Shown piece by piece: positions 1 through 64,000 of a stretch of 64,000 bases of DNA. Position numbers and translations under genes: made by a program. How positions within the stretch are numbered: position 1 is the first letter of the stretch; every line of letters starts with the position of its first letter. The DNA comes from Cliona cf. orientalis (lineage: Eukaryota; Porifera; Demospongiae; Clionaida; Clionaidae), in NCBI GenBank assembly GCA_963930775.1, contig OZ005692.1, positions 2,342,135 through 2,406,134 of the forward strand, read 5' to 3'. The notes under the pieces are model-generated. The model saw only the letters and a list, made by a program, of their open reading frames with translations. It was not told the origin of the DNA and did no database searches.

Positions 1-82
1 TCCTGGAAATCACTTCTGAAAACAGTTAGCAGAGTGGACCAACCCCTGTTTGAGAAACTCGCTAGAGAGCATCAAGCTAAAG
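1..82 (+). other. First visible exon: end of a death-fold domain
   Basis: Positions 1-82 read openly in frame 1 (begins SWKSLLKTVS, ends KLAREHQAK plus one nt) and end at a GTGGGT donor. The SW-x-x-L-L ... LFEKLAREH pattern resembles the last helices of Death-family domains found at the N-terminus of NLRs. The single leftover nucleotide G is completed by AT at the start of the exon at 10591, which gives Asp. The rest of the domain is off-window, so the exact death-fold subtype cannot be told. Confidence 0.55.
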
Positions 83-3000
83 GTGGGTGTACAGCGACGC
101 ACAATGTTAACATACAGTTGGTACAACACAATGCACAACATACAGTTGGTATAGAATCGGCTTCCGTGCAGGTGTTGTACATGTATATACAGTAGCGGTC
201 AATAAAAATTAACGTTCCGTTGCGTCCGACAATCGTACCAATGGGCATACTGATTAGTCTTCACACCATTCTCATAAATGTTATCGCAAGCTCGCTTCCG
301 TTTTCTATCTCACAGCACGGCCCGCGCTGTTATTGAAATAAACGACCACGCCTACCCTACCGTTTGACGTTCAACGTTTGTTCACGTTCAGTTCTCTACG
401 CAACTGAGACGTGTGAAAAGATGGTTTTTTCAACGTACAAGAAGCAGCGAATTCTCTTTTTTGCTTTGAGAGGTCTGAAGAGTCCTGCTATAGCAAAAGA
501 ACTACAAAAGGAAGGATTGAAGTGTTTGAGGATCGATATTTACAAGTTTTTGAAATGACTGGTTCAATCCGAAGACGAGTAGGCTCTGGATGTCCATCAA
601 AGGTTACAGCAGAAATCAAAGAGATAGTTGAAAGACAAATGAGAACTGACGACGAAACTACTGCATACCAGCTTCATCACCTCCTGACGGACAAGGGCTA
701 CACCATCTCCCTTCGCACAATACTTCATTGTAGGACTGCTCTGGGATGGATATTTCACGGTAGCGTGTACTGCCAGCTAATACGAGAAGCTAACAAGGCC
801 AAGCGACTTGCTTGGGCCCAAGAACACCTCGATGATTCCTTCGAGGACGTCATCTGGACCGATGAGTGTACAGTGCAGATGGAGAGTTATCGAAGATTCA
901 CGCACAGGAAGCTTAGTGAAGCTCCTCGTCCAAAGCCAAGGTACATTTGTAAAAAATAATAAGTATATTTAATGTCACAATCATGGGATAATGTGGTGAT
1001 CATCTATTAACAGTACATGCTCACAAAACATAGAGACGTAGTTTATGCACAAACAGTATCCTGCCTGGGCAAAATTACCCATGAGTACCGTGCGCATGCG
1101 CGGATGGAAGCGGTTGCAGAGGCCACACCCCTCATAGCAACTAACTGTACGTGTGCAACGGCGATGTTCTTGCTCTGCTCGAATGTTGCTACCAGACTAC
1201 TGATAGGTGTGATAAACAACAGGCAACAGACCTCGCCTCTCACTTCGCTCGAGGCTTGGTGACTATCGCCGGTGCACGGCACTTTCGCACCAATTGTTCG
1301 ACAATGCATCTCTAGCTAGCTGTACGTAGCTACGGCCCGAGGCACTCGACTTGGTGCACACAGCCCTACAGTTTTGACCAATCCTGAGCCTTGTAGTGAA
1401 GACTTTCTCATAACAACTGGGCGCATCCAAGACGCGTATCCATGCCCTCATGTAATGACATGGAGTGTTTGATACCTTTTTCAGATGAACCACATGTGCA
1501 GCTGTTTGGTTGCACTGACTATCATAGCAGGAAAAGAGCACCACTTCAAGTCGGCCGTCGCCATCTGTAGAATAGGTAAGGGGTCGTCAGATCAAGTCAT
1601 CACAGTATAGTGGCCACCTATGATATAAATGATCAGTGGCTGCAGTAGACAGGGGGCTGCTTTAAAGCTAGGGAGGTAACTTTTTCTGAGCATGCTGAGC
1701 CCATAATAATAATAATATTATAGTAATTGAAGGGTTGAGAACCATAGTGGGCTAACCCCAAATTAAATGTGGGGAATTATCTAAAGAGCCCAAAAATGGA
1801 CTAAAAACCATACATTGTACTCTACCAAGTTATTGAAATTTTCAGAAATGTGAATTTTCTGCAGCTCATGAGACACATTTTGAACATATCTTCGAGATTG
1901 GGGGCTAATTCAACATTTGTGGGTTAGCCCCACTATGGTTCTCAGCTCATGCATATCAGCCCCTTGTATATAATATTAAAAGAACTGGAGATAATAATTA
2001 CTATTATTATGAAAACTTGTTTCCTCTGAGCATGCTGAGCCCATAATAATAATTATAGCTCATGCATATCAGCCCCTTGTATAATAATAATTATTAAAGA
2101 CAAGTATATGTTTAATCTCACAATCATGAGATAATGTGGCTAGCATGCATGATCATGTATTTAATAACAGTACATGCTCACAAACATAGCCCCATTAGTA
2201 CAGTGCACATGCGCAGAGGGAAACGGTTGCAGAGGCCACACCCCTCCAAGTAAGTGTGCAATGGCGACGTTCTCGCTCTGCTCGAACGTTGTTACCGGAC
2301 TACTGACAGGTATGACAAAGAACAGACCTTGCCTCTCGCTTCGCTCGAGGCTCTGTGGCTAGCGCCAGCGCCTGCTTAGCAAGCCGGCCTCTCGAAACGC
2401 GCGGCGCTTTCGCGCCGATCGTTCGATCAACAAAATGCGTCTCTAGCTGTAGCTATGGCCCAAGGCATTAAGGCCACTCTTCTTTGTGCACGCGGCCCTA
2501 CAGTTCTGACCAATCCTGTGTGGTGGCCGAGAGTGTCACTTTTTCGTGTACGGTTCCGCCTCCTGAATAGGAATTCGGGTCCAATTCCGGCTCCGAAATA
2601 GGACTGCGGGTCCGGTTCCGGCTCCGAAATACTACAGCGGTTCCGTTTCCGGCTCCGAAATCAGAACACGGATCCGTTCCCGGCTCCGAATATTACAGCG
2701 GTTCCGTTTCCGGCTCCAAAATCAGAACACGGATCCATTCCCAGCTCCGAAATAAGACAACGGTCCCGGTTCCGGCTCCGGCTCCGGCTCCGAAATCAGA
2801 ACACAGATCCGTTCCCTACATAGGTTTACGGTTCCGGAATGGTAACACGGATTCTGCTCTCTAAAGAGTACGTACAGACATCGTCCTTGTTTCATTGATG
2901 CCCCATCCCAGACAGCATAACATCTACAATTGCAAATCAGCACTACAGTTAGTTAGGTTGTCAACGCTGTGAGCATGGGTGGTATAGGTATTGGTACAGT

Positions 3001-4029
3001 CCCGTTTCCGAATATGTGCCGTTAGCGAGTCAGTGACTATATTATTTCACCTGTCATGCAAGGGCCAAATAGTCGCTATTGTAAAATACTGCTTGAAGCA
3101 ATGAAGGGAGCCTGCATGCATGAGCTTATCTCACTAATTTCTACTGTTCTTTTCTGACAGTATTGTTAGCGATTCCGGACGATCGACCTGTGGCAATAAA
3201 AGCAGCCATAACTTGGAAACAGATTTAGCTATGAACAGGAAACACAAACCATGAGTTAGCTGAGTGAATGGCCTTTCTCCTGAACCTTGAATCAAGCGAA
3301 TCGTGAATCAAGCGAATCGGTTGACCACACACTTGGCGATTTTGATTTTTAGCTCTATGGAAATTTGTATGCAAAAATCTATTTTAGTGCGTAACTCGAA
3401 CAAGCTTTATTCTTTCAACAGGAAACACCCAGCACTGAATAGGCCTCGTCGAGAGGAAGCTATCGACACCTTAACCGTATGAATTGCTATCGCTGCCACT
3501 TTGCGATATCAAGCCGAAAAATTGGGCGTCCGGAATCGCTAGTATTGTGTGCTCTTATATCATATTAAAATTATCAGCTATGGTAGAGGGATCGCACTTG
3601 GACGTATATACTGGTAGCATGATTGCGCGCCACACCCCCCAATCCAAGGGATTGAAGGGTGTGGCTCAACACGCATGCTCATAGCGTTCAGTTCAGGTAC
3701 GATTTAGGCTACTCCTGATTAGACTAATCATTAGTTATTTCCACCCGCGTCCTTTCCACAATTCCTAGATTATAGTGTATTAGTATAGATCTACCCGCTT
3801 TATCTCATTATCTAACAGTAGCTTTGGCATGCGTCGTTAGCACGTAGAGTGATAATGGCAACGAACTACCCACCCGCATGCCCCATGCAGGCTTTTTGAT
3901 GAAAGAGGAAAGAAAGAATCATAAATGACATTATTATTGGAGTTGCCTTAACTATAGCACAGATACTATGCTGTCCTGGACTGAAACAGGACCGAAAACT
4001 ATTTCGGGACCGTATCCGTGTTCTTATTT

Positions 4030-4068
<39 letters not shown>

Positions 4069-7000
4069 ACCCGCATTCCCATTCGGGAGCCGGAACCGGA
4101 CCCGAATCCCTAGTCAGGAGCCGGAACCGGATCCGTGTTCTTATTTCGGACCCGGAACCGCATTTGTATTTCGGAGCCGGGACCGTACATGAAAAACTGA
4201 CGCTCTCGGCCACCATAATCCTGAGCCTTGTAGTGCGGACTTTCTCTCCGCCCGCGCCGCGCGTTAATAGCAACCGGGCGCTTCCAAGACGCGTATCCAT
4301 GCCCTCATGTAATGACACGGACTATATAAGAAAATTGTCGCTCTGAAAAATATTTTTTGTTGTATATATATAATTACGTCCAGAGTCCCAATCAACAAAT
4401 CGCTTCGGCCGACCGATGAGGTAATTGTGATGAAATGATGATGAAATTGGGGTGAAGACTGCTTCAAATGTTTAGCGCGTATGAAAGGTTGTTGGGACCC
4501 AGAATTTGAATCTAGCGAAAAAGAGATCGTGGACTATCCGATGATACTATTATGGCGTTTCTCTCAGTTCACTTTCTCTAGCGAGCTCGCTTTCAGGGCA
4601 GGGGGATTTCCCTATTCAGTCGAGCACATGGCAGGTGAAGGTCAACCGGCTCAAGCCGCGCGCCCCAATATTGTACGCGTATACGGAGCATGCGCAGTTT
4701 GTCAATGTGTCCTAGTTCGAATTTATGGCGGCGTATTCATGAGGGACTCTGGACATAGTCTCTAAGTTTTTCATTACTTGCCCAGTAGAAATTTACTTTT
4801 TGTGGTTATTAGGTAATGATAACGTAATCTATGAGGTAATTGCCAGAAAACTCAGGGCCTACGTGGAGCCTTTCTGAGACTTGAAAATTGGTATATATCA
4901 TAGGCTCCAACCGTCCCTGAATATCCGGGACAGTCCCGGATTTTTACTAACTGTCCCGCGTCCCGAAAGGCTCTACTAAAATAGTATTATTGGGTGTGGT
5001 ATGGGTGGAGTTTTAATTAATGATGGGCGTATCTAGTGGGTGTGGTCTATGTCCCTAGAGTTGTTCAGGAAAAGTTGGAGCCTATGATATATGTAGAGTA
5101 TCTGATGCATGTATCCAGCGAATACATTACAAGCTGAGCGCCACTTTCTCTGCGAAGTACCGCCGGCCGAACTTCACGCGTTCTCTTGGCTGACATAATC
5201 CCGTGGATAAATAAAGCTAGCCTTGTGCTATATATAGCACGCACGCTGTGTGCCATGCATGCCGCGACTATCCTGATGTTCAGAAGCTGTCGAGTTCGTC
5301 TCCTGTGATTGAAAATTGTCAGTGTCGAGGTCGAGAGTTGGCCGCGGTCGACTCTCAGACTCCATCTCTGTGATTGAGGCGCCAGTATCAATGTGTATAC
5401 GCACTATATTGACGACCTTTTACCATATAAACCATTATGCATGCAGCTACTGGGCAAGTGGTCAAGTTTTCATAATATAATCAAGTCAGTACTACATTGT
5501 AGCTGTTATTGTACATGTACATTGTATCTTTGCATAGGCCTAAGCACCCAACTAAGGTCCACGTTTGGGAAGAGATTAGTAAGACGGGATATGGGGTGAA
5601 CAGGAGTGTGTATATTTGAAGGGATAATGAAAAAGGAACTGTTTGTAAGCATCTTGGATGGGACTCTGCTCCCCTTCATTGAGAATGTGTATCCAGAAGG
5701 TCACAAATTCATGATGGACAACGATCCTAAACATACTTCAGGCTATGCTGCTGACTGGATGAGAGAGAATGGTGTCAATAATATTATTGGTGGAAGAACC
5801 CGGCCGAGTCCCCTGACCTCAATCCAATTGAGAACCTGTGGCATAAGCTGAAGGAATATGTAAGGAGAGAAATCCTGAAGCCAAGATCAAAGGATGAGCT
5901 AATTCAAGGAATTGTCGAGTTTTTGGGAACAGTGGACACTGCCAAGTGCTTGAAGTACATGCCACCTCACTAAAGTCATTCCTAAAGTAATAGAGTTATA
6001 AGGAGCAGCCACAGGTTACTAGTATTATTATATTATGTGTGTATCAATCAAACTACATGTATTATCCCATAACAATTTAACCTCATTATTTTAAACAGGT
6101 GATGATAAAACACTTTAGCCTCATTATTTTAAACAGGTGATGATAAAACAATCTTAATGTGCATGGTAATACCGTAGAATCCCGCGATTACGCCCCCACT
6201 CGCGCATAAGCCCCCCCCCTCCATTTTTAGCTCAAGTTCCTGCATAGGTACTTTTGTCTCGCGTATAAGCCCCCCCCCCCCCCCCCCCCGACTGTAAAAT
6301 GGAGCCCATAAATCAACAAAAACAGTAGCTACAGCTAGCAAACTAGCTATTTGCATCATATTTTGCCTTAGGCCAAATAAAATTGAATATTAGTTTTTCA
6401 TCCCCGCCCGCCTCTAATTTTTCCTCCGCCTGACCACGTTTTAATTCATGAATATCATTAAAATTATCACTAAAAAATGCACAAGGCATTACATCATAGA
6501 CGCGCTACTTTTTTAATGAAATTCATGATGACATTTAATGATATTCATGACAAAAAATAAAATAAAAAGCCACCCTCCCGCCTGGGGAAATTCCTGAACA
6601 TAGGATGAGAAACTAATAATCAATTTTGCTTGGCCTTACTTTGTAGTTTTTATCGAGTTTTGCCCACCAAATAGCCAGAGAAAGTACAGAGATTGCGCGC
6701 CCACATGGCATTCGACAATCGGTAATGGTCGTCACACTGAAATGTAAGGATCCCGCGTATAAGCCCCCTCCCCACTTTTGCCCAATCCTAGCATGCACAA
6801 AGGGGGGGGGGGGGGGCGTAATCGCGGGATTCTACGGTATATACTACATCTGATTTAATGTGCACGGTAGTTTATGTGATGCTATACACTGCATGTACAC
6901 GTAACAGATTTTTGCTACAAGTACTTTCTTGAGCTAGACCTTAGCCTCTTGCACGCTTGTCCAATTGACTCTTCAGCACACTTCCACTGCTCTTCAAATT

Positions 7001-10000
7001 CGTATGGGGACTTCCAGTACTGGGGGAAGAGTGAAAGGATCTTACTCTTTAACTCATTCATCTCACGCTCAGGAAGCCGTGGAAGGTCTAGTTCTCCAGC
7101 CACAGTACATTGGACCATGACGGCCTCCCCAAAGTATGCTTCCTTGGCAAGCTTCTGTGCCAACGTTGGCAACTTGCTCTCGCAAAGAAGTTTGGGATTT
7201 TTTCCAATGGTAAGGGTGGCTGGGTGGGGGTCTTCTTGCTCTTCTTTCTCCGATAAGCCACAATGTCACCCATGCTTGAAGGTTGTAGCTGGCGGAATGG
7301 AGGGCGGCTGGGTTGATTTTGATCTTGGATAGATGGAGGCAATGGCTGCGGTGAAGAATGTGACTGAGCTGGTGGTACATGTCCTGGTGACGGGTTCACT
7401 TGTGGTACATGTCCTGATAGTGGGCGTGATGGTGGTAAACTTTCAGCTGGAAGCATTGGTAGTGGATGTTCTTGATGAGTATGGTGTGCCGGTCCACAAT
7501 CGGGATGTGCTTGTGGTCGACACCCTGGTTGAGGAGAGGGGTATACTGGGTGTGGTTGTGCTGCTGGTGGAAGCACAGGACACCGCACGGGTGAACTTCC
7601 AGGCACCGGAGGTGGATGAGCTGGTGGAGGATATGAATACTGGTGGCTGATCGAAGGAATAATCCTGTTCATCATTGAAACTGTAGCAGGATTGATTGTT
7701 CTCTAGCTTGACTAGCCTAGTCAAAACTTTATCTTGCTTTTGTAGAATTGATCTTTGTATCTCCAGCATGTGTACATGTCCTTCCTCCAACACAGTTACC
7801 CGGTCTAATAGTTCTTGTACTTCCATCTCTAGAGTCAGAGAGTCAACAGCTTCATGTGGTGGAGTAGGCTTAGTTGGCGACACAGAGATGCGGTACTTAA
7901 CACCAGCTGAAGACTGTGGCCCAGTTGGCTTTGGTGGTAAACATGCTTATGGTTGACTGTTGTCTGTAACTGGCTTTGGTGGTGAACTGCTATTGGGTGC
8001 CTGTGGTTGACTGTTCTCTGCATCATGAGCCACATTCTGGATAATCTTGCCTGAGAAGATCAACATAAAGGAAGTTAATGTCCTATTGTACACTACTTAT
8101 GTGCATGTACATGTACATGTAGGGTGTGCACTGACCTTCAGACTTCTGCTTCTTTTTTTGCCCCTTTACAGCAGAGCTGGTCTTACTCTCTTTAGAGCTG
8201 TATGACATTTACACAATTTTATCAGACACTATGATGTTATGCACAAATGGTGTACATGTACATGCATGTATTTTGTACATGTACGCATGTAACTACAGGT
8301 TATTGCAATGGTTACTGACCTTCTGTAACAAAGCCACGCGGTCTATCGATGCGGCAAGCAGGCAGATGGTAACTTTAGCTGACTTGGACTCACTTCTTAT
8401 TCAAAAAAACTCTCTCCCAATACATATTATGCATTTACACCTTATATACAAAATTAAGTATGATGTGGCACAAAATACTGTATATACTTCAGCAGTTTTC
8501 TGAGACATGACCAAGTACAAATAATAAGTGATACCTAGGACCTAGTACCTTAAATCACAAGTCAAAGTATAAGTGACCTAATACCTAATAAAGGATTGCA
8601 CAACAAACATATAAACAAGCAGCAAATGTCCGTTTATGGTAATCTTCCACACCTTCATCCTTCTTTTTTTCTGGGAGGCTTTCCTTCTTCCACTGTTTCT
8701 CCTCTTGGTCTCTTTTGAGCTGCATGATGGAAAGAATGGAGTTAGTACAACTAAGGAGAGAGGGGGGATAGAGAGGGGGAGGGGGGTAGAGAGAGAGAGA
8801 GAGGGAGAGAGAGGGGAGGGGGTTAGAGAGAGAGAGAGAGAGAGACCTTTTTCTTGCTTGTTTTTGTTTGATCACTTTCACACTGGCTCTTGGTGCATCT
8901 GAATCTTCAGCTGCCAATAGGTAAGAGCAGTTACATATATGTACATGCATGCATTGTGTACATATACATATGGATAGTACATGTACATATACCATGAACT
9001 CTGGTTATTAAGTGCACCCCGCTATTAAGCGCATGCACATTATTTATTAAGCGCATGCTCTCTTCTTGTCACAAGCTATTGTTTATTAAGCGCATGCACT
9101 TAATAGGCGTGGTGTTCTACGAACCTGACCTTGACCGGCTGGAAAGTGTGTGGACTGTCCAGATATCTTTGGAGAAATGATGGCCATGTCATGCAAGAAG
9201 ATTGTGTTTCAGATAAATCTCCAGCACTTGTCGTCTTGAGAGGCAGCTATAAACGCTAAAGCGCTCGATCAATCGAGCCAGCTAGCGCTAACATGAGCGG
9301 GCCTTGCATCTGTCACGTGCACAAACGTTTGTGGGCGTGGTTATGTGCCATATAAGCGCATATCCTTTATTAAGCGCATACTGTCGTTCCGTTTACCGCT
9401 ATAAGCGCATGCTTTTATTAACCAGAGTATACGATACGTGTGCATGCATAAACGTAGTATACATACACATGTACAGTAGTGTACATAATACGTACAGTGG
9501 TCTTGAGTTGTTTGTGAATGGGACTCTTCAGCTTCATCAGCACTTTCTAATTCTTTCCATCGTAGCTCTATCTCTGCTTTTATTCCAACAGCAGTTATAG
9601 TTCCTGAATAGAACTTTCCACCTTGCTTCACCTTAGCAATCGCTCCCACAATGGCTTCCTTGGGCTTGACAAGTTTGGATTCTAGCACCTCGCTATAGCA
9701 CTTCTTATCAGCCCAATACCGCAGACAGTGACGCTCTGGGGTGGGGTAGAAATCAATTCATGCCACGCCTACTATGATAATATCGCTTAAACTATAGTAC
9801 AGCTAATCGTTTTTAAGCCAAAATCTGCTGAATAAAACTAATGTACTTCATAATAGCACTTACTTTTTTGTGCCGTAGATCTTTGAGTTCCCTTCAAATA
9901 GCCATGACCGCGGCGATCAAGAAGCCCGTATACTGATTGGAGTCCACCGACTTCGAGTGTTGGCGTGGAGCTGGCTGCAATCTTGGTAGTTGTAGATCGA

Positions 10001-13000
10001 GAACTTCAGCTTGGCAGCCTTCGATATCGATGATTTACTGATCGTTTTAACCAACTGTGTCTTTTATGAACGTGCAAACGTCTCAACATGTGTCAAACGA
10101 TGACAACCTTTGCATCCAACGCCCTGTACCGTATATTATCTGCACGCGCACACACGTTCTCTTTCCGTTTTTTTAGATTGCTCGTTCCATTGCACTATCG
10201 TAGAACGGAAAATGATACGTTAACTTTTTATAGACCGCTACTGTAATCTGCCACTATACAAGTACATGTGTGTATATCAAATTACTCCCACCATATGTTC
10301 ACATTCCATTCTCTGGTGGACTCAATGGCCCTTGTTACAACATGTAGGGAAGGATATTATACTGCATGGATAGTAGAATTAATTACTAGCAGAAAACCGT
10401 AACGAATCCTCTTAAGTATATCTTATATTGCTTTCATATACATTGCATTTCCTGTTGTACTCGGCTAAAATTCGCAGACTTAGAGAAGATAAGCAAATTG
10501 GATGTTCAGTGTTATTAATGTGAAGCATCACATACATGTAGTACAACATGCTTTAATATTGTGCATGTGCATGTACTCTTTTACCATTAGATGACAAATT
10601 GGCCCCTGTGAGTGGACTGGCTGTGGAAAAGCCGGAGGATACAGCCTCTAATGCAGGTGCTAGATGTGATGCAAACAGTGCTATCAGCTCATCTCTGATA
10701 ACTGATGTAAGGCACAGTTAATTATGGTTAAGTACTCATCTGAATACCGGTATTAATTTTTTTAGAGTACTCAGTTACTCATAGCAGGCAAACGAGGGGG
10801 AGAAAAGTCAGAGGATACTGTTTCTAATGGTCATACTGGCTATGAAACCAGCAGTGCCGTCAGCGCATCAAGCTCATCCCAGATCACCAAGGTAATTATT
10901 GGTCAAGTATACTGCTTTCAATGATGAATTTCGTTAATGTTACAAACAATAATTATTATTAAAATTGGTACTTAGACGATATAAAATTGCACACCAGCTC
11001 ACTCACCTAACCCTTCCCTCCCTCCTCCCCCCCATACATTAATTATTATACATACACGTACACTTGGTGTAAACAGCAAGTTGCAATGGACATTGAAATT
11101 CCAGACCACATCCTCTCCCAAATCAGAAACAAGTACAGGAACATAAAACACGCTTACAAAAAGCAGTGTCCATGCCAGTTAAGGAACATAGCCAATTTAG
11201 AATTAGTCGAAAGTCAGCAGAATTTGTCCAGTCAATCCAGTAATGAAAGGGGCATCACTGGAAAATCGATCCGCCTTTCTTACAGTAGCCTTTTCAAGGG
11301 AGACCAGGATAGAAAGGAGGGTGGTAACATAAGGATTCTTATCGTAGGCCAAGCTGGCATTGGCAAAACTATTCTTTGTGCTTCGATCGCTGAGGACTGG
11401 GCAAATGGGAAGCTCTTTCAGAAATTTCTTATGGTATTTCTCCTTCCACTCAACCAGAAGGGTGTCACCTCAGCTCAAAGTCTTCAAGAGCTTTTCAAAA
11501 ATCTTGAATTTGATGGAGAAGTGTGCTCTACTGTAGCAATATACTTGATGGCTAACAAGAAAGAAAATATTCTTATGATTGCCGATGGATGGGATGAGCT
11601 TTCAGAATCCAGTAGCTCGAAAGAATCCTTCTTGTATCGCCTTCTCTTTGGTGGCCTTGTCCCCAGTTCATCTTTGACGATAGTAGTGACGTCTAAATCT
11701 GTTCCAACCACACAACAGTCCATCAGCCGATTCATTACAGTTAAAGGATTTAGTGAGGAAACAACTAAGTCCTATATCCAATGCAAATTTAGCAGCAATC
11801 CAGAGAAACTCAGCTCCATCATGACACAGTTAGAGAGTAGCCCCCTACTCGGAAGTGTATGCAGTGTGCCTATTAATATCTCTATGATATGTAGCTATTT
11901 TCAGTCATGTGATGACACACTTCCCAGTACTATGCCAGAGTTGTACGAGAAGCTTGCTTGGAACCTTGCTCAATTGAAAATTAATAGTACTAAAGGGTAT
12001 GAAAATATATTGATTCATAAATTATCAAATTATCAAGACCTCCCTAATGAATTACAACAGTCATGGTCGCATATGTGTCAGTTAGCTTTCGAAAAATGCC
12101 AAGCTGATTTTTCCCAAGCAATCACCTCCACTTATCTGTCAACAGAGTTGGAAACGTTTGGTCTGCTTAAGCCTGCAGCTGTTGGGAGCGACGAAGTGAT
12201 GTTTTCCTTTCTCTGTCCTGCTTTTAGATATTATCTTGCTGTTTCACATCTCACAACACAGCTCCAAAGTGAACAGTTAGAGGTGATAAAGAGCATGCAT
12301 CACATTAATCCCATGTTCTGTAGATTCTACTTGAGTGTGAGAAATCCAAGCTCTGACATTGTATCAGAAGTTGTTCAAAAGCTGCACAATTGCTGCAAAG
12401 ACATGTGCCTTCTTTCATTTGAATCTAGAAATGAAATTGTCGATCGAGAGGTAGCTAAATCACTGCGTGCTTCAGGTTCAACGATCATGCTTCATGCTAA
12501 GAATGCTTATGAGTGTGTGGCTATGGTGCACTTGCTGGAGAAGATAGAACAGCCAAGCAGTGTTGAGATCAACTTTAAAGATTGTAAGTTAAAAGCGAGG
12601 CAAATTCCAAAGTTAGCTAGTGTACTTGGCGATCGATCCAAGGTGATTCAAGTGAAGGGACTTGATCTTAGCGATAATGGGCTCAGTGATGCGATAATAG
12701 CTGATTTCTTCACAAGAGCTTCATCTGCCGTTGGTTTGTTGGAAAAATTGTTTCTTCGTAGCTGTGATATAGGAGAAGTAGGTCTCCGAGCAATTATTGA
12801 TGCATTAGCTAACTCTTCTTGTAAGAGTCTCATCCAGCTAGACCTCTCCTTTAACTCTCTATCGGTAGCATCTTTAGAGAGCTTTCAGAAACATATAGAC
12901 AAAGATGGTGTGAAAAAAATGGAAATCTTAATCTTGAAAGGATCACTTGCAGAAGATATTGACGTGAATTTCTTGAAATGCTTTGCCACATCTCTTTCAA

Positions 13001-16000
13001 CAAAGTGCCAACATCTACGGCGACTTGATCTTTCCGGTAACAAATTAGGTGCATGCAATGATCCAGAATTCAGTGCTATAGTGTCTCAGCTCACTGCTAG
13101 CCTTGGTACTAACTTTGATCTACAATTGGATGACATGTCTGAAGTGGATAAGAACTTTCTGACTATAATGGAAGAATCAATAAGGACCAAAGGAACTATC
13201 AATCACACTATTGCTCATGGAGTGATTGTTGGTCCTGGAAGATCAGGAAAGAATACTCTATTAAAACGTTTGACAGGAGAAGGACCACCAGATCCCAGTG
13301 AAGTATCACCAAGCACTGGAGTACTGGAGAATGTAGTTAAAGTGGAAGTGAAGAAGCTGTGTGCAGTAGCAAGTGATAAATGTAATCTGAAGTGGCGGAA
13401 GTTAAAGTATGATGAAGAGGCACTTGAGCTAATGATGACAACTGCCAAAAATTATTCACATTCAAGTGACGTACCACGACCAGTCACCATCAAGTATATT
13501 TATCTAAAGAAATCAGAATCAGTGGAAGACCTACCACAGCCTTCCAAAACAAAATTGGATCAAGCATCAAAACAAGACACACCTAAAGCAGACAAACCTC
13601 AGAAATCTGAAAGTACTACCAGTGATGATACAGATACATGTACTTTTGAAAAAGAGAATAAGCATATAACGGTCTACCGTTCTGATGTGGCACCAGTAGA
13701 TGTCTTCAAGAAGGCAGTTAAGTTACGACGCATGGATGCACTTCGTGAGCATCTAGAATCGTCATGGTCTCTCTACCTCACCAACACGGGAGGACAGATT
13801 GAGTTTCAGGAACATCTCCCTCTTCTAGTTTGTGGTCCTTCCATATTTTTTGTCACATTTCCACTTCATCATGATCTATACAAGCCATATGAAGTACAAT
13901 ATGAGTATCCTGATGGCTCAGTAGAGAAGTATTCATCACCTTCTTCGCTAATAGAAGAAATTCTCCAAACGCTTGCAACAATTTACACACTAGACTTTGT
14001 CAGTGTTCAAATTCGTAATGAAGAGGTCACTCTAAAGCCTACAGTTTTCATAATTGGAACGCATAAAGATTGCTTGAAGTCTGAGACAGAAGAGATAGCC
14101 CAGATTGATGATAAAATCCGAATGTATGTCGAGCAAACTTCTCTCTATCATCAAGGTTCAATTCAGTTTGCATCAAATTTTGATACTAGTAGTGAAAGTC
14201 GCTTAATTTTTACTGTGAATAATCTTTGCAAAGATGATGGTGATTTTCAAAATATACGATATGCCGTGCAGCAAACTGTAGAAGAGAAGTGTCATAAAGA
14301 GTTTACAGTGCAGTGTCCTTCCTCATGGCTAATCTTCAGCTTAATTCTCCGCGAAAAACATAAATCAAGTCGAGTGTTGAGGCTCGAGGACTGCTTCAAG
14401 ATTGCCCAAGAATGTGGAATATCAAGCCAAGAAGAATTAACCACAGCTCTCACTTTCATCCACTCCAGACTAGGGCTTGTCAGATACTTTGACGATAAAG
14501 AGCTCAATTCACTTGTAGTGATAGATCCACAGATTCTGTTTGATAAGATCACAGACTTAATTAAAGAGACGTTTGTTGGTAAGAATGCAAATGAAAATGA
14601 GATCAAAGAGTTTCGTCAGAAGGGTATAATTTCTCTGGCAGTTGTGAAAAGAATCAGTGAGAGATCCAGTGAAGAAGTTCAGCTACCGTTTACGTGGCTG
14701 ACAAAGCTTCTAAATCATCGTCGACTAGCTGCTTTATTCAAGGATCAGTATGGAGAGAAAATTTTCTTCCCATCAGCGCTTTGCCATGTTTCAAAGGCTC
14801 CAGATCCCTTAGTAAAAGCAACACCTCCCAATACCCCACCAAAATCGTTGATTGCATTTAAAACTGGTTTTTGTCCCAGAGGCATAGCTGGAGCTCTAAT
14901 TAAGTGCCTGATGACCAATGAAATGAATTCAAGAAAGGAGTGGTATCTCCTTCCACACAAAATATTCAGAAATCAAGTTTCTTTCAATATAGGGGCTTAT
15001 GATGTTACTCTCAAAATCCTACCCACCCACTTCGAAATTGCTTTGGATCCTGAGGAAGATAGTTCTGCATGTGCAGATTCTGATGAAAGTTCAGAATCTG
15101 AAACTGAACTTATAGGAAATCTTGCCTACAAGGAAGTACATACACAGATCGACAAATGTATGAAGATTGTGACCAAACTATACAAGAAATGTGAATATTT
15201 TTGGACCTTTTATTGCACACTGCCTGATTGTAAACTCCACCCACATCCTGCTGTGATTGCTTCAAGTCAACCTCTCAAATTACGATGCAAAATTTTTCAT
15301 AAAAGTACTCGTCCACCAAAAGGCTATAAGATATGGAACATCTATAAAAGAGGTATATATCTATATGCATGATTTATGATTTAGGACTTTTTGAACTATC
15401 ATACGTACTTGCTCTGATTATCCGAACGGCCAAAAATAATTATTAATATTGCCATTCGGTGTTTAATAGAAAGTAAATAAATTTGGCCAATGGTTTATTC
15501 GAGTGTAAATAGAACGGATCCGGTGCAAATGGAGAAAGCACTATTATAGCGACGAAGAAACAGCAGTCGATGTCCAGCTCTCGAGTTCTCAGTATCGCTG
15601 TGCTCTCAGGAGCAATCATAAAATGATCGCCATCTGTGTCTGTTACCTTTCTGCTCTTATATGCTGTCCAAGATGTGGTAGCCACACTCTTCGATGAACG
15701 TAGAAGAGTTGTCTCGAGCTCCTGCCATGCTGTACCGTGTGGCCATTCGGTTGATTTAGAGTGGATGAGAAAACTTGAAATTCAAGATGTTCGACGAATT
15801 AGGAAGGAAATAAATTACTTAAACTTGCCATTTGGGCTATTAGAATGTTCGAATAATTAGAGCGAGTACGGTAATACAGGTCTGAATCAGCTGGATGTTG
15901 AGGTTGAAGAGAGCCACCTTGGTAAAGTAGCTGATTCAATGACTGAGTGGGAAGGTCCCATTGCTGACAAGCTCAAACTGAAACCAGGCGATGTCGCAAA

Positions 16001-19000
16001 TATTAAGACAGCATACCCAAGAGAACTGAATTTACAAACGTGAGTTTTCCTGGGAAGGAGTATACTCATGGATTGATAGTACCATAGTGTCCCGGATAAG
16101 CTCCCACGGCCACTTAAATGTAATTCACAATGTTGGCCTGCATAGGCGCTTATCTGGGATATATTATATGAATTCCACACATTTTAGGCACCTGAACACA
16201 TTTGCATTGACCCCAATAAAACACAGTGCATGGGTGCTTACCCAGGAGTGGGCGCTTGCCAGAGACACTATCCATGGTAATAATCCTTGCTACCGTATTT
16301 TCTCGCTATTAGGCGAATGTGCTTATATCTCCACAGGAAGAAAACCTGTGCTTAATAACAAAGTGCGCCTAACAGCGAGATGCACCTAGCAAAAAATAGC
16401 TGCATCAAGAACGCATGTGCATTCACGGTATCATTTAAGGGGGCGTGGCCAATCGATCGATCGCACTATCGTTCACGTTGCTGCATTCTGCTCAGGTCGA
16501 AGTGGCGTTCGTTGCTGGAAGAGCCTGAGAATCGACAGTAGTCATCGTAATTTCGACTAACTTTAAAAGGTTGGAGCCCTTAGCAAGCTAGCAAGCGTGC
16601 AGATATCGAGGTCAATGGTCACATAATATCAGTATGCACTTATATGCGAAATGCGCCTAATAACGAGTGCTTAGGCCAACAAAATAGCATGCGCTTAATA
16701 ACGAATATGCGCTTATAAGCGAAATGCGCCTAATAACGAAATACGGTATCTAAATTAATAGGAGAAAAGCATTGTATACCTGGAAAACAAGGAATGGTTC
16801 CAAGGCAACCTATGCCAAGTTGATAAAGATCTTTGAGCAAGCTGGCTACAAAAGCTATGGTGATGAAGTTAGAAGGATTGCTCATATTAGCAATAGTGAC
16901 ACAGATGATTCCAGCGGCAGTGGAGAGGAGTACCCTAAAATAGAGCAACCCCAAACATACCCAGATTACAAACCACATGCGCTACCTCAAGTTCCACAAC
17001 CAATGACATTGTCCGAGTCAGCTGAAGTGTATGTCATGGTAGAAGAGGAAGGTAAGAACTGCAATGGACAGATGGTACAGACTATTTTATAGTAGCTACT
17101 TAATAAAACTATATTATATTACCATAATATAGTGGGAAACTTTCAAGGGAGAAAACTTTCGCAGATCTGTAGGAAGGGAGTGGAAAATGTTTGCAGAATG
17201 TTAAATAGATTGCATAGCATACCTAAAATTTCGTGGAGAAAACTTTTTTAGGTGGCTGTAAAAATTTAATTGCAAAATTCGTGAAGGTTTTCTCCCTCGA
17301 AAGTTTCCCGCTATACCTGCAGTACCTTATTTAAACATACTTGTAGGATCCTTCATAACTGTAGAAATATTTGCCTATGCATGAGTTATTGCTTGATAGC
17401 AGTTCATATTAATATGACACTATTGAACCTATTGGATTCCCAGCATAATTATATAGAAATCTCCTAAACAGTGTCTAACTGATATATATGCTAACCCAAG
17501 TGTATCGTACAGTGTCTGCCATAATTATTAAACTTTAGCCATGGGATCACTTAGCTAGATATGGTTGAGAAGCTGTATCCTGTCTAAATGCGGTTAATAT
17601 TCACAGGAGATGCAAGTGAAGTTCGCAGTGAGGATGTACTCAAATCACAAAATATGTCCTTTGTGCCACAGCTCACCCATACCGAATCAGGAAATCACGA
17701 TCATCTTAATAAAGAACAGCCATCCAATATACCCAAGGTATAATAATTATGTTGGTGGTAATTGTGGCCATGGTAGGGTAATTGTAAATATAATAATAAT
17801 AATAATATAGAAGAAGGAGAACCCTCTGCCTTGGCCCTCACACGACAACCAACAAATAAATATACCACTTCCGATTGTGAGTCGTCGCTCAGAACCCCTC
17901 ACATCCCAGCATCACAAACAGCAACAACAACAGCCGGCCCTCCATAGCGCCAATGCTGGAAGTGGTGGCTTGTCAATTAATCCCAGGGACCGTCTGAACA
18001 CCATCAATACACGACCACTACCGAGAGTGCCAGATGGGAGCTATGACACCAATGATGTAAGCATGGTGTAATGATACCTATGATGTAGCATGATGTGACC
18101 TTGCACATGTGTAAGTACAATCATGTTTTGTGGTATTCAATTCACAATTATTAGAATAATAATGATATTATAGTTGTAACAAATGCCAGTGGAGTAGGAA
18201 GCAATCGCGTGTTGCAGAGGCCACTGATACAAGTCGTGGGTGTGGCTTTGATTACTGAATTTTTTGACCACAACTATTCTGTTGTAGAGGTCGTACTTTA
18301 CACAGGAAAAAATCTTCACAACACAACTGTTGCAGATTCCTTGTAATTTGTTGTGAATTAGGTCTAATCACAATACTTTCACAACATCATGGTACGACAA
18401 AGATTGTACCGCTTGCAATGGTTGTGTTTTCGCCTAAATGTTGGGTCGTTGCAAAAGCATTGTGTTATTAAACACAACGGTTGTGAACCTGTTGTGCAAC
18501 GGTTGTGAAATTAGGTATAAACTACTAATAACCATTAATAATGATTCATTAACTACCCTAATGTTGTGCTTTTGTCGTAATTTGATGCATTTTGGAATTA
18601 CAACCGTTGTGAAGAGTTTACAACGTTCCCAAAATGATTGTGAATTAAGAAATGCAACAGTTGTGTTGTGGAGATTTTTTCCTGTGTTAGTAATGTAAAC
18701 CACACTTTTACGAAGAAAGTCTGCATGATATATGATGAAAATTGGAGAAAACAGGGTTTTGTATCAAGCCTGATTATTGGGATGAGGGGGGGGGGGGCAG
18801 TGGCCTCCCCTGGCCCCCCTGGTTCCTACTCTACTGAAATGCAGCAATGTAGTTGGAGGTCCATTATTTCAATTAGAGTCCTCTCAGTTCACTTGTAGAC
18901 CTCTTGGAGGTGTAGATCTATTATTGGGCTACCAAGGACAAAGAAAGATGCACAGTTGAACAGTAGCCTAGTCCCCAGAGACCCTGTCCAATGGTCTCTA

Positions 19001-20327
19001 CGCTTTTTAAAATATCCTTAGACCCTTAGTAGCATCCTTACTTAATTCGCTCGGGATGCTACAGCCCTGGGCCTTTTGATCTCTTAGAACATGTCGAGAC
19101 ATTGGACTCGTTCTCTAACTATTCACAGGAAAAAATCTTCACAACACAACTGTTGCAGATTCCTTGTAATTTGTTGTGAATTAGGTCTAATCACAATACT
19201 TTCACAACATCAAGGTACGACAAAGATTGTACTGCTTGCAACGGTTGTGTTTTAGCCTAAATGTTGGGTCGTTGCAAAAGCATCGTGTTATTAAACACAA
19301 CGGTTGTGAACCTGTTGTGCAACGGTTGTGAAATTAGGTATAAACTACTAATAACCATTAAATAATGATTCATTAACTACCCTAATGTTGTGCTTTCGTC
19401 GTATTTTGATGCATTTTGGAATTACAACCGTTGTGAAGAGTTTACAACATTCCCAAAATGATTGTGAATTAAGTAATGCAACAGTTGTGTTGTGGAGTTT
19501 TTTCCTGTGATTATTATATAGAAAATGTACTTATAAGTGTACATGCAGTTTGCTCAATTATTTACACTTTTTGATTATTATGACATTGGTGTAGGAATTA
19601 CCATTAATTACTGTTACGATGTTAAATGTTGATCCTAATCTACCGCATTTCGACCAGAGTACCTGGATGAACCCAAGCATAACGTGAGTGCAACAAAATG
19701 GAGTTGATTTAACCCCTTTTAGTATCTATGTATTTTGATTGAAACTCTATTGTTTCTCTCTTGTAGGCGAGAAGACTCAAGAGGTATTTTAACGGGACGC
19801 CTGAATGGTACCTTCCTAATGCGACAGAAAGGCCCTACTGATGAAATACCACTAACAGCACCAGTTCACTCATACACCATTGATCTAGTGTAAGCAGAGA
19901 GACGAGAGAATAGAGAAAGAGAGAGAGTGTGTGTACATGTGAGAGAGAATACGAGTCACACAACCTTAAGATTATGGTCACTGCAGTAGCCTAATTTAAA
20001 TACATTGAAGTTGGCTTTTACATGATAGTTTAATAGCTATGTGCTATAATAGGCTTAGATTTGCTTCTCTGCTTTTAAGCTTGTGAGCTATAGCTAATTC
20101 TCTCTTTTTTCTTCTATATCTGCAGTGACCAGGGCAAGTTTAAACGCATCCCCGTGTTCCGAGACCGGAGAGGTGGCTATGGGTACGCCCCGCCTTACGA
20201 ATTTGCCTCACTCCTCTCTCTTGTTCTCTACTACGCCACGCATACAATGAAGAAGCACAGCCCAGACTTAAAGGCAACTCTCCAGTTCCCAGCCTTTATC
20301 TTTCCTAAACGTCATCACAGACAATAA
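1..20327 (+). CDS. Death-fold/NACHT/LRR/Roc-COR/Death/SH2 receptor-like gene (5' incomplete)
   Basis: Spliced gene model read by eye. Exons: 1-82, 10591-10706, 10766-10891, 11077-15352, 15880-16039, 16762-17051, 17607-17737, 17811-18056, 19595-19683, 19767-19889, 20126-20327. Every intron is GT-AG, every phase matches across the junction, and the sum (5841 nt) is 1946 codons plus stop. Domain order: end of a death-fold domain, NACHT (P-loop GQAGIGKT, Walker B LMIADGWDEL), leucine-rich repeats, Roc-like GTPase (GPGRSGKN, TGGQ, GTHKD), COR-like region, Death domain split by an intron, Ser/Pro/Gln-rich linker, C-terminal SH2 (GTFLMR). NLRs are cytosolic sensors; Roc-COR modules are GTP switches; SH2 domains bind phosphotyrosine. 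Joining them into one sensor is inference from exon phase. The true start lies upstream of the window. The alternative is two or three neighbouring genes, made less likely by unbroken phase and absence of internal start or polyA signals at the joins. Confidence 0.72.
960..1560. repeat. Dispersed repeat family, copy 1
   Basis: This stretch (TTTAATGTCACAATCATG..., AACAGTACATGCTCA..., CATGCCCTCATGTAATGACA) recurs in diverged form at about 2095-2518 continuing at 4217-4370, at 22690-22830, and at 46005-46500. It contains short antiparallel ORFs with no recognisable domain. It sits inside the transposase intron. Confidence 0.6.
1735..1944. repeat. Short inverted repeat with duplicated flanks
   Basis: GAGAACCATAGTGGGCTAAC near 1737 pairs with GTTAGCCCCACTATGGTTCTC near 1923-1944, making a hairpin-type element of about 210 bp. 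Flanking words such as GCATGCTGAGCCCATAATAA occur at 1690 and again at 2030, so a local duplication is also present. Confidence 0.5.
2556..2835. repeat. GGTTCCGGCTCCGAAAT minisatellite, left arm
   Basis: Diverged tandem units of roughly 20-50 bp built on GGTTCCGGCTCCGAAAT, alternating with AGAACACGGATCCG. It lies just inside the left inverted end of the 2519-4216 element. ORFs through it are Pro/Glu/Gly repeats with no sign of selection as protein. Confidence 0.7.
3985..4195. repeat. GGAGCCGGA minisatellite, right arm (inverted relative to left arm)
   Basis: Same motif as the left arm but on the opposite strand (ATTTCGGAGCCGGAGCC..., with five or more GGAGCC hexamers). The two arms could fold into a long imperfect stem about 1.1 kb apart. 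Confidence 0.7.
4371..5430 (-). repeat. Dispersed repeat, inverted relative of 28676-29550
   Basis: The part 4371-4785 starts ACGTCCAGAGTCCC and ends GGGACTCTGGACATAGTC, the same unit that forms the tandem array at 29104-30965. The part 4800-5430 matches 28676-29100 in reverse complement (for example GCCGGCCGAACTTCACGCG, GACGACCTTT). It is broken by the MITE at 4892-5091. Confidence 0.65.
4892..5091. mobile_element. MITE, 200 bp
   Basis: Inverted ends TATATCATAGGCTCCAAC (about 4894) and GTTGGAGCCTATGATATA (about 5073). Interior has tandem CCGGGACAG/CCCGGA words. No coding capacity. Confidence 0.7.
6170..6839. mobile_element. MITE, about 670 bp
   Basis: Ends TACCGTAGAATCCCGCGATT (6170) and AATCGCGGGATTCTACGGTA (ending 6839) are perfect inverted repeats, followed inward by C-runs and G-runs (GCCCCCCC). 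It is nested in the Tc1-like element. A 35-bp tandem duplication (CATTATTTTAAACAGGTG) lies just before it at about 6083-6150. Confidence 0.75.
6915..9735 (-). CDS. BEN-domain accessory gene carried by the Tc1-like element, probably decayed
   Basis: Minus-strand multi-exon gene. Exon 9735-9496 (RHCLRYWADKKCY ... GGKFYSGTITAVG) joins in phase to 8910-8847 (SEDSDAPRASVKVIKQKQARK), then short Lys/Arg-rich exons near 8719-8650 and 8190-8130. A region 8050-7690 carries coiled-coil-like sequence (MEVQELLDRVTVLEEGHVHM), then a Pro-rich stretch, and the last part 7172-6915 is a BEN-type domain (LAQKLAKEAYFGE, LFPQYWKSPYEFE, ESIGQACKRLR). BEN domains bind DNA or chromatin proteins. An in-frame TAA near 7950 and frame changes near 7660 and 7180 suggest decay, though small introns could explain some of these. 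A possible first exon lies near 9880-9980, just inside the right end of the transposon. Its coding direction is convergent with the transposase. Confidence 0.55.
8998..9428. mobile_element. MITE, about 430 bp, in a BEN-gene intron
   Basis: Ends ACTCTGGTTATTAAG (8998) and TTTTATTAACCAGAGT (ending 9428) are inverted. Inside, TTATTAAGCGCATGC is repeated several times in both orientations. Confidence 0.7.
11077..15352 (+). other. Giant exon: NACHT, LRR, Roc-like GTPase and COR-like region
   Basis: A single 4276-nt exon. Residue numbers here count from the ATG at 11086. NACHT P-loop at about 87-95 and Walker B at about 162-172, followed by the helical NACHT-associated region. Leucine-rich repeats at about 515-690 (LDLSDNGLSD, LDLSFNSLSV, LDLSGNKLG). 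A second NTPase starts near 712 with VGPGRSGKNTLL, has TNTGGQIEFQE near 898 (switch II, as in Roc domains) and GTHKD near 992 (base recognition). A COR-like helical region follows to about 1290, then a Ser/Asp/Glu-rich stretch. The P-loop residue normally Ser/Thr is Asn, so GTP hydrolysis or Mg binding may be altered. The ORF runs to a stop at 15372, but a donor at 15353 fits the downstream exon phase. Confidence 0.85.
16080..16279. mobile_element. MITE, 200 bp, in the Death-domain intron
   Basis: Imperfect inverted ends TACCATAGTGTCCCGGATAAG and CTTGCCAGAGACACTATCCATGGTA. Same end motif (TACC-TAGTGTCCC) as the copies at 49122-49566 and 60583-60762. Confidence 0.6.
16292..16747. mobile_element. 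MITE, about 455 bp, in the Death-domain intron
   Basis: Ends ACCGTATTTTCTCGCTATTAG and CTAATAACGAAATACGGT are inverted. Interior repeats the words GCGCCTAATAACGA and GCGCTTATAAGCG. It ends 14 bp before the Death-domain exon at 16762. Confidence 0.7.
17130..17316. mobile_element. MITE, about 187 bp, in a receptor-gene intron
   Basis: Ends TAGTGGGAAACTTTCAAGG and CCTCGAAAGTTTCCCGCTA are inverted; GAGAAAACTTT repeats internally. Related copies lie at about 48026-48214 and 59498-59682. Confidence 0.65.
18301..18686. mobile_element. CACAGG-family MITE, copy 1
   Basis: 386 bp, CACAGGAAAAAATC ... TTTTTTCCTGTG, with a TTA duplication on both sides. Long subterminal inverted repeats (CACAACACAACTGTTGCA). 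It lies in the intron before the SH2 exons (18057-19594). Confidence 0.8.
19124..19509. mobile_element. CACAGG-family MITE, copy 2
   Basis: 386 bp, same orientation as copy 1 and in the same intron. ATT is duplicated on both sides. It ends 85 bp before the first SH2 exon. Confidence 0.8.
19595..20327 (+). other. Three terminal exons encoding a p85-type SH2 domain
   Basis: Exons 19595-19683, 19767-19889 and 20126-20327. Visible motifs are TREDSRGIL (helix A), GTFLMRQKG (strand B with the phosphotyrosine-binding Arg), HSYTIDLV, GGYGYAPPYEF, LLSLVLYY, and PDLKATLQFP just before the stop at 20325-20327. The YGYxxPY-F ... SLxxLVxxY ... DLxxTLxxP order and its location at the extreme C-terminus match the C-terminal SH2 of class IA PI3-kinase regulatory subunits. 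The first SH2 residue of the usual WF/WY is TW here. An AATAAA overlaps the stop codon. Confidence 0.72.
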
Positions 20328-20328
20328 A
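20323..20328 (+). promoter_or_regulatory. Polyadenylation hexamer overlapping the receptor gene stop
   Basis: AATAAA at 20323-20328 overlaps the TAA stop at 20325-20327. It would put cleavage only a few tens of bases past the coding end, leaving an extremely short 3' UTR. Confidence 0.35.
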
Positions 20329-20479
20329 TATTGTTATTGTGACAAAGGCTGGTATTTTTTTCCTGGCAGTGAATGATTTGTGCATCTATACAGAAAGAGA
20401 AGTGTAGCACAATAATATTATTTTGAATGGACAATAACCCCGCGTACATGTGCAATTTTGCAAATTTAAGGGTAAAGTA

Positions 20480-20865
20480 CACAGGAAAAAATCTTCACAA
20501 CACAATTGTTGCAAATTCCTTGTAATTGGTTGTGAATTAGGTCTAATCACAATACTTTCACAACATCATGGTACGACAAAGATTGTACCGCTTGCAACGG
20601 TTGTGTTTTGGCCTAAATGTTGGGTCGTTGCAAAATCATTGTGTTATTAAACACAATGGTTGTGAACCTGTTGTGCAACGGTTGTGAAATTAGGTATAAA
20701 CTACTAATAACCATTAATAATGATTTATTAACTACCCTAATGTTGTACTTTTGTTGTAATTTGATGCATTTTGGAATTACAACCGTTGTGAAGAGTTTAC
20801 AACGTTCCCAAAATGATTGTGAATTAAGTAATGCAACAGTTGTGTTGTGGAGATTTTTTCCTGTG
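20480..20865. mobile_element. CACAGG-family MITE, copy 3
   Basis: 386 bp, 150 bp downstream of the receptor gene stop. GTA is duplicated on both sides. Confidence 0.8.
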
Positions 20866-21234
20866 GTAATTGTTCATGTTGTGTCATCGTTGTCGTTATA
20901 TATAGCACAAAAATTTCCATAACTATGATCTCTGGATGTAGGCATCTAAGCAACTTGTAAGCATAACAAATCAATCAAATTCGGCGAAAAATTGGCTTCA
21001 GTGTGCATCATATCGACGAATACGGTCCACGAGCATCATAAATAGTGCCTTTTTGTTGGCCACCGGTATAACCATATATATATATGCCTATGACAGTGCC
21101 TACTCAATGCATAATCAGTGCCTCCAAATCAAATTTGTCAGTATATATTTTTGATGAATTCTGATCATAAATACTGATAAAATTTTGAAAACTGGGAGAA
21201 TTTACTAGTACATAACATGCATACATCACATATA

Positions 21235-21619
21235 CACAGGAAAAAATCTCCACAACACAACTGTTGCATTACTTAATTCACAATCATTTTGGGAACGTTG
21301 TAAACTCTTCACAACGGTTGTAATTCCAAATGCATCAAATTACAACAAAAGCACAACATTAGGGTAGTTAATGAATCATTATTAATGGTTATTAGTAGTT
21401 TATACCTAATTTCACAACCGTTGCACAACAGGTTCACAACTGTTGTGTTCAATAACACAATGCTTTTGCAACGACCCAACATTTAGGCTAAAACACAACC
21501 GTTGCAAGCGGTACAATCTTTGTCGTACCTTGATGTTGTGAAAGTATTGTGATTAGACCTAATTCACAACAAATTACAAGGAATCTGCAACAGTTGTGTT
21601 GTGAAGATTTTTTCCTGTG
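21235..21619. mobile_element. CACAGG-family MITE, copy 4 (inverted)
   Basis: 385 bp in the opposite orientation to the other four. ATA is duplicated on both sides. Confidence 0.8.
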
Positions 21620-21690
21620 ATAGTTGCTGGCATGTATACTCAATTCAAAGTGCACTTGTTTGGTTCTCTGTTCTGGCATTTATATAATAT

Positions 21691-22080
21691 CACAGGAAAA
21701 AATCTTCACAACACAATTGTTGCAGATTCCTTGTAATTTGTTGTGAATTGGGTCTAATCACAATACTTTCACAACATGGTACGACAAAGATTGTACCGTT
21801 TGCAACGGTTGTGTTTTGGCCTAAATGTTGGGTCGTTGCAAAAGCATTGTCAGTGTTATTAAACACAACGGTTGTGAACCTGTTGTGCAACAGTTGTGAA
21901 ATTAGGTATAAACTACTAATAACCATTAATAATGATTCATTAACTACCCTAATGTTGTACTTTTGTTGTAATTTGATGCATTTTGGAATTACAACTGTTG
22001 CGAAGAGTTTACAATGTATGTTCCCAAAATGATTGTGAATTAAGTAATGCAACAATTGTGTTGTGGAGATTTTTCCTATG
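21691..22080. mobile_element. CACAGG-family MITE, copy 5
   Basis: 390 bp, only 71 bp after copy 4, and the most diverged: its right end reads CCTATG and it carries small insertions such as CAGT in the middle. Flanked by ATAT on both sides. The long antisense ORF through it is a by-product of the repeat. Confidence 0.75.
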
Positions 22081-23099
22081 ATATTATAGTGGATTTTACT
22101 CTCATTTTTTGGGTCGCCATGAGAATGACATAAATTAAAATTCCATGAGTTACCAATAGTATCAATTTTAGCCACTGTCACCATGATAAGTAAGATAGAC
22201 CTTGAGTTACTCATGGGAACAAAATTAATTACCATAATTATAAATCGGGAATATTTCGATGTTAAAATATTTTCGGACAGCATGGCTAGGGCTTGCAATT
22301 GTGCAAAAATTAAACGTACGAAGTACATGTACATGCACGATATTAACGACAATGCAGTACAGGGTCATTTGTCCGAAAATTATTTAACGCGAAAAATTAT
22401 TGCATGAAATATTTTAGACACGAAATATTCGCGATTTACGGTAAGTCACTTGCAAGTGACATAAATACTTGGATGGTGACAATACCGTATACATAATAAT
22501 AATATTATTATGGCATTTTAAGTCAATTAATTATAAAAAGCAAGCTCATACTTAAAATACTCCCATAATACTGAATCAAAAGTATCATTACTATGGCAAT
22601 AATTTAAGTCATGAGAATACTCCTGTATACGCAACATGGGTAAATCCACAAATCTCTGTTCAGGTCTTCAGGTCTCAGTTTTTGTATAAGTGTGTTTAAT
22701 GTCGATAATGTGGCTAGTATGCATGATCATCTATTAACAGTACATGCTGATATGATAGAGACGTAGTGCATGCACAAACAGTATCCTGCCTCAGTGTCCA
22801 TTAGTACCGTGCACTTTATACATTGCCATATCACCAGTGTAGGTAGTTGACAGATAGAGTTTCTATGAAGTGTCACGTCACGGTCCAAATGGCAAACTTA
22901 GAGCTATCTCAGTTGACACCTGCAATGTAATTAAGCTTAATTATAATTATTAAAAATTGTACCCCTAATTATAATAGGCTACTATATACCTTGCTAGCCT
23001 TTAAATTTTAAAAAGCTTTATGCTTGGGATGATTTAGTTCAGAAATCTTTTCAGAAAAAATAATAGCCAGCGCTAGCATGCATAGCTCAATATAGCTTA
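22081..23099. other. Intergenic stretch without recognised genes
   Basis: AT-rich sequence. A truncated copy of the dispersed repeat seen at 960-1560 lies at about 22690-22830 (TTTAATGTCGATAATGTGG, AACAGTACATGC). I see no coding region, RNA gene or other structure. Confidence 0.5.
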
Positions 23100-23700
23100 T
23101 ACCGTATAGCCGGAAATTTTCGCCTTTAATTTTTTGCCCAGGCGCGTCGTGGGCGAAAATTTTTTCAGCGAATTATTTTACCCAGTGAAAATTTTGTCAC
23201 GCCGAAATTTTTACACGCACAGGTTTTTACATGTGGCTGCCAAGCTGTAGTAGTGCCTCATGATCGACAGTCACAAACTCCATCTTTCTCAATCTTTCTC
23301 AATCTGCAGTCTAGCTTGATGTCGCTACTATCCTACTTCCACGTTGCTCCACGGGTTTTACCCGATCCTTCCGGACCCTAGGCCTATATCGGCGGAGCTA
23401 TCTCCTTTCGCCATCGCAGAGGCCAACGCTGCTGTGAACGGCGTGCAGCAAGCGAAGACTAAGGGAAGTAAGAGGCAAGGGACGTACAGGGAGATCAATC
23501 GTGCTGAGGATTGCGCGCGTGCGAATACGGTACCAGATATTCGGGCGTGGCGTGTTCATTCGTCGAGAGCTCCACCCACTACTTCCTGGTGAGCAACTCG
23601 CGCTGTGGGCGAAATTAAATTCAGCGAAATTTTTGTGCCAATACAAAGCATGAGCATTGAGCGAAACTTTTATCCAGCGAAAATTTTGTGCTATACGGTA
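23100..23700. mobile_element. MITE, about 600 bp
   Basis: Ends TACCGTATAGCCGGAAATTTTCGC and GCGAAAATTTTGTGCTATACGGTA are inverted and sit on TA. Interior is rich in AGCGAAATTTT words. Open frames inside have no recognisable protein. Confidence 0.7.
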
Positions 23701-24365
23701 GTACATAATTATGATAGTTAGTACAGGAGCTAGCTAGCTAGCTATCTACAGCCTTCCAAAATCTAGCTATTTTACCTCCAAAATAAGAAAAATAGCTTAC
23801 CTTTGTACTTATTTTAGTGATTTCAAAGTTTTGTCTCGTGTTTCCCACTGTAAAAGACAGCTAGAAACTCTCCATGCATTTAAGTGCAGCTGCCACATAC
23901 TAAATAATATGCGCATGCGTGATTATGATGTCATTGATATTAAAGTAGTGAGGTTCACCAGTAATAGGATGTCACCACCAATAATAGTAGTGAACTGCTT
24001 CAATAATTATAGTAGTGACATTCACTACATATTGACTTTACCACTTGGTGGTGAAACAAAAATTATAGTGATGTTCACCATTTAATTTGGTGACGATCAC
24101 CAGTCCGTTTATATATATAGCTACCCTGCACCTGAGGTACTCGGGTTTTCTTCAGAGTCAGTACAAGTGCATGATATAGGCTAGGGGGAAGGCACCTGGC
24201 TATGTCACTGAAAGCCTCTGTGACTACTTCAACTGAATTATGCACTTGAGAGCCACTAACTGTTTACACTAGCTGTCACTGATGCCTGATAATCCTTGGA
24301 TGCGTACTTAGACGACCCTTCCATACGGACGGACGGACAGACAAAAATCGCCAAACAATTGCAGC

Positions 24366-24402
24366 ATAGATAATTTAGTGTGCGTAGTCTAAATTATCTA
24401 TG
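24366..24402. repeat. Small hairpin
   Basis: CATAGATAATTTAG and CTAAATTATCTATG are inverted with a 9-bp loop. A similar hairpin is at 28195-28232 (TAATTAAGACTGCG / CGCAGTCTTAATTA). Confidence 0.55.
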
Positions 24403-24722
24403 ATTGCAGTAACCCTCCACCTACGCTTTGCGGCGAGGGTTAATGATCCTAGCATTGTATTCATTCTCTTATCTAAAGTACAGCGCAGCATGTAAAACGA
24501 TAAATTAATAGTTAATTGTGATAATACAAGTATTTTGGGCTAATTAAATTTACATTCATTTGCATGCATGCACGACTGCTATGAGGAAGAATGGAAGAAG
24601 CTAGCTAACTAGCCATGTGTACATGTATACAATAATAATAGTAATTATAGTACATTCAAAAATTAACCTTACAGTTGTAAATTGCAATTAATAATAATAT
24701 TATATCGCTACTGATCCTAATG

Positions 24723-27700
24723 TTACTTCGATTTCAGACTACCAATATCAACTTGCTGCAAGCAAAAGCTGTCTCCACCCACTATGAATAGCTCTCCATT
24801 AAGTAGAACTACGCAGGCACACTCCCTTCTAATTGAAGTGAATTCACCAACTTTCACCCACCTATTACAGCTAGGCTTATATAGGTGAATATATATATGA
24901 GCAACTCCTTCCCCCAATAGCTAGTAAAGCTCCATTTAAAGCCAGAGCTGTGCTTTTCGAATCTGGAGTGTTAGGCATGACTTGCCATGGTTGTGAAGAG
25001 AGCGTTTGAATAACTGCATCATGTATGAGATCATCAATGCAGACACAGAAACATTGAGTGGATTGGCCTGAAATATAATTATAGCCACCTAATAGGTACC
25101 ACATATTTCCAATGATTGAGGATGACATCTTGTACTGCCTATCAGGGAGAGGTGAAGCACGGTACCAGTAGCCAGTGAGACTGTCTAAGATTTCGACTAT
25201 CTAAGATTTCGACTATCGAATGGTGAGCATTATCAAGATCAAATCCCCCAGCTACCATTATCCATCTGTTTTTGTACGTAGCCACAGTTGGTCCACTACG
25301 TGCAGTGGGCATCGGTGGTAGTGTATGTGTCCAGCAATTAGATTCCTCGTTCCATATTCCTAGTTGATTTGTTCTTCGCTGGGATCCTTGTATCACTCCT
25401 CCTACGACTACTAGATTATTGTCCAGTGATGTCATTCCAAACCAGTAGCACTCGTAATCAGGGAGTGAGCTCCACTCATTGTTAGGGATATTATAGACCA
25501 TCACCACTGCATTCTTACCAAAACAGGATGATGTACCGGCTCCAACATACACTTTCTCATTTAGCACAATAGCCTCTGGATAGTAAGTCATACCATATGG
25601 TATTTTTTTACAACTCCGCCAATCTATATTCAGAGGATCTTTTGTTTCAGAAAGTGATGCCTAACATTGATTAAAAGGAAAGTAAGTCCCTGCAGCTCTA
25701 TAGCGTCATAATTACGTATACAACTATGAGGATAAAGTATTCTATAATAACAAGATTCTTACTGGAATAGGAGTTTCTGAATCACTCATCTGTATGTGAC
25801 ATTGTGCCAGCTGTTCCTCAAGCCTGCTTAAGTCAGCACCCTCTTTGTCTTAACTCAGCTTGATGATTTTCTTCTATAACCTGCATGCTCATCAATTTAG
25901 GGTAAGTACATATTATGTAATGGCTTAAATCACACTAGCAGTAATTACAATACCTGTATCTGCTGTTGCATTTCAGTGATTGTCCGCTGGTGTTCAGTAT
26001 TTCTCTGTCGAATCTGTAGCTCCATATCCTGAATCCAAAGCACATAGTTATCAGCGTCAGTGTTATTGAATTTTGTTAATGAGTTGTTGCAATTAATAAT
26101 TATGAAGTCTTCTGAAACTATATTATAAGTTTTTAGTATTATAGCTGTTTATCTAGGTTTGCATGCATGCATGGCATTTTTTCACAATAATTGTGTTTCT
26201 TTCAAGATCATAGAATAACAAAAATATGGGGATTCCCATGCAAGATTATAATAATAATATTATTATTATTATATAATTGAATGTGAATGTATGTATATAC
26301 TCTGGGTCACGCATTATTGTGGTCAATGTGTATGTAGTAGGCATAGGCGGCGGAACCCATAGGGCTTTGGGGCTGAAGCCCCCCCAATATTTGAGCCCCA
26401 TAATAGCCTTTTGATGACTATCTTACAGACAAATAATTGACAGTAGATAAATACATCAATATACCTACAAAATCTGCCTAGAATAAGTTCAAGAATCGAT
26501 CTTAGTGCACGTTTTCCACCACTTCTTTGTTTCCGATAACCGATAGCTCCGTATGACCTTTGAACTTCCATTAAGTGGGTGTGGCCCTAAAATTTATCGC
26601 GCGCGCTTCGCGCGCAATCAGTATTAGCCCCCCCAAACAAAAGTTACTTCCTCCGCCTATGGTAGGTAGCTAGATAATCTAGCCACGAACCTGAATCTGA
26701 AGATGTAGTTGGTGAATCACTTCATCTTTTGCCGCTAGTTCGTTTGTTTGCTCCCTCACAGTGGTTTGTGTCCCAATGAAAGCCTTCATCATGACCACCT
26801 ATCTCACAGCATCAGCTCTGGCGACAGCTCCACAAGGACCTTCAATGTCTGCCCGCATTCCCTCTAGAGTAGCTACAAGCTGCTCAGCTGTGGGTCGTCT
26901 TGAAGGAGAGTTGTAAAGGCATTGCTTTGTCATCAGCACACAGGGATGCCGTGCTCCAAGCATAGTGCCCTCCAACTGCTCAAAGTAATCTCTACGACGT
27001 TCAACTTCAGAACGAGCAACAAGCTCATCAGAATTATTCGGATTGGTGTAGTTTGGTTCAAGAAGGTTACCAGGAAATATCTGCAGAACACACAATCACA
27101 TTTATTATTGCAAACTCATTCTATACCCTACTTCAATGTGTATGCATGCACCCTAAAGGTAGCTATGGCAGCTATGTACAGGGCTTATTTCAGGGGGTGC
27201 TTTTGCCACCCCCTGGGATTGATTTTTTTCCCCTTTGGAAATTGGCCTTTCCTATAATGTTATATCATGGCCCCCTTGTATTTGTATTGACACCCCCCCC
27301 CCTTAAAATTTGCTGCTATGTGTTTGCCCCCTCTTGAGCGAAACCCTGTACGTAAATGTGCTTAATTTAATAACCTGGGTCAATGTAAATAGAGCGAGAT
27401 GACCAAACGAGAAGATATCAAGGCTGGGGCCATAGCGAGAAGCTGAAGTAAGTGCTTCGGGAGGCATGTAGACCAGTGTGCCTGGTAACCGAGAAAGTGT
27501 ACGAGCTAGCTGACCAGGCTGTAGGTTCACGATACGAGAATTTCCAAAATCAGTAATTTTAGCCACAAGAGAAGAGGTCAATAACACATTTTTTGCTGTT
27601 AGATCGCGGTGGACGATTTGAGGATTGTGTTTATGCAGGTAGACCAGACCCTTGGCGACATCTTCAAGCATGGAGCGTTTCAAGGCCAAAGGAATATTTG

Positions 27701-28146
27701 GAACCGTTTCAAGCAAACTATCAAGATTCCCATCCAGTCTCTCCATCAGCAGCACAGGGAGTTGGCAGCTGGGGAGGAAACACACACCCATGAATTGGGT
27801 GATGTTGGGGTGACGAAGATCAGATATCAGCTGACACTCCTGCACGTATCTGCTAGCCATATCCTGTACTCCAACATTGCCAGCATCGAGTAAAGCCTCG
27901 TGGATCTTCTTTCCAGCACATATTAAACCGTTGACTTCGACCTGTGGTGATCATGAAGAGTGGAGCTACGTGACACGCCCCGCGTTTCAACGCTATGCTA
28001 TTCCGATTTTTCAACTTTACTATTACCTCTTCCACTGATCCGTAAGATCCAATGCCTAGCAGGCTGTCTGTGGTAGTTCCCTCCACTACGAAGCAAGCGA
28101 TGTTTGGATCGTTCTGAAAGACCTGAAAACGTCTTGGAGCCGCCAT
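24723..28146 (-). pseudogene. Kinase-coiled-coil-Kelch gene, cassette A, degenerate
   Basis: Same exon plan as the intact cassette-B gene. Exons: 28146-28027, 27941-27375 and 27080-26691 (kinase, intact lengths 120/567/390 nt), 26028-25954 (coiled coil, DMELQIRQRNTEH, not found in B), 25880-25763 (coiled coil), and 25660-24723 (Kelch). Disabling changes compared with B: a TAG nonsense codon at 26801-26799 in the third exon, a 1-nt insertion in the 25880-25763 exon, a 16-bp tandem duplication near 25190-25220 in the Kelch exon, and a 4-nt TATA gain near 24890. A MITE (26342-26661) sits in an intron. The small exon found in B at 35317-35243 was not found here. Several independent breaks make this a pseudogene. 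Confidence 0.85.
26342..26661. mobile_element. MITE, 320 bp, GTAGG target duplication
   Basis: Ends CATAGGCGGCGGAA and TTCCTCCGCCTATG are inverted; GTAGG is directly repeated at both flanks (26337-26341 and 26662-26666). The interior has GGCTTTGGGGCTGAAGCC and a CGCGCGCTTCGCGCGC palindrome. The corresponding introns of cassettes B and C lack it. Confidence 0.75.
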
Positions 28147-28261
28147 ACTTCTATGCAAATCTGTACACATACATATACAAGGTTCGACAGCCCATAATTA
28201 AGACTGCGTAACCGCAGTCTTAATTATCTATGGACAGGCGTCAGTGTCATGGAAATTCCTT

Positions 28262-31200
28262 GGGAGTCTGTAAACAGTGGACTGGACTGCTGGAATGGAT
28301 TACTGGTCCAGGACTGACTTTTGACCTCAGATTTAGCCACTAAATAGGGCATACATAATAGCCACAAGTGACAAGGATGTTATTTGTGGGGAGCCTGCAG
28401 AATTTAAGCACAACTTGGTATGGCTACCTACATGAATACATTTGTAACTATTTTAGTAAATCCCTGAGTATTAGAGTTTAATATAGCTAGCTACATACAT
28501 TTAATATGTCACTGAGTCAATCCCCTTTAGGTCGATGAGAATATCGAAGATTTCCTGTATATGCTCAGATTCCGGTGCATTCAGAATGTGCATTGTGTAT
28601 TTGTGCACATATAAAGCTTGTGTTTAATTGAACCCTTGACCACATCCCCAGTGGCTGTATAGTTCTAATGGTGCATGTGGTAAAGGTCGTCAATACACAC
28701 ATCGATGCCAGGGCCTCAATCGTAGAGATGGAGTCCAAGATCAACTTTCGACTTCGAGTTTCGATGCTTCTATCAAAGGAGATGAACTCGAGAGCACAGT
28801 ACAGCTTCCGAACTTCAGATCGGTCATGGTATGACGCGTGCTATAAATAGCGCAAGGCTAGCTTTATTTATCCACTGGATTACGTCAGCCAAGAGAACGC
28901 GTGAAGTTCGGCCGGCATTACTTGTCGGAGAAAGTAGCACTCAGCTTTTAATGTATTCGCTGGATATGTATGTAAGTTAATATATGATTCTGTGGATTTT
29001 CAGGTCTCAGAAGTGTTCTGTAAAGGCTCTGAATTTTAGCGCTATGACGACATAGGTTACATCATAATTACCTAATAACCGCAAAAAAGTAAGTTTATAC
29101 TGGGGATGTAATGTAATGAAAAACTTAGAGACTACATCCCGAGTCCCTCATAAGTATTGCACCGCGCTTACTGTACGCCGCCATAATTCGAACTAGGACA
29201 CATCGACAAACTGCGCATGCTCCGTATACGCGTATATTGGGGCGCGCGGCTCGAGCCGGTTGACCCGGACGTGACCTCCACCTTGTGCCTGCCATGTGCT
29301 ATATATAGACTGAATAGGGAAATCCCCCCGAGCGCGTGCTTGCCAAAGAAAGCGAACTGAGAAAATCGCCATATCTCATCGATAGTCCACGATGTCTTCT
29401 ACGCTAGGTTCGAATTCTGGGCCCCAACAAGATTTCATGCGCGCTAAGCATTTTGAAACAGTCTTAACCGCATTTTCATCATCATTAATCATCATTACTC
29501 ATAATTACCTCATCGCGCGGCCGATTTGTTTTTTTTTCTAATTGGGACTCGGGATGTAATGAAAAACTTAGAGACTACATCCCTCGTCCCTCATGAAAAG
29601 TATTATACCTCGCTACTGTACGCCGCCATAATTCGAACTAGGACACACCGACAAACTGCGCATGCTCCGTACACGTGAGTATTGGGGCGCGCGGCTTGAG
29701 CCGGTTGACCCGAACGTGACCTCCACTGCAATGTGCTAGACTGTATGGGGAAATCCCCTCAGAGAGCTCGCTCGCTAAAGAAAGCGAACTGAGAGAATCG
29801 CCATATATCATCGATAGTCCACGATCTCTTCTACGCTATGTTCGAATTCTGGGTCCCAACACCCTGTCATGCGCGCTAAACATTTTGAAGCAGTTTTCAC
29901 CCCAATTTCATCATAATTTCATCATAGGTGTTGTCATTAATTACCTCATTACTTTCGTCATCAATTACTCATCGCGCGGCCGAATTTTTTTTGTGGATTG
30001 GGACTCGGGATGTAATGAAAAATTTAGAGACTACATCCCGAGTCCCTCGTGAAAAATAGCCGCCATAAATTCGAACTAGGACACATCGAACAACTGCGCA
30101 TGCTCCGCTCACGCGTATACTGGGGCGCGCGACTGAATAGGGAAATCCCCTGCCCTGAAAACGAGCTCGCTAGAGAAAGCGAACTGAGAGAAACGCCATA
30201 AGGATATCATCGGATAGTCCACGATCTCTTCTACGCTAGGGTTCGACTTTTGGGTCCCAACAACCTTTCATGCGCGCAAAACATTTTGAAGCAGTCTTCA
30301 TCCCAATTTCATCATAATTTCATCATAATTTCATCACAGGTTTCATCATAGGTTTCATCATAATTACTCATCGCGCGGCCGAATTCTTTTTTGCGGATTG
30401 GGACTCGGGATGTAATGAAAAAGTTAGAGACTACATCCCGAGTCCCTCACGCCAAGTAGCCACATCGATAAACTGCGCATGCTCCGTATACGCGTACAAT
30501 ATTGGGGCGCGCGGCTAGGCTTGATACTGGGGATGTAATGAAACACTTAGAGACTACGTCCAGAGTCCCTCATGAAAAGTAGCCGCCATAAACTCGAACT
30601 TGGACGCGTCGACAAACTGCGCATGCTCCGTACACACGTATATTGGGCGCGCGTCTTGAGCCGGTTGACCCGAACGTGACCTCCACTGCCACGTGCTAGA
30701 CTGAACAGGGAAATCCCCCCGAGTGCGAGCTCGCCAAAGAAAGCGAACTGAGAAAATCGCCATATCTCATCGATAGTCCACGATCTCTTCTACTCTAGGT
30801 TCGAATTCTGGGCCCCAACACCCTGTCATGCGCGCTAGACATTTTGAAGCAGTTTCACCCCAATTTCATCATAGGTTTCATCATCATTTCATCATAGATT
30901 TCATCATCATTACCTCATCGAGCGGCCGAATCGATTTGTTAATTGGGACTCTGGACGTAATTTACATGCCCAGAATCTGATATCAATTCCTCTGCATCTG
31001 AACAATGTTTCAGAATACTTTAGTTCAATACTTACATTCCCAAAATCTGATAATAAGTACATTCTGGAAAATCAGGAGTGCATATTAAATAAACAAAAAC
31101 ATCTATAATACTAGAGCTCATAGAGCACATACCCCGTGTGCCATGGCTATATCACCCATGGCCATGCCTCTTCTTAGAGGCCTCTATTCTTTGAATTTTA

Positions 31201-31996
31201 ATCTCTTGCTACTCACAAGCTTTTTCGTTCCCTTCTGAGATCCATGATCACAGATGGCATTAATTTTGTGCTAGAAGCATGCTCAGGGCTGCCATAATCT
31301 TTTGACAATAAAATTAATCCTAAGGAACATACCCCAAATCCTGAGATAATTATGGAAAATATTATGGGAGTAGAAGGCTAAAAAAATCCTAATATCCCTA
31401 ATTTGCATATGCTAATGAAGCAAAATAGATGTTCAAAAATCCTAACAACATTATTAGGATAAAAATCCTAATCTTTGGCAGCGCTGTATGCTGTAGAGAA
31501 GCTCGAGCATGTGCAGTAGACTCCCCAGTTCATAAGTACTAGGTGGGCGTGTCCGATATATTTGCACGATTTGTAGCTCCCTTGGGTATTGCCTAGGGTT
31601 AAGAACGAGAGTTGCCGATTTTTATGCTGACAGACGACAAACTGATTGCTTTGCCCCTGCTGCACATGCACGCACGTGGGGTAATGATAATGAAGAAAAG
31701 TGAGGGCGTCCCCCCCCCCCCCCCCCCCCCAAAATTAATACTGCCTATAATCTGTGGCTGTACATGATTATGGATACTTCAGTGGCCAATCTTAGCTCAG
31801 AGTGATACTCAACTTCTATTGTGTTGCAGAAACAAAAAGTATTTAGTTCCCATAAATTATGCAACTGATACATGTCATTAGCTTAGGGCACCTATATAAC
31901 TCACTGTAAAATCGACATACTAGTCTACATGTATGCTAAATTTGAGGTCAAAGGGCAGTCCAATATTCCAGTCCAGTCCACTGTTTACAGACTCCC
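28262..31996. mobile_element. 3.7 kb TIR element with 9-bp target duplication, splitting cassette A
   Basis: Begins GGGAGTCTGTAAACAGTGG and ends with its inverse; the ends match perfectly for about 28 bp and then partly for about 75 bp. AAATTCCTT flanks both sides exactly (28253-28261 and 31997-32005). Cassettes B (near 38650) and C (near 57395) show the uninterrupted site AAATTCCCTTAA. A 9-bp duplication is typical of Mutator-like elements. No transposase was found inside; the content is other repeats, mainly the array at 29104-30965. Confidence 0.78.
29104..30965. repeat. Tandem array of about 430-bp units, five copies
   Basis: Units begin at about 29104, 29548, 29998, 30398 and 30529; the fourth is cut to about 130 bp. 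Each junction is a hairpin: GGGACTCGGGATGTA ... TACATCCCGAGTCCC with a 17-bp loop, so neighbouring units share one end. Repeated words include AACTGCGCATGCTCCG, GAAAGCGAACTGAGA and CGATAGTCCACGAT. A single inverted copy is at 4371-4785. Confidence 0.8.
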
Positions 31997-32005
31997 AAAT
32001 TCCTT

Positions 32006-33640
32006 AAGCATGCACATGCGCATTGGATGATAATGGTGATAGCGTATTCGCACTCAAGTTCACAAGTTAATTATAAAGTGTTGTATACACGCATGCCTAA
32101 TAATATTCTGATAATGAAATTAAACTTGCTACACATTAAACAAGGAATAAAATTTAAATAACATACCGACAACAAAATTAGCCTCACAATAAAATAATAG
32201 CTGTGAGCACAATGAGGAAAACAGAGAGCAACTGAGACCACCTCAGAGCTAATGCTCCATCAGTACCAGGCCCAGTAAATGACACAGTTACAGGTCCACT
32301 GGCCGTGGACTGAAGTTGGAACTCCACTGGATAGTGATCGCTGACGTTTGATGTTAGTTGAGAACTTAGGCTGTATGCTGTGTCAAATCTAAACACTTGA
32401 GCACTTTGATTAGCAACAGGATTGGTAATTTCACCAGCAATGATGATTCTGCATGACATTGTTTCATGGATCTTAAATTTATGTCAAAAATAATTATTAT
32501 TATTATCATCAGCATATTATTACTTTCGAATTTCTCTGTCCACTGGAAAGCAAGGCTAGTTCCAATTCATCGCATAGCTAGTCTAAGATCTTGACTTTGA
32601 AATTGAGGCTAGGGGTAGGTAAATTATGCTAATTTTTTGGCCTATAATGCTATTCTCAAATGCTCAAAAAATCCCTAATAATGCTCATGAAGTGTAATTC
32701 CCAATACATTGCCCATTATGCTCAAGTCGAACTGACTATAATGTTAATAAAAACCGATATGAGACATGAGGAAACTCAGTAACACTGTTGTCAAGAGCAC
32801 CCATTTCAGTTTTACAATCATTCGGATTCGAAAGTGGGTACCAGCTGATTGATTAACCCTTTACCGGTCCACAATACGTAGTTCAGGCGTTGTGACAAAG
32901 GTCGATTAACAGATACTTGCGATTGTGTCCCCTAAAATTCTCAAAATTATGCCAGTTGATACCTATAATGCTAGCATAATTCTCAAATGCTTACACACAC
33001 CTATCATGCTCAAAATTATGCCGGCATAATTTATCTACCCCTAATTGAGGCATACTGCTATGATGGTCTTATTACATACTTGATCATGAAAACTTGGAGA
33101 TTTAACTAGCTAGTTATAGCTGATAGGGATGATGTTCAATCAATTATTCATTCAAGTATCCCAACTGTGAATATAGATGTACTTTGGACACTATCCATCC
33201 CCAAGACATCTATAGGTGGAATTTGGACTTTTTGTCTCATTCTTTCACCCATATTATGTGTTAGTACATTCATTAAGGCAATTGATACTCTTCTCTTAAT
33301 TTGACCACATCATAGCCTTTTTTCCACTGCTTATATATCACCATTTGTGTCCTATAATAGTGTCCTAGCTATATAGTGTCCTATCGTATGGCTGTTTGTC
33401 TCTCCACTCCATTAAAGCTACTCTGTCATATTAACAGAAACTGGGATCCAAAGAAACCTATTAGTACTTAAAATCTGTGCCACATTTCTTCTTCTTTCTT
33501 ACTCTAAGATTCTATTCGTATCCATTAGGCTTCATTTGCTATAGCCTTGTATGATTGCAGCGGTAATTCGATCTATGATGATACTGTATTACTATTAATT
33601 TTGATTCGACAGTTACATTAATCATATTCCATAATAATAT
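32006..33640. other. Region around the DNase A remnant and the A/B cassette boundary
   Basis: Apart from the DNase exon at 32448-32184, I see no coding region. AT-rich; around 32620-33050 the word AATTATGC and variants of CATAATGCTCAA recur in both orientations. None of DNase exons 1-4 is found here. Confidence 0.4.
32184..32448 (-). pseudogene. DNase I-family last exon only, cassette A remnant
   Basis: Begins after an ATGCAG acceptor with [10 protein letters not shown], contains SDHYPVEF with the catalytic His, and ends in the hydrophobic tail [15 protein letters not shown] plus stop at 32184. It is 36 nt longer in frame than the B and C copies, adding 12 residues rich in Gly/Pro/Thr after QSTA. 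Exons 1-4 are missing upstream, so it cannot encode a nuclease alone. Confidence 0.85.
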
Positions 33641-33643
33641 AAT

Positions 33644-33931
33644 ATGGTTCTTGCACTGTCTATCATAGCAGTCTTTGTTGTTCTACCACCACTACTTTTG
33701 CTTCTTTATCCTACGAGTTTTAGTGTTCCATATTCTCTTGGGAGCTGTGTTCCTCACGATGAGAAGAAGTGGATGAATCATGCTGACGGATTATTTCTTT
33801 TCACTTTGGGAGCACTGATGATTACAAAACATCTTGGTGAGAAATTTACTTTCATTATGGGAACTATGATTGTAACCTTGGTAACGGCTTCTGCTTTGTT
33901 GTACTTCATTATTTTGTACTTGTGCAACTAA
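33644..33931 (+). CDS. Small hydrophobic ORF, possible membrane-protein tail
   Basis: 95 codons with three hydrophobic stretches (SIIAVFVVLPPLLLLLYP, GLFLFTLGALMI, FIMGTMIVTLVTASALLYF). The LPPLLLLLYP turn resembles the last transmembrane segment of large sponge adhesion/EGF-type membrane proteins, so it may be the terminal exon of a broken gene. No upstream exon was recognised. It lies at the boundary between cassettes A and B. Confidence 0.3.
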   Translation: MVLALSIIAVFVVLPPLLLLLYPTSFSVPYSLGSCVPHDEKKWMNHADGLFLFTLGALMITKHLGEKFTFIMGTMIVTLVTASALLYFIILYLCN

Positions 33932-34221
33932 ATGCAAAAATCAATGATCCTAGCATTGTATTCATTCTCTTATCTAAAGTACAACGCAGCATGTAAAACA
34001 ATAAATTAATAGTTAATTGTGATAATACAAATATTTTTGGGCTAATTAAATTTACATTCATTTGCATGCATGCACGATTGCTATGAAGAAGTATATAAGA
34101 AGCTAGCTAGCTAGCCATGTGTACATGTATACAATAATAATAGTGACAATAATAATTATAGTACATTCAAAAACTAACCTCACAGTTGTAAATTGCAATT
34201 GCTATATAACTGGTCCTAATG

Positions 34222-37200
34222 TTACTTCAGACTACCAATATCAACTTGCTGCAAGCAAGAACTGTCTCCACCTGCTACGAATAGCTCTCCACTAGGTAGA
34301 ACTACGCAGGCACACTCCCTTCTAATTGAAGTGAGTTCACCAACTTTCACCCATCTGTTGCAGCTAGGCTTATAAAGGTGAATATATGAGCAATTCATTC
34401 CTCCAATCGCCAGTAAAGCTCCATTTAAAGCCAGAACTGTGCTATACGAATCTGGAGTATTAGGCATGGCTTGCCATGATCGCAAAGAGGGTGTTTGAAA
34501 AATCGCATCACGTATGAGATCATCAATGCAGACACAGAAACATTGATTGGATTGGCCTGAAAGATAGCCACCTAATAGGTACCACATATTTCCGATGACT
34601 GAAGATGACATCTTGTACTGCCTGTCAGGGAGAGGTGAAGCACGGTACCAGTAGCCAGTGAGACTGTCTAAGATTTCGACTGTCGAATGGTGAGCATTAT
34701 CAAAATCAAATCCCCCAGCTACCATTATCCATCTGTTTTTGTACGTAGCCACAGTTGGTCCACTACGTTCAGTGGGCATCGGTGGTAGTGTATGCGTCCA
34801 GCAATTTGATTCCTCGTTCCATATTCCTAATTTATTTGCTCTACATTGGGATTTTCGTATCACTCCTCCTACAACTACTAGATGATTGTCTAGTGATGCC
34901 ATTCCAAACCAGTAGCATTCATATTCAGGAAGTGAGCTCCACTCATTGTTAGGGATGTTATAGACCATCACCACTGCATCGTTACCACCATGGGATGTAC
35001 CAGCTCCAACATATATTTTTTCATTAAGCACAATTATAGCCTCTGGGTAGTAAGTCATACCGTGTGGCATTTCTTTACAATTCTGCCAATCTATATTTAG
35101 AGGATCTTTTGTTTCAGAAAGTGGCACCTACCATTAAGGAAAAAGGTACATAATTAATATCAGTTTCTATGCATGCAATCATGGTATACTATACAGTTAT
35201 TAAAATAGCCCTATAATTAGGGTATAATACTATTATCTATACCTGTAAATGTAGGCTTTTTCTGGTTTGATTACCCTGCATTTCACTCAAGAGTCCAGCA
35301 CTCTGCAAATCAGTATCCTATTTAGAATATCAATAATCTTTATTACGATAATAATAATAATATTAAAAAGATACTTACTGGAATGTTCTGCTGTATGTGG
35401 CATTGTGCGAGCTGTTCCTCAAGCCTGCTTATATCAGCACCTCTTTGTCTTAACTCAGCTTGATGATTTTCTTCCATAATCTGTGCAGAATCATCAGGCC
35501 ACTCAGAATTAAATGTTTGTTTGAACTAACCCGACCGACTGTAAAATTTAAAGCATCCAATAGCTGAGTTTACTACAGGGATATAATATACCGACTCAGA
35601 CTGTTAGTAGGACTGTCTTAATGAATGCCATTGGTGCAAACCCTCGGCGCTATGAGATTTATTGCACTATTAAAGAAATAGTAGTGATAGAGTACAGCTA
35701 GTCTACATGTTACAAATTAATTTTATAACCCAGCAACACCATTGGTATTGTAGAGAGTGACCACAAGAATGCACTAATACTGATTGCTCAGCATTACATA
35801 ATAGTACCATGCGCGTGCTAGATCAGCAGATCAGTACAAAGTAAAGCCAAGAAGCGTAGTTGATAGCCTACTGTGACTAGTGATGAGTCGGTCGAGTTAT
35901 AAGAACTATCACTAGACCTACACACTAATCTTCTTGAAATGAAGCGGTTGCTGTCACTTTCGTCGATTGAAAGCTCGACAACGAGTGAAGAAGGCAGCAG
36001 TGGTCAGCAAATGTCACTAGAAATTTTGAACAAAGTGTTTTGAAATCCACACAATTCAGATATTGAAACTACCACGAAAAGCCTAATGGCACCTTGTTTT
36101 CAACATATAAAATAGCTATGTAGCAGCTAGTGCAGTAACAGACACACACACACATACACTCACACACAGAATGACCTTGCGCATGTGCTGAGGGTTAACT
36201 GGAGCACCAAACCCTCAGTGTGTTGCATGGCATTAGTTGCACAAAGCAGGCAACGATGACACAATGTTGCCTTAGGGACATTTGCTAGGTTCTTCAAAAC
36301 ATCTTGAGTCAGCAAGTCTAAATTGTGCGCTGATCAATGATGAGCCAGTCGTCTTAAGCCCTGTTTACACGTACCAAACCAGTATTCGCACATGCTAGAC
36401 CCAAGTTAAGATTTTCATAGCCCACTACTATGCATGTAACCCACTTCTAGTCATAATTTTAACCAAAGAATTTTAATTACAAGAGGCTTGTGCTGTGGCT
36501 TAAAAATACATTTTAACCCTGGTGCATGCGCAAGGGTTATAGTAGTTGTTTGTGTGTCTGTCTGTCTGTCTGTCTGTTATCAAGCTAGTGGCTACATACC
36601 TTGTTTTCAAGTCCAAAATGCTGTGTCATAAGGTTCCTTATGGTGATCCAACACATGTATTGGGTGGATTTCGCCAACTCCGCTTTCTTTGCCAGTTTTG
36701 GCATCATTTGGTGATTCTTGACTTGACTTTACGTATAAATAGAATATTGAGTGTCACGCGCTATATACTGTAAACTTATATTAAACCTCCGCGCATCTGC
36801 TCAACCGACCACTTGATACCATATCTCTCGAACAAAACGAAGTTAACATAATAATATTGTACATAGCTACCTTTAAGAACCTACAAGAAGTCTATGTCTC
36901 AATATCAATATAATTTATGTGAGGTAGCTACATGTACGTGGCAGGGCAGGTAGCGCAGTAACAGAGAATAAATACCATAATTATTACCCTCATATATACA
37001 TGCACCGATGGGTAATTAACTAGAGCTCTCTCCAGCATAAAACCCTCGGTGTGTTGTATGACACCTGGACCACTGACCACACTCAGCAATGGCTCAGAAT
37101 CTACATAATAATATTATAGGTTAGACACTGAAGCCAAGCATTTTACTTTGCCTTCGGGATTTTATATTAGTGTCTTCAGTATTCTAAATCCCATCAAGAG

Positions 37201-38600
37201 CACATAATAAGATCGCGCGTCCCCCTTCATGCTGTCCTATCCTTTAATTATAACTCACAAGTAGTACCAGATCATGCATATGGTCAAGGTGTAGCTAGCC
37301 AGCTACCAACCTGAATTTGAAGACGTAGCTGGTGAATCACTTCATCCTTTGCTGCTAGTTCATTCGTTTGCTCCCTCACTGTGGTTTGTGTCCCAATGAA
37401 AGCTTTCATCATGACCACCTGTCTCACAGCATCAGCTCTGGCGACAGCTCCACAAGGACCTTCAATGTCTGCTCTCATTCCCTCTAGAGTAGCTACAAGC
37501 TGCTCGGATGTGGGTCGTCTTGAAGGAGAGTTGTGAAGACATTGCTTTGTCATCAGCACACAGGGATGCCGTGCTCCAAGCATAGTGCCCTCCAACTGCT
37601 CAAAGTAATCTCTACGACGTTCAACTTCAGAACGGGCAACAAGCTCATCAGAATTATTCGGATTGGCGTAGTTTGGTTCAAGAAGGTCACCAGGAAATAT
37701 CTACGGAACACAACATTATAAGAAAATTAAACAACTGTGAATTCATTCTATACCCATTGCGTATGCATGCACCCTAAAGCTAGCTATGGCAGCTACATGT
37801 GTACGCTTTAATTTATTACCTGAGTCAATGTAAATAAAGCAAGATGACCAAATGAGAAGATATCAAGGCTGGGGCCATAGCGTGAAGCTGAAGTGAGTGC
37901 TTCAGGTGGCATGTAGACCAGTGTCCCTGGTAACCGAGAAAGTGTACGAGCTAGCTGGCCAGGCTGTAGGTTCACGATACGAGAATTTCCAAAATCAGTA
38001 ATTTTAGCCACAAGAGAAGAGGTCAATAACACATTTTTTGCTGTCAGGTCACGGTGGACGATTTGAGGATTGTGTTTATGCAGGTAGAGCAGACCCTTAG
38101 CGACATCTTCAAGCATGGAGCGTTTCAAGGCCAAAGGAATATTTGGAACTGTTTCAAGCAAACTATCAAGATTCCCATCCAGTCTCTCCATCAGCAGCAC
38201 AGGGAGTTGGCAGTTGGGGAGGAAACACACACCCATGAATTGGGTGATGTTGGGGTGACGAAGGTCAGACATCAGCTGACACTCCTGCACGTATCTGCTA
38301 GCGACATCTTGGACACCAACATTGCCAGCATCAAGTAAAGCCTCGTGGATCTTCTTTCCAGCACATATTAAACCATTGACTTCGACCTGTGGTGAAGAGT
38401 GAAGCTACGTGACACACCCCGCGTTTCAACGCTGTGGCTGTTTATACCATTCCGATTTTTCAACTTTACAATAATTATACCTCTTCTACTGATCCGTAAG
38501 ATCCAATGCCTAGCTGGCTGTCTGTGGTAGTTCCCTCCACTACGAAGCGAGCGATGTTTGGATCGTTCTGAAAGACCTGAAAACGTCTTGGAGCCGCCAT
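34222..38600 (-). CDS. Kinase-coiled-coil-Kelch protein, cassette B, intact
   Basis: Six exons, all GT-AG and all phase 0: 38600-38481, 38386-37820, 37700-37311, 35480-35379, 35317-35243, 35127-34222; 719 residues. Order: glycine loop GIGSYGSVEE (31-40), kinase core with GKK (probable ATP-binding Lys), HRDLTAKN, DFGNSR, GTLVYMPPEAL and C-lobe to about residue 330, a coiled coil (EEQLAQC, VIHQLRLQ), then a C-terminal Kelch propeller of about 300 residues (VMVYNIPNNEWSSLP, NRWIMVAGGFD, YLLGGYLSG, LLAIGGMN, LFVAGGDS). HRDLTAKN resembles tyrosine kinases while the GT-x-x-YMPPE activation segment looks TKL or dual-specificity. The ATG lies 214 bp from the DNase stop upstream. No disabling change is visible. 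Confidence 0.85.
35481..37310. other. Long kinase-Kelch intron, cassette B
   Basis: Non-coding intron that aligns with 54711-56048 of cassette C. It holds words of a CATGCGCAAGGGTT-type repeat near 36520 with a (GTCT)n run, an inverted pair around 37120-37200 (ACACTGAAG...CTTCAGTA), and pieces ending GGGTAATTAACTAGAGCTC. Nothing coding was seen. Confidence 0.5.
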
Positions 38601-38814
38601 ACTTCAATGCAAATCTATACACGTACTACAAGTGATCGCAGTGTCATGGAAATTCCCTTAAGAATGCGCATGCGCATTGGCTGATGCATATTGGCATTCG
38701 AGCTCACATAAATAAAGTTATACACGCATGCCTAATAATATTCTGATAATGAAGTTAAACTCGCTACACATTAAACAAGGAATAAAAATTAATAACGTAC
38801 CGACAACAAAATAA

Positions 38815-41800
38815 TTAACCACACAATAAAACAATAGTTGTGAGCACAATAAGGAAAACGGAGAGCAACTGAGACCACCTCAGAGCTAATGCTCCATCAT
38901 TGGCCGTGGACTGAAGTTGGAACTCCACCGGATAGTGATCACTGACGTTTGACGTTAGTTGAGAACTTAAACTGTATGCAGTGTCAAATCTAAACACTTG
39001 AGCACTTTGATCAGCAACGAGGTTGGTAATTTCACCGGCAGTGATGATTCTATGTGTGTGTGAGTGAGAGAGAGAAGGAGAGGGGCACGTGTACACAAAT
39101 TGAGAGAGAATTATCAGTCGTAGGGTAATAATATTATAATATTATATATAATATACGTATACATAATAATAATATTATTATTATTTAATTGCAGGGTAAC
39201 TCCCTTGGATAATGCTACCGTCCGCTGGTCTATGACCAGAGTTAGGTGTTGGTGGAAGCCCCTGAGCAGTGAGCTGTCTGCAGGACCTCCACCCTGCCGC
39301 TTCGCCGGGGACGAGAGGAGTTCTCCAGTCCCCACGATCCCGGTGCGGCAGGAGGCGCCTCCTAACGCTGAAGGCTTGGGGTCCCTAACACCAGGGGGAG
39401 TGGCGTCACTACCCCCGCATCCAGCACGGCTGCAAAGGGCTAATCACGCCGAACAAGTCGGCGGAGATGACATACAACAAACAAACAAACGAACAGACAA
39501 ACAGACAGACGGACAGACAAACAAGAAAACACATAATAAATTCGTGGAGGGGGGGGTGGGGCGACAGAGAATGCAGCTCCTCAGCTCTTCTTGCCACAGC
39601 AACACTAAGCTCTTACTCAACCTAACACGCTTTCCCGCTACGCTTGCAGCGGCTTAAGTACCCTGGGTCCTTTCCAGCCCTGTCGCAGGTTTCAACCTGC
39701 GTCAGGGGTGCCTATGCTTGTACTCTTATTTGTTATTATTGATGAACAGTATGATGTTTATCGATACAGATAACAGTATACTGTGTATGTTTTGACGCCC
39801 GCTAATTACCCCGCGCGCGCGTGGAGCCTCATGTAATGCCCCTGCGCGCGCATGCGCGATTCGCCTGCTCGCGCAGGGCGGGGACTTCCTGCGCAATTAA
39901 CCTGCTTTAAATGTGACCATTAAAACCTCATTTAATTGCAGGGTAACTCCCTTGGATAATGCTACCGTCCGCTGGTCTATGACCAGAGTTAGGTGTTGGT
40001 GGAAGCCCCTGAGCAGTGAGCTGTCTGCAGGACCTCCACCCTGCCGCTTCGCCGGGGACGAGAGGAGTTCTCCAGTCCCCACGATCCCGGTGCGGCAGGA
40101 GGCGCCTCCTAACGCTGAAGGCTTGGGGTCCCTAACACCAGGGGGAGTGGCGTCACTACCCCCGCATCCAAGCAATACAATGCCCCCCAAGCCAGAAAGT
40201 GTATGTAAGGTGTTTGTATTAGAAGTTAAGATGAATTCATATTGAGATTTTACCCAGATGCAGGTAGGCCGCTAGGAGGAAAGCAGGAGTGTATAATTCG
40301 CTAATTCCTGCCGAGGGATCTTAATGTATCTTTGATATGCATCACTCTCCCATCTGCCTAGGATCTTGATCAGACTGTCCTCCATGCCATTAGCAGCTGC
40401 TGTAGACGCTGCTCCGATCCGGAAGCTGTGTCCGTTGAAATCTGAAGCATCTGCTCCAGCCAGCTGCAAAGCCTTTTTGACCTCCTCCACGAAGTGGGCT
40501 CTGGTTAGAAACTGCCCATTCTCCCAGATGAATACAGGACCTGGAGCCGTCCCCCTCACCACCAAATAACTCAGCAAAGCAGATACAGGGCACAGTGGGG
40601 ACTTATTTGTCTTCCCAAGGACGACTGTGACACCCTTCCTTAGCTGATCTGTCTTTGACTGCTTCAAGTTAATTAAGGCCATAGAAGGGGCCTCGAGGCG
40701 ATTAATTGATATGTCGGAGATGGACAGATGAACCTTGTCATCGAATTGGCTGACTCCTGATGCTGTGAACTCCCCGACTCGTAGGAAAGCGAAAAATGCT
40801 AGGCATGAAGCAGCCCATAGCATTTTGGCGTTCCTCAAATCTGTTTGTCTTTCCCATACTGCAAAAAGCTTGCTGAGAAGTGTAGGTGTAATTGGCTGGC
40901 GTTCCTTCCTAGGATTAGGCTTTAGGGCGCCATCTCTCCTTATTCCCCTCATGATGTACTCCAGGCGTGCCATCCGTGAGATACCAGGATCCCCCAGCCC
41001 ATTTTGTATCTGGTAATGTCGTATTGCTGACAAATAGACTTTCAGTGAGGTGTAGGACACACCTTTTTTCGCGAGAGCAGCCACAAATGCCGATAGGGTC
41101 TCCTCTCTTGCTGGAAGAGTCGGACGACTGAGCCTTACACAGAAGCTCTTATATCTCCTGATACCAGACTGATAGGACTTGAGTGTAGACTTCGCTAGAC
41201 CTTTCGCAAAGAATTCATCAGCGCTCGCCTGACATTGTTCCCATTCAGCAGAGACCATTGATGGTCCTATATTAAGAGTTATAATGAGCATAATGACTGA
41301 GAATGGCTACAATCATACAATTCACAAGATACAACAACAGAGACAAATAACATTCTGATACAGAATCTGATATCCAGGCCTTAACTGTTTCTATAGAGGC
41401 TAGAGGCAGGCTTGAAAGGCGCTGGACCACTCGGCCGACAACCAGTTTGGCCTTTGATTGATTAGAATCTCGATCAGCGCCGGAGGTATCGCTGAGGCAG
41501 CCCTAGCGGCAGAGGGGACCTTCAGGAAAAATGCTGGTAGATTGTTTCTCGACAAAGCGTCAGCTGCTTCATTTGAGATGCCTGCTATGTGCTCCGCAGA
41601 TAACGTGATGTTGGATCGTGCACATATAAAGAAAAGGCATCTGAGCAGATGCATCGCCATAGGGTGCTTACTTGTGTGTTTATTGATCATGACAACAACA
41701 GCTGCATTGTCGCACAAGCAACGGATATGGCGACCAGTCATGTCACTCCCCCATATGGCACAGGAGACAACAATCGGTAATAACTCTTGCACACTGATAT

Positions 41801-44800
41801 GTACCTCTGCCCATGCAGGGCAAGAGGACCACGACAGAGCGAACCACTTGCTGCCAAAATAGGCTCCGCACCCCCAGGAGCCAGAGGCATCGGTGACTAG
41901 CCTGGCATCAATCGGGCATCTGCACAGAGCGGATATCACCGACACTCCGTTCCACGTATCGAGAAAGGTTGCCCACCACCGAAGATCTGCTCGGAACTCG
42001 GCATTAAGCCGCAAATGACCGTCCATATGGACCTGACGTTTTGATAGGTCGATCATTCGGCGTAGGAACGTACGACCAGGCCTCACCACCGAGCTCGCAT
42101 GCTGCAGGTTGCCTATCAGAGAGAGAAGAGTACGCTTAGTACAGCTTTTCTTCGATCTCCATGAGTAAATCATATGCTTGATACGTGACAACTTCTCGTC
42201 TGGCAGTCTGATTTCCATGGATGTGGTATCAATTATGAAGCCCAGAAAGTCTAGCACCGTAGCTGGGCCAAGGACTTTTTCCTGCATGACTGGGAAGCCT
42301 ACTTCTCGGCATAGATGAAGAGCAAGGTCCAAGGCCTTGCCACAGGCTTCTGAGCCAGGACGTCCCCCGAACAAGAAGTCGTCCAGGTAGTGGATGACAA
42401 ACTCGACTTGAGATCCACCTTCATTGACGATGACCCACTCCAGGGCATCAGCCACAGCATTAAACAACTTTGGGGCTGACCGGAGGCCGAATGGTAGACA
42501 GGTGTCCACATACGTCTTGCCCTTCCACTGGATACCTAGCAGATGCCGATCCCCAGGGTGCACGGGTATATTACGGTATGCCGACTTTATATCAAGCTTC
42601 GCCAGCAGCGTTCCTCTCCCTGCCTCATAGACATAGGCTGCTGCATCATCCACCGATGCATAAGAAAGTGAGCATAATGTGGGGCTGACAAAGTCATTGG
42701 TACTCGCTCCCTTGGGAGACGACAGATCCACTATCAATCGCCATTTCCCCGGCTGGTGTTTCTTGGGGATGACCCCCAGCTTCGAGGTGTGAATGACCTC
42801 TGCGAGCGGCGATTGAACTTCTACTAGACGACTGGACTCAAGTTCCTCCTTCAAATATTTATCCACGACGCCGGAGTTGCTGTATGCAGCTAACATATTC
42901 TGTGTGGAGGATCGAAGATCTGTTCTACCCGCATTGCAGCCGATGCGGAAACCTCTCTGAATGCCGTTAACAATGAAACTGGCATATCGCCTATCTGGGT
43001 GGGCTGATAGGAGGCATTCCCAGATATTAGACTTCAGGGGGGAGGTTATAAGACAACAATCTCCTGGTAGGGGCACTTCATAATGAGAAGCTGCCTCCAG
43101 GGCCAACAGATCCTCTGTGTAGCCGTAACAACCGTCAGAGACGTTACCAACTGTATTGGAATATATACAAGCAATAGCATGCCATTAAGGATGTTTAGTA
43201 ATTGCAATCCATTACTCAGAGAATGATTGCTGTCACTATTTTATAGAATTATAATAATTTCATTTTTCTTTTGTGCACGCATGCGTGCCATAACATTGTA
43301 TAGTATACAATTCAATATAGTTCAGAACCGCTACACTGCAGCTAGCCAATAGTCATGATTGGTACGAGTTCCGAGACTCTGCTGCACCTATGAAGTAGCG
43401 GGAACAAACGAGGCCTTGCAATCCACCATGCGATGGTCCTTCCCACAGCGGATGCATTTGTGCTCCCTATCGCATGGCTTGGGATGCCGGAAGCACTGTC
43501 CTTCGTTGAAGGAGAAGCAGTAGGAGACTTTAGAGGCCTGCGAGGCTGGCTGCGAGGTCGGCGTGCCTTCGCGCCGAAAGCGCTTCCGGGGCGGCCCTGA
43601 CTGTCTCCCAGCGTCGGACTGACGGACACGAGGCGGCTCCTGCGCCGGCTCCAAAGTAGACAAGGCGCATTCCGATTTGGAATGGTCTGGAGCCATGCAC
43701 CTCGGGCACGTGAGAGCTTCCACTCGCTGGCTCAGAAAGGACAAACTGTAGAACATCGGATGTAGCATGGACCAGCTGGTATGCGGCTCCTTTTCGACGT
43801 GCTCTCGGAATAGCTTGTCGTAGCTCAGCCACCCCTTGCACCCGAAGCGGAGTGCTTCAATAAGAATTGTGGCATGATAGGCCAACAACTCACTAAACTT
43901 CTCGGGGTGCTCTTTGGAAATTATGGCCACGAAGGTAGAGAAGGAGACGGACCATGCCACCAGTCCTTTCCAGTCCTCCGTTAATTCTCTCTTCTTGGGA
44001 GCCTTCGATGAACACGATGCTGCTCTTTGAGGCTCCCCCGACCGGCGAGCCAATTCGAGGTTGTCGGGAAGAAGTTCAGCCATGCTGACATTCTCCCACT
44101 TTAAGATTTTCGAAACCAACTTTTGAGGGATGAGTGGGAATCCGTGTCCGAGAGAGAAGCCAGCCGATTGACCAGTACTGGCTGAGTTAGAGGAGCCCCC
44201 TGAGCGGTCGGTCGCAGGGATGGAGTGTGTGCCCCCCGCCGATACCACCTTGCATGGGACTCCCCCAGTAGCCGATGATGCCGAGCCAGCGACAGCGGTG
44301 AGGGGATCCTCACCTCCTCCCGGAGCGAGAGGCAGTCGTAGAGAGGCCAGTTCTGCTGCATCTGGCATGTCTCCTAGCGGGGACGCTCCTGCAGTCAGGA
44401 GAAACACAAGAGAAGCGGATATATACCGAAGGCTCGCGCCTCATTGTCGAATATATATCTAAACTGATCGCTTGATACACAACTCACCATCAGTTCTAGA
44501 GGCAGATCTCGAAGAAGCTGAGCCCCCAGGACCTTCGGGAGAGACGACTGCAAGCATCCTCCGTATCACCTCTGGATTGGAGAGTGCGTTCAGGACAGCG
44601 GCTGTAACCGCTTCTTGATTTGCTTCGCCGGCACCTCGGCCTCCGTCTGGCTCAGGGTTATCATTCGGCTCTCCGTCGTGAGGGTTACCTCCGCCATCTC
44701 TTTCTGCATCCTCGGGAGGAGGAGGGGGAGGAGGAGGCGGTGTCGGATCAGTGGGCGGTAGGGAGGCTTGCTCAGTGTCACCCCCAGTGCGGGTTCGACT

Positions 44801-47800
44801 GCGACGTGACGACATCTGTTAATAAGTTTCCTTCAGCGACAGAGAATGCAGCTCCTCAGCTCTTCTTGCCACAGCAACACTAAGCTCTTACTCAACCTAA
44901 CACGCTTTCCCGCTACGCTTGCAGCGGCTTAAGTACCCTGGGTCCTTTCCAGCCCTGTCGCAGGTTTCAACCTGCGTCAGGGGTGCCTATGCTTGTACTC
45001 TTATTTGTTATTATTGATGAACAGTATGATGTTTATCGATACAGATAACAGTATACTGTGTATGTTTTGACGCCCGCTAATTACCCCGCGCGCGCGTGGC
45101 GCCTCATGTAATGCCCCTGCGCGCGCATGCGCGATTCGCCTGCTCGCGCAGGGCGGGGACTTCCTGCGCAATTAACCTGCTTTAAATGTGACCATTAAAA
45201 CCTCATGTACAGAACAAGACTTAGTATGCCATTGTTTGATATATTATTGTACCAACCACAGGATAATGTTACAAATATAAATATACACGAGTTATGGCAC
45301 AGTATTGCCCCCCCCCCCCCAGATAAGGACACTGATTGTCTGAAACAGTTGATTATGAGCTACATTTTGGTCTTTGTTGCAGTTCCGGTCCATAATTATT
45401 ACTGTAATACAAAGATAATAATTATTATGCTTTGCTATACTATGACATATGCATGTAAGCGTCTTTGAAGAAACTTGGTATGAATATGGCATAGTCTAAC
45501 ATGTTTAGGACCATGGTAGCTGCTTTCATCTGATCAAGAGCTACATTTTGGTTTTTGTTCCAGCTCCAAAGCTCTTTCCATTGCCGAGATACACTTTGGA
45601 GTGCCCCGCGGTGTGGAGTTAATCATATTCATAGCTCTTAATATTATGTCATGTGTCGGTATGTACATTCCAACGGAAACCCATACGCGTATTGGTACCC
45701 ACTGTTCCAGCTCAATAAATACCGATTTCCGGTAGGGACTATTGGGTGTCAGCGGTACCCCTCTGGCATCTGCAGCTGAAAACTGCACATGGTCCTGGGC
45801 ATAAATGGCTTAGGGGTCGCCCAGGTTCTTCCCTTGAATATCCCCCATCCTGGATAAAGCCAGCTGACTTCGGTCCCCTGTGGCTGTGACACAGAAGCCT
45901 AATTGGCTGCAGTAATGTCTGCAGTCTACCTGACCAGCGTTCCAGCCTAGTGCTCGAAAGGTCGATAGGAGGATGGGGTTATAATTTTTTTAAATTTCAC
46001 AAGTATGTTTAGTGTCACATGGACCATGGGATAATGTGGCTAGACTAGTATGCATGATCTCATCTCCCTAGCTGTACTGTACATAAGTCAATCGTTATAG
46101 CTGCAGCAGTATGAACTTTGTATTACTTGGAAGGTAGACCACACCCCTCGATGCAGGTCAATAGCACTGCTCGAACTTGCCACTGCAATGGCAATGTCCT
46201 CGCTCTGTCGAATCTACCACCAGGCTATGACGAAAAACAGACCTCGTCTCTCGCTTCGCTCGAGGCTCGGTGGCCGTGGCCTGCTGAGCAGGCCTCTCGA
46301 AACGTGCGGTGCTTCGCGCCATTCGTTCCAGCGAGAATGCATCTCTATGGCCACCCTTGTTTGTGCACATGGCACTGCAATTCTGACCAATCATGGACCT
46401 TCTGAACTTGTAGAAGAGTGCATCTTTTATGCCCTCCAGGTTAGGACACGGACTATAATAAGAAAAATGATCGTCTGAAAAATATTTTTTGTTGTACTGA
46501 TTTAGTGTAATAATACTACTACAACAGTTTACCTATCATAGGCACAGTGAGTGTTGCCAGTAGTGGTATCATTGTCCAGCAGCCATGTAAACCTACTATC
46601 CGTCACCAATTTGAGCTGACGGTACCTAGTTTTTGACAGGTATTGGCAGTCTGCATTGAAGTCGCCCAATAGGACGCCATTATTGGTTCGAAGGAGGTTG
46701 GACGTCAGGTTGTAGACACCCACTAGAGCGTTCAGCTCCACTGAAGTGTTCACGTTGTGTGGCACAGCATGGAGACCAGTTAGAAAGAAGTCAGGGATAC
46801 CTGCAAAATACATAGTACTTATTACAACAGCGTTTCATGCAGATTTCTCAACAGAATTTTCTGAAAGTGCATGTAGTGGGAGGGTGCATGCATGTGTTTT
46901 GGGTAAAATCCAACTCCATCCACCACAAGATCAAGGAAATAATATACTGTGGAGAACACTGGTGTTTTATGAAGAACACATAGCTTAGGACAGCTTTTAA
47001 AACTGCCTAATATAGACTGGCACCCAACATTTGAAGGGTACTAGCTTTTGTATACCTATATCCTTGAAGCTAGCAGGATCATAAATCTATAATAATAATA
47101 TTATTATTACAGGGATATCCTTAACTTTGCCCCAAGACTCCTCCTCCCAGTTTCGCAATGCTCTTGGCCATTCCAAAATCTGACTGTACTACAGCAATGT
47201 ACCTTCCAATTTGCTCCTTACAAACACTGTGTAAGGCTCTCTCTGAAAAATATCCTCCGCAGAATCATCATACTGGTGTGTCGATAAGATCTCCACCCTA
47301 GCTGTTCGGTAGAGGAAGGCGTACTGCTCCTTGGAGTTGGTTCGACCCAGACGCTCACTGATCGATATGTCGTATGCCGGCACAGAGTTCTCCATTTGAT
47401 AGCTATAGTAAATTATAATGCTGCAATAAAACTAATTCTGATTGGCTGAAGACAGATATTGCCATATAGCCGGAAAATTTGGTGGGGAATTAAATTTGGC
47501 GGTTTGGTGGTCTATATTACAACTGCCAAATTAAAATCCGTCAAAATTTCCTACTCGCATATAATACATATGGCGATCCCATACCAAACCGCCAAATTTA
47601 AATTCACTAATATTCTTGCAATAGCAATTTTGGGCTCAACCGCCAAATTTAATTCCTTCCAATATTTCCAGCTGTACGGAATCATGTTTGTAACACCTAT
47701 GATACCCACAAGTTTATCACCCTACATTATTACTGTATAATATTATAATCTACACATCACAGAAACGGTCCCTAATTGCTACTCGTGTTCTGATCGATGC

Positions 47801-50244
47801 ATTTTCAGTGATCATAAGTTCTCAGTTGGGGGTCCACACTTACATTAGTTAGCTAGATTGTATTACAGCATCTAGTCCAGGACATTAATTTTTAATATTA
47901 CCTATCAATACGATCTATTACTTATGTTGTGATAGTTCTTCTCCTGAGCATACATAGGTGGCCAGTTTCAAGTGAATTAGTATTAAATAAGAAGCCTCAT
48001 GTGGTTTGCAAGGTTGATCAATAATTCCGTATAGCGGGAATCTTTCAAGGAGAAAACTTTAGTGAATCAGTAGGAAGGGAGCATTTCACGGAGAAAACTT
48101 TTGTGGAATGTTAGACACTGATTGCATAGATGGGTATGGCATGCCTGGAGAAAACTTTCGTGGGTGGCTATAAAATTGTGAAATTTGTCTCCCTCGAAAG
48201 TTCCTGCTATAATATTATGGCATCGTAACTATCATTAATGCCTATTCAGGAGCGGCAGAAGGTTGAGAATAGTGGTGTGGTAAGCCTGCCATTACAAAGG
48301 CACATTATAACATCTTTAAATGAATGCTCTTTAATATTTTGAGAAAAGTGGGTGTGGCAGGGTAAGTCGCGAATCATTGGCCTCATGTTCAAGCCAAACT
48401 GCGTCTGTCATGACTGAGGCAATACTAGCTACTAGTGGAATGGAAAGACGTGACCTGCTCATTGCTACAGCCAAGCTACAATTATTTCAAGGTCAGTTGG
48501 GAAAGTAGCTATTAGTGACATAGCGGCAGCAGCTATTAAAAAAGTGGTATGGCATTGCCCATCCACGAAAAAAGTGGTATGGCAAATGCCACATCAGCTA
48601 TACTGCTTCTGCCGCCCTTGCTATTGTCACAAACAGAACAATACTTTTCTAAACAATACATGTACACGTTAACGTGATCAACAATTGGGAATGGGCCACA
48701 CTTTAAGACTTGGTGTATTCATGGCCTGTTGTCAATATTTGCTATCACATGATTTTGGTGTATGATTATTGACATTTTAAATATTACATTCATGACTAAT
48801 ATTATTTATTGCTTAGGGGAGTAGTTTATTGAACGATTCTTGAGCGTAGATCAAAATTATTCATGAAAAGAACAATGTCATGAGATAGGATAAGTTTCCG
48901 ATTCATGGTCCTTCTTCAGCTTTTCATGAATAATTTCGAACTACGTTCAAGAATCGCTCAATAAACTACTCCCCTAAGCATTAAGACAACGTAGTTGTGA
49001 GCCTATATTAGTTTGTAACAATGATTATTAATTTTGAAGCCTTGGTTTATATTTTGTGGCTTGTACGTGGAAATGGTATGTTCTTTAATACAACAGTACA
49101 ATGAGTCTGAGGGGGTTAAAATACCGTAGTGTCCCAGGTAAGCAAGCGCCCATGAGTCCTTAAACATAACTAGATTCTTGCTATTTTGGCCTGCATGGAT
49201 ACTTACCCGGGATCAAAATCCCATATGTTCGTACAGAAGCTGCTACAGTGGCCTGTCACGACAAATTTGGACCCCCCCTTTTTTATTCCCCCCGGTCCAT
49301 ATATTTCAAAATATTTGGACCCCTCGGCCCTTATATTTCTGAAATATATGGACCCCCATGCATGTTATCAACTATAGCAGAGATTCACAAGGGTCAGGGG
49401 CTGGATTCTGGGTATGAATGGTTAGCAGGGTTAGTTTCCAGGGTCTGTATGGCAGGGTTAGTCTTCAGGGTCTGCATGGGGGGTCCGAATATTTCGGGGG
49501 TCCAAATATCACGTGACAGGCCCTTTGAAATGCGGTACATGGGCGCTTGCCTGGGACACTACGGTAATTTCATGGATAGGCGATACTGGTAGTTGACTGA
49601 GAATGCACTCAATGCACTTACATACATTCTACAATCAAAGTTCTACAATCTGCTTGGACCCCAAGAGAATTATATCCAATCCTATAATTAATACTTACTT
49701 GTTAACGGCAGAGAGCAGGTCTTGAATAGCTCGCCCTGAGGTGTCCCGTATCTCTTGAATTAGAATGATGTCATATCGCCGTATGATCTGTATAAGTCAG
49801 TGTGTGCATCGTACGTGTCGGCATGTGTATGTGTGAATGAAATCTGCTGGATAAATATTGAATATGCAATATGATTTTTAACTTCTTCTAATAGCTACAA
49901 TAGAACCACAACCAGGATCTTGGAGTGGACTACTCCTATCATAGATGACCATAAAGGCCAAAACCATGAACAAAAAAAATTATCGCAAAAACTATTCGAA
50001 TTTATAATACGGCTAAACTTACATTAACTAGTACTCGTCGGACATCGTCCTTCTGCACCTTACTCACTCCAAATACTTGTATGTTGAATGCACCGATCCT
50101 CAGCCGCGAGTCCGTCACATCGTCACTAGACTGCCTGGGTTCAACAGCAAGAGCGCCGATCAACCCTCGTCGAGACACTGTGACAAGCAGAACAACCAGC
50201 GCACAAAGAATTGCTTCAAACAGATTCAGCTGTAGGCCTTTCAT
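38815..50244 (-). CDS. DNase I-family nuclease, cassette B (retrotransposon in last intron)
   Basis: Exons 50244-50023, 49787-49699, 47402-47203, 46800-46533, 39049-38815; phases agree and give 337 residues (family about 280-305). N-terminal hydrophobic signal ([16 protein letters not shown]), then [14 protein letters not shown] (catalytic Glu), [24 protein letters not shown] (catalytic His), GDFNADC (catalytic Asp and Asn), THCAYDR (metal-binding Asp), SDHYPVEF (catalytic His), and a C-terminal hydrophobic tail that could be a GPI signal or membrane anchor, as in DNASE1L1. The DNADC and HCAYDR cysteines match the conserved disulfide. The last intron is 7.5 kb because of an Ngaro element; if splicing fails, the last catalytic His is lost. 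Confidence 0.85.
39184..39423 (-). repeat. Ngaro split repeat B2
   Basis: 240 bp identical to B1 at 39931-40170 as far as I could compare by eye. Starts TTTAATTGCAGGGTAAC and ends CCCCCGCATCCA on the plus strand. It is the outer end of the element nearest DNase exon 5. Confidence 0.85.
39424..39560. repeat. Spacer with simple tandem repeat between A2 and B2
   Basis: Contains CAAACAAACAAACGAACAGAC with ACAGACAGACGGACAG and ends in a G-run. It is the only part of the element with no counterpart elsewhere in it. Confidence 0.6.
39561..39931 (-). repeat. Ngaro split repeat A2
   Basis: 371 bp; matches A1 at 44836-45206 except A versus C near 39827/45101. Contains a hairpin CGCAGGTTTCAACCTGCG and the CGCGCGC-rich stretch. 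Confidence 0.85.
39931..40170 (-). repeat. Ngaro split repeat B1
   Basis: 240 bp, direct repeat of B2. It immediately follows the recombinase gene and abuts A2. Confidence 0.85.
40272..41291 (-). CDS. Tyrosine recombinase of the Ngaro element
   Basis: 339 codons. N-terminal SAM-like part ([16 protein letters not shown]), catalytic domain with the first Arg in [17 protein letters not shown] (His-x-x-Arg) and the tyrosine in AYQRYIK. The protein would cut and join a circular DNA intermediate, replacing the integrase of LTR elements. A likely acceptor (TATTAAGAC/CTATATTA region near 41275) suggests the start may be supplied by splicing. No frameshift is visible. Confidence 0.85.
   Translation of the reverse strand: MLIITLNIGPSMVSAEWEQCQASADEFFAKGLAKSTLKSYQSGIRRYKSFCVRLSRPTLPAREETLSAFVAALAKKGVSYTSLKVYLSAIRHYQIQNGLGDPGISRMARLEYIMRGIRRDGALKPNPRKERQPITPTLLSKLFAVWERQTDLRNAKMLWAASCLAFFAFLRVGEFTASGVSQFDDKVHLSISDISINRLEAPSMALINLKQSKTDQLRKGVTVVLGKTNKSPLCPVSALLSYLVVRGTAPGPVFIWENGQFLTRAHFVEEVKKALQLAGADASDFNGHSFRIGAASTAAANGMEDSLIKILGRWESDAYQRYIKIPRQELANYTLLLSS
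41400..43150 (-). CDS. Reverse transcriptase-RNase H of the Ngaro element
   Basis: The open frame runs from an acceptor just above 43150 ([16 protein letters not shown]) to a stop at 41400. Motifs: [39 protein letters not shown] (YLDD catalytic box), LDFLGF. RNase H part: [43 protein letters not shown]. There is no clear ATG near the start, so it is probably spliced from the gag-like gene. Confidence 0.88.
43388..44815 (-). CDS. Gag-like protein of the Ngaro element, two exons
   Basis: Exon 44815-44488 starts [12 protein letters not shown] and is Pro/Glu/Gly rich. A 99-bp GT-AG intron (44487-44389) joins it in phase to 44388-43388 ([10 protein letters not shown]...), total 442 residues. The C-terminal part has a Cys/His-rich segment ([29 protein letters not shown]), a zinc-knuckle-like nucleic-acid binding region. 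It should package the RNA into particles. Confidence 0.75.
44836..45206 (-). repeat. Ngaro split repeat A1
   Basis: 371 bp at the 5' end of the minus-strand element, just before the gag-like start at 44815. Confidence 0.85.
45534..45788 (-). CDS. Unrecognised ORF inside DNase intron 4
   Basis: 84 codons on the same strand as the DNase gene, between the Ngaro element and exon 4. Codon usage looks protein-like ([20 protein letters not shown] ... ALELEQKPK) but I recognise no family. The matching intron of cassette C lacks it, so it came with inserted DNA. It could be a fragment of a captured or transposon-borne gene. Confidence 0.25.
   Translation of the reverse strand: MQFSAADARGVPLTPNSPYRKSVFIELEQWVPIRVWVSVGMYIPTHDIILRAMNMINSTPRGTPKCISAMERALELEQKPKCSS
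46005..46500. repeat. Dispersed repeat family, copy near DNase exon 4
   Basis: Shares ATGGGATAATGTGGCTAG, CTCGCTTCGCTCGAGGCT and CTGAAAAATATTTTTTGTTGTA with copies at 960-1560 and 2095-4370. It ends about 30 bp from DNase exon 4 donor at 46532 and is absent from the same intron in cassette C. Confidence 0.6.
48026..48214. mobile_element. MITE in DNase intron 2 (cassette B), paired copy in C at 59498-59682
   Basis: Ends TATAGCGGGAATCTTTCAAGG and CCTCGAAAGTTCCTGCTATA are inverted; related to 17130-17316. Present in both cassettes, so the insertion predates the duplication. Confidence 0.6.
48811..48979. mobile_element. Hairpin MITE in DNase intron 2 (cassette B), paired copy in C at 60278-60440
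   Basis: Arms GCTTAGGGGAGTAGTTTATT and AATAAACTACTCCCCTAAGC, with the pairing continuing through GAACGATTCTTGAGCGTAG. Copy B has a small insert (AATGTC) near 48875 that C lacks. Confidence 0.7.
49122..49566. mobile_element. TACCGTAGTGTCCC MITE (B), carrying a nested insertion; simple copy in C at 60583-60762
   Basis: Inverted ends TACCGTAGTGTCCCAGGTAA and CTGGGACACTACGGTA. The C copy is 180 bp; the B copy is 445 bp because of a 265-bp element at 49254-49518. Confidence 0.75.
49254..49518. mobile_element. 265-bp TGTCACG-ended element with GGCC target duplication
   Basis: Begins TGTCACGACAAATTTGG and ends CCAAATATCACGTGACA. GGCC flanks both sides (49250-49253, 49519-49522). The paralogous site near 60715 reads CAGTGGCCCTTTG without it, a clean empty site. 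The interior is made of repeated GGACCCC / ATATTT words. Confidence 0.82.
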
Positions 50245-50905
50245 GTTCGATGGTAGGGTCTGCAATTCAAATTGGGGATGAGCACGAATTCATCTGGTAT
50301 CCTGGCCGATATTAGGGCTTGATGGACTGATTGAAAACAAAACTGGTGACCACGCCCCTCATTAAAGAGAAAATCATTGTTTAAAATTTCAACATATTTC
50401 GTATTTTTGGAGAAAACATGGTCAAGAGCATGATGATGGCTGTTTTAACTACTCAATCTAAGGTTTTCTAGGGCGCTGATTTACGTGGTGATAATTTTAT
50501 TGAGGTCTTTACCCTTGCTTATACACTTCTCATCTCTATAATTGCTACAAACCCATTTCTTTTGTATGAAGGTGCTAAGAATCTCAGGCTGGCTCTTCAG
50601 CCTTCAGTTCCTGATAGATAACTCATAAAAAGTAGAGTTTTCCACTTTCTGAGGCTAGCATCACGCGAATCAGCGTCATGAAAAACCCTGAGAGCAGTCC
50701 ATACTGTAACATAGCGCACTGGACCATATTTTCGCGACAAACGGAAAAATTAGCGATTCAATTAATTACGCGTTTCTACATTACGGTGGGCGTGGCCACG
50801 GATTTTGCATCACGTATGAGATTAGTCCATCGAGGGCTAATATATAAGCGGCTTGGAGATTAGCCGAATTTGCCAACATCATATTTCTTATTGCGGAGCC
50901 TATCG

Positions 50906-50989
50906 ATGGCTGCGACGTTCGATCATGATCAACAAGCCATGGGTCACTCTTTTCCAGGAAGTCTAGTCAATTTTGGAGCTGGAGGTACG
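50906..50989 (+). CDS. Possible first exon of an unrecognised plus-strand gene (cassette B side)
   Basis: ATG at 50906 opens MAATFDHDQQAMGHSFPGSL and runs to a GTACGT donor. The same exon is kept at 61441-61518 (MAATFDHDQQVMGHSF...), where it is head to head with the DNase start. No following exon was identified in either place. Confidence 0.35.
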
Positions 50990-51914
50990 TGCGTAGATGG
51001 GGTCTAGTTTCCGAAGGTAAAGGTGGTAATAGGGGCGTGGCACCGTTTTAATTTTTCATTATTTCCGTTATTTAGCAACTAACCGTAATTAGCACCTATG
51101 ATAGGGTATCCAACGAAAAAATCAAACTTTCCAAAAACCGCTCATTTTGGGGCATTTTGCTAGCCTACTGGGACGGTCCCTTAATCTCGAATGATACTGT
51201 GCAAAATTACTCTTACGTGGAGATACAAAAATTTCGCGTTTTTTGGCGAAATTGTCGCGCCAGATGGTTAATATGCTCCAACCGGTGATTTATTGTGGCT
51301 GCCTTACTAAATTGATCGTCCTCATCCAGTGACAGTATGAGGAAGCGTTTACCATACTGTATAACGATGGTACCCCACGTTTTTGCGAATTTTGCCAAAA
51401 TTTGGAGAATAATTAAAGTCTCGATATCTCGGCAAATGAACATGGGGGCGTGACCTGGAGTGAGCATTAGTGTTTGTCCAAGAATATCTTCGTCCTACCA
51501 GAGTTTTGAGAAGTTTTGAAAAACTTCATTTTTTTGTGTGGAAACGCTACCTATGATGAATCAAAGATTCACAGTTTTTTGCTTTTGTCTTGTTACGTAT
51601 TATTATACCGGTACGTCCCCAGATCAGACCCCACCCCAAATTCTAGTCTCGTTCCCAGCCCCCAATCCCCATGTGGCTTATTTTGAGTGCATGCTACTCT
51701 GCATCTGCTATTGTGACTAATATCTTAAGCACCATTCAAGTTTATTTGAAAGATACCGTATGTGGAATTCCAAACATTAATCATAATAATAATAATAATA
51801 ATTATTATTATCGGTATTGTCACACATCAATCACAAAATTTTCTAAAGAAATTCAGCTCCCAAAAAACCACTTAATGAGCTATAATTTTTATATGTCCGA
51901 GTCATTGATATCAC

Positions 51915-51946
<32 letters not shown>

Positions 51947-52515
51947 ATCTTTTTGTAGCTGGGGGAAACCCTAGGACCCTATAGCTCTGGATCTCTATGG
52001 CACTGCACACATTAAAATAATACAAGTTTATGATTTTGCTAGTGTGGGGTGCATTAGCTTTAGAGCCATACCAAATTACACTATGTAGCTATTATTATGA
52101 CAGTACATATACAATGTAGTCCAGCTGCATGCACTCATACAAATAATTATTGTGTTTGGGAATGCATAATTAAAACAGCACAATGTCATTCATAATATTA
52201 CACATGGTAGATACTATATCCATGTGTGGTCAACTGGTGTGCATGATTTGTAGTGCCATAGATCATTGATATTAATAATAATATTATTATAGACTACATG
52301 CATGCTAAATATTTACGTATATTATTATGATCTATGGTAGTGCTCATGGTCCTAAATTATTATCAAGTCACGGTTTTGCATTGAGAATTCTTCGTCATTT
52401 TCAACACTATCATGATAATTGTATGATGGCCGGTGCTTTCCAATTACAAAGAAACCTAGCTGTTGAGATCTGGTGGCAAGTTTAACTTACACAACATCAA
52501 CCAACAATAGAGCAG
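50990..52515. other. Non-coding stretch between cassettes B and C
   Basis: Partly duplicated at 61900-63540 (GTTTCCGAAGGTAAAGG, AGCTGGGGGAAACCCTAGG, ATATCCATGTGTGGTCAACTGG). It holds a poly-C run at 51915-51947. I see no convincing gene. Confidence 0.5.
51915..51947. repeat. Poly-C tract
   Basis: About 30 uninterrupted C, with a paralogous run at about 62123-62145. Other long C or G runs occur near 6270, 6803, 31710 and 45309. Confidence 0.8.
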
Positions 52516-52522
52516 CAATAAT

Positions 52523-53311
52523 TAACGCTCGGCGCGCATGCGCACGAGGGTTACGGTAGTCTGTTTGTTTGTCTGTCTGTTTGTTACCAGTCTACTGCCT
52601 GCATAAGACATTTACACAACAAAATGAACGTACCAGCCAATTTTGCGCCGAACTCCAAAGGTTCTCAACTAAGGGATTTCGCTAAAAAGCTTTCTCTCAC
52701 GAGTTATAGCTTATTCTTCATTTTTAGCATAGCGAAGTCAGCCATTTTTCATTCCCAGTACCGTAAACTAGGGTTAAATCCCTCTGTATACTACTTGTGG
52801 TAATGCCTATAACCATATATGGCTACAGGATACAGTTCATAGGCCAGGCTAGGCTAGGGCTAAACTTAATTGCGCAATCCGTAGTTGCCACGTGGCAGTG
52901 CTCCTGCAGTGTCTAATAAATGCTCACCGTTCATCCTGAACCTGGGTTTGAGACTAGATCATAGCTTATGGTCTCATCTTTGAATTGAGTGAGTTGCATA
53001 CATATAGTCACCATCCTGTCATAGCTATAATAGTGCAGGAGGCCAAGCTTGGTTGTATATGTATCTTTATATGACAGTAGCTATCCAGTCAGTGCAGTCT
53101 ACATGAATCTAGCAGCCTGGCCAGTATTGCTGTTTTAAATTATTATGTCAGCTGGTTAGTATTTCAGAGCCACGCACTGCATCAGCACAATTATTGTAGC
53201 ACTAGAACAATAGCCAAAATATCATATTCATCACAAAACTACTAATCTTAGCGTCATATCTAAATGTACCATCAAGATCTACTGTTAAACGCTTCATTTG
53301 CGCCGAGCGTT
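52523..53311. mobile_element. Possible MITE with short inverted ends
   Basis: AACGCTCGGCGC at 52523 and GCGCCGAGCGTT ending 53311 are perfect 12-bp inverses. The first end carries the GCATGCGC...GGGTTACGGTAGTCTGTTTG signature seen near 36520 and 55235. No target duplication was resolved. Confidence 0.35.
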
Positions 53312-53457
53312 CTGCACTTTAGTGCTCTAGTTATTATAGCTACTATAATATGATTATATGCATAATATAATACTATGATTGTGTGTGCCAGGGTATAATA
53401 ATATTAAATTTATAGTATATATATAGCTACATTCAAGAATTAAATTAATGTACAGTT

Positions 53458-56400
53458 TTACTTCAGACTACCAATATCAACTTGCTGCAAGTTTCCACCT
53501 GCTATGAATAGCTCTCCATTAAGTAGAACTACGCAGGCACATCCCCTTTTAGTTGAAGTGAGGTCACCAACTTTCGCCCATCTGTTGCAGCTAGGCTTAT
53601 ACAGGTAAATATACGAGCAACCCTCTCCTCCAATAGCTAGTAAAGCTCCATTTAGAGCCAGAGCTGTGCTTTTTGAAATTGGAGTGTTAGGCATGACTTG
53701 CCATGATTGTGAAGAGAGCGTTTGAAAAACCGCATCACGTATAAGATCATCAATGCAGACACAGATACATCGATTGGATTGGGCTGAAGTATAGCCGCCT
53801 AATAGGTACCACATATTTCCGATGATTGAGGATGACATCTTATACTGCTCGTCAGGGAGAGGTGAAGCATGGTACCAGTAGCCAGTGAGAGTGTCTAAGA
53901 TTTCAACTGCTGAATGGTGAATGTTTTCAAGATTAAATCCCCCCGCTACCATTATCCATCTGTTTTTGTACGTAGCCACAGTTGGTCCACTACGTGCAGT
54001 GGGCATTGGTGGTAGTGTATGTGTCCAGCAATTTGATTCCTCGTTCCATATTCCTAATTGATTTGTTCTTCGTTGGGATCCTGTTATCACTCCTCCTATG
54101 ACTACTAGATGATTGTCCAGTGAGGTCATCCCAAACCAGTAGCACTCGTATTCAGGAAGTGAGCTCCACTCATTGTTAAGGATGTTATAGACCATCACCA
54201 CTGCATCGTTACCACCATGGGATGTACCAGCTCCAACATATACTTTTTCATTAAGCATAATAGCCTCTGGGCAGTAAGTCATATCGTGTGGCATTTCTTT
54301 ACAACTCCGCCAATCTATATTCAGAGGATCTTTTGTTTCAGAAAGTGGTACCTAACATTAAGAAAAAAGATCCACAATTAATATCAGTTTCTATAATATT
54401 ATGCATGCGATGATACTAGATACAGTAACTGTTATGATTAGGGTATAATAATATTATCTATACCTGTAAATGTAGGCCTTTTCTGGTTTGATTACCCTGC
54501 TTTTCACCCGAGAGTCCAGCACTCTGCAAATCAGTATCCTACGTAACAGGACATTATTATATTAATAACTTTTTATTATGATAATAATTGGATAAAAGAT
54601 ACTTACTGGAATGTTCTGCTGTATGTGACATTGTGCCAGCTGTTCCTCAAGCCTGCTCATATCAACATCTCTTTGTCTTAACTCAGTTTGATGATTTTCT
54701 TCCATAGTCTGTTCAGAATCATTAGGTCATTCAGAATTAAATTTAATGTTTGATCCAATAGCCTACAGGCATAATATATACCGACTCGGACTGTTAGTAG
54801 GACTGTCTTAACTAGAGCTCTCTAGAGCACCAAACCCTCAGCGCGTTGCATGGCATTAGTTGCACTGAGCAGGCAACGACGATATAAATAAATGTTGCCT
54901 TGGGGACGTTTACTAGGTTCTTCAAACATCTTGAGTCAGCAAGTCTAAACTGTGCTCTGATCAATGATGAGCCAGTTGTCTTAAGCCCTGTTTACAGGTA
55001 CCAATTGCAAACCAGTTTAAACTGAACCGGATTAAACCACGTTTACACCCACATGCTTGACCTGAGTTAAGATATTCATAGCCCACTACTAAGCACGTAA
55101 CCCACTTCTAGTCATAATTTTAACCAAAGAATTTTAATTACAATTGTCAGTGTTTCTATGTAAACTTGTAGTATTCCAGCTGTCTATAGGCTTGTGCTGT
55201 GGCTTAAAAAATACATTTTTAACCCTCGGTGCATGCGCAAGGGTTAGTACGTAGTTGTTTGTGTCTGCCTGTTATCAAGCTAGTGGCTACATAGCTTGTT
55301 GTCAAGTCCAAAATGCTGTGTCATAAGGTTCCTTATGGTGATCCAACACATGTATTGGATGGATTTCGCCGACTCCGCTTTCTTCGCCAGTTTTGGCATC
55401 GTTTGGTGATTCTTGACTTGACTTTACGTATAAATAGAATATTGAGTGTCACGCGCTATATACTATAAACTTATATTAAACCTCCGCGCATCTGCTCAAC
55501 CGACCACTTGACACCATATCTCTCGAACAAAACGAAGTTCACATAATAATAACATACCTACCTTTAAGAACCTACAAGAAGTCTATGTCTCATTTTCAAT
55601 ATAATTTATAAGTGAGGTAGCTATACGTGGCAGGTAGCGCAGTAACAGAGAATGAATACCATAATTATTATCCTCATACATGCACCGATGGGTAATTAAC
55701 TAGAGCTCTCTCGAGTACAAAACCCTTGGTGTGTTGTATGGCACCTGGACCACTGACCACACTCAGCAATGGCTCAGAATCTACATAATAATATAGGTTA
55801 GACACTGAAGCCAAGGATTTTACTTCGCCTTCGGGATTTTATATTAGTGACTTCAGTATTCTAAATCCCATCAAGAGCACATAATAAGATCGCGCGTCCC
55901 CCCCTCCCCTACGCGCAGTACACGCGATCTTATTTTGCACTCTTGATCCTATAATATTATTGTTCTCATGCTGTCCTATCCTTAATTATAACTCACAAGT
56001 AATACCAGATCATGCATATGGTCAAGGTGTAGCTAGCCAGCTACCAACCTGAATTTGACGACGTAGTTGGTGAATCACTTCATCCTTTGCCGCTAGTTCA
56101 TTCGTTTGCTCCCTCACAGTGGATTGTGTCCCAATGAAAGCCTTCATCATGACCACCTGTCTCACAGCATCAGCTCTGGCGACAGCTCCACAAGGACCTT
56201 CAATGTCTGCTCTCATTCTCTCTAGAGTAGCTACAAGCTGCTCGGCTGTGGGTCGTCTTGAAGGAGAGTTGTGAAGGCATTGTTTTGTCATCAATACACA
56301 GGGATGCCGTGCTCCAAGCATAGTGCCCTCCAATTGCTCAAAGTAATCTCTACGACGTTCAACTTCAGAACGGGCAACAAGCTCATCAGAATTATTCGGA

Positions 56401-57356
56401 TTGGTGTAGTTAGGTTCAAGAAGGTCACCAGGAAATATCTACGGAACACATAATCACATTCATTATAAGAAAATTAAACAACTGTGAACTCATTTTATAC
56501 CCATTTCAATGCGTACACATACATCCTAAAGCTAGTTATGGCAGCTACATGTACATGTATAGACTCAGTTACCTGAGTCAAGGTAAACAAAGCAAGATGA
56601 CCAAATGAGAACACATCAAGGCTGGGGCCATAACGAGAAGCTGAAGTGAGTGCTTCGGGTGGCATGTAGACCAGTGTCCCTGGTAACCGAGACAGTGTAC
56701 GAGCTAGCTGACCAGGCTGTAGGTTCACGATACGAGAATTTCCAAAATCAGTAATTTTAGCCACAAGAGAAGAGGTCAATAACACATTTTTTGCCGTCAG
56801 GTCTCTGTGGACGATTTGAGGAGTGTGTTTATGCAGGTAGAGCAGACCCTTAGCGACATCTTCAAGCATGGAGCGTTTCAAGGCCAAAGGAATATTTGGA
56901 ACCGTTTCAAGCAAACTATCAAGATTCCCATCCAGTCTCTCCATCAGCAGCACAGGAAGTTGGCAGTTGGGGAGGAAACATACACCCATGAATTGGGTGA
57001 TGTTGGGGTGACGAAGGTCAGACATCAGCTGGCACTCCTGCACGTATCTGCTAGCGACATCTTGGACACCAACATTGCCAGCATCAAGTAAAGCCTCGTG
57101 GATCTTCTTTCCAGCACATATTAAACCGTTGACTTCGACCTGTGATGAAGAGTGAAGCTACGTGAAACATGCACCCCGCGTTTCAACGCTGTGGCTGTTT
57201 ATACCATACCGATTTTTCAACTTTAATACTATATACCTCTTCCACCGATCCGTAAGACCCAATGCCTAGCTGGCTGTCTGTGGTAGTTCCCTCCACTACG
57301 AAGCGAGCGATGTTTGGATCGTTCTGAAAGACCTGAAAACGTCTTGGAGCCGCCAT
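53458..57356 (-). CDS. Kinase-coiled-coil-Kelch protein, cassette C, with a probable frameshift
   Basis: Exons 57356-57237, 57139-56573, 56438-56049 (kinase; same lengths as B), 54710-54607 (coiled coil), 54538-54464, and 54351-53458 (Kelch, 297 codons). HRDLTAKN, DFGNSR and PPEAL are retained, and the Kelch exon is open to the stop at 53458. The 54710-54607 exon is 104 nt rather than 102: an extra AT in CTCATATATCAAC (B reads CTTATATCAGC) creates TGA in frame. Skipping this exon would restore the frame because the normal exon is 102 nt. So the protein may be a kinase alone, or a slightly shorter kinase-Kelch form. Confidence 0.75.
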
Positions 57357-57561
57357 ACTTTACGTACATGCAAAGGTTTGACAAGGCTACAGTATCATGG
57401 AAATTCCCTTAAACATGCGCATGCGCATTAGATGATAATGGAGATAGCGTATTGGCAACAATAATAATATTATACGCATGCCTAATAAAACTTGCTACAC
57501 ATTAAACAATTAAGGAATAAAAATTAATAACGTACATGTACCGACAACAAAATAATTAACG

Positions 57562-61435
<3,874 letters not shown>

Positions 61436-61440
61436 GTTCG

Positions 61441-61518
61441 ATGGCTGCAACGTTCGATCATGATCAACAAGTCATGGGTCACTCTTTTCCAGGAAGCCTA
61501 GTCAATTTTGGAGCTGAG
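61441..61518 (+). CDS. Possible first exon of a plus-strand gene, head to head with DNase C
   Basis: ATG at 61441 starts MAATFDHDQQVMGHSFPGSL, only 5 bp from the DNase ATG at 61435 on the other strand. The homologous exon in B starts at 50906, 660 bp from its DNase. No later exon found. Confidence 0.35.
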
Positions 61519-61539
61519 TACGTGAGTAGGTGGGGTCTA

Positions 61540-61905
61540 GTTACCCCGCGCGCATGCGCAAGGGGTAAAGCAATCGTCTGTCGTCGTCGTTGTTGTCGGC
61601 ACTAAAATCGCCAGATCTCGAGTTCTAGGCGTCTGTGCGTGCTGTAAGCACAGCCAATCGGTAGATATCGGTGAAAAACTGGCTTGTACGTGCTTTGAAT
61701 TTCTCAAAAAGGCTTACTAGTGCTATAAATCGTGTATTCTCTATTCAGCATGCCCGTGGTTTATCGACCACACCCACTCTTTTAGTATGCGGATGCGACT
61801 GCGCATGCTCAAGCACGATGTTGGAAAGGGTCATCACGTCATGAAACAGCTACATGTATGCCTCAGAGTGTTTGCAATACTACGCTACAGAGCTCCAGTT
61901 TCCGA
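61540..61905. repeat. Insertion unique to the C side
   Basis: B reads GGTCTAGTTTCCGAAGG continuously near 51000-51020; C has about 365 bp between GGTCTAGT and TTTCCGAAGG. It opens ACCCCGCGCGCATGCGCAAG followed by CGTCTGTCGTCGTCG, matching the GCATGCGC repeat type seen elsewhere. No coding content. Confidence 0.55.
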
Positions 61906-62346
61906 AGGTAAAGGTCGTCATAGGGGCGTGGCGCCGTTTTAATTTTTCGTTATTTAGCAGAATCTGGAGCATATTTTCGAGATATTTGGTAAAGGGTCGC
62001 TACTGCGCACGCGCGTTAGCAATAAAATTCATAGAGGCGGCCTGTAAAAATTGGGACGGGCGGGGATGAGAATCAAGTAAGTTATTTTATGTGGCCTTAT
62101 GTCCACTCATTGATATCATTTCCCCCCCCCCCCCCCCCCCCCCCCTTTTGTAGCTGGGGGAAACCCTAGGACCCTATATACATGTAGCTCTAGATCTCCA
62201 TGGCACTGCTGCCACACATTAAAATTTATGATCTTGCTAGTGTGGGTGCATTAGCTTTAGAGCCATGCCAAATTATGTAGCTATGACAGTAGGTGTACCA
62301 GCTGCACTCATATAATTATACAAATTGTGTTTGGGAATGCATATTA

Positions 62347-62856
62347 GGCCACTACGAAGAAATACCTTGTTTCCGGTAACCCGACAATGGCTTTGCAGAG
62401 TGAGTCGGTCGGTCGGTTCGTCAATAGGCCGGCGCCCGCCGCTTTGGTAGCCACGCCCACAACCAGGGATAACCACACCCCTATTTTCTGGAACTTTGAG
62501 GAGTCTATCACGAACCAGAATCTTAGCCCCACTCACCACGGACGCGCAGATGCCTACAGAAGTCATGGCGTGGTCTCGGTCTCCAGCTGAGCTGTGGGAG
62601 CTACGACGACGTACGTTGTCGGTGGTCAGCATGCACTGGCGCGCACTGGCATATATGGAGGTGATGTCAGCTGATTTTTATGAACATCTGCGCATGCGTA
62701 AATCCCGAACTATGGCGCCAATTGGGCAAGGCATGGGCGGTCACACACCCCATTGACCTTTATACTCTATGTAATTATAATAAATGACACACCCCCCGCA
62801 GGCCATTCAGTGGGTCGGTCGGGTTACCGGAAACAAGGTATTTCTTCGTAGTGGCC
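62347..62856. mobile_element. Harbinger-like MITE, 510 bp, TTA target duplication
   Basis: Ends are 39-bp perfect inverted repeats beginning GGCCACTACGAAGAAATACC. TTA flanks both sides (62344-62346, 62857-62859). A TTA target and GG-C-rich ends fit the PIF/Harbinger group. The paralogous site near 52165 (AATGCATAATTAAAAC) lacks the element. Open frames inside show no transposase. Confidence 0.82.
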
Positions 62857-62955
62857 TTATTATAGTTAAAACAGCACAATGTCGCGCATATATGCATGGT
62901 AGATATTATATCCATGTGTGGTCAACTGGTGTGTATGATTAATTAATTTTTGTAG

Positions 62956-63310
62956 CAGTGGCGGATCCAGAGGGGGTTCGATGGGTTCGAACGAACCCCC
63001 CTTTCTGACTAGCTGTCTAGTACTTGGCCTGTGTAGTAGTGTAAAATCTAGGCTTCATAGAACCCCCCTTCCTTTTAGCTAGCTACAGTACTAAAGCCTC
63101 TGTCTCTAGCTCACCTACTTGGACGTTTCTTAGTGAATATTTGGTCGATTTGAAGTCTTGGAGCGCCTTACAAGACCCACAAATATGCCATCTAGCGAGA
63201 AATGGGCGTGGTCAACGAGCGAAGTGGGCGTGGCTTAAATTTTTCGCGCGCGCTTCGCGCGCATTCTATTAGTAAGAACCCCCCTCTGATAGATCCTGGA
63301 TCCACCCCTG
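62956..63310. mobile_element. CAGTGGCGGATCC MITE, 355 bp, TGTAG target duplication
   Basis: Begins CAGTGGCGGATCCAGAGG and ends CTGGATCCACCCCTG. TGTAG flanks both sides (62951-62955, 63311-63315). The empty site is at 52249-52253 (ATTTGTAGTGCC). It includes a CGCGCGCTTCGCGCGC palindrome, as does 26342-26661, and both make 5-bp duplications, so they may be one family. Confidence 0.8.
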
Positions 63311-63544
63311 TGTAGTGGGCCATATATTATAGATCATTTGATATATATAGAGTATATACGTACTCTATACTATTATGATCTATGGTAGTGCTCATGGTCC
63401 TAAAATTAATTATTATCAAGTGAGAATTCTTCATCATTTTCGACGCTACCATGTATGATGGCCAGTGCTTTCCACTTGCAAAGAAACCTAGCCGTTGAGA
63501 TCTGGTGGCGCAAATTTAACTTACACAACATCAACCAACAATAG

Positions 63545-64000
63545 CAGTGGCGGATCCAGGATTTGTTGAAGAGGGTTCTGTCATATTCTTGCGCGCAAAG
63601 CACGCACGAAATTTTTTGTAGCCACGGCTAAAACCACGCCCATTTTCGATCATTTTCATTACAACTACCAGTAGGCATATTACATCAAAATTTTAGATTA
63701 TTCCTTACACTTTCTTTACCACACATAATAATAAAGGAGGCTTCAAGATACAATTTAGTCTTTGTTCCGTAAAATTTCATTGAGTGGTTGTGGAGATATG
63801 GCTGTTTTAATATTTCTAAACATCACAATATTTCTGCTAGGCTTGTGTGTACTATTCCAATAGGGGAATGGCACGTAACATGTTGATTACTTTAGAGGCC
63901 TATAACTCAAAAACTACACTATTGATTAAATCCAAACTTGAAATATAGCATGTAAGTACATCTCTACTTATTCTACTGATGAATTTAACATGCCTTATTG
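63545..64000. mobile_element. Second CAGTGGCGGATCC element, right end not seen
   Basis: Begins CAGTGGCGGATCCAGGATTTG after CAACAATAG, where the paralog at 52510 continues without it. It contains GCGCGCAAAGCACGC. No matching right end appears before the window stops. Confidence 0.45.

Follow-up and report, generated by a model that had tools for sequence, protein, structure and literature searches.

A sponge NLR/ROCO hybrid gene with a C-terminal SH2 region that appears to be captured from p85

Organization of the locus

The window, a 64,000-nucleotide stretch of the Cliona cf. orientalis genome (contig OZ005692.1), contains eleven forward-strand exons that join into exactly 1947 codons, stop included, the single stop being the last codon. 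The reading phase matches at every exon junction, and GT-AG is found at all internal boundaries from 10591 on, with the donor after position 82 likewise read. This re-derived model reproduces exactly the exon and codon numbers, splice sites and phases of a first-pass annotation made from the sequence alone. The order of domains in the predicted product is Death–NACHT–LRR–(Roc-like)–COR–Death–SH2; a single 4.3-kb exon encodes everything from NACHT to COR. Open reading frames for a kinase and a Kelch protein stand in tandem on the opposite strand of the window. The features of the gene are as follows.

1..82, + strand: 3' portion of the exon encoding the N-terminal Death; this exon extends upstream of the window (L029:3686-4000)
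83..10590, + strand: first in-window intron, inflated, containing a Tc/mariner-like piece at 417-959
10591..10706, + strand: linker exon 1 (69-74% amino acid identity in three paralogues)
10766..10891, + strand: linker exon 2 (exon model, paralogue comparison)
11077..15352, + strand: core exon, open, with NACHT, LRR, putative Roc-like module and COR (Pfam NACHT, LRR_6, COR-A)
11335..11796, + strand: NACHT domain, Walker A GQAGIGKT, Walker B IADGWDEL (Pfam and motif alignment)
13231..14070, + strand: putative Roc-like module, G1 to G4: GPGRSGKN, NTGGQ, GTHKD (alignment of 18 copies)
14317..14658, + strand: COR-A domain (Pfam 36.6-38.3 bits; genome match C4:2356451-2356792)
15880..16039, + strand: C-terminal Death, exon 1 (product of the two Death exons: 32.8 bits with Pfam Death)
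16762..17051, + strand: C-terminal Death, exon 2, and linker (exon model, Pfam)
17607..17737, + strand: linker exon common to paralogues (L009, L010 and L017 have a GT donor at the corresponding position)
17738..17810, + strand: fusion intron, 73 bp, with a paralogue-like 5' end and the p85-derived copy starting at its 3' end
17811..18056, + strand: p85-derived exon, its 5' end apparently truncated by the breakpoint (DNA 76.5% identical to p85 locus L033)
18057..19594, + strand: intron in which a short repeat element occurs twice (repeat comparison)
19595..19683, + strand: p85 C-terminal SH2 part, exon 1 (match to p85)
19767..19889, + strand: p85 C-terminal SH2, exon 2, keeping the Arg of FLMRQK, which we take to be the phosphate-binding residue (match to p85)
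20126..20327, + strand: p85 C-terminal SH2, exon 3, including the stop codon (match to p85)

The first in-window exon encodes the C-terminal portion of a Death domain, and because it continues upstream of the window the gene starts there and not at position 1. Completed upstream, the N-terminal Death scores 22.5 bits against a Pfam cut-off of 22.6 (20.9, 21.7 and 19.0 bits in three paralogues), so that of the death-folds proposed for each side, the C-terminal one is above it (28.5 bits in the whole product, same cut-off) and the N-terminal one borderline. The N-terminal Death and the linkers occur in the same order in all three of the closest paralogues; a search of the 3 kb preceding two of the Src-tailed copies found no N-terminal Death, which is thus shown as a feature of the window's subgroup only. 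The first intron is 10.5 kb long versus ~0.3-0.7 kb in L009, L010 and L017, and a gene boundary within it was rejected, these three paralogues having the same exons that short distance apart. The Tc/mariner-like piece that it contains matches a transposase HTH below the cut-off.

The core exon and its family

A Pfam profile search on the whole 1947-codon product, with bit scores compared to family cut-offs, identifies NACHT at 81.2 bits (cut-off 26.7), LRR_6 C-terminal to it at 26.6 bits (23.4) and COR-A at 36.6 bits (35.3). With the C-terminal Death also above its cut-off, and the p85-type SH2 recognized by a structure match, the domain order of the first-pass annotation is borne out. The NACHT domain is closest to NLRP3 among solved structures, and its Walker A and B motifs are kept in an alignment of 18 core copies.

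The second of the two NTPase modules that had been proposed is also present, but in degenerate form. COR-A is found by Pfam in 18/18 core copies at E<=0.1, whereas a search with the Roc profile, suggested earlier as a check, matched none of the 18 at the same threshold; we infer that the module is Roc-like from the order of its G1, G3 and G4 motifs and from the COR behind it. G1 reads GKN or GKD and G3 reads NTGGQ in every copy, both usual Mg2+-ligand positions being replaced in 18/18. The Roc-COR part weakly matches 3dpu, a solved structure catalogued as 'Rab family protein' that is presumably the Chlorobium Roco. The predicted structure of the Roc-COR part has a pLDDT of 60 and a pTM of 0.62. 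No relative of this part was confirmed in bacterial or archaeal genomes or viral contigs by pattern-seeded scans, which can miss distant ones.

The window gene is not a single odd gene but one member of a family, as the core is present at at least 33 loci of the genome, 28 of the 33 having no stop inside the match (some of these matches are partial). Twenty loci were fetched as candidates and 18 carry the core; the other two, L026 and L028, were rejected as LRR-Roc-COR-kinase proteins without NACHT. Death-domain stretches homologous to those of the window lie behind the core in 18/18 fetched core loci. Between the window gene and five paralogues the core exon has an overall dN/dS of 0.19-0.23, with 0.15-0.31 across NACHT, LRR, Roc-like module and COR alike and 0.34-0.41 for the stretch preceding NACHT. 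These values, together with the 28 stop-free loci, exclude chance, and NACHT, LRR, Roc-like module and COR are all under purifying selection.

Variable tails behind the core

The C-terminal tail is the part that varies among core loci. Five paralogues have aligned exons, their splice sites retained, that run from Death into a Src-type SH3-SH2, and the SH3 exon is preceded by one that by eye resembles the window linker exon. L013, whose kinase pieces look like another type, is left out of this count, and L018 has SH3 and SH2 and no kinase within the fetched stretch. SHP2- or PTP-type sequences adjoin the core copies at C4:7464133, C4:7517456 and C17:1775846. By adjacency, the kinase ORFs that follow L023 and L024 and the fn3 ORF that follows L025 are candidate tails; the ORF adjacent to L011 is repetitive and glutamine-containing, that behind L012 has no Pfam match, and nothing recognisable lies behind the core in the fetched stretches of L015, L016 and L027. 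A kinase is located behind L009, Kelch behind L010 and C2 domains behind L017; these may be neighboring genes, their standing as tails being weakened because kinase and Kelch ORFs stand in tandem within the window itself.

Origin of the SH2 region

The best solved relatives of the window SH2 are p85 subunits (E 3.6e-22), in agreement with the p85-type SH2 first noticed at the C-terminus; Pfam gives 20.4 bits in the whole product (cut-off 21) and 27.3 for the SH2 exons alone. The genome's own p85 (PIK3R) gene is at C15:6566783-6570581 (L033), and alignment to it reveals the tail as a DNA copy of its last four exons, introns included. This is the only p85-type tail found in the genome besides p85 itself, and it holds only the C-terminal SH2 part, without nSH2 or inter-SH2 region. 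An assembly artefact was rejected, the copy being ~21% different from its source in the introns and carrying repeat insertions.

The p85-derived exons stand in phase behind the linker exon 17607..17737, whose splice donor is common to the three paralogues L009, L010 and L017. The breakpoint is apparently inside a p85 exon, such that the fragment has neither the p85 start nor upstream p85 exons, and its reading frame opens only at the acceptor. From this gene structure, the SH2 appears to be fused to the NLR/ROCO protein.

Compared with p85, the captured exons have no frame-breaking indel before the last codons, whereas the captured introns have 10 gaps over 275 aligned bases, 7 of a length not divisible by three. 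Half the intron gap rate would predict ~5 frame-breaking indels over 414 bases (P of about 0.005; a P of 5e-4 for zero indels of any length is too strict, the first SH2 exon differing by one codon at its edge). The p85-derived linker exon has changed in length without loss of frame, and the position of the stop codon has moved. The captured SH2 has a dN/dS of 0.30 relative to p85 (bootstrap range 0.16-0.56) and the linker exon 0.51 (0.30-0.87), values that do not prove selection acting on the window copy by itself; in the last SH2 exon the window branch has 1 synonymous and 3 non-synonymous changes, too few to decide.

Proposed function and alternative explanations

Most likely, these proteins are NACHT-driven Death-domain platforms, each bearing an exchangeable tail and working as an adaptor or a bait. 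We tentatively favor the first role for the window gene, as a single NLR/ROCO hybrid with a captured p85 C-terminal SH2 tail that serves as an adaptor between tyrosine-kinase and death-domain signaling. The NACHT domain, its Walker motifs kept, would be an ATP-driven switch that oligomerises upon LRR sensing; the Roc-like/COR module would provide a fixed dimer scaffold and not a cycling GTPase; and the Death domains would nucleate death-fold assembly. The SH2, with kept arginines that are presumably phosphate-binding, would carry the assembly to tyrosine-phosphorylated proteins, probably at pYxxM, the specificity of p85 SH2 domains. The PI3K-like signaling initially suggested is doubtful, because the captured part is missing the inter-SH2 region, which in p85 holds p110.

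It is also possible that the tail of this same single gene is a sensor, with copies of host phosphotyrosine-network proteins mounted on an NLR chassis; pathogen proteins aimed at these host nodes would then touch the copies of p85 SH2, Src-type SH3-SH2-kinase and possibly SHP2 or receptor PTPs and set off NACHT/Death assembly, as in plant NLR decoys. Captured and original copies are both present in the genome, and the Src-type tails are catalytically broken, having lost the DFG Asp in all four kinases checked (L019-L022) and apparently, by eye, the VAIK Lys in L014, versus 3/3 intact Src-type SH2-kinase ORFs on C12. These tails evolve faster (dN/dS 0.55-0.68) than the cores of the same three pairs (0.27-0.29) or two C12 Src-type genes (0.09), although relaxed constraint would fit too, and the core LRR is itself conserved (0.18-0.20 relative to paralogues). 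Set against a bait are the kept binding arginines of the window SH2, the kinases behind L023, L024 and L009, which by eye seem intact (HRD plus DLG or DFG), and the PTPs behind cores, 4/4 of which keep HC(X)5R and 1/4 WPD; we also know of no pathogen effector for the host animal. The broader proposition, that animals too evolved integrated-decoy NLRs by multiplying one NACHT–LRR–pseudo-Roc–COR–Death chassis and repeatedly fitting it with captured, often disabled copies of host proteins that write, read and perhaps erase phosphotyrosine (Src-type, p85, SHP2-like, PTP), as baits for pathogens attacking tyrosine signaling, is somewhat doubtful.

We consider it unlikely that the NLR/ROCO gene stops short of the SH2, leaving the p85 fragment as a neighboring remnant or as a small SH2 gene of its own. 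Such a gene could use an in-frame ATG ahead of the SH2, within its first exon (MLNVDPNLPHFDQ), yet the fragment begins in an apparently truncated p85 exon without those upstream of it, and it follows a donor common to three paralogues with phase matching at every junction. Reading on from exon 17811-18056 leads to a stop at 18069-18071, and other genes do stand close to cores, as the opposite-strand kinase and Kelch ORFs do here; however, the frame is intact while the introns gathered frame-breaking gaps, and Src-type exons with kept splice sites occupy the same tail position. The one-gene model is a prediction from gene structure.

A competitive brake, in which the SH2 vies with p85 for pYxxM sites and damps PI3K signaling on NLR assembly while the Death domains only oligomerise the protein, is improbable: a tail that has the p85 C-terminal SH2 and lacks the inter-SH2 region needed to hold p110 would suit it, but the Src-type tails on the same chassis and the retained Death domains are left unexplained.

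Comparison with known systems

If the adaptor reading or the bait reading is true, this is an animal receptor family that merges NACHT and Roc-COR, two classes of nucleotide switch that serve innate immunity and cell death, the first apparently live and the second apparently locked, and whose C-terminal module is swapped among parts of the tyrosine-phosphorylation network. NLR activation would be linked to tyrosine signaling in an early-branching animal, and the question of integrated decoys in animals would become directly testable; the window protein could tie cell-death assembly to tyrosine signaling, or bait pathogens. The full architecture was first put forward as possibly undescribed, and we found no description of it in the open-access literature among the matches listed.

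The window gene has the NACHT with Walker A and B, and the LRR C-terminal to it, of an NLR. Animal NLRs with an N-terminal Death domain, the NLRD of sponges, were reportedly described by Yuen et al. in 2014. Sponge NLRD are also treated in the available text of a Dysidea paper (PMC12909245), in whose main text, as available, neither ROCO nor SH2 occurs. The window gene shares with NLRD a large expansion, kept Walker motifs and the Death–NACHT–LRR order, in which its Death domain is borderline by Pfam; unlike them, its protein runs on through Roc-like–COR–Death and a signaling tail.

ROCO proteins include LRRK1/2, DAPK1, MFHAS1 and the bacterial Roco, and in DAPK1 Death follows COR. The window core has likewise LRR, then a P-loop module, then COR, and as in DAPK1 a Death domain comes after COR. 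It differs from ROCO proteins in the NACHT in front and in a Roc missed by Pfam, with the canonical G1 Ser/Thr and G3 Asp, the Mg2+-ligand residues, replaced in 18/18. The tails depart from their sources too: the p85 match extends over the last four exons of PIK3R, introns included, but the window copy sits behind an NLR and lacks the two SH2 domains with inter-SH2 region of p85, having the C-terminal one only, and the paralogue tails, judged by VAIK Lys, HRD and DFG, do not qualify as Src family kinases, the DFG Asp being absent in 4/4.

Mixed proteins of a related kind are known. The sea-anemone 'Novel Gene 3' is a predicted protein with kinase, Roc/COR, SH3, Death and TIR (PMC5094078, available text), and its kinase, Roc/COR, SH3 and Death parts have counterparts in the core and tails of the present family; unlike the window protein it has TIR, and NACHT-LRR and SH2 are unmentioned in the available text. 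Plant NLRs with integrated decoys, such as RRS1-WRKY and RGA5-HMA (PMC7982415, available text), also have a piece of a host signaling protein built into an NLR, here predicted from gene structure; the sponge protein differs in its animal NACHT chassis and phosphotyrosine-network parts, with no effector known. Artificial DED-SH2 adaptors redirect tyrosine-kinase signals to apoptosis (Howard et al. 2003, as cited in the available text of PMC2575513), and like these chimeras the window protein would join a death-fold to a phosphotyrosine reader, although it is natural and much larger.

Gene structure and domain content

The gene at the left end of the window (G000:C4:2342135-2406134, in a genome of 216.8 Mb and 149 contigs) is, judged from its sequence, a new and expanded form of the NLR kind, and this member appears to carry a captured p85 SH2 domain. 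The eleven exons proposed in the first-pass annotation are matched almost to the base, and when joined give exactly 1947 codons with the sole stop at the end. The domain order proposed there is largely recovered by Pfam, as NACHT, LRR, COR-A, C-terminal Death and SH2, with the SH2 falling 0.6 bits short of the cut-off when the full-length protein is scanned and clearing it by 6.3 for the SH2 exons by themselves; the Roc part is not matched. Death domains flank the core on both sides, as claimed, the N-terminal one being a candidate that scores just below the Pfam cut-off, both here and in three of three paralogues. An exon does lie at position 1, where the gene was thought to begin, but it is the 3' end of this N-terminal Death domain, whose first part directly adjoins the window on the upstream side (L029) and continues into it without a break in the reading frame.

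Of the fetched paralogues, the three closest ones (L009, L010 and L017) have the identical order of a Death exon and two linker exons leading to the core (NACHT through COR, in one exon at 11077-15352 of the window) at short spacing, and the 10.5-kb first intron of the window is thus swollen. These N-terminal parts have no match in the 3 kb upstream of the Src-tailed paralogues L020 and L022. A piece of a Tc/mariner-like transposase (417-959, plus strand; below the Pfam cut-off) lies within the first intron. ORF searches identify tandem kinase and Kelch ORFs spanning 27306-57157, on the strand opposite to the gene; these and a retroelement-like ORF pair lie as follows:

27306-27950, minus strand: kinase ORF
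34225-35127, minus strand: Kelch ORF
37811-38404, minus strand: kinase ORF
40272-43184, minus strand: retroelement-like ORF pair (phage-integrase-type integrase and reverse transcriptase), as in DIRS-like elements
53461-54351, minus strand: Kelch ORF
56498-57157, minus strand: kinase ORF

The core family and its two switches

Profile searches of the genome yield at least 104 matches for NACHT (103 of 490 candidates scored), at least 150 for COR-A (150 of 290), at least 150 for Death (150 of 1292) and 111 for SH2 (all 126 scored). A search with the 1424-residue core gives at least 33 core loci including the window (33 of 916 candidates scored; the fetched copy L015 is outside this count), with matches free of internal stops, some of them partial, in 28. 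Identity to the window ranges from 42 to 91% among the remaining 32. Among the first 20 loci fetched, the core occupies a long open exon with Death-domain stretches behind it in 18; the L020 core is split over two open stretches. The COR-A loci include LRR-Roc-COR-kinase proteins like LRRK, and two of these (L026 and L028) were ruled out as core loci. Comparison of the window with five paralogues gives a dN/dS of 0.15-0.31 across NACHT, the link after it, the LRR, the Roc-like module and COR, and of 0.34-0.41 for the short pre-NACHT stretch; these low values across its parts indicate that the core evolves as a single protein.

The NACHT Walker A lysine is kept in all 18 aligned copies. The Roc-like module has G1 as GP(G/A)RSGK(N/D) and G3 as NTGGQ, with G4 as GTHKD in 16 of the 18. 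Asn or Asp replaces the Ser/Thr after the G1 lysine, and Asn the G3 Asp, in every copy; in small GTPases these positions are Mg2+ ligands. At E<=0.1 Pfam COR-A matches all 18 copies and Roc none. A profile of the 18 matches 3dpu, a bacterial Roco, weakly, at G1 and in COR, with a best E of 0.009, and an AlphaFold model of Roc-COR is of middling quality (pLDDT 60, pTM 0.62). We infer that the module is Roc-derived and would have lost normal cycling, such that of the two switches in the core family the Roc-like one is apparently locked.

Origin of and probable constraint on the SH2 tail

The p85-type assignment of the SH2 is borne out by alignment of the tail with the last four exons of a locus on C15 (L033), at 75-76% identity with introns included. 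Close matches to the tail are found in the genome only in the window and at this locus (C15:6569124-6570581), which is preceded by an N-terminal SH2 match at 6566783, has coiled-coil-like ORFs by eye, and is taken on these features as the genome's own p85 gene. The captured copy apparently starts within a p85 exon (its start judged by eye), at a point where p85 continues upstream as coding and the window shows an intron and a TATAG acceptor. Since the linker exon at 17607-17737 and the GT donor at its end are common to L009, L010 and L017, these alignments place a piece of p85 DNA lacking the p85 start inside an NLR/ROCO intron, with orientation and phase both matching. The p85 gene is closely followed by another, diverged version of its last SH2 exon (L033:6894-7064), perhaps an alternative one. 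Around the window SH2 exons there is a cluster of five sequences that match the beginning of one short repeat element (~0.4 kb by eye), at 18315-18362, 19138-19185, 20494-20541, 21558-21605 (minus strand) and 21705-21752, with two of them within intron 18057-19594.

Splice sites and frame are intact in the window tail. Relative to p85, the captured linker exon has changed in length without loss of frame, a difference of one codon lies at the edge of the first SH2 exon, and a short gap at the extreme end has shifted the stop codon; the remaining SH2 has no indels. The introns have 10 gaps in 275 aligned bases, seven not multiples of three. The computed probability of zero indels of any length in 414 bases is 5e-4, and for frame-breaking indels only (~5 expected) it is ~0.005, both values being rough because one intron is repeat-rich. 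Against p85, the SH2 has a dN/dS of 0.30 (0.16-0.56) and the captured linker exon one of 0.51 (0.30-0.87), values that mix both lineages. Polarising the last exon with the diverged second version of that p85 exon assigns one synonymous and three non-synonymous changes to the window branch, with three sites ambiguous. The tail is likely under constraint, as far as such comparisons tell. The arginines through which the SH2 binds phosphate are present.

By analogy with what these domains do in NLRs, the LRR of the window protein would act as sensor, its NACHT would bind ATP and then oligomerise, and its Death domains would recruit death-fold partners, with the Roc-like/COR part probably dimerising the protein. 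Our working model, held tentatively and at slightly less than even confidence, is that the tail is an adaptor connecting this platform to tyrosine-phosphorylated proteins.

Tails of the paralogues

A same-strand Pfam SH2 lies within 10 kb downstream, before the next core, at 15 of the 33 cores, not counting the window's own divergent, split SH2. With COR-A anchors there are 10 downstream SH2 pairs against 0.36 expected under uniform placement, a count also inflated by C7 tandem copies; controls give four upstream pairs (three in the C7 array) and one on the opposite strand.

Five paralogues (L018-L022) can be aligned from the Death exons through one linker and one SH3 exon (61.4 bits in L020) into the beginning of an SH2 exon. 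GT and AG stand at the aligned boundaries, and the splice phases were derived by eye for L020. In L018, L019, L020 and L022 the stretch from the last in-frame stop to the SH2 contains no start codon. Pfam identifies SH2 and kinase in L019, L020 and L022, and a kinase in L021, where the SH2 is in a different frame; no kinase was found in the sequence fetched behind the L018 core. The DFG position reads ILK, NLE, NFE and VFK in L019 to L022 respectively, and L014 has an SH2 and a kinase without the usual lysine (by eye). VAIK, HRD and DFG are intact in three of three Src-type SH2-kinase ORFs compared from C12. For three Src-type pairs dN/dS is 0.55-0.68 in the tails versus 0.27-0.29 in the cores; that between two C12 Src-type genes is 0.09.

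For these Src-type tails the broken kinases and faster evolution favour a different reading, that the tail is an integrated decoy, a bait for pathogen proteins attacking tyrosine signalling. Overall we rate this as possible but somewhat less likely than the adaptor; kinases elsewhere that look intact, and the phosphate-binding residues kept by the window SH2, are compatible with either role.

Candidate tails of other kinds are also present. Behind the core and Death exons of L023 and L024 (C19) are kinase ORFs whose HRD and DLG motifs seem intact, and another kinase, with HRD and DFG, lies behind L009; these argue against all captured enzymes being dead. An fn3 ORF follows the core and Death exons in L025 (C13), a Kelch domain lies behind L010, and two more Death-like stretches and three C2 domains lie behind the closest paralogue (L017 and L031, C7:8720000-8736999). 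SH2 and PTP matches are behind the cores at C4:7464133 and C4:7517456, and C17:1775846 is followed by one Death and two PTP domains. The PTPs at these three have HC(X)5R in four of four and WPD in one of four (WPS in one, WPE in two); a SHP2-like gene on C8 has both HC(X)5R and WPD. The SH2 behind C4:7464133 is SHP2-like, and its exon possibly has its own Met start and may therefore belong to a neighbouring gene.

Comparison with known systems

Among the matches listed in the open-access literature, titles and abstract openings describe neither a NACHT-LRR combined with Roc-COR nor SH2 or Src modules attached to an NLR; the comparison included, in part, PMC12909245, PMC8195603, PMC5094078, PMC2575513, PMC6040629, PMC7982415, PMC3386278 and PMC11378527. 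Among those listed, the nearest architecture comes from a sea anemone (PMC5094078), in a protein that resembles the family described here in its Roc/COR, Death and SH3/kinase parts but differs in having a TIR domain.
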